From: Tabrizicola piscis
GTDB taxonomy: Bacteria > Pseudomonadota > Alphaproteobacteria > Rhodobacterales > Rhodobacteraceae
Assembly: GCF_003940805.1 (NCBI RefSeq)
Contig: NZ_CP034328.1
Coordinates: 2,028,001-2,092,000 of the forward strand
Reading direction: 5' to 3'
Length of the DNA: 64,000 nucleotides
The translations under genes and the position numbers were made by a program. The notes below the pieces were generated by a model. The model worked only from the letters and a program-made list of their open reading frames with translations. It ran no database searches and was not told where the DNA came from. Below are positions 1-64,000 of this stretch, one piece after another (positions within the stretch are counted from its first letter, which is position 1; every line of letters begins with the position of its first letter).

Positions 1-1510
1 GCAGGATCGCCTGGGCACCGCCGATGGGCGTTTCGGGGATGTTGACGTCATGGCCCATGGCGGCAAGGTCGGCGCGGACGGCGTCGGAATAGCCGCGTTC
101 GACCTGCATCCCCTCGGCGCCCGAGAAGCAGCGCGGGGCATCGATGGCCGATTGCGGGTCCATGTCGAAATCGGTGAGGTTCGAGACGAAACGGGCGTGG
201 CCGGTGGACTGGTAGGCTCCGCCCATGACGCCAAAGGGCATGATGACGCGGCCGTTCTTGCGGATCATGCCGGGGATGATGGTGTGCATCGGACGCTTGC
301 CGGGGCCAGCCTCGTTCGGATGCCCCTCTGCCAGTGTAAACCCGGCACCGCGGTTCTGGAAGTTGATGCCGAATTTCGACGACGCGAGGCCGGAGCCGAA
401 GCCCCAGAACACCGAATAGATCAGCGAGACAGCCATGCGGTCACGGTCAACCACGGTAATATAGATGGTGTCCTTGTGCACAGCCTCGGTCAGGGGGGCG
501 GCTTGCGCCATGGCGCGGCTGGGGTCGATCAGCGCGGCAAGTTTGGCTGCGGTGTCGGGCGACAGCATGTGATCCAGCCGTGTGGTGTGGGCAGGGTCGG
601 CGATAAAGCGGTTGCGGGCATCGTAGGCAAGCTTCGTCGCCTCAGCCTCGATATGGGCGCGCTGGGTGCCGAAGGGGTCCATCGCCTTGATATTAAAGTG
701 TTTCAGGATGTTCAGAAGCAGGATGGCCGTCGCACCCTGGCCATTTGGCGGGTGTTCGACCAGTTCGATCCCCTGATAGGGGCCAGAGACCGGGGCGGTG
801 TAATCGCAGGCGGTGCTGGCCAGATCGTCCAGCGTGTGGGTGCCGCCAAGCGCCTGAAGCGAGGTGATCATATCCTCGGCCACCTCACCTTCGTAGAACC
901 CGGCGCGGCCTTCCTTTGCGATGCGGCGGAAGACTTCGGCCTGACCGGGCGCGCGGAAAATCTGGCCGACGGTGGGGGCCTGTCCGTTCAGGGTGAAGAA
1001 GTCGCGGGCGGCGCCTTTCAGGCTGGGCAGATCATCGGCCCAGTCAAAGGCCACGCGGGGAGCGACGGGGATGCCTTCCTCGGCGTAGTGGATCGCGGGG
1101 GCGACGATGTCGGCAAGGGGCTTCAGACCGTAGTCGGCATTCAGGCGGCAGAAGGCGTCGATCGCGCCGGGCAGGGTGACGGCCTCAACCGCCTGGATCG
1201 GCATCGCGGTCAGGCCACGGGCGCGGAGGGCTGCGGCGTCAAGACCTTTCGGCGCGCGGCCGGAGCCGTTCAGGGCGACGATTTCTTCGCTTCCGGCGGG
1301 CTTCACCAGCACGAAGCAATCACCACCAATCCCGGTCATCTGCGGTTCGGCAATGCCAAGCACCAGCGCCCCGGCAATGGCGGCATCGGCGGCGTTGCCA
1401 CCGGATTTCAGCACCTCGATCGCGACTTGGGCCGCGATGGGGTGCGAAGTGGAACAGAGCCCGTTCCGCGCATAGACGGCAGAGCGGCCCGGAAGATGAA
1501 GATCGCGCAT
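1..1510 (-). CDS. ggt: Gamma-glutamyltransferase (C-terminal end beyond window)
   Basis: Ntn-hydrolase-fold enzyme that cleaves or transfers the gamma-glutamyl group of glutathione and related peptides, usually in the periplasm. The start ATG at 1510 opens with a conserved segment reading SGGNAADAAIAGALVLG and then TGIGGDCF, typical of the family's N-terminal half. The autoprocessing/nucleophile region reads KDTIYITVVDRDRMAVS near 430-480, with Thr as the expected nucleophile. The frame is still open at base 1 and ends in a GGAQAIL segment, which normally lies close to the C-terminus, so only some tens of codons are missing. No obvious signal peptide follows this start, which is common in the alphaproteobacterial GGT-like paralogues. 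Substrate is not certain. Confidence 0.92.
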   Translation of the reverse strand, partial: MRDLHLPGRSAVYARNGLCSTSHPIAAQVAIEVLKSGGNAADAAIAGALVLGIAEPQMTGIGGDCFVLVKPAGSEEIVALNGSGRAPKGLDAAALRARGLTAMPIQAVEAVTLPGAIDAFCRLNADYGLKPLADIVAPAIHYAEEGIPVAPRVAFDWADDLPSLKGAARDFFTLNGQAPTVGQIFRAPGQAEVFRRIAKEGRAGFYEGEVAEDMITSLQALGGTHTLDDLASTACDYTAPVSGPYQGIELVEHPPNGQGATAILLLNILKHFNIKAMDPFGTQRAHIEAEATKLAYDARNRFIADPAHTTRLDHMLSPDTAAKLAALIDPSRAMAQAAPLTEAVHKDTIYITVVDRDRMAVSLIYSVFWGFGSGLASSKFGINFQNRGAGFTLAEGHPNEAGPGKRPMHTIIPGMIRKNGRVIMPFGVMGGAYQSTGHARFVSNLTDFDMDPQSAIDAPRCFSGAEGMQVERGYSDAVRADLAAMGHDVNIPETPIGGAQAIL

Positions 1511-1757
1511 GATACCCCCCAAAGGTTTGGGGCCAAGCTAGGACCCCGGGCCGGCAATGCCAAGAGGGAGAAGCGCCAAGGTACCCCGCACGGGGTCGGC
1601 GCTGGGGGGTCCGGATGCGAGGGGCAGGCTGCAGGGACGGCGGGCTTTGAACAGTCAAAAGAGGTTCTGGAAACTGCGTCTGACGATGGCGAAGGACCAG
1701 CTTTCGCTGCGCAGTGGAGGTTGGGCAGCAAGACTGGGCATTGCAGTCATCCAGCCT

Positions 1758-2252
1758 TCAGATGGGGACCACGAAGCCAAGCCGGTTCTGCTGCCCGTGG
1801 CGGGAATATTCCAGGTCCCGCGTCAGGCGGCGGATCAGATACCAGCCGAAGCCGCCTTCGGGCAGGTCGCCAAGCTGCATGTCGCCCAGACGCAGATCAG
1901 GAAACCCTTCGCGCTGCGCAGGGTGCTTGCCGACAGGCAGTTGGCCGCCGGGCATCGGGTTGCCTTCATCGGTCACCAGGCATTCCAGCCCTGCCCCGGT
2001 CCGCCGCATGGTGACCGAGATTGACCCCTGCCGTTCGGCATAGGCGTGTTCCACGATGTTGTTCAGCACTTCGGCCAAGACAACCTCAGCCGTTGTGCGG
2101 TGGTCGGGCGCAAGCAGCGACAGCGGCGCCTTGGAAAACATCAAGGCAAGGCCAGCCCGCACCGACAGGGGGTCCGCGGCCAGAACGCAGGCAAAGCCTG
2201 CACCCGTGCCGCCGGGATCAGGCGCCGGCATCATGGGACAGGGCCACAGCAT
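1758..2252 (-). CDS. Anti-sigma factor-type histidine-kinase-like ATPase (RsbW/SpoIIAB family)
   Basis: GHKL-fold ATPase of the kind that binds a sigma factor or phosphorylates a STAS partner. The N-box reads EVLNNIVEHAY (about residues 60-70) and the G-box GGFGWYLIRRL (about residues 133-143); length about 160 aa fits. It lies directly behind the STAS gene and the two coding regions overlap, so they should be co-translated. The start is uncertain: ATG at 2252 or the double ATG at 2234/2231; none has a clear ribosome-binding site, which fits coupling to the upstream gene. No sigma factor or PP2C phosphatase gene is nearby, so the partner must be encoded elsewhere. Confidence 0.85.
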   Translation of the reverse strand: MLWPCPMMPAPDPGGTGAGFACVLAADPLSVRAGLALMFSKAPLSLLAPDHRTTAEVVLAEVLNNIVEHAYAERQGSISVTMRRTGAGLECLVTDEGNPMPGGQLPVGKHPAQREGFPDLRLGDMQLGDLPEGGFGWYLIRRLTRDLEYSRHGQQNRLGFVVPI

Positions 2253-2559
2253 GGCTGGCGTGAATGGTGAAGATCGTATCCATCCGCGTCAGACGGAACA
2301 CTTTTTCCACACTCGGGGTCAGGCTGGACAGTTCAAGCACCCGGTCCGGACCAAGCAGCTTCTTCACGGCAACAATCGCGCCAAGGCCGCTGGAATCCAG
2401 AAACTGGACCCTTGCCAGATCCAGCACCACACGCGGTTCGCCGTTCTGCGTAAGGTCGCGCAGGCGTTCCTTGAACTGAATGGCCGATGAGGCATCAATC
2501 CTGTCATCCATCACAAGAACGGACAGCAGGTTGGGTCGGGTCTGGGTTTGAAACTGCAT
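2218..2559 (-). CDS. STAS-domain anti-anti-sigma factor
   Basis: Single STAS domain of about 113 residues. The switch motif LDSSGLG (residues about 54-60) carries the serine normally phosphorylated by the partner kinase. The ATG at 2559 is preferred because it follows a GGGGACC ribosome-binding site and gives a standard STAS N-terminus (MQFQTQTRPN); a longer in-frame start at 2598 adds unrelated residues. The gene overlaps the downstream RsbW-like ATPase, forming a partner-switching module. In this family the unphosphorylated STAS protein binds the ATPase and frees a sigma factor; which output it controls here cannot be read from the sequence. Confidence 0.88.
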   Translation of the reverse strand: MQFQTQTRPNLLSVLVMDDRIDASSAIQFKERLRDLTQNGEPRVVLDLARVQFLDSSGLGAIVAVKKLLGPDRVLELSSLTPSVEKVFRLTRMDTIFTIHASHAVALSHDAGA

Positions 2560-2619
2560 CGCGGGGTCCCCAATGGTTCCACCGCAGGCTAGGGCCAAAG
2601 GGTTATCAACCCGTAAGCG

Positions 2620-2946
2620 TCAGTTCAGTTGAAAGCCCAAAGGATAGCGCCCATCTTCAAAATCTCCGAACAGATCGGAGAGGTCGGGGTGATCCACGGG
2701 TTCGCCCGTCTCATCCGGGACAAGGTTCTGTTCCGAGACATAGGCGACGTAATAGCTTTGGTCGTTTTCGGCCAGCAGATGGTAGAACGGCTGGTCTTTC
2801 GAGGGGCGGCTTTCGGCGGGAATGTTGTCGTACCATTCCTCCGTGTTGGAGAAGATCGCATCGACATCGAACACGACACCACGGAACGGGTGCTTCCGAT
2901 GTCGGAGCACCTGACCCAGGTTGTACTTGGCGCGGGTGGTCTGCAT
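2620..2946 (-). CDS. hspQ: Heat shock protein HspQ (YccV-like, hemimethylated-DNA-binding domain)
   Basis: About 108 aa, close to the 105 aa of E. coli HspQ. The block RHRKHPFRGVVFDVD followed by NTEEWYDNIPAE and QPFYHLLAEN is diagnostic of the family. HspQ acts in the cytoplasm as a specificity factor for Lon and in heat-stress control of DnaA in enterobacteria; that role is assumed here by homology. The start at 2946 (MQTTRAKYNLGQ) matches family N-termini and has GGGGAA upstream; in-frame ATGs at 2961 and 2997 are also possible. Divergent from the lipoprotein gene at 3152. Confidence 0.93.
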   Translation of the reverse strand: MQTTRAKYNLGQVLRHRKHPFRGVVFDVDAIFSNTEEWYDNIPAESRPSKDQPFYHLLAENDQSYYVAYVSEQNLVPDETGEPVDHPDLSDLFGDFEDGRYPLGFQLN

Positions 2947-3151
2947 TCGAGCGTTCCCCATAAGTATTAATACGCCGTTGGGGGATTCCTTGTCCACCTA
3001 TCCGCGCCAACAACAAGGGAAACAGTCTGTGAACCTGTGCCATACAGTCGCAGCGCTAACGGTTTTCTGATGACCGGGGGAAGTCTTCCCCATTTCATCG
3101 GCACTGGCTTTGCGATACTGTCGCCACAAGAAAAAAAGGCACGAGGGGCAA

Positions 3152-3733
3152 ATGAGCAGGTTTCTCCGTGCGTCGTTGCTGTTGATGTTCCTTGCCTCTT
3201 GTGGGGGCGGTGGCAGCTATTCGGCGCCCAAGCAGCTGGACGACGCCTGCGCGATCGTCCGCGAACGGCCGCAGTATCTGCGGGCGATGCAAGCCACTGA
3301 ACGGCGCTGGGGCATTCCCGTGCATGTGCAGATGGCAACAATCCATCAGGAATCGAAGTTCATCGGCAACGCACGGACGCCCCATACCTTTGCGCTTGGG
3401 GTGATCCCGATGGGTCGGCAAAGCACGGCCTACGGCTATAGCCAGGCGCTGAACGCGACGTGGGAAGAATATCAGAACAGCGCGGGCGGGCGCCGGTCGA
3501 CACGGGACGATATCCGCGATGCCACCGATTTCATGGGCTGGTACATGGACGGGTCCACCCAAAGGCTGGGCATCTCGAAAACCGACGCCGCGTCGCAATA
3601 TCTGGCCTATCACGAAGGCCGCACGGGCTTTGCCAACCAGTCATACCTTGCCAAGCCATGGCTGGTCGAAGTCGCCGCCCGGGTTGGCGCAAGGTCCGAG
3701 ATGTACCGCGAGCAGTTGCAGTACTGCAGGTAA
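3152..3733 (+). CDS. Lytic-transglycosylase-like lipoprotein
   Basis: 193 aa. Begins with a lipoprotein signal peptide ending in the lipobox LASC, so it should be anchored to the periplasmic face of the outer or inner membrane. The body resembles soluble lytic transglycosylase (SLT/lysozyme-like) domains: ERRWGIPVHVQMATIHQESKF places a candidate catalytic Glu (HQES) after the first helix, and YGYSQALNATWEEY follows as in SLT folds. The ATG at 3152 has a good GAGGGG ribosome-binding site; an upstream in-frame ATG at 3110 would place charged residues before the signal peptide. Likely cuts peptidoglycan; substrate specificity not visible. Confidence 0.8.
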   Translation: MSRFLRASLLLMFLASCGGGGSYSAPKQLDDACAIVRERPQYLRAMQATERRWGIPVHVQMATIHQESKFIGNARTPHTFALGVIPMGRQSTAYGYSQALNATWEEYQNSAGGRRSTRDDIRDATDFMGWYMDGSTQRLGISKTDAASQYLAYHEGRTGFANQSYLAKPWLVEVAARVGARSEMYREQLQYCR

Positions 3734-3768
3734 AGCGACCGCCGACTGGGTTGATCGCGCGGCTGACG

Positions 3769-4374
3769 TCAGTTCCGGTTGCCGCGCGCCTCAACCTCGG
3801 CGTTGATGTCGAACAGGCGCGCGGAAAGCTGGCCGCCCTTCTTCATCTCACCCAGGATGACCGTGGTCTGGGCACCCAGATCATCCGTAATGATCCACTG
3901 GCGCAGCTCTACCGGATTGGCGGTGAAGACCAGCTCGATCGTGCCCTGTTCCGGCGCCTCTGGGTCCTGCGCAAGCACGCGGGTCGAGGTGCCGTCATCC
4001 GTATGGCCGACAACCATGCTGGCCCTGCCAAGGTCAACGTTGTCGGACAGGATCAGGTTCAGCGGCGTGCGTTTCAGCGGGTACTGCTCGGGCGCCTGGT
4101 TCGACTTGGCGTCAAAGATCGCAACCGTCTGGCTGCCGGCGATCACCAGACTACGGTCTGGCGGCGCGTATTCGAACCGGATGCGCCCAGGGCGGCGAAT
4201 GTAGATCTTGCCCGTCGAGATGGTGCCGTCCGAGTTGACTTGCGTAAAATCGGATTCGACCGTGCTGAGGCTGTTCAGATAGTCCGAGATTTCAGACAGG
4301 GGAATCCGCTCAGCCGCTGCGGGCAGCGGCAAAAGCAGGGCAAGCGGGGCCAGCATGGCGAAACGGCGGTTCAT
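3769..4374 (-). CDS. lolA: Outer-membrane lipoprotein carrier protein LolA
   Basis: 201 aa periplasmic chaperone that ferries lipoproteins from LolCDE to the outer membrane. A cleavable signal peptide (MNRRFAMLAPLALLLPLPAAA) is followed by the family pattern STVESDFTQVNSDGTISTGK, GRIRFEYAPPDR and NPVELRQWIITDDLG. The start at 4374 places the signal peptide correctly; the frame stays open upstream but that part is not protein-like. In many Rhodobacterales lolA follows ftsK; here dadA and a kinase gene lie between them. It faces the lipoprotein gene tail to tail with a 35-base gap. Confidence 0.93.
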   Translation of the reverse strand: MNRRFAMLAPLALLLPLPAAAERIPLSEISDYLNSLSTVESDFTQVNSDGTISTGKIYIRRPGRIRFEYAPPDRSLVIAGSQTVAIFDAKSNQAPEQYPLKRTPLNLILSDNVDLGRASMVVGHTDDGTSTRVLAQDPEAPEQGTIELVFTANPVELRQWIITDDLGAQTTVILGEMKKGGQLSARLFDINAEVEARGNRN

Positions 4375-4635
4375 TGCGCAGATATAGCCATGCCGCCGGT
4401 CGGATGCACCCCCAAGCAACGCAAGGTCGCAAGGACGTGCCGATGGCGTGAGGCAGCGTGAAGCGCAGGAAGTTTCGGCCGGATTCGCAGGCTGCGCCGT
4501 TTTCTTCGCCATACTGCCATTTACGTGATGTTTTCTTCGAACATGGGGGATGCCAGCCACTGAAATCCCCAAGATATTCCAATGTGACGCATGTATCTTC
4601 GCCAGAACGCAATCAATCTTGACGGGATGGCAAAG

Positions 4636-5940
4636 ATGAAGGTCGTGGTGCTTGGCGCGGGCGTGATCGGGGTGACATCGGCCTGGTATCTGGCGCAGGC
4701 CGGGCATGAGGTGACGGTGATCGACCGCCAGCCTGCCGCAGCGCTTGAGACCAGCTTTGCCAACGCGGGCGAAATCAGCCCCGGCTATTCCTCGCCCTGG
4801 GCGGCTCCGGGCATTCCGCTGAAGGCGCTGAAGTGGATGTTCATGGAACATGCACCCCTGATCATCCAGCCGCGGATGGATTGGACCAAGCTGTCATGGA
4901 TGGCGCGGATGCTGATGAACTGCACGGCTGAGGCCTATGCGGTGAACAAAAGCCGGATGGTGCGGCTGGCAGAATACAGCCGCGATTGCCTGATCGACCT
5001 GCGGGCCGAAACGGGGATTTCCTACGACGAGCGGACCCAAGGCACCTTGCAGCTGTTCCGGACCGAAAAGCAGGTGGCGGCTGCGGCCAAGGATATCGCG
5101 GTGTTGAAGGCGGACGGCGTGCCGTTCGAAGTGCTGGATGCCGATCAATGCGTGGCGGCGGAACCTGGGCTTGCGGCGGCAAAGGGCAAGATCGCGGGCG
5201 GGCTGCGTCTGCCGGGGGATGAGACAGGGGATTGCTTCAAGTTCACCGCGCGCCTGTCGGACATGGCCGCTGCGGCGGGGGTTACTTTCCGTTACGGCGT
5301 CGGGATCGAGCGGCTGGAGGCTGAGGCCGGCCGGATCGTTGCGGTCCATACCTCGGAAGGGCGGGTGACGGCGGACAGTTTCGTGGTGGCGCTGGGGTCT
5401 TATTCGCCGATTCTGGCCGCACCTTTGGGGATCAAGCTGCCGGTCTATCCGGTGAAGGGCTACTCGATCACCGTGCCGGTGGTGGACGAAGCCCGCGCGC
5501 CGGTGTCGACGGTGATGGACGAAACCCACAAGATTGCGATCACCCGGCTGGGCGACCGGATCCGGGTGGGCGGGATGGCCGAGATCGCCGGGTTCGACAT
5601 GTCGCTTAGCCCCAAGCGGCAGGCGACGCTGACCCATTCGGTCGAGGATCTGTTTGGCGGAGCGGGGGATCAGGGCCGGGCGCAGTTCTGGTGTGGGCTT
5701 CGGCCGATGACCCCGGACGGGACGCCGGTTGTTGGCCGGTCTCCGATCCAGAACCTGTTCCTGAACACCGGGCACGGGACGCTGGGCTGGACCATGGCGG
5801 CGGGGTCGGGGCGGGTGCTGGCGGATATCGTCAGCGGGCGCCGGACCGCGATTGAGTCAGCCGACCTGGGCTATGCCCGCTACCTTCGCGAGGGGCGGAA
5901 GGGCCGCGGGGCTGGGGCGGGGATGCCTGTTCCGGCGTGA
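4636..5940 (+). CDS. dadA: D-amino acid dehydrogenase (DadA)
   Basis: 434 aa FAD enzyme, the same length as E. coli DadA (432). It oxidises D-amino acids such as D-alanine to 2-oxo acids and feeds electrons to the respiratory chain at the inner membrane. The dinucleotide fold is at the extreme N-terminus ([18 protein letters not shown]), followed by the DadA-type [19 protein letters not shown] block; the C-terminus has [15 protein letters not shown] and [16 protein letters not shown]. Start chosen at 4636 because it brings the GxGxxG fold to residue 6; ATGs at 4627 and 4591 are in frame. No alanine racemase follows it. Confidence 0.93.
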
Positions 5941-5958
5941 TGTCCCGGGCAGGGACAT
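5940..5958 (+). terminator. Hairpin between dadA and the convergent kinase gene
   Basis: Perfect 7-bp inverted repeat ATGTCCC-GGGCA-GGGACAT that starts inside the dadA stop codon and is followed by TTTG. It is a plausible bidirectional or weak intrinsic terminator for dadA. The T-run is short, so this is a structural inference only. Confidence 0.5.
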
Positions 5959-6055
5959 TTGTGCAAGAGCCTGATCCTGAACAGATTTCCCTAAGCCGGT
6001 AACCCTTGGTTAATCACGTTGGCTGCCGACGGCACGCCGGCCGCAGGGATACAGC

Positions 6056-7075
6056 CTATGCGGTCTGAGCCTGCGGCTGTCCGGCCGGATGCGTCACGAC
6101 CACGCGACGCAGGAGGGCCACGTTGCGGTAGACGTTGGCGTGATGTGGTGCGATAGCCTCCAGCCATTCGCCGGCCGACTGGTGCCGCGCCGAAGGCTGG
6201 ACCGCCAGCGCCTTGTCGATGGCGGCCAGAAAGCCCGGCGGATAGCCCGTGACTGTTCTGGCAAGGGTCTTTACCGGGTCTGGCCGGCCTTCGATGATCG
6301 CCGAAATCCGGCTTTGGCAATCGACCGGAGCCTTGCCCATCACCGCGTGATAGAGCGACGCGCCCAGCGAGTAGATATCGCTGTAGGGCCCGCAGGTGCC
6401 GCCGGTCGCGTAAAGCTCCTGCGGGGAGTAGCCATCTTTCACCATGCTGAAACCGGTATGCTTCTGCCCGATGCCAAGCGACGTCTTGCGGGCAGAGCCG
6501 AAGTCGATCAGCACCGGCTCGCCATCGGCCCGGATGCAGATGTTGTCGGGCGAGATGTCGCAATGCAGCAAGTTCTGGTCATGGATGTGTGCCACCGCCG
6601 AAACCAGCTTGCGCGCCATGGTGACGATCTGGTCAGGGGTCAGGCTGGCCTTCTTTTCGTCGATGATTTCCAGAAGGTCGTGGCCCTTGATGTATTCCAG
6701 CGCCATGTAGGCGGTGTCATTGTCTTCAAACACCTGATGCACGCGCACGATGTTGGGGTGCGACAGGGCCGCAAGGATCTGGGCTTCGGCCATGAAGCCC
6801 CGGATGGCCTTATCCAGATGCGGCTTGTTGGCTTCCGACCGGGCGCGGACGCGGGTCTGGCTGCGGCGGCAGAAGGTGGGGACAAAACATTCCTTCAACA
6901 CAACGTCCCGGTTCAGGTTGTCTTTGGCCAGATAGGTGATGCCAAAGCCGCCGCTGTTCAGGAACGAACCGACGCGGTACTGGCCATGAAACAGTGCGGT
7001 TCCGGGCAGCAGCACATCGTCAAGGTCGGCATCATTGTCGTCGTCGGTGGAACGGTCGAAGGCCATGGTATCCAT
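6056..7075 (-). CDS. Serine/threonine protein kinase with atypical catalytic loop
   Basis: 339 aa Hanks-type kinase without a transmembrane segment, so cytoplasmic. With residues counted from a GTG one codon earlier at 7078, the glycine-rich loop is NSGGFGITYL (41-50), the ATP-binding lysine is probably K62 in VVLKECF, the catalytic loop is HCDISPDN (172-179) and the metal-binding DFG is at 192-194; the APE-like region is DGYSPQEL. The usual lysine of the HRDxKPxN loop is a serine (S176) and the arginine before the aspartate is a cysteine. The ATG at 7075 follows GGGGAG and is preferred. It stands alone, convergent to dadA, so its substrates are unknown. Catalysis is plausible but not assured. 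Confidence 0.88.
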   Translation of the reverse strand: MDTMAFDRSTDDDNDADLDDVLLPGTALFHGQYRVGSFLNSGGFGITYLAKDNLNRDVVLKECFVPTFCRRSQTRVRARSEANKPHLDKAIRGFMAEAQILAALSHPNIVRVHQVFEDNDTAYMALEYIKGHDLLEIIDEKKASLTPDQIVTMARKLVSAVAHIHDQNLLHCDISPDNICIRADGEPVLIDFGSARKTSLGIGQKHTGFSMVKDGYSPQELYATGGTCGPYSDIYSLGASLYHAVMGKAPVDCQSRISAIIEGRPDPVKTLARTVTGYPPGFLAAIDKALAVQPSARHQSAGEWLEAIAPHHANVYRNVALLRRVVVTHPAGQPQAQTA

Positions 7076-7356
7076 CACTCCCCAGCAGCGGAAACCTGAC
7101 CCGGGTCAAGGCAGGCAGCACCATCCCGGGCATGAATATGACTATGGGTCTGCAACCGTGGATTGCAACATTTTTTGGGCAGACTCGGGGCGCATAATGA
7201 CCCCGCGCCGTGGATTGGCCGGATTTCGGGCGATTTTGTTAACGCGCTGACACATGCAAAGCGGGGAATTCACCGGGGCATGGGAAAAGAGCGCCCAACG
7301 AACGCCCGGACCCGCAGGACCGATTCGCTATCGGGACGCAGCGCCGGGGCGTTCGG

Positions 7357-10257
7357 TCAGCGTTCTTCCACCAGAATCTCGCGCTTGCCGACGTGGTTGG
7401 CGCGGGTGACGACACCCTGATCCTCCATCTGCTCCACCAGACGGGCGGCTTTGTTGTAGCCGATCCCCAGCTTGCGCTGGATGTAGGAGGTGGAGCATTT
7501 GCGGTCCTTCGCCACGATGGCGACGGCCTGATCGTAAAGCGTGTCATCGCCTTCGGAGTTCAGGCCAAGGACGGTGTCAATCTCGTTGTCACGCTCGTCA
7601 TCCACGCTTTCGACGACACCGGACATATAGACCGGCGGGCCGAAGGATTTGAGGTGGTTGACGATCTCCTCCACTTCCTCATCGCTGACGAAGGGGCCAT
7701 GGATACGGGTGATCTTGGCGCCGTTGCCCATGTAAAGCATGTCGCCCATGCCGAGGAGCTGTTCCGCCCCCTGTTCGCCAAGGATCGTGCGGCTGTCGAT
7801 CTTCGAGGTGACCTGAAAGCTGATCCGCGTCGGGAAGTTGGCCTTGATCGTACCGGTGATCACGTCAACGGACGGGCGCTGGGTGGCCATGATCAGGTGG
7901 ATACCGCTGGCGCGGGCCATCTGGGCAAGACGCTGGATGCAGGCTTCGATTTCCTTGCCGGCGACCATCATCAGGTCGGCCATCTCATCCACGATCACCA
8001 CGATGTAGGGCAGGGTGACGGGGGCGAATTCTTCCGTCTCGAAGATCGGGTCGCCGGTTTCTTCGTCAAACCCGGTCTGGATGGTGCGCTTGAACATCTC
8101 ATTCTTCGACAGCGCCTCACGCACGCGGCCGTTGTAGCCTTCGATGTTGCGGACGCCCATCTTGGACATCTTGCGATAGCGTTCCTCCATCTCTCCGACC
8201 ACCCATTTCAGGGCGACGACGGCCTTTTTCGGGTCGGTCACGACGGGGGAGAGGAGGTGCGGGATGCCGTCATAGACGGACAGTTCCAGCATCTTCGGGT
8301 CGATCATGATCAGGCGGCATTCTTCCGGCGTCAGCTTGTAAAGCAGTGACAGGATCATGGTGTTGATCGCGACGGATTTGCCGGAGCCGGTGGTACCCGC
8401 GATCAGAAGGTGGGGCATCTTGGCAAGGTTGGCCACGATGGGATCGCCGCCGATGTCCTTGCCAAGGGCAAGGGGCAGGCGCATCTGGCTGTCGCCAAAG
8501 TCGCGGGCGGAGATGATTTCGCGCAGGACCACTTTCTCACGCACGGCGTTGGGGAGTTCGATGCCGATCACGGTGCGGCCGGGCACGGTTGAAACGCGGG
8601 CGGACAGCGCCGACATGCTGCGGGCGATGTCATCGGCAAGGCCGATCACGCGGGAGGCTTTCAGGCCGGGGGCAGGTTCCAGCTCGTACATGGTGACGAC
8701 CGGGCCGGGGCGGACGGCGGTGATTTCGCCTTTGACGCCGTAATCGTCGAGGACGGATTCCAGCATGCGGGCGTTTTCCTCCAGCGCCTCATCCGACAGC
8801 TGGGTGCGCTGGATGGCGACGGGGGCAGAGAGCAGGCCAAGGGGCGGAAGTTCGTAGACCGGGGCGGTGTCGTCAAAGCGCAGGCCGGGCTGGGTTTCGG
8901 CCATCGCCTGCCGCGAGGGGGCGGGCTTCTTGGCCGCGTGCTGGACGACCGCGCGCCGGTCGGCCGGGGCGGCAAAGCGGCGCAGGGCGGGGTTTTCGTC
9001 TTCGACCACGGCGTCGTCGTCATCCCAGGCGGTGTCTTCGGCGAACATGTTCACCGGGGCGGTGGGGTCTTCATCCTCATCCACCTCGGGCTGCCAAACG
9101 GGGGCTGCCACGGGCGGCGTGGCAGGCAGCGGGCGGGTGTTGGCCATCAGGACGACAGGGCCACGCGGGCGCATGACGGGGGGTTCGATGCGGGCGGTCG
9201 GGGTGGTGGGCAGGGGGTCGGGCGCGCGCTGGACGCGGTTCCGGATGACGTCCGAGATGCGGGCCTTGATGCGGTCTTCGCTGGGCAGGCTGGCATCCCA
9301 GGCGGCGTCGGCAATCGGCTGGTCCACAAGTTCCGGCTGCGGATCGGTCGCGCGGCGCAGGCGGGACAGGAAGCTGGGCTTCTGGGGGGCCGGGGCGGCT
9401 TCGGGTACATGCGCGCGCGGGTCGGCGCGCAGGGCAGACGGCATGCTGCGCGACGGGGCGGCGCGCAGGGGTTCCGGCGTCATCCCATGGCTGGTGACAG
9501 GCGGCAGCGTGCGGTGGATGGCACCGCCGTCGCGCGCCACAAGCGGGGCGGCGGCGCGGTTGCGGGCGCGGTCTTGCAGCGTGCGGGCCCCCATGACAGC
9601 GCCGCGCGCGCCCGTCCCAAGACCTTGCGCCAGGGCCGAGTAGCCCATGATCGTGCCCAGAAGCAGAAAGCGGCGGATTGCCCTCAGTTCGGCCATGTCA
9701 AAGCCGGTGACGTAGAGCATCATCACCACAAGCCCGGCGAAGGTCAGAACCGACAGCAGTTTCAGCCCGAACCCTGCGCTGCCGGGAAGGACGCCGATCA
9801 GCGACCCAAGGACAGTGTCGCCGAACAACCCGCCCAGACCAAAGGTGTGGGTCCAGCTGTCACCCGGCACAAGTGTCGCGCAATGCACGGCGGCAAAGGC
9901 CACGGCGATCACGGCAAAGACCACCCGGCCCAAGGCACGCTCACCCCCCCGGTGCAGCATGAACCGCCCGCCCCACAGGGCGAAGATCACCGGGAAGGCC
10001 CAGGCGCCGCGGCCAATCAGGATGATCAGGGTCGAGGACACCGCCGCGCCGAAGCGGCCAAAGAAATTCCGGGCCGGTTCTTCCGTCGCGACCATCCAGC
10101 CGGGGTCTTCCGGCGAGTAGCTGCCCAGCATGAGCGCGAAGGCCAAGGCCACCAGCAACAGGGCCAGACCCAGAAGCTCACGCCCGCGGCGTTCGAGCAT
10201 TGCCTGCGTGCCTTGGTCCAGAAGTGGATCGCGCTGCCGAGCCTGAAAGGAAGCCAT
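7357..10257 (-). CDS. ftsK: DNA translocase FtsK
   Basis: About 966 aa. Four or more hydrophobic segments occupy roughly residues 30-200 (membrane anchor at the division septum), followed by a Pro/Ala-rich linker to about residue 470, then the RecA-like motor with Walker [11 protein letters not shown] and Walker [12 protein letters not shown]. The C-terminus is the winged-helix gamma domain ([23 protein letters not shown]) that reads KOPS/FtsK-orienting sites. The ATG at 10257 has GTGAGG upstream. It is downstream of the aminotransferase gene with a 7-base gap, the usual Rhodobacterales arrangement. It pumps chromosome dimers apart at dif with XerCD. Confidence 0.97.
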
Positions 10258-10264
10258 GGTCACC

Positions 10265-11443
10265 TCACCCGTAAAGACAATCGCGAAGCTGGGTCAGCCC
10301 GCGCTGCGTTTCTTCTGCCGGGGCCACAAGGGCGACCCGGATATAGCCTGCGCCGGGGTTCTGGCCCCCGACATCGCGCGACAGGTAAGCGCCGGGCAGA
10401 ACCCGCACCCCCGTTTCGCGCCAAAGTTTCAGCGTGGCCACCTCGCCATCATCGACGGGCAGCCACAGGAAAAAGCCGCCCTCCGGGGTCTGATAGCCCT
10501 GCAGTCCCGCAAAGATCGTGTCAGCCTCATCGAACTTCTGCTGATAGAGCGCGCGCGATGTGGTGACGTGGCCCTCATCCTGCCAGCAGGCCTCGGCCAC
10601 CTTTTGCAACGGCAGGGGCAAGGGCGCCCCGGCAAAGGCGCGCAACTGGCGCAGGCGCAGCATGGATTGCGGGCCAGCGGCCACAAAGCCGGACCGGAGG
10701 CCGGGCAGGTTTGACCGTTTCGACAGCGAATGGAACACCACCGCACGTTCCGGATCGGCCCCCTGCCCCGCCGCAACCTGCAACAGGCCGGGAGGCGGGG
10801 AGGTGCGCCAGATCTCGGAATAGCATTCATCGGCAAGAACGGTGAAATCATGCCGTTCCGCCAAGGCCAGCAGATCGGCGAGGTAGTCTTTCGACGCTAC
10901 CGCCCCTTGCGGGTTGGCGGGTGAGCAGATGTAGGCAAGCGCCACGCGGTCCAGCACATCCTTGGGCAGGCTGCCATAGTCCGGCAGGTGGCCAGTCGCG
11001 GCGGTGGCGGGGACGTAGACGGGTTCAGCCCCCACGGCCAAGGCGGCCACGGCATAGACCTGATAGAACGGGTTCGGCATCAGGATGACGGGCTTTTTGC
11101 CGTTCTTCATCTCGGGGCAGAGCGCGATGGCGGCGTTGAAAAGGCCTTCACGCGTGCCGTTCAGGACCATCAGGCGGTCTTCGGTCACCGTCACGCCATA
11201 GCGGCGGGCGATCCAGCCGGAGATGGCTGCCAGAAGATCAGGCGTGCCGTCATTGGGCGGGTAGATACCGAAACCCGCAAGGTTGGCTGCAAGGATCGGG
11301 CCGACGAAATCAGGCATGGCATGGCGCGGCTCGCCGATGGTCATGGCGATGAGATCGCCGCCGGGGGCGTGCGCGTCGAGAAGTTTCCGCAGGCGCGGAA
11401 ACGCATATTCTGGCAGGTTCGAAAACCGCTCAGGAAAAGCCAT
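10265..11443 (-). CDS. Class I/II PLP aminotransferase (DapC-like)
   Basis: 392 aa fold-type I aminotransferase. Conserved residues: NGTREGLFN (95-103), SPANPQG (174-180), DECYSEIW (205-212) and the PLP-binding lysine K242 in [14 protein letters not shown]. Homologues placed directly upstream of ftsK in Rhodobacterales are usually named N-succinyldiaminopimelate aminotransferase (DapC) or a generic aminotransferase. DapC would serve lysine/peptidoglycan precursor synthesis, but the exact donor and acceptor are inferred only. Start 11443 follows a GAGGCAG site. Operon with ftsK. Confidence 0.88.
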
Positions 11444-11577
11444 TGCTGCCTCAAGGTCGGGGTCTATGTGCCCCATTTGGGGGGACGATAGCCGGGTGCT
11501 GCGCGCAGGTCCAGAAAAACCAGCCGGGTTAGGGGGTTGGCGGGCAAGGCTGTGGCTTTTTGGCAGAGGTGGAATCA

Positions 11578-11600
11578 GTCGGGCTGAAGCCCGACCTACC
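11578..11600. repeat. REP-like palindrome, copy 1 (GTAGGTCGGGC type)
   Basis: The palindrome GTCGGGCTGAAGCCCGAC (11578-11595) is followed by CTACC. On the minus strand it reads GGTAGGTCGGGC, and its TAG is the stop codon of the amidase gene. A second member with the same GTAGGTCGGG head and a G/C variant stem is at 14247-14269. It can fold as a hairpin immediately behind the amidase stop, so it may also help terminate transcription. Confidence 0.6.
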
Positions 11601-12927
11601 GCAGTGCGCGTTCGGCGGCTGCACCCAGACGAAGCAGGCGCGCCTCGGCGTTCGGCGGGGCCATCAGGCTGATCCCGCAGGACGGTTGCGACGTGGGCAG
11701 GGTCAGCGCGCACAGGCCCAGCATGTTGCCAATTCTGGTATTGCGCAGGGCCAGCAGATTTTCCGTCACATAATAGGCATCATCGGTCATCAGCCGGTTG
11801 GCATCAGGCGGCAGGATGGGCGAGGTGGGAAGCAGGACGGCATCATAGGCGGCTGTGCGGTCGGCCCAGATCGCGCGGATGTCGCGCACGCGACGCCAGG
11901 CGGCGACGTAATCGGTCGCGGAGAAGCTGGCGCCAGAACGGAAGCGTTCCAGAATGCGGGAAAACATCTTTTCCGGTGCCTTTTCAATGGTTTCACGCCA
12001 AATTCCATAGGCTTCGGCGGTGAAGATGATGGCGGCAAGACTCAAGGCCTCGGCCACCTCAGGGGCAGCGATCCGGTCAATCTGCGCCCCGGCGCGGGCA
12101 AGGCGGGCTATGGCGTCGTCAAACCCCTTGGCCGGACGGTCGCGGATATCGTCAAGCGCCACGGTTTCCAGCACGGCAAGGCGCTTTCCGGTCAGGTCGG
12201 TCCCGGACAGATCGGCGACGCGGGCGCCTTGCAGCGCGGCAAGCAGGTGGGCGCAGTCTTCCACCGAATGGGCCAGCGGGCCGACAGTGTCGAGCGTCTC
12301 GCACAGCGGGACGATGCCGGTCAGGGGCAGGCAGCCGGCGGTCGTCTTGAGGCCGACAAGATCATTCCAGGCGGCAGGGATCCGGACGGAGCCGCCGGTG
12401 TCAGACCCGATGGCGGCGGGGGCCAGACCAAAGGCGACCGAGGCGGCAGCGCCGGAGGACGAGCCCCCCGGCACGGCGCGGTCGTCGTTCAGGCAGGGGG
12501 GTGTGGCGGTGACGGGGTTCAGGCCAAGGCCGGAGAAGGCCAGTTCCGACATATGGGTCTTGCCAAGGCAGACAAGGCCCTGAAGCGTTGCGGTTTCCAG
12601 CACGGCGGCGTCCCGGGTGGGGGTGCGGTGCTTAAGGAGCGCCGAGCCCGCCTCGGTCGGTATTCCTGCGGTGTCGAACAGGTCCTTCCAGCTGATCGGA
12701 ACCCCGTCCAGCAGGCCCTTGCGGAGGCCAGCCTTGGCGCGGCCGGCGGCGGCCATCGCCTCGCCCCGCGCGCGGTCGGCGGTGGTGCGGGCGTAGATGC
12801 GGGGGGCATGGGTGTGGGTGTCGATGACGTCAAGGAACGCCTCGGCCAGTTCGACCGGGTGGATGCGGCCTGTGCCGATCTCTCGCCCCAGTTCAGTGGC
12901 GGTCATGTTTGCCCAAGTGCCGATCAT
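11596..12927 (-). CDS. Amidase (amidase-signature family, GatA-like)
   Basis: 443 aa hydrolase of the amidase-signature family. The Ser-cisSer-Lys triad is visible: K81 in ISWKDLFDTAG, the cis-Ser region GGSSSGAA (154-161), and the nucleophile S180 in GSDTGGSVRIPA. It hydrolyses a carboxamide; gatA itself usually sits beside gatB/gatC, which are absent, so this is probably a catabolic amidase rather than the Glu-tRNA amidotransferase. Start 12927 follows GGGGGAT. It is divergent from the UbiH-type gene and ends inside a REP-like element. Confidence 0.87.
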   Translation of the reverse strand: MIGTWANMTATELGREIGTGRIHPVELAEAFLDVIDTHTHAPRIYARTTADRARGEAMAAAGRAKAGLRKGLLDGVPISWKDLFDTAGIPTEAGSALLKHRTPTRDAAVLETATLQGLVCLGKTHMSELAFSGLGLNPVTATPPCLNDDRAVPGGSSSGAAASVAFGLAPAAIGSDTGGSVRIPAAWNDLVGLKTTAGCLPLTGIVPLCETLDTVGPLAHSVEDCAHLLAALQGARVADLSGTDLTGKRLAVLETVALDDIRDRPAKGFDDAIARLARAGAQIDRIAAPEVAEALSLAAIIFTAEAYGIWRETIEKAPEKMFSRILERFRSGASFSATDYVAAWRRVRDIRAIWADRTAAYDAVLLPTSPILPPDANRLMTDDAYYVTENLLALRNTRIGNMLGLCALTLPTSQPSCGISLMAPPNAEARLLRLGAAAERALR

Positions 12928-13004
12928 GTTTATCCCCCGTTTGTGGTGACGGTAGCGGCTTGCGGACGCATGGACAATCCGCCAGCGCAAGGTATGTCTG
13001 GGGC

Positions 13005-14234
13005 ATGACATGGGACACCGATATCGTGATTGCGGGTGGAGGGCTGAACGGCCCGGCCCTGGCCTTGGCGCTGGCACAAGGGGGGTTTCGGGTGACGGTG
13101 GTCGACACCCGCCCGGCGCCGGATCGGGCAGAGGCGGGGTTTGACGGGCGGGCCTATGCGCTGGCGATTGCGTCGACGCGCCTGTTGACGGCGATTGGGG
13201 TCTGGGGGGCGGTGGCGGACAAGGCGCAACCGATCCTTGAGATCAAGGCCAGCGATGGCCGCGCCGGTGAAGGGGCTGCGCCCTTCTTCCTGCACTTCGA
13301 CCATGCCGAAATAGAGGATGGCCCGATGGGGCATCTGCTGGAGGACCGGTTCCTCTATGCGGCTTTCCTGCAGGCCATGCAGGCCGCACCCGGCGTGACG
13401 CTGCTTTCGGGTGAGACGGTGGTCGCGCAAGAGGTCTCCCCAACCGGGGTTTCGGTGACGCTGGCCAGTGGCAAGGTGCTGACGGCGGGGCTGCTCGTCG
13501 GCTGTGACGGGCGCGGGTCGGGTGTTGCCTCCCGGGCCGGGATCAAGCGGGTGGGCTGGGGCTATGGCCAGACGGCGCTGGTCACGGCGATTGCGCATGA
13601 GCGGGACCATGGCGGCGTGGCGCAGCAGTTCTTCATGCCCTCGGGGCCTTTGGCGATTCTGCCGCTGAAGGGCGGGCATCATTCCAGCATCGTATGGAGC
13701 GAGGATGCTGAGACGGCCGCCGCCATTCAGGCGCTGCCGGATGACCAGTATCTTGAGGCGCTGCGACCGCGGTTCGGTGACTTTCTGGGCGAGATTTCCT
13801 TGGCAGGGGCGCGGTTTACCTATCCGCTTAGCCTGTCGCTGGCGGAACGTTTTGTTGCCCCGCGCGTGGCGCTGGTGGGCGATGCGGCGCATGGGGTGCA
13901 TCCGATTGCCGGGCAAGGCCTGAACCTTGGCCTGCGCGATGTCGCGGCCTTGGCCGAAGTCCTGATTCTGGCCCGGCGGCGCGGGGAAGAGCCGGGGTCG
14001 CCCGTGGCGCTGGAGGAATACCAGCGCTGGCGGCGGTTCGATGCCACGGCGCTGGCGCTCGGGATGGATACGGTGAACCGGATCTTTTCCACCGACAACC
14101 CGATCCTGCGGCTGGGCCGCGATCTGGGGATGGGGATCGTGGGTGCGATGCCCGGCCTTCGGCGCGGGTTCATCCGTCAGGCGGCGGGCCTGACGGGGGA
14201 ATTGCCAAAGCTTTTGACCGGGCGGCCGATCTGA
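13005..14234 (+). CDS. ubiH: UbiH/UbiF/Coq6-family ubiquinone biosynthesis hydroxylase
   Basis: 409 aa FAD monooxygenase. N-terminal dinucleotide fold VIAGGGLNGPALALALA, the DG motif LLVGCDGRGSG near the middle, and the C-terminal FAD/ribityl motif ALVGDAAHGVHPIAGQG with NLGLRD are all intact. Members hydroxylate the polyprenylated ring during ubiquinone synthesis. Which ring carbon this one modifies cannot be told; alphaproteobacteria often have one or two broad-specificity members (UbiH, UbiL), so the symbol is indicative. Start ATG 13005 gives the standard N-terminus. Confidence 0.9.
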   Translation: MTWDTDIVIAGGGLNGPALALALAQGGFRVTVVDTRPAPDRAEAGFDGRAYALAIASTRLLTAIGVWGAVADKAQPILEIKASDGRAGEGAAPFFLHFDHAEIEDGPMGHLLEDRFLYAAFLQAMQAAPGVTLLSGETVVAQEVSPTGVSVTLASGKVLTAGLLVGCDGRGSGVASRAGIKRVGWGYGQTALVTAIAHERDHGGVAQQFFMPSGPLAILPLKGGHHSSIVWSEDAETAAAIQALPDDQYLEALRPRFGDFLGEISLAGARFTYPLSLSLAERFVAPRVALVGDAAHGVHPIAGQGLNLGLRDVAALAEVLILARRRGEEPGSPVALEEYQRWRRFDATALALGMDTVNRIFSTDNPILRLGRDLGMGIVGAMPGLRRGFIRQAAGLTGELPKLLTGRPI

Positions 14235-14246
14235 GCGGGTGAGTGG

Positions 14247-14269
14247 GTCGGGGCAGGCCCCGACCTACG
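14247..14269. repeat. REP-like palindrome, copy 2, between convergent genes
   Basis: Inverted repeat GTCGGGGC-AG-GCCCCGAC (14247-14264) followed by CTACG. It has the same layout as the element at 11578 but with G/C-shifted stem bases that keep pairing. It lies between the ends of the UbiH-type gene and znuA, where a bidirectional terminator would be expected. Confidence 0.6.
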
Positions 14270-14270
14270 G

Positions 14271-15293
14271 TTATGACCCAAGTGCTGCGGTCAGTTGCTT
14301 GAGGTTGTGGCGCATCATCGCCAGATAGGTCGGCCCTTCGCCTTCGGGGCCCGAGAGCGCGTCGGAGAACAGGGTGCCGCCGATCTTGGCGCCGGTTTCG
14401 TTGGCGATCTGGTCCAGAAGGCGCGGGTCGGCGATGTTTTCGACGAAGACGGCGTTGATGCCAGCCTCACGGATCTGGGTGATCAGGCCGGCGACGTCGC
14501 GGGCCGATGCCTCCGCCTCGGTCGACACACCTTGCGGCGAGACGAAGGTCAGGCCGTAGGCGGCGGCGAAGTAGCCAAAGCTGTCATGCGAGGTGACGAT
14601 CGTGCGGCGGTCTGCGGGCAGGGCGGCGACGGCGGCGACAATCTCGGCATCCAGCGCGGACAGCTGTTCCAGATAGGCGGTCGCGTTGGCCTGATAGACG
14701 GCAGCGCCTTCCGGGTCAGCGGCAGACAGGCCCTTGGCGATGTTTTCGACATAGATCGCGACGTTGGTCACGCTTTGCCAGGCGTGCGGGTCTTCGGCAC
14801 CGTGGTCATGGGCGTGGTCGTGGTCGTGATCGTCATGGGCATCCGCCTTGGCGGTTTCGTGAGCGTGGTCATCGTGATCGGCGTGGTCATCATGGGCCTC
14901 GTGATCTTCATGATCGTCGTGGCCCTCTTCCACGGCCGCCTCGGCAAAGGCCAGCGGCGTTATGCCGTCAGTCGCAGTGACGATGGTGGCACTGGTGCCG
15001 GAGGCTTCGACCAGACGGTCCATCCAGCCTTCGAAGCCAAGGCCATTGGCCACGATCACCGCCGCATCGGCCACGCCCTGCGCATCGGCGGGCGACGGCT
15101 GGTAGACATGCGCATCACCATCCGGGCCGACAAGGGTGACCAGCTCTACCCGGTCGCCACCGACCTGGGCGACAAGGTCCCCAAGGATGGAGAAGGTGGC
15201 GACAACCTTCAGGCGGTCTTGCGCCAAGGCGGGGCTGGCAAAGGCAAGGGTGGCAGCGGCGGCCGAGGCGAGGAGGAGGCGGCGTGTCAGCAT
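14271..15293 (-). CDS. znuA: Zinc ABC transporter substrate-binding protein
   Basis: 340 aa periplasmic binding protein of cluster A-I (metal). Signal peptide 1-24, then VVATFSILGDLV. Expected metal ligands: H62 in GDAHVYQPSP, H170 in DPHAWQS, a His in VTSHDSFGYFAAAYGL, and a late Glu/Asp in VFVENIADPR. Residues about 125-164 form a loop very rich in His and Asp (runs such as HDDHDHDHAHDHG), the hallmark of zinc rather than manganese binding proteins. Last gene of the zur-znuCBA operon. An AztC-like identity is an alternative, but no aztD is present. Confidence 0.92.
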   Translation of the reverse strand: MLTRRLLLASAAAATLAFASPALAQDRLKVVATFSILGDLVAQVGGDRVELVTLVGPDGDAHVYQPSPADAQGVADAAVIVANGLGFEGWMDRLVEASGTSATIVTATDGITPLAFAEAAVEEGHDDHEDHEAHDDHADHDDHAHETAKADAHDDHDHDHAHDHGAEDPHAWQSVTNVAIYVENIAKGLSAADPEGAAVYQANATAYLEQLSALDAEIVAAVAALPADRRTIVTSHDSFGYFAAAYGLTFVSPQGVSTEAEASARDVAGLITQIREAGINAVFVENIADPRLLDQIANETGAKIGGTLFSDALSGPEGEGPTYLAMMRHNLKQLTAALGS

Positions 15294-15305
15294 GGTCTGA
15301 ACCTT

Positions 15306-16169
15306 TCAGGCGTCAAGATGCGGGCGCGGGAAGGCGCGGGTGTAAAGGCTGCCGACCGGACCAAAGCCCAGCGACAGAAGGTACAGGCAACCGGCAGAGA
15401 GGATGATCGCGGGGCCCGAGGGCAGGCCTGCGTGGTAGGACATCAGAAGCCCGATGACCGAGGCGATGCTGGCCGACAGGGCGGCGACAACCAGCATCCC
15501 GCTGATGCTGTTGGCCCAGAACCGCGCGGTGGCGGCGGGCAGGATCATGATGCCGACAGCCATCAACGTGCCCAGCGCCTGAAACCCGGCAACAAGGTTG
15601 AGGACCACAAGGGCGAGGAAGATGAAGTGGACAGGCCCGCTCCACCGGCTGACCGAGGCGAGGAAACGCGGGTCGGCGCATTCCATGACCAGCGGGCGGA
15701 AGATCAGGGCAAGGGTGGCAAGGGTGACGGTGGTGATGGCACAGAGCAGGATCAACGCAGCGTCATTCAGCGCAAGGACGGTGCCGAACAGGACATGCAT
15801 CAGATCAACGTTGGAGCCTTTCAGCGATACCAGAAGCACGCCCAGCGCCAGCGAGATCAGGTAGAAGGCGGCCAGCGAGGCGTCTTCGCGCAGCGCCGTC
15901 ACCCGGGCAACTGCCCCGGTGAGGAGCGCAACCGCCAACCCGGCAACAACGCCGCCGATGGTCATTGCGCCAAGGTTCAGCCCGGCGACCAGATAGCCGA
16001 CGGCAGCCCCCGGCAGGATGGCATGGGCCATGGCATCGCCCGTCAGGCTCATCCGGCGCAGCATCAGAAAGACGCCCACGGGGGTCGCGCCCAGCGAAAT
16101 GGCAAGGCAGCCGAGAAGGGCGCGTTGCATGAAGGCGAAGTCGGCGAAGGGGTCGATCAGCCAGCTCAT
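15306..16169 (-). CDS. znuB: Zinc ABC transporter permease
   Basis: 287 aa ABC-3 type inner-membrane permease with about eight hydrophobic segments. The family block LRRMSLTGDAMAHAILPGAA near residues 38-57 and the GTLMAVGIMILPAATARF segment near 200-220 are typical. Its ATG overlaps the stop codon of the ATPase gene (ATGA), so the two are translationally coupled, and znuA follows after 12 bases. Confidence 0.93.
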   Translation of the reverse strand: MSWLIDPFADFAFMQRALLGCLAISLGATPVGVFLMLRRMSLTGDAMAHAILPGAAVGYLVAGLNLGAMTIGGVVAGLAVALLTGAVARVTALREDASLAAFYLISLALGVLLVSLKGSNVDLMHVLFGTVLALNDAALILLCAITTVTLATLALIFRPLVMECADPRFLASVSRWSGPVHFIFLALVVLNLVAGFQALGTLMAVGIMILPAATARFWANSISGMLVVAALSASIASVIGLLMSYHAGLPSGPAIILSAGCLYLLSLGFGPVGSLYTRAFPRPHLDA

Positions 16170-16903
16170 GCCGCGCCAAGCTCAACCCGGTCGCAGACGG
16201 GGGCGGATTCGACGAAGGCTTCGGAGTTTTGCCGCGCGCGGAACAGGTTTTCGGCGGTCAGGACCTGGGCGGTCGGACCGTGCGCCACCTTTTCCCGCGC
16301 CAGAAGCAGCGTATCGGGGAAGTGGTTGCGGACTGCCTCAAGATCATGGAGCACGGCGAGGACAGTGCGGCCTTCGCCGTGCCAGCGCTTGACGACCTGC
16401 AGAAGTTCCCCCGCCGTGCGGGTATCCAGCGCGGTGAAGGGTTCGTCCAGCAGGATCAGGTCGGCGTCCTGCAGTAGCAGCCGCGCGAACATCACGCGCT
16501 GCATCTGGCCGCCGGACAGGGCGGCAATCGGGCGGCGGTCAAAGCCGGTCAGACCGACAGCGGCCAGTGCATCGGCGACTTTGGCGGCGGCTGAACCGGA
16601 GATGCGGCCAAAGGCCCCGGCGCTGTGCCACAGGCCCATGGCGACAAAGGCCCCGACGGAAACGGGAAAGCTGCGGTCCACCTCGGACAGTTGCGGCAGA
16701 TAGGCAAGGCGGCGGGCGGTGCGGTCGATCCGGCCTTCCAAAGGCGCAATCTCGCCGATCAGACCTTTGAGCAGGGTGGATTTCCCGGCACCATTGGGGC
16801 CGACCACGGCCGTCAGGCTGCCGGGGAGGAGGTCAAGGTTCAGGTGATGCACCGCGGGGTGGCGGTCATAGCCCAAGGTCAGGTCGCGGAGTTTCAGTGC
16901 CAT
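16166..16903 (-). CDS. znuC: Zinc ABC transporter ATP-binding protein
   Basis: 245 aa ABC ATPase: Walker A GPNGAGKST, signature LSGGQMQRV, Walker B LILLDEPFTALD and the switch His in VLHDL. It powers the ZnuAB importer from the cytoplasmic side. Start 16903 is preferred because it gives the standard N-terminus MALKLRDLTLGYD and lies 2 bases after the stop of the upstream 33-codon reading frame; the frame remains open further upstream only because it runs through the small gene and zur in another phase. Confidence 0.93.
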   Translation of the reverse strand: MALKLRDLTLGYDRHPAVHHLNLDLLPGSLTAVVGPNGAGKSTLLKGLIGEIAPLEGRIDRTARRLAYLPQLSEVDRSFPVSVGAFVAMGLWHSAGAFGRISGSAAAKVADALAAVGLTGFDRRPIAALSGGQMQRVMFARLLLQDADLILLDEPFTALDTRTAGELLQVVKRWHGEGRTVLAVLHDLEAVRNHFPDTLLLAREKVAHGPTAQVLTAENLFRARQNSEAFVESAPVCDRVELGAA

Positions 16904-16905
16904 GG

Positions 16906-17007
16906 TCAGCCTACCACCAGCCAGAGGCCAAACCAGAGAAGCGAGGAAAGGCCCAAGGCCAGCGCAAGGCGGCCAAAGATGCCCGAAAGAAGCAGGTCGC
17001 GGTTCAT
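16906..17007 (-). CDS. 33-aa hydrophobic membrane peptide in the zinc operon
   Basis: Short reading frame of 34 codons including the stop. The product has a charged start (MNRDLLL) followed by one hydrophobic helix of about 23 residues (GRLALALGLSSLLWFGLWL and then VVG). Its ATG overlaps the zur stop codon as ATGA (17004-17007), and its TGA stops two bases before the znuC ATG, so it fits exactly between two genes with canonical coupling on both sides. Such positioning is strong evidence that it is translated. I do not recognise a family; a small regulatory subunit or inner-membrane partner of the ZnuBC transporter is an inference. Confidence 0.65.
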   Translation of the reverse strand: MNRDLLLSGIFGRLALALGLSSLLWFGLWLVVG

Positions 17008-17393
17008 GCGCGGTGCCCCGCGGTACAGTCGCTGCAACTGCCATGCACCTCGATCGTCTGGCGGGCTTCGGTGAAGCCCTCCGCCTCAAGGCTTTGGTGC
17101 AGCGTTTCGAACAGGTTTGGCGCGGTGACGGTGCGGACCGTGCCGCAGTCATCGCAGATCACCACGACGCCCGACGCATCGGTCTTGACCGCAGCCCAGG
17201 CGCGCAGGGTTTCGATCTTGCGCACCAGACCCGCATCCTCCAGCCCCTTCAACGCGCGGTAGACCGTGGGCGGGGCGACCGCGCCTGGCCCGTGCTGCAT
17301 CTGGCTGAGCAGTTGATAGGCGGACATGGGGCCGTCTGCCGCCCGGAGAAGGGCAAGCACTTCGGTCTCATTCCGGGTCAGTCCATCACGCAT
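17004..17393 (-). CDS. zur: Fur-family zinc uptake regulator Zur
   Basis: 129 aa. N-terminal winged helix (RNETEVLALLRAADGPMSAYQ and PPTVYRALKGLEDAGLV in turn), C-terminal dimerisation domain with two CxxC pairs: C80/C83 in VICDDCGTV and C120/C123 in GSCSDC, the structural zinc site of Zur proteins. It heads the operon whose other genes are the zinc importer, and a Zur-box-like palindrome lies about 60-80 bases upstream, so autoregulation is likely. Start 17393 has AGGA upstream. Confidence 0.93.
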   Translation of the reverse strand: MRDGLTRNETEVLALLRAADGPMSAYQLLSQMQHGPGAVAPPTVYRALKGLEDAGLVRKIETLRAWAAVKTDASGVVVICDDCGTVRTVTAPNLFETLHQSLEAEGFTEARQTIEVHGSCSDCTAGHRA

Positions 17394-17452
17394 GGCGGTC
17401 CTGCATTGGGTGGCAAACGCCGCTGTCCCGATTCGGATCAGCGGTTGCAGGG

Positions 17453-17475
17453 TGTAACTAGGTTATAACATAACA
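17453..17475. promoter_or_regulatory. Zur box upstream of zur-znuCBA
   Basis: AT-rich palindrome in an otherwise GC-rich gap: the core is GTTAT-AAC-ATAAC (17462-17474), preceded by a further half-site TGTAAC (17453). It matches the known alphaproteobacterial Zur consensus, which contains GTTATA and TATAAC halves. Its place 60-80 bases in front of zur suggests zinc-dependent repression of the whole operon. Confidence 0.75.
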
Positions 17476-17508
17476 GGGCGCAAGGGCGCGTCTTTTGCCT
17501 TGGCCGGT

Positions 17509-18627
17509 TCAGGCCGAGGCATCCAATGCTGCGCGCATGGCGGCGACGGCGTGATCGATCCTGTCGGGGTCTTTCAGGAGGCTGCCGCCGAGGAGGTAGA
17601 CGACGTCCTGCCCGTACATCGCCTGCATCTCAGCGGCGCGCGCCACGCTCATCCCGCCGCCGGGGCTGGGGAGCATGGGGATGCCGGGGCCAGCGGGGGT
17701 GCGGCAGGCATGGGCGATTTGTTGACACTCGGTCGCACTGAACCCGAAGCGGCCGCCGACGTTGGGGAAGACCGAGATGTCGGAGCCCGCAAGGCGCTGG
17801 AGGGTGCCGAAGATCACGCCGTGGTCGATGCCAGTGTCGGGGGCAAGGACGTAGGGGCCGAGGAATGAGGGGTGGGTCATGACGGGCAGGTTCAGGCTTG
17901 GGTCAGCCGCAATGCGCTGGACGAGGCCAAAGCCGAAGAGGCCGGGCATGACGAGGACGCCATCCGCACCTGCGTCTTTCAGGAAGCGCAGGTTGCCTTC
18001 GATCTGGTCGGCGGGGCCGGAGAGGTTGGCGAAGTAGAGGGTTTGGCGGCCGGTCTCCTCCCTCGCCTGCCGCATGGCTTTGACCACCGCAGACACGCGG
18101 GCGCGGAAGGGGGCGGTGGGTTGGCCGGCTAGGCCGTGGTCTTCCTTGACGATGTCTGCGCCTCCGTGGACGCAGCCTGCGGCGAGTTTGGCGAAGCTCT
18201 CTGGGGGAAGGCCCATGGGTTTCAGGACCGGGGCGATAAGGCCACCGGTGGCGCGGCCACACAGCGCGCGGATGCCGGGGATGCCGAAGCGGGGGCCGGG
18301 GAAGCGGGCGGCCATGGTGGGGCCGGGGTCAACTCCGGTGACGCGGATGCCTTGCTGGATGGAGGAGTTGCCGAAGACCACGTTCAGGAATTGGGTCAGT
18401 TCATCCCCCGCGCTGTCGGGGGAATAGCTGAGGGTGGCTTGCCATTGGCCTTCGGCCAGTTGGGTTACATCTTCCACCCGGCCAAGGATTTCATCTTCGA
18501 CGTACCCAGCGGGAACTACTTTGCGCGGGATTTCCACGGTCTGCTCCAGCGCGATGCCTTCGGCGCGGGCGGTGGCCTCGGCAAGGGACGCCGCCCGCAG
18601 GCGGTAAGTGACGCGGAAGCGCTGCAT
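17509..18627 (-). CDS. RuBisCO-like protein (form IV), substrate unknown
   Basis: 372 aa, shorter than true RuBisCO. Active-site comparison: LKPMGL (K136) corresponds to the catalytic K175 region; GGADIVKEDHGLAGQ keeps the carbamylatable lysine (K161) and the metal Asp (D163), but the metal Glu204 is His (H164); THPSFLG (H252) replaces HR294-295; PSPGGG and LLGGSL are the phosphate-binding glycine loops. It is therefore not a CO2-fixing carboxylase. Known form IV roles are enolase or isomerase in methylthioribose salvage (MtnW, R. rubrum RLP) and decarboxylase/hydrolase in D-apionate breakdown. It starts on the transketolase stop (TGATG). Context with mtnK/mtnA points to a 5-modified pentose, unproven. 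Confidence 0.93.
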   Translation of the reverse strand: MQRFRVTYRLRAASLAEATARAEGIALEQTVEIPRKVVPAGYVEDEILGRVEDVTQLAEGQWQATLSYSPDSAGDELTQFLNVVFGNSSIQQGIRVTGVDPGPTMAARFPGPRFGIPGIRALCGRATGGLIAPVLKPMGLPPESFAKLAAGCVHGGADIVKEDHGLAGQPTAPFRARVSAVVKAMRQAREETGRQTLYFANLSGPADQIEGNLRFLKDAGADGVLVMPGLFGFGLVQRIAADPSLNLPVMTHPSFLGPYVLAPDTGIDHGVIFGTLQRLAGSDISVFPNVGGRFGFSATECQQIAHACRTPAGPGIPMLPSPGGGMSVARAAEMQAMYGQDVVYLLGGSLLKDPDRIDHAVAAMRAALDASA

Positions 18628-19628
18628 CAGAGGGCTTCGGCCTTGACCAGCGAATGGACGGCGTCGATCCGCACGCCTTCAAGCGCTGCTTCGTCAATGC
18701 CGGTGGTCTGGCCGGTCAGCCGCTCCACCGCGCGGACAAGGGACAGGGCGTCCATCCCGTAGTGGCGCATGAGGTAGGGGCGCGAGCCGCCGTGGGCGTA
18801 GGTATCCTGCAGGCCAAGGCGGATCAGGCGGCGGGCAAGACCGGCTTCGGCCAAAGCCTCGGCCACCATGGAGCCGATGCCCCCGGCGACGAGGTGGTTT
18901 TCAAGGGTGATGACGCCGTGGCGGACAGAGGCCGCGTGTTCGACGATCTGAGCGGCGTCGAAGGGTTTCAGGGTGTTCAGGTGCAGGTGGCGGACCGACA
19001 CCCCAGCGCGGGACAGGGCACCCCGGGCGCGGATCGCTTCTTCCGTCGTGATCCCTGCGGTGATGACCAACACGTCATCGCCTTCAGACAGGACGCGCAT
19101 CTGGCCGATCTTCAGGGGCGTGTCGAACAGGCGCGGGACAGCACCGCGCAGGATGCGGCAGTAGACGGGGCCATCGACGGTGTCGGCCTCGGCCACGATG
19201 GATTCCACCTCGGTCGCGTCGCCTGCTTCCAGCACGGTCATGTTGGGAATGGTGCGCATGACGGAGATGTCTTCAATCGCCTGATGGGTCATGCCGCCGG
19301 GGGTGGTGACGCCGGGCAGGAACCCCATGAGGCGCACGCGGCGGCGGGGGTAGGCGATGGAGGCCATCAGCTGGTCATAGGGGCGGCGGTAGAGGAAGAC
19401 GCCGAAGGAGTGGAGAAAGGGGCGGAACCCGGCAAGGCCAAGGCCGCCCGCGAAGGAGAGCATGTTTTGTTCGGCCATGCCGAGGGACAGGAACTGATCG
19501 GGGTGGCGGTCGCGGAAACCGTCGATTTCGCAGGATGAGGTAAGGTCGGCGGAGAGGCACAGCACCTCGGGGTGTTGCACGGCGTAGGCTTCGAAGGCCG
19601 AGGCGTAGGGGCGGTTGACCATTTCCAT
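18627..19628 (-). CDS. Transketolase-like protein, C-terminal (pyrimidine + C) subunit
   Basis: 333 aa, equal to the C-terminal half of a transketolase. The catalytic glutamate is in SLGMAEQNMLSFAGGLGLAG (E53), which activates the thiamine aminopyrimidine. GVTTPGGMTHQAIEDI and a C-terminal domain ending in HGGSRPYLMRHYGMD follow. It pairs with the N-terminal subunit encoded just upstream; their genes share the sequence TGATG, and the same junction joins it to the RuBisCO-like gene. Split transketolases are known for special substrates (for example D-apulose 4-phosphate), and the true substrate here is open. Confidence 0.9.
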   Translation of the reverse strand: MEMVNRPYASAFEAYAVQHPEVLCLSADLTSSCEIDGFRDRHPDQFLSLGMAEQNMLSFAGGLGLAGFRPFLHSFGVFLYRRPYDQLMASIAYPRRRVRLMGFLPGVTTPGGMTHQAIEDISVMRTIPNMTVLEAGDATEVESIVAEADTVDGPVYCRILRGAVPRLFDTPLKIGQMRVLSEGDDVLVITAGITTEEAIRARGALSRAGVSVRHLHLNTLKPFDAAQIVEHAASVRHGVITLENHLVAGGIGSMVAEALAEAGLARRLIRLGLQDTYAHGGSRPYLMRHYGMDALSLVRAVERLTGQTTGIDEAALEGVRIDAVHSLVKAEAL

Positions 19629-20557
19629 CAGTGGGCCTCCAGCTTTACCGGGGCGATGCCCAGTTCGGCGGCAATCTCAAGGTTCATGCGGGCGCGTTCC
19701 TCATCCGACTTGAAGCGGACGTAGTGGAGGCGGGGAAAGCGGCTCATCAGGCTTTCCATGCCTTGGGTAGGGCGGGAATGGGCCAGCACGATCAGCGGGC
19801 GGCCAGTGTGCGGGGTGGCGGCGGCGGCGCGCATGGCGGACAGGTCATGGGCGTCAACCTCAGCCACCACAGCGCCGAAATCGCGCAGTTTGGTGGCGAT
19901 GTCGCCCACGGTCATCACATCGTCCATCGCGCCGTCGCATTGCTGGCGGTTGACGTCCATGATGGCCCAGAGATTGTCGATGCCATGGTGGGCAGCGGCC
20001 TGAACGGCCTCCCACGTTTGACCTTCCTGCACCTCACCATCCGACATGAAGACACAGACGCGGCCCGTGTGGCCAAGGCGCTTGCGGCCCCACGCCAAAC
20101 CGGCAGCAGTGGAAAAGCCGATGCCGAGGGTGCCGTTGTGCACCTCCATCCCCGGGGAGTGTTCGGCGCCGATCATCTCGACCGAGGTGCCGTCCTTGTT
20201 GAACATCTCCAACCCCTCGGGCGCCATGCGGCCAACCTCGATCAGGCAGGCGTAGGCGACGAGGGCGTAATGGGCGGGGGCGATGAACAGGCGATCATGC
20301 ACGGCGTCGAAGGGGCCGTTGTAGCCAGCGCCGGTGACATAGTCGGGGTTGTCAGCCGAGGGCACGCCGGAGAAGGGCGGCGGGATCATCGGCATGGTGG
20401 AAGGGCCGAGGTTCAGCCCTTCGTTATAAAGGAACGCCAGCTGTTCGGCGGCCGAACAAGCCTGGCTGAGGTAGCCGCCATTGTTGCGGATGGTGTGTTC
20501 GAAGACACGGGACCGGATGGCATGCGCGATGGCTTCGGTGGATTTTTCGTTGCGCAA
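19628..20557 (-). CDS. Transketolase-like protein, N-terminal (ThDP-diphosphate) subunit
   Basis: 309 aa N-terminal half of a transketolase. The ThDP/Mg motif reads SDGEVQEGQTWEA (172-184) with the second ligand in DVNRQQ (N203), and EHSPGMEVHNGTLGIG (132-147) is the conserved substrate/diphosphate region. The start appears to be TTG at 20557, because a strong AGGAGAGGA site lies five bases before it and no ATG is suitably placed. Second-half subunit follows with a TGATG overlap. Downstream of the sugar-binding protein gene by 58 bases. Confidence 0.9.
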   Translation of the reverse strand: MRNEKSTEAIAHAIRSRVFEHTIRNNGGYLSQACSAAEQLAFLYNEGLNLGPSTMPMIPPPFSGVPSADNPDYVTGAGYNGPFDAVHDRLFIAPAHYALVAYACLIEVGRMAPEGLEMFNKDGTSVEMIGAEHSPGMEVHNGTLGIGFSTAAGLAWGRKRLGHTGRVCVFMSDGEVQEGQTWEAVQAAAHHGIDNLWAIMDVNRQQCDGAMDDVMTVGDIATKLRDFGAVVAEVDAHDLSAMRAAAATPHTGRPLIVLAHSRPTQGMESLMSRFPRLHYVRFKSDEERARMNLEIAAELGIAPVKLEAH

Positions 20558-20615
20558 GGGTCCTCTCCTGTCTGGTGGTGCGGTGGGCCGCTGGTTGGCG
20601 GCCCACCGAAGGGGG

Positions 20616-21653
20616 TCAGCGTGGCGGCAGCGTCATCCACGGGGCCATGGCCACATCGGCATGGGCGAAGGCGGGCAGTTTCGCGCCCAGTTCTTCCATG
20701 TTGGTGATGTTCAGCTCATTCAGCATGGCCTGGGTGATCAGCGTTGGCGGGACGATCACGGATGCGCCCGGGTCTTCCCCGGCCAGCAGCAGCGCGAGGG
20801 TGCGCACCGACACTTCCCCCACCACGGCGGGGTTGGTGGCGGCGGTGGCTTTCCAGGACGACCCCGCCTCGCGCATCAGCTGGATGTCAGCGGTGGACAC
20901 GTCGGCCGAGTAGATCGAGACTTGGCCGGACATTCCCGCCTCATCCACGGCGATCTTCACGCCCTTGGCGAATTCGTCATAGGGGGCGAACATGACCTGG
21001 ATGTTGGGGTTGGCCGAGAGCACCGACCGCGCCTGGTTGGCGACGGAGTTGGCGATGGGGTTGTCGAGCGTGCCAAACATCGCGACTTCGTTGATGCCGG
21101 GGTTGGCGGCCTTCACCTCTTTCCAGGTCTCATCCCGGCGATCCAAGGGCGCGATGCCGGGAACGTAGACGTAGCCCGCGACCCATTCGTTGCCGTTGTC
21201 GGCCAGCGCCGCCTCAAGCGCCAGACGGGCAAGGTCACGGTCGGACTGTTCGACCTGCGGGATGGCCGGGTTTTCGACGTTCACGTCGAAGGCCACGACC
21301 TTGATCCCCGCATCCACCGCGCGCTGGGCGGCTTCCTTCATGGATTCGGTCAGGCCGTGCTGGATGATGATGCCGTCCACGCCCAGGGCGATGGCCTGAT
21401 CCACCATGTCAGCCTGCAGGGCGGCATCCTGCCGGCTGTCAAAGACCTGCAGGTTCACGCCAAGGGCGGCGGCCTGCTTTTCCACGCCAGAGAGGTAGGC
21501 CTGGAAGAAGTCACCGGTGGAAAGATAGCGGACAAGGGCGATGTTCACCTCACCCGGGTTGTCGAAGGGCGCGGGGGCGGTTTGCGCAAGGCCGAGGGTT
21601 GGCACAAGTGCCACGCTGGTCACGAGGGCTGCGAAAGTGCGTCTGGAGATCAT
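20616..21653 (-). CDS. Sugar ABC transporter substrate-binding protein (ribose/CUT2 type)
   Basis: 345 aa periplasmic binding protein with an N-terminal signal peptide ending near LGLAQ. Family features: repeated Rossmann-like lobes with QADMVDQAIALGVDGIIIQ and NPIANSVANQARSVLSANPN. It is the specificity component of the importer encoded by the next two upstream genes. Start ATG 21653 has a near-ideal AGGGAGGAA site. The ligand is not deducible from sequence; genomic context with methylthioribose kinase suggests a free ribose analogue. Confidence 0.9.
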   Translation of the reverse strand: MISRRTFAALVTSVALVPTLGLAQTAPAPFDNPGEVNIALVRYLSTGDFFQAYLSGVEKQAAALGVNLQVFDSRQDAALQADMVDQAIALGVDGIIIQHGLTESMKEAAQRAVDAGIKVVAFDVNVENPAIPQVEQSDRDLARLALEAALADNGNEWVAGYVYVPGIAPLDRRDETWKEVKAANPGINEVAMFGTLDNPIANSVANQARSVLSANPNIQVMFAPYDEFAKGVKIAVDEAGMSGQVSIYSADVSTADIQLMREAGSSWKATAATNPAVVGEVSVRTLALLLAGEDPGASVIVPPTLITQAMLNELNITNMEELGAKLPAFAHADVAMAPWMTLPPR

Positions 21654-21725
21654 TGGTTCCTCCCTATTCTCCAAGGTCGTAATGGGTCCGGGTTTGCCGC
21701 TTCTGCGGGCGGTTGTCCGGGGCGT

Positions 21726-22739
21726 TCAACCGCGCCCCCGGCCTGCACGGCCGGACAGCGCGAAGGTGAAGACAAGGGCGACGACAAGAACCGCGCCCTT
21801 GATGAAATCCTGCGTGTAGTAAGGCGCGTTCAGCATCGTCAGGCCCTGCAGCAGGATGCCGACGAACAGCGCCCCGATGGCGGTGCCAAAGGCGTTGGGC
21901 TTGGCCGCACCAAGGACGGCAAAGCCGATCAGCGCCGCTGCGACCGCGTCCAGAAGCAGGTTGTTGCCCGAGGCGATGTCACCCCGTCCCAGCCGGGCGG
22001 ACAGCAGGATCCCCCCGACCGAGGCGAGCACGCCCGAAATCATGTAGGCCAGGATCCGGTAGCCCGCGACGTTGATCCCCGCGAGCCGCGCGGCCTGCGC
22101 GTTGGACCCGATGGCATACATCACGCGGCCATGCCGGGTCAGTTCCAGAAACCCCCAGACCAGCACGGCGATGGCGATCAGGAACACCACGGACAAGGGC
22201 ACAAGGTCAGGCAGGATGAAATCAATCCGGTGGCGGCCCAGCATCAGGAAGCCTTCGGAAAAGCCGCCTGTCGCGTTGGTGCCATCCGTCAGGACCATGC
22301 CAGTGGAGATGGAGTTGCCTTGGGTGGGAATGCGCTGGAGCCCGACCAGCAGGAACATCATCCCCAGCGTGGCCAAGAGGTCCGGCACCTTCATCTTGAC
22401 GATCAAAAGCCCATTGATCAGCCCCACAACCGCGCCCATCGCCAGGCAGAACAGGACGGCGGCAACCGCCCCCATTTCCCAGATCACCATCACATAGGCT
22501 GACAGCATCATGGCCGAGGTCGCGACGGCGCCGATGGAAAGGTCAAACCCGTCCACCACCAGCGTGGCCGTGACGCCCAGCGCGAGGATGCCGGTGATCG
22601 CCACCGATTGCAGGATGAACACCGCGCTTTGCGGAGACATGAAGGCGGGTTTCAGGACCGAGAACACCAGGATCAGCCCCGCCATCAGCAGAAGGAACCC
22701 GTAGCGGATGGCGAATTCGGTGGGCGAAAAGGTCTTCAT
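21726..22739 (-). CDS. Sugar ABC transporter permease (RbsC type)
   Basis: 337 aa inner-membrane permease of the ribose/xylose (CUT2) class with about eight to ten hydrophobic helices. VTATLVVDGFDLSIGAVAT is the conserved first signature and LASVGGILLSARLGRGD lies in the cytoplasmic coupling region. The start codon overlaps the ATPase stop (ATGA at 22736-22739), giving coupling. One permease gene implies a homodimeric channel. Confidence 0.92.
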   Translation of the reverse strand: MKTFSPTEFAIRYGFLLLMAGLILVFSVLKPAFMSPQSAVFILQSVAITGILALGVTATLVVDGFDLSIGAVATSAMMLSAYVMVIWEMGAVAAVLFCLAMGAVVGLINGLLIVKMKVPDLLATLGMMFLLVGLQRIPTQGNSISTGMVLTDGTNATGGFSEGFLMLGRHRIDFILPDLVPLSVVFLIAIAVLVWGFLELTRHGRVMYAIGSNAQAARLAGINVAGYRILAYMISGVLASVGGILLSARLGRGDIASGNNLLLDAVAAALIGFAVLGAAKPNAFGTAIGALFVGILLQGLTMLNAPYYTQDFIKGAVLVVALVFTFALSGRAGRGRG

Positions 22740-24253
22740 GCCGGCACGTCCATTCTGTCGTCGAGGGAGCCTGCGACCTGCGCCATCAGGCGGCCAAGGT
22801 CGATGGCCTCATTCCGGTGATCGCCGACAAGGGTGTGTTCGCTCATCACCAGAATGCGGTCGGCAACTTCCAGCGCCTCATCAATCTCGGCGCAGAGGAC
22901 CAGCGTGGCGCGGGTGGCGGCGCTGTCACGGATGCGGCGGCCGATGTCGCGGCGGGCCTGAATGTCGACGCCCTGGAAGGGCTCATCCAGGATCAGCAGG
23001 CGGCTGGCTTCGGCCATCCAGCGGCCGACGACGACCTTTTGCTGGTTGCCGCCGGACAGCGTCAGGATACCGTCGCGCGGGCCTTGGCAGACGACGCCCA
23101 TCGCCTGAATGCTGCGCTGTGCGGCGGCGCGTTCGGCGGCGCGGCGGATCAGGCCAAGCGGGCCGGAGTGGTTGGCGGTGAAGGGCAGGCTGAGGTTCGA
23201 CTGGATGTCGAAGGCCGGGATGACGGCGTTGATGAGGCGGTCCTTCGCGGCAAGGAAGACGCCCGAGGCCACGGCTTGCGCGGGGTTGGCTGGGCGGTAG
23301 GGGGTGCCGTTCAGGGTCAGGCTGCCCGCAACCGGGGCCTCAAGCCCGAACAGGACCGAGGCGAGGGCGGATTTGCCGGAGCCGACAAGGCCGGTGATTG
23401 CCACCACCTCATTCGCGCGGAGGGCAAGGTCAAAGGGCCGCGCCTCGGGTTTCAGCTGCAGGCCGGTGGCTTGCAGCATGACCGGGCCGGGGGGCGGGAT
23501 GGTGATGTCCACCTCGGTAATCTCATGCCCCAGCATGGCGCGGACGGCGGCGGAGTAATCCAGCGGAGCGCCTTCGAACAGGCCCGACACCTGACCATCG
23601 CGCATGGAGATGATCCGGTCGGCCAGGCGGCGGATGTCGGACATGCGGTGCGAGATATACAGGATCGCCACCCCATCGGCGCGCAGACGGTCGATCAGGG
23701 TGAACAGACGCTGCGCTTCGGCGATGGAGAGGGAGGAGGTGGGTTCGTCAAGGATCAGAAGGCGCGGCTTGTGGGCCATGGCGCGGGCGATGGCGACAAG
23801 CTGGCGGTCGGCCAGCGGCAGGCCAGCAACGGGGCGGGTGACGTCAATCGTCAGCCCCACGGCGGCGGCGATGCGGCGGGCATCCTCGCGCATGCGGCGG
23901 GCGTTCAGGAACAGGCTGCCGCCTTCGGCCAGCGAATCGAGGAGGAGGTTCGAGGCCACATCCAGCCCCGGCACCACGCCGTCATTGATGTTCTGGTGAA
24001 CCGTCACCACCCCCGACCGCAGCGCCTGCGCCGGGCCTTCGGGGGCGAAGGGCTTGTCGTCCAGCAGCACCTGCCCGGCATCGGCGCGGTGGACGCCGCA
24101 GAGGACCTTGACCAGCGTGGATTTCCCCGCGCCGTTGGCGCCCATCAGCACGGTCACTTGCCCTGCTGGCAGGTCCAGATCAACGCCACGCAGCACCGCG
24201 TTGCGGCCAAAGGCCTTGGTCAGCCCACGGATGGTGATGGCCTGGCGTGTCAT
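22736..24253 (-). CDS. Sugar ABC transporter ATP-binding protein (RbsA type, two domains)
   Basis: 505 aa with two fused nucleotide-binding domains, as in RbsA. Domain 1 has Walker A GANGAGKST, a degenerate signature (LPLADRQLVAIARAM) and Walker B LLILDEPTSSL. Domain 2 has GLVGSGKSA, signature LSGGNQQKVVVGRWM and Walker B LLILDEPFQGVD. First gene of the minus-strand operon that continues with permease, binding protein, split transketolase and RuBisCO-like protein; its promoter faces mtnK in a 115-base divergent gap. Confidence 0.93.
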   Translation of the reverse strand: MTRQAITIRGLTKAFGRNAVLRGVDLDLPAGQVTVLMGANGAGKSTLVKVLCGVHRADAGQVLLDDKPFAPEGPAQALRSGVVTVHQNINDGVVPGLDVASNLLLDSLAEGGSLFLNARRMREDARRIAAAVGLTIDVTRPVAGLPLADRQLVAIARAMAHKPRLLILDEPTSSLSIAEAQRLFTLIDRLRADGVAILYISHRMSDIRRLADRIISMRDGQVSGLFEGAPLDYSAAVRAMLGHEITEVDITIPPPGPVMLQATGLQLKPEARPFDLALRANEVVAITGLVGSGKSALASVLFGLEAPVAGSLTLNGTPYRPANPAQAVASGVFLAAKDRLINAVIPAFDIQSNLSLPFTANHSGPLGLIRRAAERAAAQRSIQAMGVVCQGPRDGILTLSGGNQQKVVVGRWMAEASRLLILDEPFQGVDIQARRDIGRRIRDSAATRATLVLCAEIDEALEVADRILVMSEHTLVGDHRNEAIDLGRLMAQVAGSLDDRMDVPA

Positions 24254-24368
24254 TGATCCTCGCTCCCAAGGCCGTACGCTATCTGCCGATCATCATTTGT
24301 CAATATAATTTGACATATGCTGGTTTTTTGGAAATCCTTTCCACAAAGACGGGATCAGGGAGGATTAC
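24254..24368. promoter_or_regulatory. Divergent promoter region with palindromic operator
   Basis: AT-rich 115-base gap between the ABC/transketolase/RuBisCO-like operon and mtnK. It contains the palindrome TGTCAATATAATTTGACA (24298-24315) with 6-bp arms. The right arm extends to TTTGACATATGCT (24309-24321) and the left arm, on the other strand, to TTGACAAATGATG. The same half-site occurs in front of the SorC regulator gene, so this is the likely binding site for that regulator. The mtnK ribosome-binding site GGGAGGA follows. Confidence 0.6.
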
Positions 24369-25649
24369 ATGATCGCGCAAGGCTATGTCGCCCATGACTA
24401 TTCCCCACTGTCACCGGCAACGCTGCCGGACCGGCTGGGGGGGCTTGCCGTCTTGGGGGACCGGGTGGGTCCGGCGGACAGTTGGCAGGTGCGTGAGGTG
24501 GGGGATGGCAACCTGAACCTGGTGTTCATCGTGACCGGGTCGGCCGGGTCGGCGGTGGTGAAGCAGGCGCTGCCCTATGTGCGGCTTGTGGGCGAAAGCT
24601 GGCCCTTGCCGCTAAGCCGGTCGTTCTTTGAATACAACGCCCTGATCCGGCAAGAGGCGCGGGATCCGGGGTCAGTCCCTTCGGTCTGGCACTTCGATGA
24701 AGTGCAGGCGATTGTGGTGATGGAGTATCTGACGCCCCATGTCATCCTGCGCCACGCTTTGGTGGAGGGGCGGCGGGTGGAGGGGCTGGCCGAACGGCTG
24801 GGCCAGTTCTGCGCGCGCACGCTGTTCCGGGGGTCGGACCTTTCGATGACTGCAGCGGCGCGGAAGGCCGACCTCGCGCTGTTCGCGGGGAATGTGGCGC
24901 TGTGCGACATTACGGAAAACCTGGTGTTCTCCGACCCGTATTTCGACGCGCCGATGAACCGGCATACGGCGGGGCTTGATGGCATAGTAGCGCGGCTGCG
25001 GGCGGACCTGTCGCTGAAGGTCGCGGCGCAGCACCTGAAGATGGCGTTCACCAGTCGGGCCGAGACGATGCTGCATGGTGATCTGCACACCGGGTCGATC
25101 ATGGTGACGGATACCGAGACCAAGGTCATCGACCCCGAGTTTGCCACCTATGGCCCCATCGGCTTTGACGTCGGCATGCTGATCGCCAACTTCCTGATGG
25201 CGCATTTGTCCCAGCCGGGGCATGAGGCGCGCGCCGGCGACCGGGCAGGCCAGCAGGACTGGCTTTTGTCGGTGGTGGAAGGGATTTGGGAGACGTTTGT
25301 CGCCGAATTCTCGCACCTCTGGCGGACGGAGCGGCGGGGGATCCTGTATCAGGCCAGCCTTTATGAGGATCAGGGGCATGCGCTGGGGTCAGAGCAGGCG
25401 CTGTCGGATGTGATCGGGCGGATCTGGGTCGATACCGTAGGGTTCTGCGGGGTGGAGATGCACCGGCGTATCCTTGGGCTGGCGCATAACGCCGACTTTG
25501 AGCGGATCGCGGATGAGGGCCGCCGCGCGGCCTGTGAGGCGCGGGCGCTGGCGATGGGGCGGCAGTTGATGGTGGGAGCGGCATCGATGCCGGGGATCAC
25601 GGCGCTGACCGCGATGGCGCGGCGGATGGACAAGGAGGATCACCTGTGA
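24369..25649 (+). CDS. mtnK: S-methyl-5-thioribose kinase (MtnK family)
   Basis: 426 aa, a little longer than B. subtilis MtnK (397). It phosphorylates 5-methylthioribose (or the analogue 5-deoxyribose) at C1 with ATP. Shared motifs: GDGNLNLVF (45-53) for the nucleotide loop, VGESWPL (74-80), [15 protein letters not shown] (179-193), the Brenner motif HGDLHTGS (236-243) and the metal motif [15 protein letters not shown] (255-269). The W-loop and DPE signature separate MtnK from aminoglycoside kinases. It heads a two-gene unit with mtnA. Since no MTA nucleosidase is in the locus and an importer gene is divergent, an external substrate is suspected. Confidence 0.93.
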
Positions 25650-26746
25650 AGATCGATGGAACCCCCTACCGCACCATCTGGCAAGACGCTGGTGGCGTGG
25701 TGCAGGTGATCGACCAGCGCTGGCTGCCGCACGAGTTTCGTGTGGTGCCCCTGCGGACACGGGCCGAGTTTGCCACCGCGATCCGCGACATGTGGGTACG
25801 GGGCGCGCCCCTGATCGGGGCGACGGCGGCTTGGGGGGTGGCGGTGCAGATGGCCGTCGATGCCTCAGACGCCTCGCTGGCCGAGACGTGGGAGGTCTTG
25901 CACGACACGCGCCCCACGGCCATCAACCTGCGCTGGGCGCTGGATGAGATGCGGCGGGTGCTATCGCCCTTGCCGCCTGCGATGCGGGCGACGGCTGCCG
26001 CCAGGCGGGCTGCAGAGATTTGTGATGAGGATGTGGAGATCAACCGTCAGATTGGGCTGCACGGGCTGGAGATCATCAAGGCGATTGCGGCGCGGAAGTC
26101 GGGGCCGGTCAACATCCTGACCCATTGCAACGCGGGCTGGCTGGCAACGGTGGACTGGGGCACTGCGACCAGCCCGATCTACCATGCCGATGCGGCGGGC
26201 ATCCCGGTGCATGTCTTTGTGGATGAGACCCGCCCCCGCAATCAGGGCGCGCAGCTGACCGCGTGGGAGTTGAACAGCCATGGCATCAGCCATGACCTGA
26301 TCGTCGATAACGCCGGTGGCCATCTGATGCAGCATGGCGAGGTGGATATGGTCATCGTCGGCACCGACCGCACCACCGCGCGGGGCGATGTGTGCAACAA
26401 GATCGGGACCTACCTCAAGGCGCTGGCGGCACGCGCGAATGGGGTGCCGTTCTACGTGGCGCTGCCCTCGCCCACCATCGACTGGCGCGTGCATGACGGC
26501 GTGCGCGAGATCCCGATTGAGGAGCGGAACGGGGCGGAGGTGACGCTTGTGCAGGGCCGCACGAAGGACGGACGGATCGAAAGTGTCCAGATTTCCCCCG
26601 ATGGCACCGGCGCGCGGAACCCGGCCTTTGACGTGACGCCTGCGGAACTGGTGACGGGACTGCTGACCGAACGGGGGCTTTGCCCGGCGACCGAAGCCGG
26701 AATGGCGGCGATGTTTCCGGACCTGAAGGCCGCTGTCGCGGCATGA
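25646..26746 (+). CDS. mtnA: S-methyl-5-thioribose-1-phosphate isomerase (MtnA)
   Basis: 366 aa aldose-to-ketose isomerase of the MtnA/eIF2B-like family. It converts methylthioribose 1-phosphate to methylthioribulose 1-phosphate. Catalytic residues are present: C161 in NILTHCNAG and D241 in [20 protein letters not shown], which correspond to Cys160 and Asp240 in B. subtilis. The start is GTG at 25646, which overlaps the mtnK stop (GTGA). Some homologues act on 5-deoxyribose 1-phosphate. Confidence 0.94.
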
Positions 26747-26751
26747 CGGCC

Positions 26752-27723
26752 CTAGTCGGTGGCCAGAAGCGCCTCGGCCACCGTGCTGCCTGTCACCAGA
26801 TGCGTGACATAGCCACCCCGGATCGCAGCGCGCGTCGCCTCCACCTTGTCGAGGCCGGGGGTGACCAAGATGCCCATCTCCAGCCCCACAAGGCGGGGGA
26901 GCGGGATGCCGATCATCCTCTCCTCCATCGGGCCGGGAAGCTGTTGGCCGTCCTTGTCGACGAACCGCCCGCAGATCACGCCGACGGCCCCTTGGGCGAC
27001 GTTCCAATCCAGATCCTCGCGCGTGGCAAGGCCGCTGAGGACGATATGGCTGTCCGCCGTGGCGGTGCCGACCGAGAAGAGGAGTTTGTTGACCGTCTCC
27101 AGCTGGTCGAGCTGCGTGCGCAGGATGGGTTCCTCGCGCAGTTCCGCCGCAAGGGCGGCGCGGCTGAGGATCGCGGGCGCATGCAAGTTCAAGCACCGCG
27201 CGCCAAGGCGTTGGGCAAGGCGGGTCGAACACGCCTCGGCCGTAAAGCCGTAAGGCGTGGCCATCGAGCCGACGAGTTGCAGCACCGTCAGATCGTCCAC
27301 CGGCCGCGCCTCAACGATTTCCGCCAGTTCGTAGACCGTGCGGCCCCAAGCCACGCCAAGCCGGTCACCGGGGGCGATCAGGTCCAGAAGCCAGTTGGCC
27401 GCACCGCGCACGATGCGCTGGAAGGCTTCTTCGGTCGTCGTCCCCTCATCCGGGATGACATAGGCACCGCGCAGGCCGAAACGGTCGGACAGTTCCAGCG
27501 CAAGGCGGTGGGTGGTGAAGGCGGGCGCGGCAAGGGTGATGCGGATCAGGCCCTTTTCCCGCGCCTCTTGCAGGTAGTTGACGACGGTGGCGCGGGAAAT
27601 GCCCAGCGCCTCGGCGATGTCCTGCTGGTTGCGGCCATCCTGATAATACATCCAGGCCACCTGAATGACCGCATTCTCACCGCTTACCTGCGCCAGATTG
27701 CGCCGCCGCGTCATTCCGTTCAT
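26752..27723 (-). CDS. SorC/DeoR-type sugar-binding transcriptional regulator
   Basis: 323 aa. N-terminal helix-turn-helix (QQDIAEALGISRATVVNYLQ) and a C-terminal sugar-phosphate effector domain with LGVAWGRTVYELAE, LVGSMATP and SVGTATADSHIVLSG, the SorC pattern. It lies just behind mtnA, convergent, and divergent from the aldolase-dehydrogenase gene. Start 27723 or 27714 (MTRRRN); the frame continues upstream but without protein-like content. Effector is probably a phosphorylated intermediate of the pathway. EryD- or LsrR-like role by family. Confidence 0.9.
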   Translation of the reverse strand: MNGMTRRRNLAQVSGENAVIQVAWMYYQDGRNQQDIAEALGISRATVVNYLQEAREKGLIRITLAAPAFTTHRLALELSDRFGLRGAYVIPDEGTTTEEAFQRIVRGAANWLLDLIAPGDRLGVAWGRTVYELAEIVEARPVDDLTVLQLVGSMATPYGFTAEACSTRLAQRLGARCLNLHAPAILSRAALAAELREEPILRTQLDQLETVNKLLFSVGTATADSHIVLSGLATREDLDWNVAQGAVGVICGRFVDKDGQQLPGPMEERMIGIPLPRLVGLEMGILVTPGLDKVEATRAAIRGGYVTHLVTGSTVAEALLATD

Positions 27724-27830
27724 GCCCAACCCCAGTTGCAGCAGGTCTTTGACCTTTGACAATGCTAAGTGACAAAAGTAAAAAAACCAAGCGTGGCGCG
27801 TGTCATGACCAGACATAGCAGGAGACCCCG
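27724..27830. promoter_or_regulatory. Divergent promoter region of the SorC regulator and aldolase genes
   Basis: 107-base AT-rich gap. It carries two adjacent CTTTGAC units (27747-27760), of which the second continues as CTTTGACAATGCT (27754-27766), and a TGACAAAA at 27770. The TTTGACA-ATGCT core matches the half-site in the mtnK/ABC divergent region. It lies 25-55 bases before the regulator start and 60-80 before the aldolase start, so autoregulation and control of the aldolase are likely. Confidence 0.55.
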
Positions 27831-29891
27831 ATGATCGCCAATCTCTGGACGGATGCTGAGGCCAAGGCGATGCAGGACACGGCGGGCGCTGACCCCTTGG
27901 CGCGGGAACTGGCGCTGCGGGTGCTGACGTCACGGCTGATCGGGCGGGACCCGGATCTGGTGATGCATGGCGGGGGGAATACCTCGCTGAAATCCACGGC
28001 TTTGGACGTGTTCGGCGACGCGGTTGAAGTCTTGCACATCAAGGGATCGGGCTGGGACCTTGAGGTGATCGAGGCGAAGGGTCTGCCTGCCGTGCGGATG
28101 GAGCCGTTGATGCGGCTGCGGGGGCTGGTCGCCCTGTCGGATGAGGCGATGGTGAATGTCCAGCGGTTGAACCTTCTGGACCCAAGCGCGCCGAACCCGT
28201 CGGTGGAAACGCTGCTGCACGCCTGGATCCCGCACAAATATGTGGACCACACGCATGCGACGGCGTTTCTGGTGCTGGCCAACCTGCCTGAGGTGGCGGC
28301 GGCCACGAAGGAACTGTTCGGCGACCGGCTGACGCTGGTGCCCTATGTGATGCCGGGCTTTGCGTTGGCCAAGGCGGCGGCTGAGGCGTTTGAGCGGAAC
28401 CCTGAGGCGGAGGGGCTGCTGCTGGTCAACCACGGCCACTTCGCCTGGGGGCCTGACGCGAAGGCCAGCTATGACCGGATCGTGGAGCATACCAATCTGG
28501 TGGAGGCATGGTTGGCCGACCGCCGCCCGGCACCTTTGGTGCCTGCGGCGGCATTGCCTGCGGACCGCGTCGCGCCGGTGTTGGCCGCATTGCGGGGGGC
28601 GTTGGCTTTGGCCTTGCCGGAGAGTGCTCCGCTGCCAGTCCTGGACCTGCGGGCGGATGATGGGGCGCGGGCCTTTTGCGCACGCGCTGATCTTGAGGCG
28701 CTGGCGTTGCGGGGCGTGGCGACGCCGGACCATGTGATCCGCACCAAGGCGGAGCCTTTGGTCCTGCGCCGCGCCGTGCAGACGGCTGACGGCATGCGCG
28801 CGGCGGTGCAGGAATTCACCGCCCGCTACCGCGCCTATTTCGACGCCCATGCACCGATGGCGACAGAGAAGAAAACCATGCTGGCCCCGATGCCCGGCCT
28901 TGTCTGGCTGGAAGGCGCGGGGATCGTGGGGGTGGGGGCCACCGCCGCCGCAGCCCGGATTGCCGCCGACATCGGCCTGCAATCGGCCCGTGTGCGAGCG
29001 GATGGCGAGGCGGCGGGGGGGTTCTTTCCCATCGGGCAAAGCGACCTGTTCGACATGGAATACTGGTCACTGGAGCAGGCGAAGCTGGGCAGCGGCAAGG
29101 CCCCGCCGTTGCAGGGGCGCGTGGTGCTGGTGACCGGCGGGGCGGGGGCAATTGGCATGGCCTCGGCCCGCGCCTTCGCGGCGCAGGGGGCGACGGTGTT
29201 CCTGGTGGACCGGCCGGGTGAGGCTTTGGACAAGGCTATCGCCGCGCTGGGGCGGGACCATGGCGGCTTTGGCTGTGACATCACCGCGCCTGGGGCGGCG
29301 GCGGCGGCGGTTCAGGCCTGTGTAGCGCGGTTTGGTGGGGTGGATATCCTGCTTTCGAACGCAGGCGCTGCGGTGACGGGCGACATTGCCACGCTGGACG
29401 ACAAGACCCTGCGGGAAAGTTTTGAGCTGAACTTCTTCGCCCATCTGGCGTTCTCACAAGCCGCCATCGCGGTCTTCCGGGCGCAAGTGGCGGGGCGCGG
29501 GGTTCGGGGGGCGGAACCGGGGCAGATCCTGTTCAACGTCTCCAAGCAGGCAGTGAACCCGGGCAAGGGCTTTGCCGCCTATGGCCTGCCAAAGGCCACG
29601 ACCTTCTTTCTGCTGCGCCAGCTTGCGCTGGAACTGGGGGCTGAGGGTATCCGCGTCAACGGGATCAATGCTGACCGCATCCGGTCTGGCCTGCTGTCGG
29701 CCGACATGATCGCCGCCCGGTCCACCGCCCGGGGGGTGGATGAGGCGACCTATATGGCCGGCAACCTGCTGCGGCTTGAAGTGGAAGCCCGGCATGTGGC
29801 CGAGGCTTTCGTGATGCTGGCGCGGGCCGAACGGACCACGGGCCATGTGATGACCGTGGACGGCGGCAATATCGAGGCGGCGCTGCGCTAA
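27831..29891 (+). CDS. Fused class II aldolase / short-chain dehydrogenase (RhaD-SDR type)
   Basis: 686 aa two-domain protein. The N-terminal class II aldolase (about 1-350) has HGGGNTS (46-52) for substrate phosphate, E126 in SVETLLH, and zinc ligands H140/H142 in VDHTHA and H201 in VNHGHFAWG. The C-terminal SDR domain has TGGAGAIG (435-442) and the S571/Y584/K588 set (NVSKQ, YGLPK). Such fusions are annotated as rhamnulose-1-phosphate aldolase/lactaldehyde dehydrogenase. Next to mtnK-mtnA it would be expected to split a 5-modified ribulose 1-phosphate into dihydroxyacetone phosphate and a 2-carbon aldehyde, then oxidise or reduce that aldehyde. ATG 27831 has AGGAGA upstream. Confidence 0.9.
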   Translation: MIANLWTDAEAKAMQDTAGADPLARELALRVLTSRLIGRDPDLVMHGGGNTSLKSTALDVFGDAVEVLHIKGSGWDLEVIEAKGLPAVRMEPLMRLRGLVALSDEAMVNVQRLNLLDPSAPNPSVETLLHAWIPHKYVDHTHATAFLVLANLPEVAAATKELFGDRLTLVPYVMPGFALAKAAAEAFERNPEAEGLLLVNHGHFAWGPDAKASYDRIVEHTNLVEAWLADRRPAPLVPAAALPADRVAPVLAALRGALALALPESAPLPVLDLRADDGARAFCARADLEALALRGVATPDHVIRTKAEPLVLRRAVQTADGMRAAVQEFTARYRAYFDAHAPMATEKKTMLAPMPGLVWLEGAGIVGVGATAAAARIAADIGLQSARVRADGEAAGGFFPIGQSDLFDMEYWSLEQAKLGSGKAPPLQGRVVLVTGGAGAIGMASARAFAAQGATVFLVDRPGEALDKAIAALGRDHGGFGCDITAPGAAAAAVQACVARFGGVDILLSNAGAAVTGDIATLDDKTLRESFELNFFAHLAFSQAAIAVFRAQVAGRGVRGAEPGQILFNVSKQAVNPGKGFAAYGLPKATTFFLLRQLALELGAEGIRVNGINADRIRSGLLSADMIAARSTARGVDEATYMAGNLLRLEVEARHVAEAFVMLARAERTTGHVMTVDGGNIEAALR

Positions 29892-30691
29892 AGCGTCATC
29901 GGGCCGGTGGGCACGGGCGGGCCTGCGGGAAAGGCCCCCCAAACCCCTTGGTCCAGATTGACGATGGCCCCGGTCATCAGCCCCGCGTCCTCCGACACGA
30001 TGAAGTTGACCGCGCGGGCCACCTCATCCGGGTCGATCAGACGGCCAAAGGGCAGGCGGGCGCTGGCCTTTGCCTCCCACTCCGGATCGCCGGTTTCGGA
30101 CAGTTGCAGGGCGCGCTCCTGATCGGTGGACATCCAGCCGGGGTTCAGCTGGTTCACCCGGATGCGGTTGCCCATAACGGCAAAGGCGGTGTTGGCGGTC
30201 AGCGTGACCAGCGCCCCTTTCGACGCGCAATAGGCGCTGATGAAGGGCTGCCCCGCCATGGCCGAGGTTGACCCGATGTTCAGGATCGCGCCTGCGATGC
30301 CATCGCGGATCATCAGGCGGATCGCCTCTTGCATCAGGAAGAACGGCGCGCGGACGTTGGTGGCGAACATAGCGTCGAAAAGGTCGGGTGAGGTGGTCAG
30401 GATCGTGCCCCGGTCGGTGATCGCGGCGGCGTTCACCAGAACGTCGATCCGGCCAAAGCGCTGGTCAGCCGTGGCGATGATCCGGCGGCAGTCATCCACC
30501 TGTGCCAGATCGCCAGCCACAAAGACCGCCGGGCATGGCAGGCTGTCCATCACTGCCTGCCCGCGCGCGGCATTGCGGCCTGTCACCACGACGCCCGCCG
30601 CCCCCGCCGCCGCCAGCCTGCGGGCAATCGCCGCGCCAAGGCCTTGCGTCGATCCGGTGACCACGCAAACCTTGCCATCCATCCGGTTCAT
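29888..30691 (-). CDS. Short-chain dehydrogenase/reductase
   Basis: 267 aa classical SDR: nucleotide motif TGSTQGLG (12-19), LVNAAA (85-90), catalytic Ser in NIGSTSAM (about 141-143), Y154 and K158 in SAYCASKGA. Start 30691 follows a GGGGGACGGA site; the frame is open further upstream without a plausible N-terminus. Its stop codon overlaps that of the aldolase-SDR fusion gene from the other strand. Divergent from the HpaI-type aldolase gene, so the two may share a promoter and a sugar-acid pathway. Substrate unknown. Confidence 0.9.
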   Translation of the reverse strand: MNRMDGKVCVVTGSTQGLGAAIARRLAAAGAAGVVVTGRNAARGQAVMDSLPCPAVFVAGDLAQVDDCRRIIATADQRFGRIDVLVNAAAITDRGTILTTSPDLFDAMFATNVRAPFFLMQEAIRLMIRDGIAGAILNIGSTSAMAGQPFISAYCASKGALVTLTANTAFAVMGNRIRVNQLNPGWMSTDQERALQLSETGDPEWEAKASARLPFGRLIDPDEVARAVNFIVSEDAGLMTGAIVNLDQGVWGAFPAGPPVPTGPMTL

Positions 30692-30773
30692 GTTCCGTCC
30701 CCCGTTGTTGTCCGACTTGCATATCGGCAGGGTTTCCGCCACGCAATGAGACGTCGGTTTCGGGGGGAACAGT

Positions 30774-31577
30774 ATGACCAAGCTGCGCAAGATCTGGGAC
30801 GCAGGCAAACCAAGCCTGAATGCCTGGTGTTCCATCGGCAATGCCTTCACGGCGGAAATCATGGCGGCGCAGGGGTTCGACTCTGTCACCGTCGACATGC
30901 AGCACGGCGCGCTGGACTACAGCGACCTGTTGCCCATGCTGCAGGCGATGCGCGGCAGCGGGGCCACGTTGCTGGCCCGGGTGCCGTGGCTGGACCCGGC
31001 CCATGTGATGAAGGCGCTTGATGCAGGGGCCGAGGGGATCATCTGCCCGATGGTCAACACGGGCGATGAGGCGGCAGCACTGGTCAGCTACATGCGCTAT
31101 CCGCCCCATGGTACGCGCAGCTTTGGCCCGACACGCGCCGCCTTTGCCCATGGCGCGGGCTATGCCGAGACGGCGAATGCGCGGCTTCTGGCCTTTGCGA
31201 TGGTCGAGACGGCGGAGGGATTTGCCAACCTTGACGCCATCGCCGCGACACCCGGGCTGGACGGCATCTATGTCGGGCCGACGGACCTGACCCTGTCGCT
31301 CAGCGCGGGGCGGCTGGCCCCCAAGCTGGACCGGGACGAACCCGAGATGGTTGCCGCATTGCAACGCATCGCCGCCGCCTGTCAGGCGCATGGCATCATC
31401 GCCGCGCTGCATTGTGGAACAGCGGACTATGCCAACCGCGCCATCGGCTGGGGCTACCGGATGGTCACCGTCGGCGGGGACACGCGGTTCCTGTCAGCCG
31501 CGGCGGCCGCAGCGGTGGCCGAATTTCGCAGCCTGAGCGGTACGACTGCGACCGAGGCGACCCGCGCCGCCTATTGA
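30774..31577 (+). CDS. HpcH/HpaI-family aldolase
   Basis: 267 aa class II (metal-dependent) pyruvate aldolase. Motifs: [13 protein letters not shown] (H44, base), metal Glu in [10 protein letters not shown] and Asp in [14 protein letters not shown]. Family members cleave 2-keto-3-deoxy sugar acids or 4-hydroxy-2-ketoacids to pyruvate and an aldehyde. Start 30774 has GGGGGGAA upstream. It overlaps aroC at the 3' ends by 7 bases. With the divergent SDR it may form a short sugar-acid branch beside the mtnK locus. Confidence 0.9.
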
Positions 31578-32674
31578 CCGATCGGGCCCCGGACCCCGCC
31601 GGTCTGGCCCCGGTCAAGCAGCAGGTGGTCTAGGAGGACGCAGGCCATCATCGCCTCGCCCACCGGCACGGCGCGGATGCCGACGCAGGGGTCGTGGCGG
31701 CCCTTGGTCACAAGGTCCACCTCGGCACCGCCGGTGGTGATGGTCTGGCGGGGGGTCAGGATGCTGGAGGTGGGCTTGACCGCAAAGCGGCAAACGACCG
31801 GCTGGCCGGTCGAGATGCCGCCAAGGATGCCGCCGGCGTGGTTCGACAGATACTCTGGCCCGTTTGGCCCCATGCGGATCTCGTCGGCGTTTTCCACGCC
31901 GGTCAGCGCGGCGGCGGCCATGCCTTCGCCGATCTCGACCCCCTTGACCGCGTTGATCGACATCATCGCGGCGGCAAGATCGCTGTCCAGCTTGCCATAG
32001 ATCGGCGCGCCAAGGCCGGGGGGGACGCCTTCTGCCATGACCTCGATCACGGCGCCGACGGAATTGTGCGACAGGCGCAGGTCATCCAGATACTCCGCCC
32101 ATTCGGCTGCGGCGACGGGATCAGGCACCCAGAACGGGTTCCGCTCGATCTCCTCCGCGTCAAAGCGGCTGCGGTCGATGCCCTTGACGCCCATCTGCAC
32201 CATGTAACCGGTGATCTTCAGCCCCGGCACCAGTGCCGCCAAGGCGGCCCGCGCCACGCCGCCTGCGGCAACCCGGCTGGCCGTTTCGCGCGCGCTGGAG
32301 CGTCCGCCACCGCGCGGGTCACGCAGGCCGTATTTCTGGTGATAGGTGATGTCGGCATGACCGGGGCGGAAACTTTGGGCGATGTCGCCATAGTCCTTTG
32401 ACCGCTGGTCGGTGTTCTCGATCATCAGTTGAATGGGCGTTCCAGTCGTCCGCCCCTCATACACGCCCGAGAGGATGCGCACCTCATCCGGTTCTTTCCG
32501 CTGGGTGGTGAACTTGTTCTGGCCGGGCTTGCGCCGGTCCAGCCAAGGCTGGATGTCAGCTTCCGACAGCGCGACGCCCGGCGGGCAGCCATCCACCGTG
32601 CAACCGATGGCCGGCCCATGGCTTTCGCCCCAGGTGGTGACGCGGAAGAGGTGGCCGAAGGTGTTCAGGCTCAT
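31571..32674 (-). CDS. aroC: Chorismate synthase
   Basis: 367 aa, the last shikimate enzyme, which turns EPSP into chorismate with reduced FMN. Signatures 1 and 2 are clear: [18 protein letters not shown] at the N-terminus and [18 protein letters not shown] (about 125-142); the third reads [17 protein letters not shown]. The length matches the family (about 360). It stands as a single gene, divergent from the thiamine transport unit. Core metabolism, not part of the sugar locus. Confidence 0.97.
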
Positions 32675-32797
32675 GTCAGGCTCATGTCGCAGGGATGTCT
32701 TCCCTTAAGCCATGGCCTTTGCGGGATAAAGCCCCTTCGGCAAGCCGCGGCAACAGCGCCCCTTGCGCCTGCGGAGCCTTTGCCTATTCTTGGCGTT

Positions 32798-32876
32798 ACC
32801 TCGGGGTGCCTGGCAACAGGCTGAGATGCGAAAGCGAACCCGTCGAACCTGAACCGGATCATACCGGCGGAGGGAA
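32798..32876 (+). promoter_or_regulatory. TPP riboswitch (THI element)
   Basis: The conserved THI-box order is present: CGGGGTGCC, then GGCTGAGATG, then ACCCGTCGAACCTGAACCGG, then ATACCGGCGGAGGGAAG. The P1 stem can form between CCTC at the 5' end and GAGG at the 3' end. It lies 53 bases before thiB. When thiamine diphosphate binds, the downstream thiBPQ importer should be switched off, probably at translation or by early termination. Confidence 0.95.
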
Positions 32877-32928
32877 GGTGCATGGGCTTCTCCATCCCCG
32901 ACCATTCCGTCGCATCATGGAGAGACCT

Positions 32929-33912
32929 ATGAGAACCACACTCCTTGCTGCGGGCCTGTCTGTCATTGCCATCCCGGCGCTGGCGGAAACACCCGTCCTG
33001 ACTGTCCTGACCTATGACAGTTTCACCTCTGAATGGGGCCCCGGCCCCGCGATCGAGACCGCGTTCGAGGCGACCTGCGCCTGCGACCTGCGCTTTGTGC
33101 CCGCAGGTGATGGCGCGGCGCTTCTGGCGCGCATCCAGCTGGAAGGGGCCGCGTCCGAAGCGGATGTTGTCCTTGGCCTTGACAGCAACCTGACCGCCGA
33201 CGCTGCCGCGACCGGTCTGTTTGCGCCGCATGGTCAGACGGTTGCGAATACCCTGCCGGTGGACTTTGCAGACCCGCTGTTTCTGCCCTTCGACTGGGGC
33301 TGGTTCGCCTTTGTCCATGACCGCAGCAAGCTGCCGCAAGCGCCCACGTCCTTTGACGCGCTTGCCGCGTCCGACCTGAAGATCGTTATTCAGGACCCGC
33401 GGTCTTCCACCCCCGGCCTTGGCCTGCTGATGTGGGTGAAGGCCGCCCACGGCGACCGCGCGGCCGAGGTTTGGGCCGCCCTTGCCGACAATATCGTGAC
33501 GGTCACCCCCGGCTGGTCCGAAGCCTATGGCCTGTTTCTGGAAGGTGAGGCGGATATGGTGCTGTCTTACACCACCTCGCCCGCCTATCACCTGATCGCG
33601 GAAAGCGATGACACCAAGGCCGCCGCCCTGTTCGACGAAGGCCATTACCTGCAGATCGAAGTGGCCGGGAAGCTGGCCGCGAGCGACCAGCCGGAACTGG
33701 CGGACCAGTTTCTGGCCTTCATGCAGACCGATGCGTTCCAGTCGGTGATCCCGCAGACCAACTGGATGTACCCCGCCGTGACCCCGACGGCCGGGCTGCC
33801 GGAAGGGTTTGACACCTTCCGCCCGGCAAAATCACTGCTCCTGTCGCCTTTGGATGCGCAGGCCGCCCGCGACCCGGCCTTGGCCGAGTGGCAAGCAGCC
33901 CTGGCACGCTGA
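32929..33912 (+). CDS. thiB: Thiamine ABC transporter substrate-binding protein
   Basis: 327 aa periplasmic protein that binds thiamine and its phosphates. Signal peptide MRTTLLAAGLSVIAIPALA, then VLTYDSFTSEWGPGPAIETA, a family N-terminus. TTSPAYHLIAE and FMQTDAFQSVIPQTNWMYP near the C-terminus match ThiB. Start 32929 has a GGAGAG site; an in-frame ATG at 32917 adds four residues. It is the first gene behind the TPP riboswitch. Confidence 0.94.
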   Translation: MRTTLLAAGLSVIAIPALAETPVLTVLTYDSFTSEWGPGPAIETAFEATCACDLRFVPAGDGAALLARIQLEGAASEADVVLGLDSNLTADAAATGLFAPHGQTVANTLPVDFADPLFLPFDWGWFAFVHDRSKLPQAPTSFDALAASDLKIVIQDPRSSTPGLGLLMWVKAAHGDRAAEVWAALADNIVTVTPGWSEAYGLFLEGEADMVLSYTTSPAYHLIAESDDTKAAALFDEGHYLQIEVAGKLAASDQPELADQFLAFMQTDAFQSVIPQTNWMYPAVTPTAGLPEGFDTFRPAKSLLLSPLDAQAARDPALAEWQAALAR

Positions 33913-33944
33913 CCTTGCAACGCAACCGGCCCTTTGCAGTCTCG

Positions 33945-33977
33945 CCCCTCCCCTCCCCCTTGTGGGGAGGGGAGGGG
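33945..33977. repeat. CCCCTCCCC-type intergenic hairpin, copy 1
   Basis: Perfect 14-bp inverted repeat: CCCCTCCCCTCCCC (33945-33958), loop CTTGT, then GGGGAGGGGAGGGG. It lies in the 100-base gap between thiB and thiP. A shorter related copy is at 45134-45157. As a strong hairpin between a binding-protein gene and its permease gene it may lower downstream expression or protect the thiB message. Confidence 0.65.
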
Positions 33978-34012
33978 GGTGGGGGTCACCTTGCAGAGGG
34001 GGCGCAGACGGC

Positions 34013-35539
34013 ATGACCCGCGCTGTGCCCTCCATTATTGCGCTTTGCCTTCTGGCGCTGGTGATCGCGCCCTTGGTCGCGGTGGCGCTCCGGGGGGCGG
34101 GCGTGTCGCTTGGCCCGGCGGACTGGGCGGCGGTGCGTTTTACTGTGACGCAAGCGGTGCTGTCGGCATTGATATCGACCGTCCTTGCCATCCCCGTGGC
34201 GCGGGCGCTGGCGCGGCGGCGGTTCTTTGGGCGGGGGGCTTTGGTTACGCTGATGGGGGCCCCCTTCCTATTGCCTGCCGTTGTCGCGGTGCTTGGCCTT
34301 CTGGCGGTGTTTGGTCGGTCGGGGTTGTTGAACAGCGGCCTTGCGGCACTTGGCCTGCCGCCCGTTTCGATCTTTGGCCTTCAAGGCGTGCTTCTGGCGC
34401 ATGTGTTCCTGAACCTGCCTTTGGCGGTGCGAATGATCCTGCAAGGCTGGCTGGCCATCCCGGCGGAGCGGTTCCGTCTGGCCCAGTCGCTTGGCTTTGG
34501 CCCGGCCCAGATGCTGCGCCATCTGGAAGCCCCGATGCTGCGTGAGGTTGTTCCCGGCGTTGCATTGGTGATCCTGGTGATCTGCCTGACCAGCTTTGCC
34601 GTGGTCCTGACGCTTGGCGGCGGGCCTGCCGCCACCACGATCGAACTGGCGATCTATCAGGCGGTGCGCTTTGACTTTGATCTTGCCCGCGCGGCGGGGC
34701 TGGCGGGGGTGCAGGTTGTGATCTGTGCACTGGCCGCCCTTGCCGCATGGGTGCTGATGCGTCCTGCCGGGTTCGGCGCGGGTTTGGACCGTCAAGCGCA
34801 GATCCCGGCCCCCGGCGGGTGGCGGAGCATGGCAGATGGAGCAACGCTGGCCGCCGCCACGCTGTTCCTGATCCTGCCGCTGCTGGCCGTCGCCCTGCGC
34901 GGGGTGCCCGGCCTGGCTGACTTGCCGCCCTCGGTCCTGCCAGCCGCGTTGCGGTCAGTCCTTGTGGCGCTGGCCTCGGCCACACTGACCAGCGCTGCCG
35001 CACTCGCACTGGCGCTGGCCGTCGCCCGCAAGCCAAGCGTTCTGGCCGGGGCTGCGGCGACCTTGCCGCTGGCCACCTCTGGTCTAGTGCTGGGAACCGG
35101 GCTGTTCCTGATCGTCCAGCCCTTCACCCCGCCGATGACCGTTGCCCTGCCCGTGACGATTCTGGTCAACATGGCCCTGACGCTGCCGTACCTCTATCGC
35201 ATCCTGTTGCCGCAGGCCCGGGCGCTGCGGTCCGATTATGGGCGGTTGGCCGACAGTCTTGGCCTTCAGGGCTGGTCCCGCCTGCGCTGGCTGATCCTGC
35301 CCCGCCTTGCCCGACCCTTGGGCTTTGGCGCCGGGATTGCCGCCGCCCTTTCGATGGGCGACCTTGGTGCCATCGCGCTTTTTGCTGGCGAACGGCAAGC
35401 CACCTTGCCGCTGGTCGTCCAGCAACTTACGGGTGCCTACCGGTTGGAGGCCGCTTCCGCCGCCTCGCTGGTTCTGGTCACTTTGTCCTTCGCCCTGTTC
35501 TGGGCCTGCGATGCCGGAGGCCGCCGTGCTGCAGCTTGA
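34013..35539 (+). CDS. thiP: Thiamine ABC transporter permease
   Basis: 508 aa inner-membrane protein made of two fused permease halves, about twelve hydrophobic segments in all. Each half carries an EAA-type loop: ERFRLAQSLGFGPAQMLRHLE in the first and YGRLADSLGLQGWSRLRWL in the second. This fused two-half layout and size (about 536 in E. coli) fit ThiP. The ATG at 34013 begins a hydrophobic N-terminus; a long in-frame upstream extension overlaps thiB and is not protein-like. Confidence 0.93.
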   Translation: MTRAVPSIIALCLLALVIAPLVAVALRGAGVSLGPADWAAVRFTVTQAVLSALISTVLAIPVARALARRRFFGRGALVTLMGAPFLLPAVVAVLGLLAVFGRSGLLNSGLAALGLPPVSIFGLQGVLLAHVFLNLPLAVRMILQGWLAIPAERFRLAQSLGFGPAQMLRHLEAPMLREVVPGVALVILVICLTSFAVVLTLGGGPAATTIELAIYQAVRFDFDLARAAGLAGVQVVICALAALAAWVLMRPAGFGAGLDRQAQIPAPGGWRSMADGATLAAATLFLILPLLAVALRGVPGLADLPPSVLPAALRSVLVALASATLTSAAALALALAVARKPSVLAGAAATLPLATSGLVLGTGLFLIVQPFTPPMTVALPVTILVNMALTLPYLYRILLPQARALRSDYGRLADSLGLQGWSRLRWLILPRLARPLGFGAGIAAALSMGDLGAIALFAGERQATLPLVVQQLTGAYRLEAASAASLVLVTLSFALFWACDAGGRRAAA

Positions 35540-36224
35540 CCACCTGACCCTGCGCATGGGTGATTTCACCCTGACCGCCGATTGGACCGCAACGGCCGGT
35601 CAGCATATCGCGGTGATCGGGCCGTCAGGCGCAGGGAAATCCACGCTTTTGTCGGCCATCGCCGGGTTCCTGACCCCGGCAGAGGGGCGTATCCTGTGGC
35701 AGGGTCAGGATCTTGTCGCCGTTCCGCCGGGGGACCGGCCGGTGACGATCCTGTTTCAGGACCAGAACCTGTTTCCGCATCTGACCATCGCGCAGAACCT
35801 TGGCCTTGGGGTGCGGCCCGACCTTCGGCTGTCGCCTAACGACCATGCCCGGATCGAGGCTGCCCTTGCCCGCACCGGGCTTGCGGGCCTTGGCCCGCGC
35901 CGCCCGGCGCAGCTTTCGGGCGGGCAGGCCAGCCGGGCCGCATTGGCCCGCGCTCTCCTCCGCGCAAGGCCGATCCTGTTGCTGGATGAGCCCTTCGCCG
36001 CCCTTGGCCCTGCTCTGCGGGCTGAAATGCTGACATTGGTGCGCGACGTGGCCAGTGAAACCGGCGCATTGGTCCTGATGGTGACGCACGATCCCGATGA
36101 CGCCATCGCTTTGGGTGGCAAGACCTGCTTTGTCGCCGACGGGGTCGCGCAGCCGCCCGTTGAGACACGTCAGTTGTTCGACGCACCGCCACCAGCCCTG
36201 CGCGCCTATCTGGGCCCGGGCTGA
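35526..36224 (+). CDS. thiQ: Thiamine ABC transporter ATP-binding protein
   Basis: 232 aa ABC ATPase, identical in length to E. coli ThiQ. Walker A GPSGAGKST, Q-loop LFQDQNLFPHLT, signature LSGGQASRAALARAL, Walker B ILLLDEPFAALGP, switch MVTHDPDDA. The GTG at 35526 is chosen because GGAGG lies six bases before it and the product then begins LQLDHLTL like other ThiQ proteins; ATG 35511 is an in-frame alternative. It overlaps the thiP end by 14 bases. A strong terminator follows. Confidence 0.93.
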   Translation: MLQLDHLTLRMGDFTLTADWTATAGQHIAVIGPSGAGKSTLLSAIAGFLTPAEGRILWQGQDLVAVPPGDRPVTILFQDQNLFPHLTIAQNLGLGVRPDLRLSPNDHARIEAALARTGLAGLGPRRPAQLSGGQASRAALARALLRARPILLLDEPFAALGPALRAEMLTLVRDVASETGALVLMVTHDPDDAIALGGKTCFVADGVAQPPVETRQLFDAPPPALRAYLGPG

Positions 36225-36237
36225 CCCTGAAATGAAG

Positions 36238-36262
36238 AACCCCGCCTGTTGGCGGGGTTTTC
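36238..36262 (+). terminator. Intrinsic terminator after thiQ
   Basis: Hairpin AACCCCGCC-TGTT-GGCGGGGTT followed by TTCC, 13 bases after the thiQ stop. A 9-bp stem with a tetraloop ending in T bases is a standard Rho-independent terminator; it also lies just beyond the end of the convergent petC gene. Confidence 0.85.
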
Positions 36263-36282
36263 CTTGGAAGTTGGGCGACAGA

Positions 36283-37071
36283 TCAGGCGGTCTTGCGCCC
36301 CTTGACGCCGGACCAGAGCCGCTTGTTCGTCAGATACAGCAGCGTCGACAGGATGATCAGGAAGATCACGCTGACAAAGCCCGCCTCACGCCGCGCCATC
36401 AGCTTGGGCTCGGCCGCCCACATCAGGAACGATGCCACATCCTCGGCCATTTGCGGAAGGGTCGCAGCGGTGCCGTCGGCATAGGTGACCTGGTCATCGT
36501 ACAAAGGCTGCGTCATCGCGATCCAGCCGCCCGGGAAGGCGGTGTTTTCGTAGAAGTAGCTGCCAAACTCTTCCTTTTCCTCACCCGTGTAGCCGGTGAG
36601 GATCGAGTAGATGTATTCCGGACCGCCCATCCCCTTGGTCAGTTGGTTGATGCCAGTGCCATAGGGGCCATGGAAGCCCGCCCTTGCCTTGGCCATCAGG
36701 CTAAGGTCGGGGGCGTTTTCCATGCTGGACATCGGGAAGTGGTCCGTCGGGATGCCGTCGCGGTCTTCGCCGGTTTCCCGGTCAGTCACCGTAAACTGGG
36801 CCGCATAGGCGCGGACCTGATCTTCCGGCAGCATCGGCCCGCCTTCATCGGCCAGCGTGCGGAGCGGCACGAACTTCATGCCATGGCAGGCCGAGCAAAC
36901 CTCGGTATAGACCTGAAGGCCGCGCTGCAGCTGGAACTGGTCGAACCGGCCGAACGGGCCTTCATGGGCAAAGTCGATATCCTCGACATGGCCTTCGCCG
37001 CCGGCCGCATGGACGGCACCAACCGACAGCGCCATGACCGATACGGCAGTGAGTGCGATTTTCCTGAACAT
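36283..37071 (-). CDS. petC: Cytochrome c1 of the bc1 complex
   Basis: 262 aa. Cleavable signal peptide to about residue 22 ([11 protein letters not shown]), haem-c site [13 protein letters not shown] (CxxCH), the axial methionine probably in the PPDL-like [13 protein letters not shown] or later region, and a C-terminal membrane anchor ([19 protein letters not shown]). It passes electrons from the Rieske protein to a soluble or membrane cytochrome c in the periplasm. Start 37071 (MFRKIALTA). Last gene of the operon, 14 bases after petB. Confidence 0.96.
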
Positions 37072-37085
37072 TTTCAGTTTCCTTC

Positions 37086-38408
37086 TCACTCGGCCGGGTG
37101 GGCTTTGGGGCCGTAGTGGGCGTTGAAGTCTTGCTCGATCGTCGCAGGCTGTGGCAGCGGTTTCTCGATCACGCCCAGAAGCGGCAGGATGATCAGGAAA
37201 TACGCGAACCAGTAGGTCGAGGCGATCAGGCTGATCGTGGCATAGGGTTCTTCCGCCGGCATGGCACCGACCCACATCAGCACGACAAAGTCGACGCAGA
37301 GAAGGGCGAACCACCACTTGAACATCGGGCGATACCGGCCCGACCGCACCGAGGAGGTGTCCAGCCAAGGCGCAAGCGCCATGACCGCGATGGCACCGAA
37401 CATCGCCAGCACGCCGAAGAACTTGGCGTCGATGATGCCGAAGGACAGCCATTCAACCGCGATGACAACCCAGACGTCCGCGGTAAAGGCCCGCAGGATC
37501 GCGTAGAACGGCAGGAAGTACCATTCCGGCACGATATGCGCAGGCGTCGACAGCGGATTGGCCTGAACGTAGTTGTCAGGGTGGCCAAGGAAGTTCGGCA
37601 TGAAGCCGACGACCGCGAAGAACACCGTCAGGATCACCGCCAGCGCGAACAGATCCTTGATCACGAAGTAGGGCCAGAACGGCAGGGTGTCACGCTCGGC
37701 CTCTTCCTTCGACCCGCGGCGCACTTCAACACCCGTGGGGTTGTTGTTGCCGGTGGTGTGGAAGGCCCAGATATGCACCGCAACCAGCGCGGCGATCACG
37801 AAGGGCAGCAGATAGTGCAGGCTGAAGAAGCGGTTCAGCGTGGCGTTGTCCACGGCAGGGCCGCCCAGAAGCCAGGTCTGGATCGGTTCGCCAATGCCCG
37901 GGATCGCGCCGAAGAGGCCGGTGATCACCGTGGCGCCCCAGAACGACATCTGGCCCCAAGGCAAAACGTAACCCATAAACGCCGTCGCCATCATCGCCAG
38001 ATAGATCAGCATGCCGATGATCCACGTCACCTCACGCGGGGCTTTGTAGCTGCCGTAGTAGAGGCCGCGGAAGATGTGCAGGTAGACGGCAAGGAAGAAC
38101 AGCGAGGCACCGTTCTGGTGCAGATAGCGGATCATGTGACCGCCATTCACGTTGCGCATGATGTGTTCGACCGACGCGAAGGCGAAATCGACATGCGGGG
38201 TGTAGTGCATCACCAGAACGATCCCGGTGATGATCTGCAGCGCCAGACAGAAGGTCAGGACGATGCCCCAGATCCACATCCAGTTCAGGTTCTTCGGGGT
38301 TGGCAGCATCAGGGTGTCATAGGCAAGCCCGACGATGGGCAGCCGCTTGTACAGCCACTTTTCACCACCGGTCTTGGGTTCGTAATGGTCGTGCGGAATT
38401 CCGGCCAT
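37086..38408 (-). CDS. petB: Cytochrome b of the bc1 complex
   Basis: 440 aa integral membrane protein with eight helices. The two b-haem histidine pairs lie in helices near [15 protein letters not shown] and [17 protein letters not shown]; the quinol-site loop PEWY is present in [17 protein letters not shown]. It oxidises ubiquinol at Qo and reduces quinone at Qi. Length matches Rhodobacter FbcB (about 437-445). Middle gene of petABC. Confidence 0.97.
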
Positions 38409-38419
38409 GATGCTGTTCC

Positions 38420-38992
38420 TTACCCGAGCTTGATGGTGGTTTCGTCTTCAAACACCGCAACCGGCACGGGCAGGTTGCGGGGGGCGGGGCCTTTGCGGAT
38501 CCGGCCGGCACTGTCATAGTGCGACCCGTGGCAAGGGCAGAACCAGCCGCCAAACTCACCCGCGCCATCGCCGATCGGGACGCAGCCAAGGTGAGTGCAG
38601 ACGCCGATCATCACCAGCCATTCGCCGGCATCGTCCAGCGTACGGTTGGCGTCAGAGGCGTCGGAACCCGGCTTGTTGGGGTTTTCCGACAGCGGATCAG
38701 GCAGTTCGGCCACATCGGTGGCGCGCGCCGCCTCGATCTCTTCGGGGGCGCGGCGACGGATGAACACCGGCTTGCCCAGATACTTCACGGTCAGTTGCGT
38801 CCCAACCTCAACCGCCGAGACATCGACACGGATCGAGGCGAGGGCCTGCACATCCGCCGAAGGATTCATCTGGTTTACCAGCGGCCAGACGGCGGCCCCA
38901 GTGGCAACCACCCCGGCACCTGCCGTTGCATAGTACAGGAAATCCCGCCGAGTGCCTTCGCCGGTGCCTGCGTGATCGTCTGCGTGCGACAC
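38420..38992 (-). CDS. petA: Rieske iron-sulfur protein of the bc1 complex
   Basis: 190 aa. An N-terminal twin-arginine signal-anchor ([15 protein letters not shown]) leads to one membrane helix; the Rieske cluster motifs are CTHLGC and CPCHGSHYD. The start is GTG at 38992, with GGGAGA seven bases before it. It takes the first electron from ubiquinol at Qo. First gene of the operon, 11 bases before petB. The roughly 210-base gap upstream should hold the promoter; no specific site was recognised there. Confidence 0.96.
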
Positions 38993-39205
38993 GAGATTTT
39001 CTCCCCTACCAGACCGGCAACAGCCAGCCCTATATCATGACGGGGCCGCGCATGGACCGACCCCTCCGCCGCGCTATCTAGCGGGGCGTTGCGGACTCGT
39101 CCAGCGGACAAAGGCGCGCAGGGCAATCAAATTCCCCGATACCGCTGCCAAAGCGTCGCACTTTCCGTGGGGTTGGGGGCCTTGCCGACCGGGCAGGCCG
39201 CCGGA

Positions 39206-39817
39206 TCAGGCCTGGACAGGTTGCGTTGCGACCATCGCGGGACGCTGGGCAAATTCGCCCCACCATGCCGTCAGCGCAGGCCGCGCGCCACGCCAGTCAC
39301 GCTGGGGTTGCCGAAAGTCGAGATAGCCCAAGGCCACGCCCAGCGCGATCTGCCCCATGTCCAGCGGTCCGGCCAGATGGCTTGTCCAGCGGTCTTCGAT
39401 GGCGCTGAGCGCGCGGTCGATCTTGGTCCACTGCGCCTCAACCCATTCGGGGGACTGGCTGGCCGCCGGGCGAACATGTTCTTCGTACCGCATCAGCACA
39501 GCCGCATCCGAGATGCCGTCTGCCGTTGCCTCCAGCACGAGGGTATCCCACAGGCGAGGTGCCGGGGGGTAAAGGCCTGCACCAAGCGTATCGTCAAGAT
39601 AGCGGCAGATCACCCGGCTGTCATACAGTGTTGGGCCATCCTCCCGCTCCAGCGCGGGGATCTTGCCCAACGGGTTGCGATCCACCGGCAAGGTGCCGGG
39701 GTTCAATGGGTTGCCAGAAGCAGGGACCAGCGTCACCCGGTCAACAGCGCCCGTTTCGTGCAAAAGCACCATGACCTTGCGGACAAAGGGCGAGGCGGCG
39801 GCGTGGTAAAGGCGCAT
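39206..39817 (-). CDS. Glutathione S-transferase family protein
   Basis: 203 aa with an N-terminal thioredoxin-like domain (MRLYHAAASPFVRKVMVLLH) where the SPFVRKV segment carries the usual catalytic Ser region, then NPLGKIPALE and DSRVICRYLDD for glutathione binding, and an all-helical C-terminal domain. Its ATG overlaps the stop of the upstream hypothetical gene (TGATG). It is the family of GST-like proteins that detoxify or isomerise small molecules; the substrate is unknown. Confidence 0.9.
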   Translation of the reverse strand: MRLYHAAASPFVRKVMVLLHETGAVDRVTLVPASGNPLNPGTLPVDRNPLGKIPALEREDGPTLYDSRVICRYLDDTLGAGLYPPAPRLWDTLVLEATADGISDAAVLMRYEEHVRPAASQSPEWVEAQWTKIDRALSAIEDRWTSHLAGPLDMGQIALGVALGYLDFRQPQRDWRGARPALTAWWGEFAQRPAMVATQPVQA

Positions 39818-40125
39818 CAGTCACCCTTGGCAATGCGGAAGCGGGCAATGAAGGCCGCGTCCACCGAAAACGTCCGCCCACCGATCCGGATCACGCGCAC
39901 CATCCGTGCCGAAGCGTTGGTCTGCGTCATGCCGTCCGCTGCGCGATCTTCCGGCTGATGGACTGACAGCCCCTCTCCCATGTCGTCCAGAGCATCCTCG
40001 ACCCGCTGGTCGGTGCGGCCGGGGTGGGTCCGCGCGCGGATCAACCGCGTCACGGCGTATCCGGCCGAGGCAACGGCCCCAAGGCGCAAGGCAAGGGGCA
40101 ACAGCGGTGCAAGCGGAAGGGGCAT
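39817..40125 (-). CDS. Hypothetical protein, 102 aa
   Basis: N-terminal hydrophobic stretch (MPLPLAPLLPLALRLGAVASAG) followed by a basic, then acidic region (VEDALDDMGEG) and a C-terminal beta-rich tail (MVRVIRIGGRTFSVDAAFIA). Could be a membrane-anchored small protein. No family recognised. It overlaps the GST gene by TGATG, so the two are probably co-translated. Codon pattern is typical of the neighbours. Confidence 0.7.
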   Translation of the reverse strand: MPLPLAPLLPLALRLGAVASAGYAVTRLIRARTHPGRTDQRVEDALDDMGEGLSVHQPEDRAADGMTQTNASARMVRVIRIGGRTFSVDAAFIARFRIAKGD

Positions 40126-40223
40126 CGGACGATCCTTGGTCGGGACTTTGAGATTAAGGCCGTCGCATTGTGCTGTAAACTGAAACCGACAGGTCGTGTG
40201 GCCAGGTCGTGAGGGTGTTGGAC

Positions 40224-40850
40224 CTAAGCCTTTGGCACTGCCCGCATCAGGGCGGCGATGGCCTGAGCGGCCTCATTCCCCTTGGCCAAGGCCGCCGCGG
40301 CCCGTTCACGCACGTCGGCGGGCTTGTTCTGGTTCAGCTTCCAGGTCCCATCGACACTGGTGATCCGCAGCCTGAATGGCAGGATCATCCGCATCATCCT
40401 TGGCATGGCGCCTTCGGTCATCTTTGCCGACGTCCAGGGGGCCTTCCCTGCGATTCGCTGCTCATGCTCTGCCGAAAGCGCATCGACATGCGGACGCAGG
40501 GCGTCTTCCGGCAAAGGCTCCAGCACGCCGCGCAGGTGAACGGCGATGTAGTTCCAGGTTGGCACCTGATCGGGCACCTCGGCATGCGGGCCATACCAGT
40601 CGGGCGAGACATAGGCGTCAGGCCCGGACACGGCCAGAAGCGCAGGCGCAGGCAGACCGGCGCGGACTATGGCGTTGGAGCGCGCAAGGTGCAGATCGGC
40701 TGTCGCGGAATCGTCGGACAGGTGAAAGGGAACATGTGCGGCCAGTGGACCATCCGGGCCATTGACCACAAGGGTGCCAAAGCCCCGGACGCGGGCGAAG
40801 GCAAGGTTCTGGTCGGCGGGCGACTGGCGGAATGCGGGGTTGGGGTGCAA
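40224..40850 (-). CDS. PaiB-family FMN-binding protein
   Basis: 208 aa flavin-reductase-like split-barrel protein. Conserved stretches: FHLSDDSATADLHLARSNAI, then AYVSPDWYG and VPTWNYIAVHLRG (the PaiB signature), and KMTEGAMPRMMRMILPFRL. PaiB was first described as a negative regulator of sporulation and protease genes in Bacillus; most homologues are simple FMN-binding proteins. No ATG lies near the family N-terminus; TTG at 40850 (reading HPNPAFRQ) is the likely start, with only weak AGG upstream. Transcribed alone. Confidence 0.87.
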   Translation of the reverse strand: MHPNPAFRQSPADQNLAFARVRGFGTLVVNGPDGPLAAHVPFHLSDDSATADLHLARSNAIVRAGLPAPALLAVSGPDAYVSPDWYGPHAEVPDQVPTWNYIAVHLRGVLEPLPEDALRPHVDALSAEHEQRIAGKAPWTSAKMTEGAMPRMMRMILPFRLRITSVDGTWKLNQNKPADVRERAAAALAKGNEAAQAIAALMRAVPKA

Positions 40851-40958
40851 GGCGGGCAACCTGATTGGTGAACACCAGCGTTTATCGAATCGAGCGGCTT
40901 GCGCCGCAAGCCTTTTCCCTGCGCCTCTGCGCGCAAGCGCGCAACCGGCTGGGTCGAT

Positions 40959-41006
40959 GGGGGCATCCTGCCCCCAAACCCCCTGGGAGTATTTGGAAAA
41001 GAGCAA
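40959..41006 (-). repeat. Dispersed CCAAATA-GGGGG hairpin element, copy 1
   Basis: Read on the minus strand: TTGCTCTTTTCCAAATACTC, then CCAGGGGGTTTGGGGGCA and a 7-bp hairpin (GGGGGCA/TGCCCCC, loop GGA on this strand). The same order of boxes, with different hairpin bases, is found at 50129-50185 on the plus strand. It lies in the 250-base gap between the PaiB gene and rpmJ, beyond the rpmJ terminator. Confidence 0.6.
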
Positions 41007-41045
41007 CTGTGGTTGCGGTCGCGTTTGGGCAAAGACGAATGACAA

Positions 41046-41074
41046 AGGCCGCCCGGGTTGCCCCTGGGCGGCCT
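41046..41074 (-). terminator. Intrinsic terminator after rpmJ
   Basis: On the minus strand the stem AGGCCGCCC/GGGCGGCCT (9 bp, 11-base loop) is followed by TTTGTC, 27 bases beyond the rpmJ stop. A clear Rho-independent terminator shape. Confidence 0.75.
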
Positions 41075-41100
41075 GTTGATCCGGTCTGCTGAACGCAGTC

Positions 41101-41226
41101 TCAGCCCTGGCGGGCTTTGTAGCGTTTTTGCGTCTTGTTGATCACATAGACGCGGCCTTTACGGCGCACGACCTGGCAATCGCGGTGACGCGTCTTCAGC
41201 GAGCGGAGCGAGTTGGCGACTTTCAT
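41101..41226 (-). CDS. rpmJ: 50S ribosomal protein L36
   Basis: 41 aa. The sequence begins [20 protein letters not shown] and continues with the basic [19 protein letters not shown] tail typical of alphaproteobacterial L36. It has one cysteine and lacks the four zinc ligands of the classical zinc-ribbon L36, so it is the zinc-independent (C-minus) form. Start 41226 follows GGGAGGG. It is a monocistronic gene with its own terminator. Confidence 0.95.
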
Positions 41227-41300
41227 GGTCGACCCTCCCATTTCGCGGCGCGGACCTGCGCCAGATTGAAACCCATGCCCCCCGGATGGGAGGCGGCGAA

Positions 41301-41375
41301 TGGTGGGCGGTACTGGGATCGAACCAGTGGCCACTACGATGTCAACGTAGTGCTCTACCGCTGAGCTAACCGCCC
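41301..41375 (-). tRNA. tRNA-Val (anticodon GAC)
   Basis: 75 nt on the minus strand including an encoded CCA end. Acceptor GGGCGGT pairs with ACCGCCC; D-arm GCTCAGCGGTAGAGC; anticodon arm CTACG-TTGACAT-CGTAG with anticodon GAC (reads GUC/GUU); T-arm with GGTTCGATCC; discriminator A. It lies between rpmJ and the formylglutamate amidohydrolase gene. Confidence 0.97.
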
Positions 41376-41539
41376 ACTTTGCCAAAACGTCCCGCCGTGC
41401 CCGTTCCATTATACGAAAAGGACGCGGGCGGAACCGCGTCGGTCAGGGCGGTGCTATACTGAGTCGTCTTCGGGCCTGCAAGGGGTTTTGGCTTTTCAGG
41501 AAACTGCGGCTATATCGGAAGGAAGTGCAGGAGGTGCGC

Positions 41540-42403
41540 GTGCGGCAAACGACGTCCGAGGCCTACAGGTTGATCCGCCCCACAGAGCAGGTGGGGCCCG
41601 TGATCTTTGCTTCACCACATTCCGGGCGCGACTACGAAGCAGAGTTTCTGGCGCAGGTGGTGCTGGACCGCAAGGCGATCCGGTCGTCGGAAGATGCCTT
41701 TGTGGACCGGCTTTTTGATATGGCGCCGGACATGGGCGCGCCGCTTCTGACCGCGCGGGCGCCACGGGCGTTTCTGGACCTGAACCGCGCGGCGGATGAG
41801 CTTGACCCCGGCGTGATCGAAGGCATCCAGCGCGTGCCGCACAATCCTCGCATCAGTTCCGGTCTGGGGGTGATTCCCCGGGTGGTCGCTGGTGGCAGGG
41901 CGATCTATCGCGGCAAGCTGACTCTGGCCGAGGCCGAAGCGCGGATCACCCGATTCTGGCACCCCTATCATCAGGCGCTTGCCGCCTTGATCGAAGAGGC
42001 GCAGGCGGATTTCGGGTCGGCGGTGCTGATCGACTGCCATTCGATGCCACATGAGGCGATCGAGGCGCATACCCGTCCCGGCCAACCCCGACCGGAAGTG
42101 GTGCTGGGCGACCGCTATGGCGTGGCCGCCGGGCGTGAGGTGATGGACCGCGTCGAAGCGGCATTTGCCGCAGCGGGTCTGCGGGTGGTGCGCAACGCGC
42201 CTTTCGCGGGGGCCTATGTGGCGCAGGCCTACGGTCGCCCGTCACGCGGGGTGCATGTCGTACAGGTCGAGATTGACCGGGCGCTTTACATGGACGAGGC
42301 GCGGGTCGAGCCTTTGCCGGGCTTCGCCGCCTTCCGCGAGCTGATGGGGGGCGTCGTTGCCGACCTTCTGCGTCCGTCCGAGGTTGCGCTGGCGGCGGAG
42401 TAA
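41540..42403 (+). CDS. N-formylglutamate amidohydrolase
   Basis: 287 aa zinc-type hydrolase of the FGase family; removes formate from N-formylglutamate (histidine breakdown) or acts on related N-formyl or N-acyl amino acids. Motifs: VIFASPHSGRDY at the N-terminus, VLIDCHSMP (metal His) in the middle, and RPSRGVHVVQVEIDRALYMDE near the end, which match the family. GTG 41540 is favoured because AGGAGG sits 6 bases before it; GTG 41525 is in frame. No other hut gene is near. Confidence 0.9.
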   Translation: MRQTTSEAYRLIRPTEQVGPVIFASPHSGRDYEAEFLAQVVLDRKAIRSSEDAFVDRLFDMAPDMGAPLLTARAPRAFLDLNRAADELDPGVIEGIQRVPHNPRISSGLGVIPRVVAGGRAIYRGKLTLAEAEARITRFWHPYHQALAALIEEAQADFGSAVLIDCHSMPHEAIEAHTRPGQPRPEVVLGDRYGVAAGREVMDRVEAAFAAAGLRVVRNAPFAGAYVAQAYGRPSRGVHVVQVEIDRALYMDEARVEPLPGFAAFRELMGGVVADLLRPSEVALAAE

Positions 42404-42463
42404 GCTGCCGGACGGAAGCGCCCGGGCAGCGATGGCCGCAGGCTAGCGCGGGAAAAGTGGCCT

Positions 42464-43720
42464 TCAGCGCAGGGCGCGGCCCTTGATGATTGCGTCTGTC
42501 CCGAATTTCGCGCGAATCGCATCGGTTGCCCGTTCGGCTGCGGCGCGGCGGCGGGCTTCGGGGTCCAGCAGGTCCTCGGACAGGTCGGCTTGCGCTTCGG
42601 GTGCGAGGTCGGAAATGCCGACGCCGATCAGCCGGAAGGGCCCTTTCGTCCCGGCGTGGTCGTACAGGTCCTTCGCCGCCCGGTAGATGCGGTCGGTCAA
42701 TTGGGTGGGGTCGGTCAGCGCGTGGCGGCGGCTGACCAGCTGGAAATCGCCGCGCTTCAGTTTCAGCGTCACTGTGCGCCCGGCCAGACCCTTGGCCTTG
42801 GCGCGGTCGGCCACCTGTTCGGACAGCCGCCAGATATGGCCGTCCAGCAGGTCGGGGTCCGACGTATCCTCGCCAAAGGTGGTTTCCTTCGAGATCGACT
42901 TCAGTTTCTCGTCCCGGGTGATGCGGCGGGTGTCCAGTCCGCGCGCCAGATGCCAAAGCCGGTCGCCCATGCTGCCGAATCGCGCGCCAAGGTCGGCGCG
43001 GTCCCAGCGCAAGAGATCGGCGATGATGCGGATGCCCGCCGCCTCAAGCGCCGTCTGGGTAGCCTGGCCGACACCCCAGATGATGCGGACGGGTTTCGGT
43101 TTCAGGAACGCCTCGGTTTCCGCTTTGCCGATCACCGAAAAGCCGCGGGGTTTGTCGAGGTCGGAGGCGATCTTTGCCAGAAACTTGTTGTGCGACAGAC
43201 CGATTGAGCCGGTAAGGCCCAGCTCGTCCTCCATCCGCTTGGTCAGCCTTGCCAGCAGAACGGCGGGGGATGCCCCATGCAGGCGGGCAGTGCCGGTCAG
43301 GTCAAGGAACGCTTCGTCCAGGGACAGGGGTTCAATGGCGGGGGTCAGGTCCTTCATCATCGCACGGATCGCGCGGCTGGCTTCGGTGTAGGCGGCAAAG
43401 CGGGGCTTTACCACCACGGCCTGCGGGCACAGCTTCAGCGCCTGGAACATCGGCATCGCCGAGCGCACCCCGTGGATGCGGGCGATGTAGCAGCAGGTCG
43501 ACACGACGCCGCGCGTGCCGCCCCCCACGATCACCGGCTGGTCGCGAATCGCCGGGTTGTCGCGCTTTTCCACGCTTGCGTAGAAGGCGTCGCAGTCCAT
43601 GTGGGCGATGGACAGCTGGGTCAGTTCCGCATGCGCCACCATCCGCGGTGACCGGCAGACCGGGCAGCGCGGGGGCGTGCTTTCCGTCAGGGTCAGGCAA
43701 TCGCGGCAGAGGCTGGGCAT
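42464..43720 (-). CDS. dinB: DNA polymerase IV (DinB) with N-terminal zinc ribbon
   Basis: 418 aa Y-family polymerase for translesion synthesis. Catalytic motifs: AHMDCDAFYASVE (D of the first metal site and steric gate F/Y) and SLDEAFLDL (the Asp-Glu pair). The little-finger domain follows to the end. The extra N-terminus has two CxxC pairs (MPSLCRDC and PRCPVCRS), seen in alphaproteobacterial DinB homologues. Start 43720. It shares a convergent end with the FGase gene. Normally SOS controlled; no LexA box was recognised in the short gap upstream. Confidence 0.95.
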   Translation of the reverse strand: MPSLCRDCLTLTESTPPRCPVCRSPRMVAHAELTQLSIAHMDCDAFYASVEKRDNPAIRDQPVIVGGGTRGVVSTCCYIARIHGVRSAMPMFQALKLCPQAVVVKPRFAAYTEASRAIRAMMKDLTPAIEPLSLDEAFLDLTGTARLHGASPAVLLARLTKRMEDELGLTGSIGLSHNKFLAKIASDLDKPRGFSVIGKAETEAFLKPKPVRIIWGVGQATQTALEAAGIRIIADLLRWDRADLGARFGSMGDRLWHLARGLDTRRITRDEKLKSISKETTFGEDTSDPDLLDGHIWRLSEQVADRAKAKGLAGRTVTLKLKRGDFQLVSRRHALTDPTQLTDRIYRAAKDLYDHAGTKGPFRLIGVGISDLAPEAQADLSEDLLDPEARRRAAAERATDAIRAKFGTDAIIKGRALR

Positions 43721-43751
43721 GGTGTCAGGTTAGCACGCGCGCAATCGCGCG

Positions 43752-44441
43752 TCAGCGCCGCGTCTCACGCAGTTGGCCGATGAAATCGCGGAGCAGCGGC
43801 ACGCGGCGCGGGCGAAAGCTCTCGTCGGTCAGGCGCACGGCGTCCATCTGCGCCACCTTGAAGCGGCGAAAATCCTGACGCAGGCAGCAAAAGGCCAGGC
43901 ATTGCACCTCACGGTCCAGAAAGACCACGCCAAGGGGCCAGATACGCCGGTCCGTCACCTGACCGGCGAGGTCGCGGTAGGTCAGATCCAGCGCGCATTC
44001 GTCCCAGGCGGCTTCGCGCAGCAATTGCATATGCGGCGGCAGGGGGGCGCGGCGTTCATAGCGGTACGTGCGGCTGACGGCGTGGATTGCCTGGCGCTGC
44101 ACCCGGTCGGGCAGGGTGGCGATGATCTTGGCCTGCGCCTGTGCTGCGGCCTTGGCCAGCGCGGGATCACGGGCCATGCCAACCTCGGCCAGTCCAAGGA
44201 CCAGCGCCTCAACTTCCAGCCGGGTGAACATCTGCGGTGGCAGGGCGGGGTCTTCGGTCAGGGTGTAGCCCACCCCCGCCTCGCCATCAATCAGGGCCCC
44301 GCCTGCGCGCAAGGCATTGATATCACGGTAAAGGGTGCGCTCGGACACGCCCGTCTCATCCGCCAGACGGGCGGCTGTCACCGGCTGCGGCAGCATCCGC
44401 AGGGCGCTTAGCAGGCGAAAAAGGCGGTCGGCGCGGGCCAT
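43752..44441 (-). CDS. YafY-type regulator (HTH_11 + WYL domain)
   Basis: 229 aa. N-terminal HTH_11-type helix-turn-helix (MARADRLFRLLSALRMLPQP; VTAARLADETGVSERTLYRD) and a C-terminal WYL domain that binds nucleic acid or small ligands, with QAIHAVSRTYRYERR and IWPLGVVFLDREVQCLAFC. Divergent from the GST gene at 44511, which it may regulate. Typical of GST- or glyoxalase-linked YafY proteins; effector not known. Confidence 0.9.
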   Translation of the reverse strand: MARADRLFRLLSALRMLPQPVTAARLADETGVSERTLYRDINALRAGGALIDGEAGVGYTLTEDPALPPQMFTRLEVEALVLGLAEVGMARDPALAKAAAQAQAKIIATLPDRVQRQAIHAVSRTYRYERRAPLPPHMQLLREAAWDECALDLTYRDLAGQVTDRRIWPLGVVFLDREVQCLAFCCLRQDFRRFKVAQMDAVRLTDESFRPRRVPLLRDFIGQLRETRR

Positions 44442-44510
44442 GGCATCCTGACAGGTTCTGGCAGGAGTTTAGGCATAGACCAACCGCATCGCAACTGATT
44501 GGAGATACCG

Positions 44511-45119
44511 ATGCTGACCCTGTACCATTCCCCGCAAAGCCGGTCGTCCACCATCCTTTCGCTGATCGAAGAGATGGGGATCGCCGACTGGATTACCCTG
44601 CAAGAGGTCACCATTCCGCGGATGGACGGTTCGGGCGGGCGGGACCCAGCCAATCCGCATCCTGAGGGCAAGGTGCCCGTTCTGGTGCAGGACGGCACGG
44701 TGATCACCGAACGGGCGGCCATCATCCTGACGCTGACCACGATGTTTCCGGATGCGGGCCTTGCGCCCGAGATCGGCTCGCCGGACTGGGGGGCCTTTGT
44801 CGCCTGGCTGACCTGGTATCAGGGCGTGGTCGAACCGGTGGTGATCTTTCAGGCCGCCGGGATCAGCCACCCGTGGCTGACCGCCACCTTCCGTGGCCCG
44901 GAGGAAATGGCCGCCCGCCTGCGCGCTGCGCTGGAAAGGGGGCCGTGGCTTCTGGGAGGTCGGTTCAGCGCGGCGGATATCCTGCTGCATTCCCCCTTCG
45001 CCTGGTTCCCCGAGGCGACGCCCGATGACCCCCTGATCCGCGACTGGGTTGACCGTTGCAAGGCCCGCCCCGCCAGACTGCGGGTTGTAGAGGCCGAGGC
45101 CGCGCGGCGGGTGGCGTGA
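44511..45119 (+). CDS. Glutathione S-transferase family protein
   Basis: 202 aa. Thioredoxin-like N-terminal domain (LTLYHSPQSRSSTILSLIEE) with catalytic SRSS region, HPEGKVPVLVQDG and ITERAAIILTL for glutathione, then a helical C-terminal domain. Start 44511 has GGAGAT upstream; an in-frame start 12 bases earlier is also possible. Divergent from the YafY-type regulator gene. Probably a detoxification enzyme; substrate unknown. Confidence 0.9.
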   Translation: MLTLYHSPQSRSSTILSLIEEMGIADWITLQEVTIPRMDGSGGRDPANPHPEGKVPVLVQDGTVITERAAIILTLTTMFPDAGLAPEIGSPDWGAFVAWLTWYQGVVEPVVIFQAAGISHPWLTATFRGPEEMAARLRAALERGPWLLGGRFSAADILLHSPFAWFPEATPDDPLIRDWVDRCKARPARLRVVEAEAARRVA

Positions 45120-45133
45120 CGACCAGCGCCCCA

Positions 45134-45157
45134 CCCCTCCCCGGACAAGGGGGAGGG
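45134..45157. repeat. CCCCTCCCC-type intergenic hairpin, copy 2
   Basis: CCCCTCCCC (45134-45142), loop GGACAA, GGGGGAGGG (45149-45157), with at least 8 paired bases. It belongs with the longer element at 33945. It sits in the convergent gap between the GST gene and the transporter gene and could end transcription from both sides. Confidence 0.55.
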
Positions 45158-45166
45158 AAGCTCCCG

Positions 45167-46051
45167 TCACGGCAGGGTTTCGCGCTGGGCTGGGCGGCGG
45201 GACAGTTGCACGCCAAGGATGCCCGCCATGGTGATGGCGACGCCAAGGGCATCCAAGGCGCCAACCGCCTCGCCCAGCAGGACGGCGGCGATGGCCACGC
45301 CGAAGAACGGGTTCAGAAAGTGGAACGTGGCCGCCCGCGTGGCACCGATCCGGCCGACCAGGGCGAACCACAACAGCGTGGCCGCAAGGCCGGGGATGAA
45401 GATCTGATAGACAAAAGCCGCTACCAGCGTCGGGGACCAGTTGACCGCAATCGTCTCGGTCGCCGCGGAGACGAGCCCGAGTGCCAGCGATCCGACAAGC
45501 ATCTGCAAACCGACGACCATCAGAAGATTGCCGCCGGACGACGCGCCCCGCACCGTCAACGTGGCCACGGCCAGCGCCAAGGCACCAAGCAGGCACAGCA
45601 CGATCCCCAAGGGATCGGCCCCCGCCGACAGCCGTGTGCCCATGATCACCCCGACGCCGGAAACCCCGGCGACCAGCCCCATGATCCCCAAGGGCGCGAT
45701 CCGTTCGCGCCAGATCAGCCAGCCCAGCGCTGCAACCATCAGCGGCATCGAGGCGGCAATGATCACGGCCAGCGATGCCTCGACCCACTGCATCGCGACA
45801 AAGTTCAGGCCAAGGTAAAGCGCGTTCTGGCACAGGCCGAACAGGATCACCGCCCGGGCCTGCGCTGGTGCCAGCCGCCAGCTTTGGCCCAACGCGCGGG
45901 CGATCAGCACCGCCACAAGGCCCGAAATCAGGAACCGCACCGACAAGGACCCAAGGGGCGGGGCATTGGCAACGATCACCCGCGCCGTGGCGAAGGCCGA
46001 GGACCACATCGCCGCAAAGACAGTACCGATCAGGATCGCGCGCAGGTCCAT
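45167..46051 (-). CDS. EamA/DMT-family transporter
   Basis: 294 aa inner-membrane protein with about ten hydrophobic helices in two repeated EamA domains (about 5-140 and 150-285). The N-terminus MDLRAILIGTVFAAMWSSAFA is the usual start of the family; FLNPFFGVAIAAVLLGEAVG lies in the second domain. Exports a small metabolite or amino acid; substrate unknown. Start 46051; a GTG one codon earlier is possible. Confidence 0.88.
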   Translation of the reverse strand: MDLRAILIGTVFAAMWSSAFATARVIVANAPPLGSLSVRFLISGLVAVLIARALGQSWRLAPAQARAVILFGLCQNALYLGLNFVAMQWVEASLAVIIAASMPLMVAALGWLIWRERIAPLGIMGLVAGVSGVGVIMGTRLSAGADPLGIVLCLLGALALAVATLTVRGASSGGNLLMVVGLQMLVGSLALGLVSAATETIAVNWSPTLVAAFVYQIFIPGLAATLLWFALVGRIGATRAATFHFLNPFFGVAIAAVLLGEAVGALDALGVAITMAGILGVQLSRRPAQRETLP

Positions 46052-46082
46052 CACGCCGTGGTGCCTTCCCAGACCGGCAAGG

Positions 46083-46445
46083 TCAAGTCGCTGGCGGTTG
46101 CCAAAGCTCGATCGGGGTGCCTTCGGGATCATGTATACGGGCAAACCAGCCATAGCTGCCATCGCCATCCCAGTCGGGCCGGGTCTCAACCGCGATGCCG
46201 GTAGCCTGCAGCTGGGCAATCATGCCGGGCAGGTCATCCACTCGCAGGTTCAGCATCCATTGCTTGTCGGCGGGGAAGTAATCGCTGTCGGCCGCAAAGG
46301 CGGAATAGACCGTGGGCCCGGCATCCTGCATCCAGACCGCGTGGTCTGGCTGGGTCAGCCCCAGATGGGTGCGATACCAGTCGTTCAACGCCGCAGGGTC
46401 CCGCGCCCTGAAAAAGATGCCGCCGATCCCGGTCACACGCGCCAT
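46083..46445 (-). CDS. VOC-family protein (glyoxalase/bleomycin-resistance fold)
   Basis: 120 aa with one vicinal-oxygen-chelate domain: MARVTGIGGIFFRARDPAALN and WYRTHLGL at the start, and ARIHDPEGTPIELWQPP at the end, where the Glu is the typical metal ligand. Such proteins are dioxygenases, isomerases or resistance proteins and often act as dimers. Start 46445. Same strand and 31 bases upstream of the DMT transporter gene, a likely pair. Confidence 0.88.
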   Translation of the reverse strand: MARVTGIGGIFFRARDPAALNDWYRTHLGLTQPDHAVWMQDAGPTVYSAFAADSDYFPADKQWMLNLRVDDLPGMIAQLQATGIAVETRPDWDGDGSYGWFARIHDPEGTPIELWQPPAT

Positions 46446-46480
46446 GGCACGACCTCCAAAGCAAATGGGCCCCCAAAGCA

Positions 46481-46506
46481 AAAGGGCCGCCCGATAGGCG
46501 ACCCTT
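46481..46506 (-). terminator. Intrinsic terminator after the HU gene
   Basis: On the minus strand a stem of AAGGG(t)CGCC with GGCG(g)CCCTT (one mismatch in the middle, loop TATCG) is followed by TTGCTTT. It lies 27 bases past the HU stop codon and before the VOC gene on the same strand. Confidence 0.7.
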
Positions 46507-46532
46507 CCACATTTCCAGGAATGCGGGAAGGC

Positions 46533-46820
46533 TTAGCCGTTCACCACATCCTTGAGCGCCTTGGCGATGGCGAATTTCACCTGCTTGTCGGCAGCCTTGG
46601 TCATCGTCTCACCCGTTGCGGGGTTGCGAACCTGACGCTCTGGCCGGGCCTTGCAGGCCACCTTGCCCAGGCCGGGAAGGGCCACGGACCCGCCATCGGC
46701 AACTTCACGCGCCACGACCGAGGCGATGGCGTCAAGCGCAGCACTGGCAGTCTTCTTGTCGCTGCCCATAGCTTCGGCAACAGCGGCCACCAGCTGGGTC
46801 TTGGTCATCGGTTTGGACAT
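46533..46820 (-). CDS. HU-family DNA-binding protein
   Basis: 95 aa histone-like protein. The dimerisation helices MTKTQLVAAVAEAMGSDKK and ALDAIASVVAREV are followed by LPGLGKVACKARPERQVRNP, which carries the DNA-intercalating RNPATGE motif. Bends and coats DNA. The start at 46820 follows an AGAGGAT site. HU alpha/beta-type, not IHF (the arms read RNPATGE). The about 150-base gap upstream must hold its promoter. Confidence 0.94.
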   Translation of the reverse strand: MSKPMTKTQLVAAVAEAMGSDKKTASAALDAIASVVAREVADGGSVALPGLGKVACKARPERQVRNPATGETMTKAADKQVKFAIAKALKDVVNG

Positions 46821-46973
46821 CTGATCATCCTCTGTGTTGTTCTTGGCAAGAATGCGGCCCTTATGGTTTGGGCGTCCCCTCGAAAGCGAGGCCACGGCCC
46901 AAACACACGGTTCCTGTCGCAAAATCAACCCCGGAACGCGCGGTCCGGCGCAATTGACGGCTTTTTCGCACCG

Positions 46974-48455
46974 TCACAGGAAGGCTGTCTCTTCAAAGCT
47001 GCGCAATTTGCGGCTGTGAAGACGGGCGATCGGTGTCGCGCGCAGCCGTTCCATCGCGCGGATGCCGATCTGAAGATGCCGGCTGACCTGCGTCTTGTAG
47101 AAGTCCGATGCCATGCCGGGCAGCTTCAATTCGCCATGCAGCGGCTTGTCCGACACACAAAGCAGCGTGCCGTAAGGCACCCGGAACCGGAACCCATTGG
47201 CGGCAATCGTGGCCGATTCCATATCCAGCGCCACGGCACGCGACTGCGACAGGCGGCGCACGGGGCCGGAGTGGTCGCGCAGTTCCCAGTTCCGGTTGTC
47301 GATGGTGGCAACCGTGCCAGTCCGCATGATGCGTTTCAGCTCATAGCCATCCAGCTGGGTAACATCGGCCACGGCCCGCTCCAACGCGATCTGGATCTCG
47401 GCCAGGGCCGGGATCGGCACCCAGACCGGCAGATCATCATCCAGCACATGGTCATCGCGCAAATAGGCATGGGCCAGCACGAAATCGCCCAAGGACTGCG
47501 AGTTTCGCAGGCCCGCACAATGCCCGACCATCAGCCAGGCATGCGGGCGCAGCACGGCGATATGGTCCGTTGCCGTCTTGGCGTTGGACGGCCCCACGCC
47601 GATGTTCACCAGCGTGATCCCCTGCCCGTCGGCACGCTTCAGGTGATAGGTCGGCATCTGCGGCAGCTTGGTGATCGGGTGGATCACACCGTCCGGCGTC
47701 GTGATCTCTTGGTTTCCGGTGGCCACAAAGGCGGTGTAGCCGCTGGCAGGGTCCGCCAAGGCCGCGCGGGCATAGGCCTCGAACTCATCCACGTAGAACT
47801 GGTAGTTGGTGAACAGGACATGGTTCTGGAAATGCGTCGGGTCCGTCGCAGTGTAATGCGACAGCCGGGCAAGCGAGTAGTCCACCCGTTGCGCAGTGAA
47901 CGGGGCCAGCGGGGCCGACCCGTCGGCATAGCGCGTCATGATGCCATTCACGATGTCATCATTCGTCGTCGCCAGATCCGGCACGTCAAACACGTCGCGC
48001 AGCGAGAAGTTCATCACCCCTTCCTGCGGCACCGACAGGCCAGCGCTGCCAGCGACCGCGAAATGCACCGGCATCGGTGTGTCAGAGGGGCCAATGTCTA
48101 CCGAAACGCCGTGGTTCTGCACCAGAAGCTCGATCTGCTGGATCAGGTAGTTGCGAAACAGGTCCGGCCTTGTCACCGTGGTGGCATAGGTGCCGGGGCT
48201 GGAGACATGGCCAAAGGACAGCCGCGAATCCACCTTGTCAAAGCTGGTCACCGTCAGGCGGATTTCCGGATAATAGCTGCGGATGCGGCGGCCCGGATTG
48301 CCCTTGGCGATGGTGCGTGAAAACTGCTCCACCAGAAACGCCGTCGCTTCGGAATAAAGCTCCTCAAGCAGATCAACGGCCAAAGCGGCGTCGGTAAAGC
48401 TTTGATGCGGCCGCGACGGCGGGCAAAGGGTGGCGGTCTGTGGGTCGTCCTGCAT
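46974..48455 (-). CDS. amn: AMP nucleosidase
   Basis: 493 aa (E. coli Amn is 484), which hydrolyses AMP to adenine and ribose 5-phosphate in purine control. The N-terminal regulatory domain is followed by a nucleoside-phosphorylase-like catalytic domain with VNIGVGPSNAKTATDH, VGHCAGLRNSQSLGDFVLAHAY and a DMESATIAANGFRFRVPYGT substrate loop. Start 48455 has AGGACG upstream. It stands alone on the minus strand. Confidence 0.95.
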   Translation of the reverse strand: MQDDPQTATLCPPSRPHQSFTDAALAVDLLEELYSEATAFLVEQFSRTIAKGNPGRRIRSYYPEIRLTVTSFDKVDSRLSFGHVSSPGTYATTVTRPDLFRNYLIQQIELLVQNHGVSVDIGPSDTPMPVHFAVAGSAGLSVPQEGVMNFSLRDVFDVPDLATTNDDIVNGIMTRYADGSAPLAPFTAQRVDYSLARLSHYTATDPTHFQNHVLFTNYQFYVDEFEAYARAALADPASGYTAFVATGNQEITTPDGVIHPITKLPQMPTYHLKRADGQGITLVNIGVGPSNAKTATDHIAVLRPHAWLMVGHCAGLRNSQSLGDFVLAHAYLRDDHVLDDDLPVWVPIPALAEIQIALERAVADVTQLDGYELKRIMRTGTVATIDNRNWELRDHSGPVRRLSQSRAVALDMESATIAANGFRFRVPYGTLLCVSDKPLHGELKLPGMASDFYKTQVSRHLQIGIRAMERLRATPIARLHSRKLRSFEETAFL

Positions 48456-48534
48456 TTTGCGTCCTGAAGTTGATCCGGCATATAAGCCGAAACCCCTATC
48501 CCTTCGCAAGTGACGCCGTCATGACAAGGCAGGC

Positions 48535-49170
48535 TTAAGCCGCCGCGAACAGGGCCACCAGCGCCCGGTCGCCGGCATGGTCTGCGTCAAGGTCAGCCGC
48601 CGCTGCCCCGTACACCTCAACCTCCGGCAGACGCAGGTCGGCAATCCGCCCTTCATCCGCCAGTTGCGCCAGCACCCGCTCGAACCCGGCCGCGGTCCAG
48701 ACTCTTCGATTGATCGACAGCGCCACCAACGCGCCGGGCTCTGCCACGTCCAGCAGGTGCGGCAAGGCCTCCGGCCCGACATGCCCAGCAGTGAAGGTGC
48801 CGGAACTCACGATACCGCCGTAGCGCCGTGGCAAGGTCAGGGGCCGGGTGATATCCGCACGAAAAAGCCCGGAATAGAGCCGCTTTTCCGCCGCCCGTCC
48901 CAGCATCTCGGCCGAGAAATCCACCGCATCGATGTCCCCCTGAAATCCCATCTCGCGCAGTCGTTCGGCCAGAAGGCCCGTGCCAGCCCCGACGTCCAGC
49001 ACCGGCCCTTGCCCCCCTGCGCCCAGAAAGGCCGCCGCCACATGGGCAGGCAGACGGTACTGCATGCCCTCGGCAAAGCCCTGATCATAGGTGTCCGCCC
49101 AGTCCCGGTAATAGGCAAGGCACGCCTCCGGCCCGGTCAAACCCAATGCGCCCTTCAATCCCTGATCCAT
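48535..49170 (-). CDS. SAM-dependent methyltransferase (class I)
   Basis: 211 aa. SAM-binding motif I GPVLDVGAGTGLLAERL, motif II DIDAVDFSAEML, and the motif IV region GGIVSSGTFTAGHVGPEALP. The short N-terminal helix block (CLAYYRDWADTYDQGF) resembles small-molecule methyltransferases. Start 49170. Divergent from the epimerase gene. The methyl acceptor cannot be predicted. Confidence 0.87.
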   Translation of the reverse strand: MDQGLKGALGLTGPEACLAYYRDWADTYDQGFAEGMQYRLPAHVAAAFLGAGGQGPVLDVGAGTGLLAERLREMGFQGDIDAVDFSAEMLGRAAEKRLYSGLFRADITRPLTLPRRYGGIVSSGTFTAGHVGPEALPHLLDVAEPGALVALSINRRVWTAAGFERVLAQLADEGRIADLRLPEVEVYGAAAADLDADHAGDRALVALFAAA

Positions 49171-49269
49171 CCAAGCACCCCCAGACCGCAGCATGCGCCC
49201 GACCCATGCACCCTGCAATCCCCTCACAGGCCCTTGCACCCCGCCGCGCCGCCCCCGATAGTCGCGCCC

Positions 49270-50109
49270 ATGTCAACACTGCTTTCCCTTGGCCACGGCT
49301 ATTCCGCCCAAGCCCTCGCCCGCCGCCTGATCCCGCAGGGGTGGCAGGTGATCGGCACCACCCGCAGCGCCGCCAAGGCCGAAGCCATGCGCGCAGACGG
49401 GGTCCAACCGCTCCTCTTGCCGGGCGACCTTGGCCCCGCCTTGGCAAAGGCCACCCACATCCTCGCCTCCGCCGCGCCCGATGCGGGGGGCGATCCGTTC
49501 CTGCGCGACGTCCCCGATCTGGCACAGTCTGGGGCCACCTGGGTCGGCTACCTCTCCACCACCGGGGTCTATGGCGACCATCAGGGCGGATGGGTGGATG
49601 AGACCACCCCGCTGACCCCGGTATCAGACCGTGGCCGCCAGCGCGTGCTTGCCGAATCCCAATGGCTGGCAACCGGCCTGCCCGTCCACATCTTCCGCCT
49701 TGCCGGCATCTATGGCCCCGGACGCGGCCCGTTTGAAAAGGTGCGCGATGGCACTGCCCGGCGGATCCTCAAGCCCGGCCAGTTCTTCAGCCGCATCCAT
49801 GTCGATGACATCGCGCAAGTGCTTGAGGCGTCGATCCACCGCCCCAACCCGGGTGCCGCCTACAACGTCTGCGACGACAACCCCGCCCCTCCGGAAGACG
49901 TGCTCAGCCACGCCGCCCGCCTTCTGGGCCTGCCCGACCCGCCCGCAATCCCCTTCGATCAGGCCGAGATGTCGCCGATGGCGCGCAGCTTCTACGGCGA
50001 ATCCAAACGTACGCGGAACGACCGCATCAAGACCGAGCTTGGGGTCACCCTTCTATACCCCGATTACCCCGCAGGCCTTGCCGCACTCCTCCGCGATGAA
50101 GCAAGCTAA
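49270..50109 (+). CDS. NAD-dependent epimerase/dehydratase-like SDR protein
   Basis: 279 aa extended-SDR fold with a modified nucleotide motif LSLGHGYSAQALARRL (GxGxxA type), like YeeZ. STTGVYGDHQGGWVDE contains the catalytic region, and FRLAGIYGPGRGPF and SRIHVDDIAQVLEASI are family landmarks. The Ser/Thr-Tyr-Lys triad is incomplete (no clear YxxxK), so it may be a non-catalytic or unusual reductase. Function not assigned. Confidence 0.85.
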   Translation: MSTLLSLGHGYSAQALARRLIPQGWQVIGTTRSAAKAEAMRADGVQPLLLPGDLGPALAKATHILASAAPDAGGDPFLRDVPDLAQSGATWVGYLSTTGVYGDHQGGWVDETTPLTPVSDRGRQRVLAESQWLATGLPVHIFRLAGIYGPGRGPFEKVRDGTARRILKPGQFFSRIHVDDIAQVLEASIHRPNPGAAYNVCDDNPAPPEDVLSHAARLLGLPDPPAIPFDQAEMSPMARSFYGESKRTRNDRIKTELGVTLLYPDYPAGLAALLRDEAS

Positions 50110-50128
50110 CGCATTGAATTTAATTCAA

Positions 50129-50185
50129 ATTGCGCTTTCTCTTCTCCAAATATCCCACGGGGGTCCGGGGGTGTGAAACCCCCGG
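50129..50185 (+). repeat. Dispersed CCAAATA-GGGGG hairpin element, copy 2
   Basis: Order of boxes: TTGCGCTTTCTCTTCTCC, AAATATCCC, GGGGGTCCGGGGG, and a 7-bp hairpin CCGGGGG-TGTGAAA-CCCCCGG (50165-50185). It parallels the element at 40959-41006 on the opposite strand, with most hairpin bases changed but pairing kept. It lies behind the epimerase gene and in front of the convergent regulator gene end. Confidence 0.6.
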
Positions 50186-50206
50186 CGGTCGGGCACAGGC
50201 GCAGCC

Positions 50207-51484
50207 CTATTCGGCTGCAACCCCCAGCACTTGCCCGTTCAGGATCGCCTCACTGACCGAAGACAGCGCCAGCGCCGCCGCGCCATGTGCCCAAAGCAGA
50301 TCGCCCCAGGCGTGGATCTCGATCGGTGGGCGCGGGCGACCGGTATTGATGGTCAGGTTCTCCATCTCGGCCAGGGTCTCGGCGGCATAAAGATAGTCGT
50401 AGCGCATCCGCTCGCCCGACAGGATGATCAGCGCGGGGTCAAAGAGGTTGATGACATTGGACAATCCCACCGCCAGATAGCGCCCGGCGCGACGGAAGAT
50501 CGACTTGGCCGTCGCATTCCCGGCCTTGGCGTGGTCGTACAGGCTTTCCAGCAGCACCCCGATGGATTGGCCTTCCTTGTGGCCCCAGTTCAGCGCCGTC
50601 GTCGCCTCACGCGCAAGGGCGTAGTCGGCGACATATGCCTCCAGGCACCCCCGCTGCCCGCAGCGGCAAAGGGCACCATCCAACTGCACCTTGGTATGGC
50701 CCAACTCCATCCCCAGACGCTGCGACCCGCGATAGATACGGTGGTTCATCACGAACCCCATGCCCACGCCATGCTCGATGGTCACCACCGCGAAATCCGA
50801 CAGGCTGCGCCCGGCGCCGAACCACAGTTCCGCCAGCGCCACGAGGTTCGCGTCATTGTCGATGGTCACCGGCAGCCCCAGCCGTGACCCCGCTGCCGCC
50901 GCCAACGGCACGGCCCGCTCGGCCAGGACCGACGACCACAGCACCACCCCTTCGGCGCAATCGACAAAGCCCGGCACCCCGATGCCCACCGCCGACAGAT
51001 CGGCGCGCATCAGCCCCGCCTTGGCGCAGACCCGGTCCAGAAGATGCTCGATCGCGTCAAGAATCTCGGCCACCGCCATCGGTCCCGGACGCCGGGGGAT
51101 CACATCATCGGCAATCAGGTTGCCAGCGAAGTCCACGATCACGGCGGTATGTTCGCGGTCCGACAGCTTCATCCCGGCCACCCGGTGCGCATCCGCCCGG
51201 ACGCCCAGCGCCACAGCAGGGCGGCCGCGACCCGCATCGCCTTCGCGCGGGGCGGCGACTTCTTCGATCAGCCCGGTCTCGATCAGCTCCGAAGTGATGG
51301 TGGTCACGCTGGCAGGGCTTACCCCCAGATCCTTGGCCACCTGCACCCGGGGGATCAGGCCCGCCGCACGCACCAGTTCAAACACCTGCTGGCGCAGGGG
51401 GCGCTGGGATTTGGCCAGCGGCGGGATCAGCGGGCCCACGCCCTTGCGCCCCTCACTTGCTTCCGGCCGGATCGCCCGCGGCAT
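50207..51484 (-). CDS. xylR: ROK-family transcriptional regulator of the xylose locus
   Basis: 425 aa. N-terminal winged helix (PRVQVAKDLGVSPASVTTIT, about 45-64) joined to a ROK sugar-kinase-like domain with VIVDFAGN, VGIGVPGFVD, VTIDNDANLVALAE and the zinc motif GALCRCGQRGCLEAY. It is divergent from the xylF genes and, by position, should sense xylose or a xylose phosphate and control the xyl operon. The symbol is positional: ROK repressors of xyl genes are called XylR. Start 51484. Confidence 0.9.
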   Translation of the reverse strand: MPRAIRPEASEGRKGVGPLIPPLAKSQRPLRQQVFELVRAAGLIPRVQVAKDLGVSPASVTTITSELIETGLIEEVAAPREGDAGRGRPAVALGVRADAHRVAGMKLSDREHTAVIVDFAGNLIADDVIPRRPGPMAVAEILDAIEHLLDRVCAKAGLMRADLSAVGIGVPGFVDCAEGVVLWSSVLAERAVPLAAAAGSRLGLPVTIDNDANLVALAELWFGAGRSLSDFAVVTIEHGVGMGFVMNHRIYRGSQRLGMELGHTKVQLDGALCRCGQRGCLEAYVADYALAREATTALNWGHKEGQSIGVLLESLYDHAKAGNATAKSIFRRAGRYLAVGLSNVINLFDPALIILSGERMRYDYLYAAETLAEMENLTINTGRPRPPIEIHAWGDLLWAHGAAALALSSVSEAILNGQVLGVAAE

Positions 51485-51594
51485 TTATTCAGTCTCCGAA
51501 GTAATGTTGTGGCCATTTGGCCAGATTCACCGTCATGGCTGGGTGTAAACACCCCAAATCCGACGGATACACACTCTGCCCAAGTTTTGATCAC

Positions 51595-51619
51595 CTTTTT
51601 TATTTTGACAACTGAAATT
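51595..51619 (+). promoter_or_regulatory. 25-bp promoter/operator element, copy before xylF1
   Basis: The element opens CTTTTTTATTTTGAC and ends AACTGAAATT. An identical 25-base copy is at 52804-52828. It includes a TTGACA hexamer and loosely mirrored ATTT...AAAT ends. It ends 80 bases before the xylF1 ATG, the same spacing as the second copy. The likely role is a shared promoter and XylR-binding element. Confidence 0.7.
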
Positions 51620-51698
51620 GTGACCGCCACGCTTTTGCTGGATTTCAGCTTTATGGCCGGGCGGTCACATTCTGACCGAAACAGGGAGGAGAAGATTG

Positions 51699-52721
51699 AT
51701 GCGCAAGCTCATTCTCGCAGCGGTTGTAGCGGTTACCAGTTTTTCGACGGCAGCGTTTGCCGAAGGCAGGAAGATCGGGGTGTCCTGGTCAAACTTTCAG
51801 GAACCGCGCTGGAAGTTCGACGCTGCCGCCATGCGGTCATCCATCCAGCGCGACGGCAATGAATACATCACCGCCAATGCCGAGGCGTCTGCCGAAAAGC
51901 AACTGGACGACATTCGCACGATGATCGAACAGGGCGTTGACGCGCTGGTCATCCTGCCCGTCGACCGCGAAGCGATCCTTCCAGCCATCGACCTTGCGGC
52001 CGAAGCGGGCATCCCGGTCATCAGCTATGACCGCCTGATCGAAGATGACCGCGTGTTCTACATCACCTTCGACAACGTGGGTGTCGGGCGGATCATCGCG
52101 GCGATCATCCGGCAGGTCCAGCCAGAGGGGAATTATGTGATCCTTAAGGGCGATCCGGCCGATGCAAACGTCGGATTCCTGCGGCAGGGCATGGAAGAAG
52201 TGATCGGCGCCGCCGTTGCAGGCGGGACGATCAAGATCGTCGGAGAGGCGAATGCCGATGGCTGGAGCCCGGACAGCGCCTATGCGGCCATGGAAAAGAT
52301 CCTTGCGGACAACAATGACCAGGTCGACGCCGTGCTTGCCCAGAATGACGGGATCGCCGGCGCCGTGATCGAGGCGCTGGCGGCGCGCGGGCTTAGCATT
52401 CCAGTCGGCGGCCAGGATGGCGACCCGGCAGCGCTGAACCGGGTGGCGCGGGGCACGCAGGTCGTGTCGGTTTGGAAGAACAACCTCGAACTTGGCAAGG
52501 CCACCGGCAAGATCGCCGGACTTCTGGCCGATGGCGTTTCGATGGAACGGATTCCCGAGGCGATCCGCTTTACCGGCGGCGAGAAAGGCCTGACCTTCAA
52601 CGCCATTCTGCTGAACCCGACACCCATCACCAAGGAGAACCTGAACCTTGTGATCGAGGCGGATATCATCACCCAGAAAGCGGCCTGCGCCGGTGCCGTG
52701 CCGGGTGTCGCCGGCTGCTAG
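51699..52721 (+). CDS. xylF: Xylose ABC transporter substrate-binding protein, copy 1
   Basis: 340 aa. Signal peptide to about residue 21 (TAAFAEG), then the XylF fold: VSWSNFQEPRWKFD, VDALVILPVDREAI, VISYDRLIEDDR, ILKGDPADANVGF, VLAQNDGIAG and GGQDGDPAALNRVARGTQ. The ATG at 51699 has AGGGAGGAG upstream; a TTG one codon earlier is not needed. It is followed by a strong terminator, so it is its own transcription unit. Divergent from the regulator gene. Copy 2 at 52908 is a diverged tandem duplicate. Confidence 0.93.
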   Translation: MRKLILAAVVAVTSFSTAAFAEGRKIGVSWSNFQEPRWKFDAAAMRSSIQRDGNEYITANAEASAEKQLDDIRTMIEQGVDALVILPVDREAILPAIDLAAEAGIPVISYDRLIEDDRVFYITFDNVGVGRIIAAIIRQVQPEGNYVILKGDPADANVGFLRQGMEEVIGAAVAGGTIKIVGEANADGWSPDSAYAAMEKILADNNDQVDAVLAQNDGIAGAVIEALAARGLSIPVGGQDGDPAALNRVARGTQVVSVWKNNLELGKATGKIAGLLADGVSMERIPEAIRFTGGEKGLTFNAILLNPTPITKENLNLVIEADIITQKAACAGAVPGVAGC

Positions 52722-52769
52722 GCAGGCGGTCAGGTCGACGAGATACCCCCTCTGCAGGGGGCCGGAACA

Positions 52770-52810
52770 GGGGCGGCGATCCAGTACGGGTCGCCGCCCC
52801 GCGCTTTTTT
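52770..52810 (+). terminator. Intrinsic terminator after xylF1
   Basis: 10-bp stem GGGGCGGCGA/TCGCCGCCCC (52770-52800), 11-base loop, then GCGC and six Ts. A textbook terminator. Its T-run is also the start of the duplicated 25-base promoter element of xylF2, so termination and initiation signals are fused. Confidence 0.85.
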
Positions 52811-52828
52811 ATTTTGACAACTGAAATT
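52804..52828 (+). promoter_or_regulatory. 25-bp promoter/operator element, copy before xylF2
   Basis: Identical over 25 bases to 51595-51619 and, like it, ends exactly 80 bases before a xylF start codon (52908). It begins within the T-run of the xylF1 terminator. Conservation of both sequence and spacing, in flanks that otherwise differ, argues for a functional promoter-operator rather than chance similarity. Confidence 0.7.
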
Positions 52829-52907
52829 ATTCGCGGCATTTTTCCGCCCGTTCCGGCGAATCTGCCGGGCCGGCCCCTCGCAGGCCGATGTCCATAGGGA
52901 GGATACT

Positions 52908-53933
52908 ATGCGTAACGCAATTCTCGTCGCCGTGATGGCGGTGACTGGCTTTTCGTCGGCTGCGCTTGCTGAAGGCAAGAAGATCGGCGTCAGCTGGGCT
53001 TCGTTCCAGGAAGAGCGCTGGAAGATCGACGAAGCCGCGATGGTCGCCGCCATCGAGGCTGCCGGAAACACCTATGTGAACGCTGACGCTCAGTCGTCGT
53101 CCACCAAGCAGCTGGCCGACATCGAAGCGCTGATCACCCAGGGTGTTGACGCCCTGATCATCAACGCCTGGGACAAGGACGCCATCGGCCCGGCCATCGA
53201 ACTGGCCGCCGCTCAGGGCATCCCGGTCGTCGGCTATGACCGCCTGATCGAAGATGACCGCACCTTCTACCTGACCTTCGACAACGTCGGCGTCGGCCGG
53301 ATCATCGCCGAAACCATCTTTGCCCAGGTCCCGACCGGCAACTACGCCATCATCAAGGGCGACCCGGGTGACCCGAACGCCGGCTTCCTGCTGCAGGGCA
53401 TGATGTCCGTCATTCAGGGTGCCGTGGATTCGGGCGACATCAAGATTGTCGGCGAAGCGTTCTCGGACGGCTGGAAGCCGGAAAGCGCCCAGACCAACAT
53501 GGAACAGATCCTGACCGCCAACAACAACGAGGTTGACGCGGTCCTGTCCCAGAACGACGGCATGGCCGGCGGTGTGGTTGCAGCACTTGGCGCACAAGGT
53601 CTGGTGATCCCGGTCGGTGGCCAGGACGGTGACCTTGCAGCCATCAACCGTGTGGCCCGCGGCACCCAGACCGTTTCGGTCTGGAAAGACGCGCGTCAGC
53701 TTGGCAAGGCCGCTGGCGAAATCGCCTCGGCTCTGGCTGACGGTGCATCGCTGGACAGCATCGAAGGTGCGACCAAGTTCTCGGGCGGTGAGAAGGGCGT
53801 TGAAATGAACGCCATCCTGCTGGCTCCGACGCCGCTGACCAAGGACAACCTGAACGTCGCCATCGACGCAGGTCACATCACCAAAGAGCAAGCCTGCGAA
53901 GGCGCCATGGCCGGCGTCGTCGGCTGCGAGTGA
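52908..53933 (+). CDS. xylF: Xylose ABC transporter substrate-binding protein, copy 2
   Basis: 341 aa, same fold and landmarks as copy 1 (VSWASFQEERWKID, VDALIINAWDKDAI, VVGYDRLIEDDR, IIKGDPGDPNAGF, GGQDGDLAAINRVARGTQ) but with many changes in the ligand-contact loops. Signal peptide to about residue 21. Codon use is heavily biased to C-ending codons, as in highly expressed genes, more so than copy 1. An attenuating hairpin follows and then xylHGBA, so this is probably the main binding protein of the importer. Confidence 0.94.
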   Translation: MRNAILVAVMAVTGFSSAALAEGKKIGVSWASFQEERWKIDEAAMVAAIEAAGNTYVNADAQSSSTKQLADIEALITQGVDALIINAWDKDAIGPAIELAAAQGIPVVGYDRLIEDDRTFYLTFDNVGVGRIIAETIFAQVPTGNYAIIKGDPGDPNAGFLLQGMMSVIQGAVDSGDIKIVGEAFSDGWKPESAQTNMEQILTANNNEVDAVLSQNDGMAGGVVAALGAQGLVIPVGGQDGDLAAINRVARGTQTVSVWKDARQLGKAAGEIASALADGASLDSIEGATKFSGGEKGVEMNAILLAPTPLTKDNLNVAIDAGHITKEQACEGAMAGVVGCE

Positions 53934-53945
53934 TCGTCTGACAAC

Positions 53946-53974
53946 GGGTGCCGGGCTTGTCCCGGCACCCACCT
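53946..53974 (+). terminator. Hairpin between xylF2 and xylH
   Basis: Perfect 10-bp stem GGGTGCCGGG-CTTGT-CCCGGCACCC followed by ACCTTTTC, 13 bases after the xylF2 stop. Strong binding-protein/weak permease expression is commonly set by such an intercistronic hairpin, acting as a partial terminator or as an RNase block. Confidence 0.7.
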
Positions 53975-54099
53975 TTTCAAATCCTGACGGCTTTGCGCCG
54001 TTCCCAAGACGCGACACGGATCTTCTGGCAGCCAGTCATCTGGCCTTGTGCCACGGTTCGGGGTCACGGCGTCTTTCCCTCTGACCGCCGGACGAGGAC

Positions 54100-55482
54100 A
54101 TGACCGACACATCCCTGAAAATCTCCCATGACGCGCAGCCGGGCCCTGTGACCCGCTTTCTGCGCGCAACTGAAATCGACACCCGCCTTCTGGGCATGTT
54201 CGGTGCGCTGCTGCTGATCTGGATCGGGTTCCATCTCTACCCCGGCCTGCGCGATTTCGTTCAGACCCTGCTGGGGGCGGTCTTCGGCGGCGAAGGCAGC
54301 GTAGGCGAGGCCTTCGCCCTGCTGAACCCGGTGGTGGTGTGGGAAAAGGGGTCGTTCCTGACCCCGCAGAACCTGTGGTTCCTTAGCGTGCAAAGCGCGT
54401 CGATCGGCATCATGGCCACGGGGATGGTGCTGGTCATCATCACGCGCAACATCGACCTGTCGGTCGGGGCCATTCTGGGTGTGACCGGCATGATGATGGG
54501 CCTTTTCCAGGTCGAATGGCTGCCGCAATACCTTGGCCTTGGCCACCCGATGATCTGGGTGCTGACCGTGATCCTTGGCATCTTCGTCGGCGGGTCGATC
54601 GGGGCCTTCCAAGGCTCGCTCATTGCCTATCGCGGGATCCCGTCCTTCATCGTCACGCTGGGCGGTCTGCTGATCTGGCGCGGCTTTGCCTTCCTGTCGG
54701 CCAACGGCCGCACGATCTCGCCCGTTGACAGCACCTTCCAGTTGCTGGGCGGCGGGCCCTATGGCGCTGTGGGTGAAACCGGCAGCTACATCGTTGGTGC
54801 GATTGCCATCGTGGCGATCCTTTACCTGATCTACTCGGGCCGCCAATCGCGTAAACGCCACGACTTCCCCCTGCGCCCCATGTGGGCCGAAGTGACGATG
54901 GCGATCCTTGGCTGCGGCCTTGTGATTGGCGCAGTGCTGGTCGTGAACGCCTACCCATGGCCCAAAGGCATCCTGAAGCAGCAGAACCTGCCCGAGGATA
55001 CCTTCGTCAGCCACGGCTTCGCAATCCCCGTCCTGATCATGGTGGCCGTCGCCATCGCGATGACCATCCTGATGAACCGCACCCGCTTTGGCCGCTATGT
55101 CTTTGCCATCGGCGGCAACCCCGAAGCGGCGGCCCTGTCCGGCATCAACGTCAAATGGATGACGCTTAAGATCTTCGCCCTGATGGGTGCGCTGGCCGGC
55201 CTTTCCGCCGTCATCGCCTCGGCCCGCCTGAACTCTGCCACCAACGCACTGGGCCTCTTGGACGAGCTTTACGTCATCGCCGCCGCCGTCATCGGGGGCA
55301 CCTCGCTGGCCGGGGGCGTCGGCACGATTTACGGCGCGATCCTTGGCGCCTTCGTGATGCAATCGCTGAAATCCGGGATGGTGCTGATCGGGTTCGACAC
55401 CGCCGTGCAGCAGATCGTGGTGGGCACCGTTCTGGTGGTGGCCGTCTATCTTGACAACGTTTACCGCCGCCGCGCGAAATAA
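54100..55482 (+). CDS. xylH: Xylose ABC transporter permease
   Basis: 460 aa, long for a CUT2 permease, with about ten to twelve hydrophobic segments. [20 protein letters not shown] is the CUT2 signature and [20 protein letters not shown] lies in the coupling region. An extra loop (about 230-300) contains the SRKRHDF basic stretch. The length and order match XylH of proteobacteria. Start ATG 54100 lies 166 bases after the xylF2 stop. Confidence 0.93.
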
Positions 55483-55495
55483 GGGAGGGGCTGAG

Positions 55496-56254
55496 ATGAC
55501 CAAAACGGGAACTCCGCTGGTCGAGATGCGCGACATCTCGATCTCCTTCGGCGGGATCAAGGCCGTCGATCACGTCACCGTCGATCTTTACCCGGGTGAG
55601 GTTGTGGGCCTGCTGGGCCATAACGGCGCGGGCAAGTCGACGCTGATCAAGTGCCTGTCCGGCGCCTACAAGGCCGATGCCGGGCAGATCCTGATCAACG
55701 GGCAGGAGGTTGAGATCAACAACCCCCGCGACGCCCGCACGCAAAACATCGAGACGATCTACCAGACCCTTGCGCTGGCCGATAACCTTGACGCCGCCTC
55801 GAACCTGTTCCTGGGGCGCGAGTTGGTGAACGGCATGGGCTTCGTCGACGAATCCGCGATGGAAGCTGAAACCCGCAAGATCATGGGCCGTCTCAACCCC
55901 AACTTCCGCAAGTTCAACGTGCCAGTGTCGGCCCTGTCCGGCGGTCAGCGCCAGTCGGTCGCCATCGCCCGCGCGGTCTACTTCAACGCCAAGATCCTGA
56001 TCATGGACGAACCCACCGCCGCGCTTGGCCCGCATGAAACGCAGATGGTGTCGGAACTGATCCAGGAGCTGAAGGCGCAAGGTCTTGGCATCTTCCTGAT
56101 CGAACATGACATCCACAACGTGATGAAGCTGTGCGACCGGGCAAGCGTGATGAAGAACGGCCAGTTGGTCGGCACCGTGAACGTCAACGAAGTGACCGAT
56201 GAAGACATCCTTGGCATGATCATCCTGGGCAAGAAGCCGGCACTGGCGGCCTGA
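55496..56254 (+). CDS. xylG: Xylose ABC transporter ATP-binding protein (single domain)
   Basis: 252 aa ABC ATPase: Walker [10 protein letters not shown], signature [15 protein letters not shown], Walker [13 protein letters not shown] and switch [10 protein letters not shown]. Enterobacterial XylG has two fused domains (about 510 aa); this one has a single domain and must work as a homodimer. Start 55496 has GGGAGGGG upstream. It follows xylH by 13 bases and precedes xylB by one base. Confidence 0.93.
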
Positions 56255-56255
56255 G

Positions 56256-57692
56256 ATGTATATCGGCCTTGATCTGGGCACCTCCGGCCTGAAGGGCATT
56301 CTCATCGGCGAGGATCAGACCGTTCTCGCCGAGGCGACCGCCCCCCTTACCGTCCAACGCCCGGCTGAGGGTTGGAGCGAGCAATCCCCCTCCGACTGGA
56401 TCTCCGCGGCCGAGGCGGTGCTGGACCAGCTTGCCGCCAAGGGCCTTGGGCAGGTCCGTGGCATCGGACTTTCTGGCCACATGCACGGCGCTACCCTGCT
56501 GGACGCCGGGGACGAAGTGTTGCGCCCCTGCATCCTGTGGAACGACACCCGCAGCCACGAGGAAGCAGCCGAGCTTGACGGCGACCCGATGTTCCGCCGC
56601 CTGACCGGCAACATCGTCTTCCCCGGCTTCACCGCGCCGAAACTGATGTGGGTCCGCACGCACGAGCCCCGGATCTGGGACCGTGTGGCGAAAATCCTGC
56701 TGCCGAAGGATTACCTGCGCCTCTGGCTGACCGGCGATCATGTCGGTGAGATGTCGGATGCCGCTGGCACAAGCTGGCTGGATACCGGCAAGCGTGACTG
56801 GTCCGATGATCTTCTGGCCGCCACTGGCCTGACCCGCAGCCACATGCCCCGGCTTGTCGAAGGCTCTGCCATCTCCGGCCAGCTGCGCGATGCGTTGGCC
56901 GCCCGCTGGGGCCTGCCGAAAGGCGTGGTCATCGCCGGGGGTGGCGGTGACAACGCGGCCTCGGGCGTGGGTGTCGGCGTCGTGCGGGCGGGGGAGGCGT
57001 TTGTCTCGCTTGGCACGTCCGGCGTGCTTTTCGCGGCGAATGACGGCTACCAGCCCGACCCCGCCACTGCCGTCCACACCTTCTGCCACGCGCTGCCAAA
57101 CACTTGGCACCAGATGGGCGTGATCCTGGCCGCGACCGACGCGCTCAATTGGTACGCCAAGCTGACCGGCACCGATGCCGCCAAGCTGACGGGCGAGCTT
57201 GGGGCGCTTCAGGCCCCCGGCAAGACCGTGTTCCTGCCCTACCTCGGCGGTGAGCGTACCCCCCTGAACTCCGCCACCGTCCGTGGCGCTTTCACCGGGC
57301 TCGAACATGCCACCGACCGCGCCGCAGGCACCCGCGCTGTGCTGGAAGGCGTGACCTATGCCATCCGCGACAGCCGCGACGCCCTTGCCGCCACCGGCAC
57401 CCAGCTGGAGCATCTGCTGGCCGTCGGCGGCGGCTCACGCTCGGACTACTGGCTACGCCTCATCGCCACGGCACTCGACTGCCCCGTCCAACTCCCCGTC
57501 GCGGGGGACTTCGGCGGTGCTTTCGGGGCGGCCCGCCTTGGCCTGATGGCCGCCACCGGCGCGGGGGCCGAGATTGCCACCCTGCCAAAGATCGCCCGGG
57601 TCATCGACCCCGACCCCACCCTGAAAGACGCATTCGATGCAGGCCACGCCCGCTTCCGCGCCGCCCAATCTGCCATCAAGGATCTGAAATGA
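56256..57692 (+). CDS. xylB: Xylulokinase
   Basis: 478 aa FGGY-family kinase, which makes D-xylulose 5-phosphate from D-xylulose and [17 protein letters not shown] at the start (phosphate-binding loop), [13 protein letters not shown] (substrate loop), [23 protein letters not shown] and the C-terminal [16 protein letters not shown] are family motifs. Stop overlaps the xylA ATG (ATGA), which links the two genes in translation. Confidence 0.96.
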
Positions 57693-58990
57693 CCGATTTT
57701 TTCAAAGGCATCCCCGCCGTCAAATACGAAGGCCCTTCGTCCAAGAACGAATTCGCCTTCCGCCATTACAACCCGGATGAGGTGATCCTTGGCAAGCGGA
57801 TGGAAGACCATCTGCGCTTCGCCGTCGCCTATTGGCACAGCTTCGCCTGGCCGGGTGGTGACCCCTTCGGCGGTCAGACCTTTGACCGTCCTTGGTTCGG
57901 CGACACCATGGCACTGGCGAAGATGAAGGCCGATGTGGCCTTCGAGATGTTCGATATCCTCGGCCAGCCCTTCTACTGCTTCCACGACGCCGACATGCGC
58001 CCCGAGGGCGCGAATTTCGCCGAAAGCCTGAAGAACCTGAACGAGATTGCCGATTACCTTGGCGAAAAGCAGACCAAGCACAAAACCAAGCTCCTCTGGG
58101 GCACCGCCAACCTCTTCTCCCACCGCCGCTGGATGTCGGGTGCCGCCACCAACCCCGACCCGGACGTCTACGCCTACGCCGCCGCCACCGTGAAGGCGAA
58201 CATGGACGTGACGCACCGCCTTGGCGGGCAGAACTACGTCCTCTGGGGCGGGCGTGAGGGGTATGAGACGCTCCTGAACACCGACCTCAAGGCCGAACGC
58301 GCCCATGCCGGGCGGTTCCTCCAGCAGGTGGTGGAGTACAAGCACAAGATCGGCTTCAACGGCGCGATCCTGATCGAACCGAAGCCGCAGGAGCCGTCAA
58401 AGCACCAGTACGACTACGACGTCGCCACGGTCTACGGCTTCCTGGTGGAGTTCGGGCTGGAAAAGGAAGTTCAGGTCAACATCGAACAGGGCCACGCCAT
58501 CCTTGCTGGCCACAGCTTCGAGCATGAGATCGGGCTCGCGGCGGCTTTGGGCATCTTCGGCTCCATCGACATGAACCGGAACGACTATCAGTCCGGCTGG
58601 GACACCGACCAGTTCCCGAACAACCACGCCGAAAAGGCCGTGGCCTTCTATGAGATCCTGAAAGCAGGCGGCTTCACCACCGGCGGCGTGAACTTTGACG
58701 CCAAGATCCGCCGCCAGTCGCTGGACCCGGAGGACCTGATCCTTGCCCATGTCGGCGGCATGGACACCTGCGCCCGCGCGCTGAAATCGGCCGCTGCCCT
58801 GATGGAAAGCGGTGAGATGGAGGCGGCTGTGAAGGCCCGCTACGCAGGCTGGTCTGACCCCAAGGCGCAAGCGATGCTGAAGGGCAGCCTTGAAGACGCA
58901 GCGGCCCGCGTGATCGCCGAAAAGATCGAACCGCAGCCGAAATCCGGCCGGCAAGAGCGGCTGGAAAACCTGTGGAATCGCTACGTCTGA
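57689..58990 (+). CDS. xylA: Xylose isomerase
   Basis: 433 aa, the usual length. Converts D-xylose to D-xylulose with two divalent metals. Signature 1 is [14 protein letters not shown] and signature 2 [26 protein letters not shown] holds the catalytic His-Asp pair. It closes the xylose operon and is followed by a strong hairpin flush against the convergent YihY gene. Confidence 0.97.
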
Positions 58991-58996
58991 CAGGTT

Positions 58997-59019
58997 GGGC
59001 GCCCGGAAAACGGGCGCCC
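58997..59019. terminator. Hairpin between xylA and the convergent YihY gene
   Basis: 9-bp inverted repeat GGGCGCCCG-GAAAA-CGGGCGCCC occupying almost the whole gap between the two stop codons. Symmetric and GC-rich, it likely blocks read-through in both directions, although it lacks a T-run on the plus strand. Confidence 0.65.
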
Positions 59020-59020
59020 C

Positions 59021-59851
59021 TCACCATTCCTCGGCGTCAAGCTCGGCGTTGATCGCGCCGCCCAGCAGCACGGCCCAGACGCTCAGGTACAGCCACACCA
59101 TCAGGATGATGACCGCCCCGATCGACCCGTAGATCGCGTTGTAATTGTTGAAGTTCGCCAGATAGGTCGAGAAGGCGAACGACACGATCGCCCAAGCAAT
59201 TGCCGCCACCAGCACCCCCACGGTGATCCAGGTCGACCGCCGCCGCCGCCCGACGTTCGGGCCAAAGCGGTACAGGATCGACAGGCAGGTCAGTACCAGC
59301 AGGAACATCGCCACCCAAGGCAGCACCTGCAACAGCCAGGCACCAAAGGTCCCCAGCTTGATGTAGCTTAGCAGGATCGGCACCACGACCACCGTCAACA
59401 GCGCCACGAACAGCGCACCGATCAGCGCCACGGTCAGCAGCAGATCGACCGCCACGCCCCGGATCCAGCCCCGAGGCTGCGCCCGGTGCACCACGTCCAG
59501 CCCCTGCACCAGTGCCGACACCCCCGCCCGCGCGGAATAAAGCGCAATGGCAACCGACAGCGCCGTCGTCCAGCCCAGCGTCGCCTTTGGTGCAGTGACC
59601 AGCCCAATCACCTGGTCATGGATCAGGGTGCGGGCGTCCGGCGGCAGGAACCGCTCGGCTATGGCCAGATAGCCGGTGATCACATTCGGGTCCGCCACCA
59701 AGCCCCACAGGGCCACCGCCGCCCCAAGGCCGGGAAACACCGCGAACATCGCGTAAAACGCCACGCCGGCAGCAATCAACCCAAAGTGGCCGTTGCCCAC
59801 CCGCGTCGAGACCGCCACCAGGAACTTCCAAAACCGTCCGATCCAGATCAT
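59021..59851 (-). CDS. YihY/BrkB-family inner-membrane protein
   Basis: 276 aa with about six hydrophobic helices. Family landmarks: GLIAAGVAFYAMFAVFPGLG, LYSARAGVSALVQGLDVVHR and NNYNAIYGSIGAVIILMVWL near the C-terminus. Formerly called ribonuclease BN by error; the true role is unclear (virulence or transport related). Start 59851; the frame is open upstream. Divergent from the aldo/keto reductase gene with an 84-base gap. Confidence 0.9.
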   Translation of the reverse strand: MIWIGRFWKFLVAVSTRVGNGHFGLIAAGVAFYAMFAVFPGLGAAVALWGLVADPNVITGYLAIAERFLPPDARTLIHDQVIGLVTAPKATLGWTTALSVAIALYSARAGVSALVQGLDVVHRAQPRGWIRGVAVDLLLTVALIGALFVALLTVVVVPILLSYIKLGTFGAWLLQVLPWVAMFLLVLTCLSILYRFGPNVGRRRRSTWITVGVLVAAIAWAIVSFAFSTYLANFNNYNAIYGSIGAVIILMVWLYLSVWAVLLGGAINAELDAEEW

Positions 59852-59935
59852 CCCGTCAGCATCCCCCGGATCGCCCCCTTGCGCAACTTGAAGCCGTCCC
59901 CCGCGCGTGAAATGGTGCGCCAACTGGAGGACCCG

Positions 59936-60961
59936 ATGACCTATACCCCCCGCGAAGACCGGTATGACCGGATGATCTACCGCCGCTGCGGCCGCTCCGG
60001 CCTGCAACTACCGGCGATCAGCCTTGGCCTGTGGCACAACTTCGGCCACGACACGCCGCATGCCACCAAGCAGGCGATCTGCCGCACTGCCTTTGACCAT
60101 GGCATCACCCACTTCGACCTTGCCAATAACTACGGCCCCCCCGCCGGCAGCGCCGAGGAGGCGTTTGGGGAACTCCTCCGCACCGATTTCCGTTCCCACC
60201 GGGATGAGCTGATCATTTCCTCCAAGGCCGGCTACCACATGTGGAATGGCCCCTACGGGGAATGGGGCAGCCGAAAGTACATGATCGCCTCCTGCGACCA
60301 GTCGTTGAAGCGGATGGGCCTTGATTACGTCGACATCTTCTATTCCCACCGCTTCGACCCCGACACGCCGCTGGAAGAAACCATGGGCGCTTTGGATCAT
60401 ATCGTGCGGTCAGGCCGGGCGCAGTATGTCGGCATCTCCAGCTACAACAGCCAGCGCACGCGCGAGGCTGTGGCGATCCTGAAAGACCTTGGCACACCGC
60501 TGCTGATCCACCAGCCCAGCTACAACATCCTGAACCGATGGGTGGAAACCGATGGGCTGAAGGACACGCTGGCCGACCTTGGCGTCGGCTCCATCGCCTT
60601 CATTCCCTTGGCGCAGGGCCTGCTGACGAACAAGTACCTGAACGGCATCCCTGCAGGCAGCCGCGCGACACAAGGCAAATCGCTGGATCCTGCCGTGGTG
60701 GAAAAGGCGGTTGTTTCAGTCCGCAAGCTGAACGACATGGCGACTGCGCGGGGGCAGACCTTGGCGCAGATGGCGCTGGCTTGGGTCTTGCGGGGCGGTG
60801 GCGTCACCAGCGCGCTGATCGGGGCGTCAAAGCCGGAACAGGTGGAAGACTGCGCCGCCGCGATCCGCAACCTTGACTTCTCGGCAGAAGAACTGGCCGG
60901 GATCGACGCGATTTCCGAAGAAAAGGCCATCAACCTCTGGGCCAAATCCTCATCTGACTAG
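59936..60961 (+). CDS. Aldo/keto reductase (L-glyceraldehyde 3-phosphate reductase type)
   Basis: 341 aa TIM-barrel NADPH reductase of the AKR14/YghZ group. Catalytic residues: Asp and Tyr in FDLANNYG, Lys in SSKAGYHMWNGPYG, His in YSHRFDPDTPLEE; cofactor loop ALIGASKPEQVED. E. coli YghZ reduces L-glyceraldehyde 3-phosphate and methylglyoxal. ATG 59936 has GGAGG upstream. The gene is not in the xyl operon but would help with reactive triose products. Confidence 0.93.
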   Translation: MTYTPREDRYDRMIYRRCGRSGLQLPAISLGLWHNFGHDTPHATKQAICRTAFDHGITHFDLANNYGPPAGSAEEAFGELLRTDFRSHRDELIISSKAGYHMWNGPYGEWGSRKYMIASCDQSLKRMGLDYVDIFYSHRFDPDTPLEETMGALDHIVRSGRAQYVGISSYNSQRTREAVAILKDLGTPLLIHQPSYNILNRWVETDGLKDTLADLGVGSIAFIPLAQGLLTNKYLNGIPAGSRATQGKSLDPAVVEKAVVSVRKLNDMATARGQTLAQMALAWVLRGGGVTSALIGASKPEQVEDCAAAIRNLDFSAEELAGIDAISEEKAINLWAKSSSD

Positions 60962-60963
60962 GG

Positions 60964-62583
60964 TCAGAGCCCGTCTACATCGCCGCCGAAGCGTTCCAAC
61001 AGACCGCTTCGGCGCAAGGTGACGGCAGGGTAATCCGGTTCAGACAGGATGCGATCGACCGTAAAGTCCGGTTCGGCCCGCAGCAGGGCCTTGTAGACGC
61101 GGCTGGCCTTGTCCCGCTCGCCCGCCCAAAGATACAGGAACAGCAAGTGCCGCATCGCCGCCCGGAACCCCGGCGCGCGGTAATGCGCGGCTTCGTAATG
61201 CGCAATCGCGGCGGTGTAGTTTTCGCTACGCATCGCCACCAGACCCGACAGCGCCTCCCACCAATGGACATGGGCCGTGCGGGCGGCAATCTCAGCCCCG
61301 CGCCGCGCCGCCTCAAGCGAGGCGATCTGGTCCCCCATCCGACCCAGCGCTGCCGCCTGCGCCAGATGCGCATGGGCGTTATAGGGCGACAGCGCCAGCG
61401 CATCCCGCGCCAGCACCGCGCCCGCATCGGGGTTTTCGTCGATCATCACCCGCGCCAGCCCGACAAGGGACAGAACCAGCGGGTTGGCCTTCGACAGTTC
61501 CAGCGCCTTGCGTGAATAATCGTCGATCTCTTGGGTCAGGCGGGGATAATCCGGCTCGGTCCGCTCGACATACATGATCTGCCGGACCAGCACCCGCCAG
61601 GCATAGATCCGGGCAGAGCTGGCAATTTCGCCCGCCTCGGCCAGCAGCCGATCAGCCTTGCGCAGTCGCCCGCCGTCATAGCTGAACATCTCGGTCAGGG
61701 CATTGGCGATCAGCGCATTGGCCCGCCGCGGTCCATCCTGACATTCCGGCAACTGCGGGAAATGCGCCAGCGCCGCATCCGCCGCCTGATAGACAAGGGG
61801 CGGCAGGTCGCCCGCCCCGATGAAATCCGCCTCGGCCAAGGGGATCGCCGCGCGCTGGTTCCAGATGATCTGCCCATTGGCGATCGAGGACAGGCTGACC
61901 AGCACATGCACCCGGTCCTGAATCTCGGCCCCTTCGACATGCAGCGCCATGCCTTCGCGCGGCAGGTCCGGGGGAATGGGGGTCCCGCCAGACCCGTAGA
62001 CGTCGATATGCGCGAACTCGGCCAAGAGCCGCCCGATGGCATCGGCCAAGGCCCGCCCGGCAAAGGCACCAAGCCCCGGTGGCAACCCGCCCATCCGGAT
62101 GACGAAGGGCAGCCGCGCCGTCTGCGAGACGGACATCCGCGCCTGATCCGGTCGACGGATACCAAGCTGGCTTTCCACCCGCGCCCGTTCATCGCGCAGC
62201 CAATCCTCGAAGGCCTGATCGATGATGTCGATGCCTTCCAGAAACTCGCGCCCGGACTGCAGCGCGTTGATCGAGGCTGCGCTGTCCCGCTCCAGATCGG
62301 TGACGACACCGGTCAGCCGCACCGTGTCGCGGTCGGTCTCCAGCCGGTCAGCCTCACCGTTCAGGGCCTTCCTGATCTCCATCAGGGCCTGGCGCAAGCT
62401 GCCGCTGGCCTGTTCCGCGCCCCGGTCAGACCATAGCCGCGCTTCCAGCCAGCGGCGGGCCCGCCTGCGGTCCGGCGTCTGGCACAGCATGGCCAGAATG
62501 GCCCGCGCCTTCGCCCCCCGCGGCGTGCAGTCCCGCCCGCTGTCGTCGCGCACTTCAAAGACGCCCACAAGGCGTATGAACAT
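60964..62583 (-). CDS. SARP-like winged-helix regulator with TPR domain
   Basis: 539 aa. N-terminal OmpR-type winged helix (MFIRLVGVFEVRDDSGRDCT; ARRWLEARLWSDRGAEQASGSLRQALME) like SARP/BTAD activators, a middle domain resembling adenylate-cyclase-associated TolB-like regulators, and a C-terminal half built of TPR helices (YSRKALELSKANPLVLSLVG; VLARDALALSPYNAHAHLAQ; HYEAAHYRAPGFRAA). It is divergent from the repeat-bearing haloperoxidase-like gene with 157 bases between, so control of that gene is a natural inference. Signals unknown. Confidence 0.85.
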   Translation of the reverse strand: MFIRLVGVFEVRDDSGRDCTPRGAKARAILAMLCQTPDRRRARRWLEARLWSDRGAEQASGSLRQALMEIRKALNGEADRLETDRDTVRLTGVVTDLERDSAASINALQSGREFLEGIDIIDQAFEDWLRDERARVESQLGIRRPDQARMSVSQTARLPFVIRMGGLPPGLGAFAGRALADAIGRLLAEFAHIDVYGSGGTPIPPDLPREGMALHVEGAEIQDRVHVLVSLSSIANGQIIWNQRAAIPLAEADFIGAGDLPPLVYQAADAALAHFPQLPECQDGPRRANALIANALTEMFSYDGGRLRKADRLLAEAGEIASSARIYAWRVLVRQIMYVERTEPDYPRLTQEIDDYSRKALELSKANPLVLSLVGLARVMIDENPDAGAVLARDALALSPYNAHAHLAQAAALGRMGDQIASLEAARRGAEIAARTAHVHWWEALSGLVAMRSENYTAAIAHYEAAHYRAPGFRAAMRHLLFLYLWAGERDKASRVYKALLRAEPDFTVDRILSEPDYPAVTLRRSGLLERFGGDVDGL

Positions 62584-62600
62584 TCTGATCCCCGAACCAC

Positions 62601-62658
62601 TTGACGCAAGGCTAAGCGGTCACACAAGCAGGTGCAATCTTCGTGAATTCTGCGTCAA
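62601..62658. promoter_or_regulatory. Spaced inverted repeat in the regulator/haloperoxidase gap
   Basis: TTGACGCA (62601-62608) and TGCGTCAA (62651-62658) are a perfect 8-bp inverted pair with 42 bases between, centre to centre 50 bp, close to five helical turns. The second half lies within GAATT-ctgcgtc-AATTC. It may be the binding site of a dimer of the divergent SARP-like regulator, contacting two faces of the same side. Confidence 0.45.
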
Positions 62659-62740
62659 TTCAACATCGGGCAGTATGTGCCGTCTTTGCCGACATTCAAT
62701 TCCGGTGCACCGTAGCGCCGATCGAACAGGGGAGCCCGCA

Positions 62741-63976
62741 ATGTCGGTATTCGGAACCCACGGCACACATGGAACCCACGGGACACATGGCACCCATGGT
62801 ACTCACGGGACACATGGTACGCACGGGACACATGGTACGCACGGGACCCACGGTACGCACGGGACCCACGGTACCCATGGGACACATGGTACCCACGGCA
62901 CTCATGGAACCCATGGAACCCATGGTGGAGGGTCCTCTCCCCTTCTCGCCTCTGCCCTTGGCCAGACAGCCGAAGCGCTGATGGGTTTCTGGGATGGCAC
63001 CGTCCCGGTCCTGAACCCGGATGGCGCTGATGACCTGACCCGCCTGATGCGGCTTGCCGCCTTCCCCCGCGCCTCGGTCCTTGCGCATGAAGGGATCTCG
63101 CTCTTTACCGTCCGCCCCGGCCCAAAGCCGCGCCACGTTGTCCGCACCGACAGCGACCTTGTCAGCCTGACCCCGCCCGAGGCCGGCAAGATCGCCGAAC
63201 AGATGGCCGATGTCCGCGCCGCGATGGACCTGCGCGCCGACCGCCTGCCCGAGATTATCGCCCAGACTGATGGCTTCCTGCCCTTCTTCGCCGCGCAGAT
63301 GCCCTTTGGCATGAACCGGCGGCCCTACACCGTCCACCTGATTCAGGCGATGCTGGACACCGTGATTTCGGTTGAACAGCGGATGAAGCACCTGTGTTCG
63401 GTCGCGCGTCCGGTGGACCTGTCGCCGCAGATCCAGCCGGTGATCGAAACCCCCGGCCATTCCGCCTACCCCTCCGGCCACGCGACCGAGGCGTTTGCCA
63501 CGGCCACCCTTCTCGCCGCGCTAAAGCTGACCGGCGCAGGCACGCCGGACGCCGAACTGGTCGAAGCGACGCTGGCCAAACTTTCCCCCGTCACCGAAAG
63601 CGCCCCAGTGACGGACCCGGTTATCCTGCTGTACCGTCTTGCAGCGCGCATCGCGGACAACCGCACCGTGGCCGGCGTGCACTACCCCGTCGACAGCGCG
63701 CATGGTGCCCTGCTGGGCCTGTCCACCACGCTTGCCTTTGTCGCGCACTGCCTTGGTGGCGGGCCTGACCTTCCGGTCCCGGAATGGGCAGCGGATGGCA
63801 ACGACTGGTCGGGCGATTTCACACTGCGCAAATGGTGTGGATCCCTTGGCAACGGCGCCCAACCGGGCTGGCGCAACGGCACTACCACGCTGCCGCGCGC
63901 CGAAAACTGGCAGGTGCTTCCACCGCTCTGGCGTGCCGCTGCTGCGGAATGGGGCCGCCAACCACCGAAGGCCTAG
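62741..63976 (+). CDS. Vanadium-haloperoxidase/PAP2-type enzyme with (Gly-Thr-His)19 N-terminus
   Basis: 411 aa. After MSVF come nineteen exact GTH triplets (residues 5-61), then a GGGSS linker and an enzyme domain. All vanadate/phosphate-site residues of the vanadium chloroperoxidase/PAP2 fold are present with the right spacing: K216 and R223 in KHLCSVARP (KX6RP), S245-G246-H247 in YPSGHA, and R308, H314, D318 in RTVAGVHYPVD (RX5HX3D). The start ATG 62741 follows GGGGAGCCC weakly; there is no signal peptide. It may oxidise halides with peroxide or hydrolyse phosphate esters. The (GTH) tail could bind metals through its 19 histidines. I do not know this tail from other enzymes. Confidence 0.82.
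   Translation: MSVFGTHGTHGTHGTHGTHGTHGTHGTHGTHGTHGTHGTHGTHGTHGTHGTHGTHGTHGTHGGGSSPLLASALGQTAEALMGFWDGTVPVLNPDGADDLTRLMRLAAFPRASVLAHEGISLFTVRPGPKPRHVVRTDSDLVSLTPPEAGKIAEQMADVRAAMDLRADRLPEIIAQTDGFLPFFAAQMPFGMNRRPYTVHLIQAMLDTVISVEQRMKHLCSVARPVDLSPQIQPVIETPGHSAYPSGHATEAFATATLLAALKLTGAGTPDAELVEATLAKLSPVTESAPVTDPVILLYRLAARIADNRTVAGVHYPVDSAHGALLGLSTTLAFVAHCLGGGPDLPVPEWAADGNDWSGDFTLRKWCGSLGNGAQPGWRNGTTTLPRAENWQVLPPLWRAAAAEWGRQPPKA
62753..62923 (+). repeat. Nineteen 9-bp units encoding Gly-Thr-His
   Basis: 171 bases made of 19 units of the form GGN ACN CAY. The protein is perfectly repeated, but codons differ from unit to unit: Gly uses GGA, GGC, GGG and GGT; Thr uses ACA, ACC, ACG and ACT; His uses CAC and CAT. 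So the DNA is imperfect while the peptide is perfect, which suggests selection on the peptide rather than fresh slippage. Confidence 0.98.
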
Positions 63977-64000
63977 CCCACCAGCACCCCGTGCCCCATC

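Follow-up and report, generated by a model that had tools for sequence, protein, structure and literature searches.

The MTA-isoprenoid shunt of R. rubrum and Rhodopseudomonas palustris consists of MtnP, MtnA, the RuBisCO-like protein (RLP) Rru_A1998, with the RLP step assigned to the DeepYkr clade, and the cupin CupS (Rru_A2000), the last of which acts after the RLP (PMC4334135, PMC4958253). The DHAP shunt, or 5-deoxyribose disposal, of E. coli, B. thuringiensis, and R. rubrum comprises MtnK/DrdK, MtnA/DrdI, and Ald2/DrdA, and D-apiose/apionate catabolism is a further known setting for RLPs (accessible sections of the review PMC6302742). For many form IV relatives of RuBisCO, neither a reaction nor a partner has been assigned; the present data tie an entire RLP clade to a single partner, which is a split transketolase (TK) with a rebuilt donor pocket instead of the known cupin. 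We consider it reasonably probable that the locus described below is a variant of the R. rubrum MTA-isoprenoid shunt in which the split TK replaces CupS, and that it serves to import and degrade methylthioribose (MTR).

The window, a stretch of 64,000 nucleotides from Tabrizicola piscis (NZ_CP034328.1, positions 2,028,001 to 2,092,000), contained the following features, in window coordinates:

17509-18627, minus strand: RLP (PF00016), proposed 5-methylthioribulose-1-phosphate 1,3-isomerase
18627-19628, minus strand: split TK, C-terminal half (Transket_pyr and Transketolase_C)
19628-20557, minus strand: split TK, N-terminal (thiamine diphosphate) half (Transketolase_N)
20616-21674, minus strand: periplasmic binding protein, proposed MTR binder
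21726-22739, minus strand: ABC importer permease (PF02653)
22736-24253, minus strand: ABC importer ATPase (PF00005)
24298-24315, no strand: operator-like palindrome TGTCAA-N6-TTGACA between both divergent operons, perfect match
24369-25649, plus strand: mtnK, 5-methylthioribose kinase (TIGR01767, 477 bits, cut-off 275)
25646-26746, plus strand: mtnA, 5-methylthioribose-1-phosphate isomerase (TIGR00512, 421 bits, cut-off 279)
26752-27723, minus strand: SorC/DeoR-family sugar-responsive regulator (PF04198, Sugar-bind)
27757-27774, no strand: second operator-like site, in the SorC/aldolase intergenic region, 2 mismatches
27831-29891, plus strand: class II aldolase/short-chain dehydrogenase (SDR) fusion (NF006192, 829.6 bits, cut-off 639)

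All of the genes named in an earlier, sequence-only reading of this DNA were recovered as open reading frames at these coordinates, with matching families in profile searches. The six minus-strand genes were packed tightly, with 1-base overlaps between the RLP and the TK C-half and between the two TK halves, and a gap of 58 bases between the TK N-half and the binding protein; mtnK and mtnA, which overlap by 4 bases, were divergent from this block. The SorC start was set by eye at the ATG at 27723, as in its relatives, the mechanical ORF extending to 27933. Two genes farther along, an SDR (29888-30898) and an HpcH/HpaI aldolase (30774-31577), were rejected as pathway members, each being near the RLP in 0 of the best 80 of 354 RLP loci (at least 45% identity).

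The gene block was common to many alphaproteobacteria, with shuffled gene order (its frequency outside the order coming from a thin sample), and the importer/TK/RLP half and the mtnK/mtnA half, rather than being joined only in this genome, occurred together in dozens of genomes. Within the order, the RLP clade (at least 53% identity) was present in 10 of 149 genomes, all 10 with the TK C-half directly adjoining, and the same TK was found in 3 of the 139 genomes that were without the RLP clade (Fisher p 3e-13); MtnK was present in 8 of the 10 RLP genomes versus 6 of the 139 others (p 3e-8), both p values ignoring shared ancestry. Among the best 80 of 354 RLP loci, some of which are second copies from one genome (including short MtnK loci of longer ones), the TK C-half was near the RLP in 77, MtnA in 68, a SorC relative in 65, MtnK and the importer in 64 each, and an aldolase domain in 56, as counted from tblastn matches, since the gene caller confuses antisense ORFs in G+C-rich genomes. 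The order-wide association and this recurrence rule out a chance neighbourhood: the RLP is associated with TK and MtnK beyond chance. Of 60 full-length loci, MtnK was not near the RLP in eight, and an aldolase domain was not seen near it in 17, several of these stretches stopping beside SorC; at one locus (L156), a free FucA-type aldolase occupied the place of the fusion gene. In the class samples, at most five candidates per genome were scored, making absence of TK there a soft result.

No MTA nucleosidase or phosphorylase, MtnB, MtnC, or cupin was among the genes of the locus. The absence of MtnB and a cupin had been claimed before and stands; that of an MTA phosphorylase is true of the locus genes, but the same genome carries one elsewhere (L084; NF006492, 487 bits, cut-off 437). 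A cupin was likewise not matched by tblastn in the 80 TK-type loci, the best of 354 (12 loci were positive in the same run), nor genome-wide at E 1e-15, a search for which the sampled order offered no positive control.

When the RLP was compared by sequence, the R. palustris RLP 3qfw came first (E 2e-67), ahead of the best named MtnW enolase (1e-34); by Z, the MtnW entries 2oem, 2zvi, and 2oek (46.4 to 45.9) were slightly above 3qfw (45.1). The protein scored 127 bits against the MtnW model TIGR03332 (cut-off 513.6), and Lys98 of MtnW, which we take to be its catalytic lysine, aligned with Asn87, one of six residues (N87, K136, K161, D163, H164, R293) invariant across 20 aligned rows, five of them cupin-linked. 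Acireductone dioxygenase (MtnD, PF03079) was absent from the own genome, in a search whose control matched 5 of 14 genomes, 2 of them over the cut-off. Together with the lack of MtnB in the locus, this makes it very improbable that the RLP is an MtnW-type enolase and the TK a piece of unrelated central metabolism, and the earlier dismissal of universal methionine salvage holds, given the missing dioxygenase and the unmet MtnW cut-off. Carboxylase forms of RuBisCO were also rejected (TIGR03326, 98 bits, cut-off 497; NF003252, 96 bits, cut-off 438).

The same reading had set aside the R. rubrum isoprenoid shunt, a judgement that the phylogeny does not support. Members of the nearest other RLP clade, with 35-40% identity, were immediately followed by a cupin gene at each of 12 loci (G437 left out), and that cupin was closest to Rru_A2000. 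In a tree of 65 loci picked for spread plus the window, with neither Rru_A1998 nor 3qfw included, the window RLP was sister to this 12-row clade, not inside it. Because of that sister relationship, we interpret the locus as a putative derivative of the shunt in which TK takes the place of CupS. As the TK-linked RLPs form a separate clade at this level of identity, their reaction may have shifted.

A split TK forms part of D-apiose/apionate catabolism, for which Carter et al. reportedly described OiaX and an apulose-4-phosphate transketolase in 2018, and D-apiose had been among the substrates first suggested. The occurrence of both RLPs and a split TK in that catabolism would fit a scheme in which the RLP and TK act on apionate/apulose phosphates and mtnK-mtnA is a separate neighbour. 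Identity of the RLP with OiaX was rejected at 84.5 bits against a cut-off of 700 (NF042437), which tells against D-apiose; moreover, the frequency of MtnA near the RLPs, a natural fusion of MtnA with the TK N-half (L119), and the similar operator-like sites that precede the operons of importer/mtnK, TK, and aldolase speak against a merely neighbouring mtnK-mtnA, and we regard this scheme as extremely improbable.

The earlier proposal of an imported 5-modified ribose gains support from the binding protein, MtnK, and MtnA, with MTR as the most likely candidate. The nearest solved structure to the binding protein, first by sequence and by model, was the MTR binder TLET_1677 of Thermotoga lettingae (PDB 4ry8; 37% identity over almost the whole length), the MTR link coming from the title of the PDB entry. 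The best solved relatives of MtnK were 2pyw, an unnamed protein, and 2olc, a methylthioribose kinase. A 5-deoxy sugar would suit the kinase equally well: in B. thuringiensis, DrdK shows much the same activity with 5-deoxyribose as with MTR (PMC6079011). In E. coli, the enzymes of the DHAP shunt are named in connection with both substrates (PMC10986504). We nonetheless find it rather unlikely that the locus serves chiefly for 5-deoxyribose, formed from the 5'-deoxyadenosine that radical SAM enzymes release. In that scheme, MtnK, MtnA, and the RLP would yield 1-deoxyxylulose 5-phosphate directly, with the split TK acting as a reverse DXS, or the C2 unit being passed on, or the product feeding isoprenoid synthesis. 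The TK C-half did match DXS almost as well as TK, and an amidohydrolase at L063 scored 280 bits with a 5'-deoxyadenosine deaminase model versus 194 with an MTA/SAH deaminase model, both far under the cut-offs and also under a generic TRZ/ATZ model (352); against this stand the MTR-binder title of 4ry8 and the S/N-oxide reductase genes near TK in several sub-types (L068, L077-L079, L113-L115, L134), which point to a sulfur-bearing substrate. The route to MTR degradation that we favour may nevertheless also handle 5-deoxyribose.

Shared regulation is suggested by the operator-like sites. Of 84 related intergenic regions, 57 contained the pattern TGTCA-N5-14-TGACA, versus 0.14% in shuffles, the 84 including second copies from the same genomes and the counts thus being inflated. 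Sites with at most two mismatches and a spacing of 3-8 lay upstream of the aldolase-SDR fusion in 28 of 56 loci (shuffles about 4%), a count also inflated by second-copy loci; at up to two mismatches, they were found upstream of none of seven free FucA-type aldolases and none of nine BisC genes. The regulator itself would be SorC, responding to a sugar phosphate and governing the operons via TGTCAA-N6-TTGACA.

In a further alternative, MTR would be degraded solely through the aldolase-SDR fusion, as in the DHAP shunt, whereas the RLP-TK pair would serve another imported sugar and belong to the cluster through co-regulation alone. In keeping with such a division, the six genomes of the order that have MtnK but not the RLP hold importer, MtnK, and MtnA without the RLP/TK clades; in five of them, these genes adjoin a class II aldolase of the FucA type as well as a relative of SorC. 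TK also occurred without MtnK and RLP at loci L113-L115. In three genomes (G021, G045, G049), TK was present with no RLP or MtnK in the genome and no MtnA nearby, so MTR cannot be its sole context, and the TK clusters of these genomes and of loci L078/L079 contained kinases other than MtnK. The MtnA-TK fusion, the sister relationship of the RLP to cupin-linked RLPs, and three loci (L063, L067, L068) in which RLP-TK was paired with MtnA and a purine phosphorylase but neither MtnK nor the importer lay nearby, run counter to the division, and we judge it quite unlikely.

The best solved relatives of the TK halves were the split TK 6yaj (C-half) and 6yak (N-half). In 89 sequences, a number somewhat inflated by second copies (L116/L117 of L026/L025, L135 of L078), the thiamine diphosphate/Mg and catalytic positions D155, N185, E411, H66, and H473 were all kept (89/89), but the donor-binding positions were replaced: H26 by Y in 88 (one gap), H100 by M in 88 or L in 1, and H461 by F and D469 by G in all 89. 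Numbering and roles are those of E. coli TK; the accompanying tree comprised 35 of 88 TK pairs, again picked for spread, plus the window. With the H461 position lost, a normal phosphate pocket is harder to argue for, and a 1-methylthio donor would not explain the loss of D469. These replaced residues, the MtnA-TK fusion, and the shared operator support a split-TK variant of the shunt.

The reactions and ligands of this variant are predicted from gene content and homology. From imported MTR, MtnK would make MTR-1-P, which MtnA would convert to 5-methylthioribulose 1-phosphate; MTR-1-P formed in the cell by the genome's own MtnP could enter at MtnA. The RLP, like Rru_A1998, would relocate the carbonyl within the chain, yielding a 1-methylthio-pentulose 5-phosphate, which the split TK, with thiamine diphosphate, would cleave at C2-C3, releasing glyceraldehyde 3-phosphate and retaining the methylthio-bearing C2 unit, to be handed to an acceptor or to lose methanethiol. 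It is conceivable, if doubtful, that the TK is specialised for this ketose, the bound C2 unit expelling methanethiol to leave an acetyl group after the cut. The expulsion has a likeness in phosphoketolase, which expels water. Alongside this route, the aldolase-SDR fusion probably provides a DHAP-shunt branch that would cleave 5-methylthioribulose 1-phosphate to DHAP and methylthioacetaldehyde, the aldehyde then being oxidised or reduced; the earlier suggestion of two parallel routes, here diverging at the ribulose 1-phosphate, would accord with this gene content.

The gene combination had been thought undescribed, and we found no description of an RLP-transketolase pathway in the literature searched, which offered partial coverage and few subscription journals, including the accessible parts of PMC6302742, PMC6079011, PMC5893883, PMC4334135, PMC4958253, PMC10986504, and PMC8307300. 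If the shunt variant is right, 5-methylthioribulose 1-phosphate would have an additional fate, a salvage-pathway step would be exchangeable for unrelated chemistry, and a universal waste product would yield methanethiol or usable C2/C3 carbon, a new recycling of sulfur and carbon from common cell waste; purified proteins would then allow a direct test of what RLP, split TK, importer, and regulator do. A C-S bond breaking TK, if true, would provide O2-independent, glutathione-independent methionine salvage across Alphaproteobacteria, serving imported MTR and, via the purine phosphorylase variants, nucleosides.

Compared with known systems, the window binding protein resembles TLET_1677 over nearly its full length, and the TK shares with that of Carboxydothermus hydrogenoformans (6yaj/6yak) the two-gene split and the retained catalytic residues, but in its clade, four donor-binding positions have lost their usual His or Asp. 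As in the DHAP shunt, MtnK and MtnA, both above curated cut-offs, cluster with a class II aldolase, but here the aldolase is fused to an SDR and a second, RLP-TK branch is present. With the MTA-isoprenoid shunt, the locus shares MtnA, proposed to feed a sister-clade RLP, and an MtnP in the genome; unlike it, the locus carries a split TK instead of a cupin, has an RLP with only 35-40% identity to those linked to cupins in the sampled class, and adds a putative MTR importer and MtnK.

The genes of the proposed route, in which methylthioribose (MTR) would be imported and passed through MtnK, MtnA, a form IV RuBisCO-like protein (RLP) and a split transketolase (TK), were arranged as follows.

24253 down to 17509, minus strand: tight run of ATPase, permease, binding protein, TK N-half, TK C-half and RLP, in this order
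Divergent from the ATPase-to-RLP run: mtnK-mtnA (profile matches)
After mtnK-mtnA: SorC regulator, facing a class II aldolase/SDR fusion (profile matches)

In the profile search, both MtnK and MtnA passed curated cut-offs, while the RLP passed PF00016 and fell below every NCBIfam cut-off compared, including RuBisCO, MtnW and OiaX. By eye, the aldolase domain of the fusion kept a His-x-His (VDHTHA) and a later His (NHGHF), which we take to be of the kind used for metal by class II aldolases, and the SDR domain kept TGGxGxIG and YxxxK, presumably serving as SDR motifs. Two further gene groups were named by eye. At 14271-17393 lies an ordinary zinc-type ABC importer, made up of a His-rich binding protein, a permease and an ATPase, together with a Fur/Zur-type regulator. 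Divergent SDR and HpcH/HpaI-type aldolase genes adjoin the locus at 29888-31577; because this pair was kept with the locus in none of 80 other loci, it probably represents a separate pathway. A PF01048 phosphorylase-superfamily match at about 47136-47648 lies inside an ORF of ~511 aa that may encode an AMP nucleosidase.

Named species genomes were scanned with a protein pattern built on an alignment of 20 RLPs; this recovered 354 relatives, and the best 80 (54-91% identical) were taken for neighbor counts by tblastn with the window proteins within 10 kb of the RLP. Among these best 80 of 354, 60 of which had full flanks, the TK C-half was near the RLP in 77 (57 of the 60), MtnA in 68 (55), SorC in 65 (53), MtnK in 64 (52), the importer in 64 (51), the aldolase domain in 56 (43) and a FucU-type mutarotase in 19 (17). 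Mutarotases of FucU/RbsD type, exemplified by L048:11134-11616 near an RLP and L110:14315-14758 in a locus without it, also occurred in three of six MtnK loci without RLP; none was seen in the window's own locus. Where the TK was missing near the RLP (loci L039, L048 and L052), it was present elsewhere in each genome. The 60 full loci displayed 16 core-gene patterns, several differing only by a gene falling outside the stretch; block orders truly differed, TK-RLP being placed after the importer operon (as in the window), opposite and facing it, or before the aldolase block. In 149 evenly drawn genomes of the order, the RLP clade (at least 53% identity) was present in 10, with the TK directly adjoining in all 10; three further genomes had the TK without RLP, and MtnK was present in 14, eight of them also with RLP (Fisher tests on this sample take no account of ancestry). 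The class sample of 385 genomes added two more distant RLPs (41-43%), each beside a TK (57-59% identical), and for 13 RLPs at 35-40% identity no TK of this clade was found at E 1e-100 with up to five candidates scored per genome.

Phosphorylase, amidohydrolase, MtnK and importer differed among loci; therefore, entry to the route varies, while the RLP-TK core is constant. A second MtnA lineage was encoded in L063 and L067 alongside a purine nucleoside phosphorylase and an amidohydrolase, and tblastn gave no match to importer or MtnK near the RLP there; L068 had phosphorylase and MtnA, and L039 and L052 had phosphorylase and amidohydrolase with MtnK too. The amidohydrolase's best score came from the generic TRZ/ATZ model, and it missed the cut-offs of the models for 5'-deoxyadenosine deaminase and MTA/SAH deaminase, so calling it a deaminase is a guess. 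In the draft genome of L119, a single 656-aa frame (L119:7149-9119) matched MtnA at residues 2-346 and the TK N-half at 361-646, making it a natural MtnA-TK N-half fusion; this locus also had a NupC family nucleoside transporter, below its cut-off, and a purine phosphorylase relative (44%). Separately, at L063:8308-10647 the RLP is directly followed by a 779-aa protein that matched transketolase and pyruvate-dehydrogenase-E1 domains.

TK positions were surveyed in 89 sequences, some of them second copies of one genome, aligned with the whole TK of the window's own genome; the E. coli numbering and contact roles are those we take to apply. Thiamine and catalytic positions were kept, as were three of four phosphate-holding positions: R358 (R in 86, K in 3), S385 and R520. 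Four substrate positions were altered, namely H26 (Tyr in 88, one gap), H100 (Met in 88, Leu in one), H461 (Phe in all 89) and D469 (Gly in all 89). Unlike the window clade, human TK and the split TK of 6yaj/6yak carried the usual residues in the alignments, either at these places or directly beside them, with the exception of Gln for H473 in human TK. Loss of the His holding the C1 hydroxyl fits a donor with SCH3 or H on C1; the change at D469 is not readily explained.

The same substrate-position changes were present in the TKs without RLP (L113-L115) and the RLP-remote TK of L132-L134, which nested among RLP-linked TKs with modest support. A BisC-family S/N-oxide reductase, a molybdenum enzyme, stood beside the TK in L113-L115 (G021, G049, G045) and L134 (G531), and L135 (G535) likewise combined the two. 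Most of these loci also had an XylB-like kinase, alcohol dehydrogenase and AraD-like aldolase, with L114, L115 and L134 having all three, the kinase being of the FGGY family and XylB-like by model (280 bits in L114, 284 in L135; below the 380 cut-off). We interpret the five loci as another sugar pathway that uses the same TK, with perhaps a sulfoxide sugar as substrate. A kinase of XylB type would yield a ketopentose 5-phosphate with no RLP involved, which would fit a TK taking 5-phosphates.

The divergent ATPase/mtnK intergenic region contained TGTCAA-N6-TTGACA at 24298-24315. A looser form of this pattern occurred in 57 of 84 matching regions, a count inflated by close relatives and including second copies of the same genomes, versus 0.14% of mononucleotide shuffles. 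At other genes (up to two mismatches, spacing 3-8), 21 of 47 loci whose TK N-half has no importer operon ahead of it carried a site upstream of that gene, and 28 of 56 carried one upstream of the aldolase fusion (shuffles ~4% in each case); sites lay upstream of 0 of 11 cupin-type RLPs (a sister clade beside a CupS-like cupin), 0 of 9 BisC and 0 of 7 free FucA-type aldolases. Across the whole window, only two sites combined 6-base spacing with up to two mismatches: the intergenic one above and another at 27757-27774, which lies between SorC and the fusion. Two per window is not unusual (reached in 25 of 100 shuffles), and what is unusual is their places. We infer that SorC binds these sites.

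In L107-L112, the six genomes with MtnK but not this RLP, the importer, MtnK and MtnA were retained, and five had a free class II aldolase next to them along with a relative of SorC; FucA models scored best for these aldolases, yet below cut-off in all three tested. With this content, the six loci resemble, and look like, the DHAP shunt alone. Because L156 has RLP-TK with a free FucA-type aldolase where the fusion stands elsewhere, the aldolase/SDR fusion can be read as a parallel DHAP branch. The literature searched, which was covered in part, gave no account of a salvage route that joins an RLP to a transketolase. Public annotation names some 66-67% identical RLPs S-methyl-5-thioribulose 1-phosphate isomerase (P0107, P0115), in line with the proposed RLP step. 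The front half of the route is already known, and the TK step is not.
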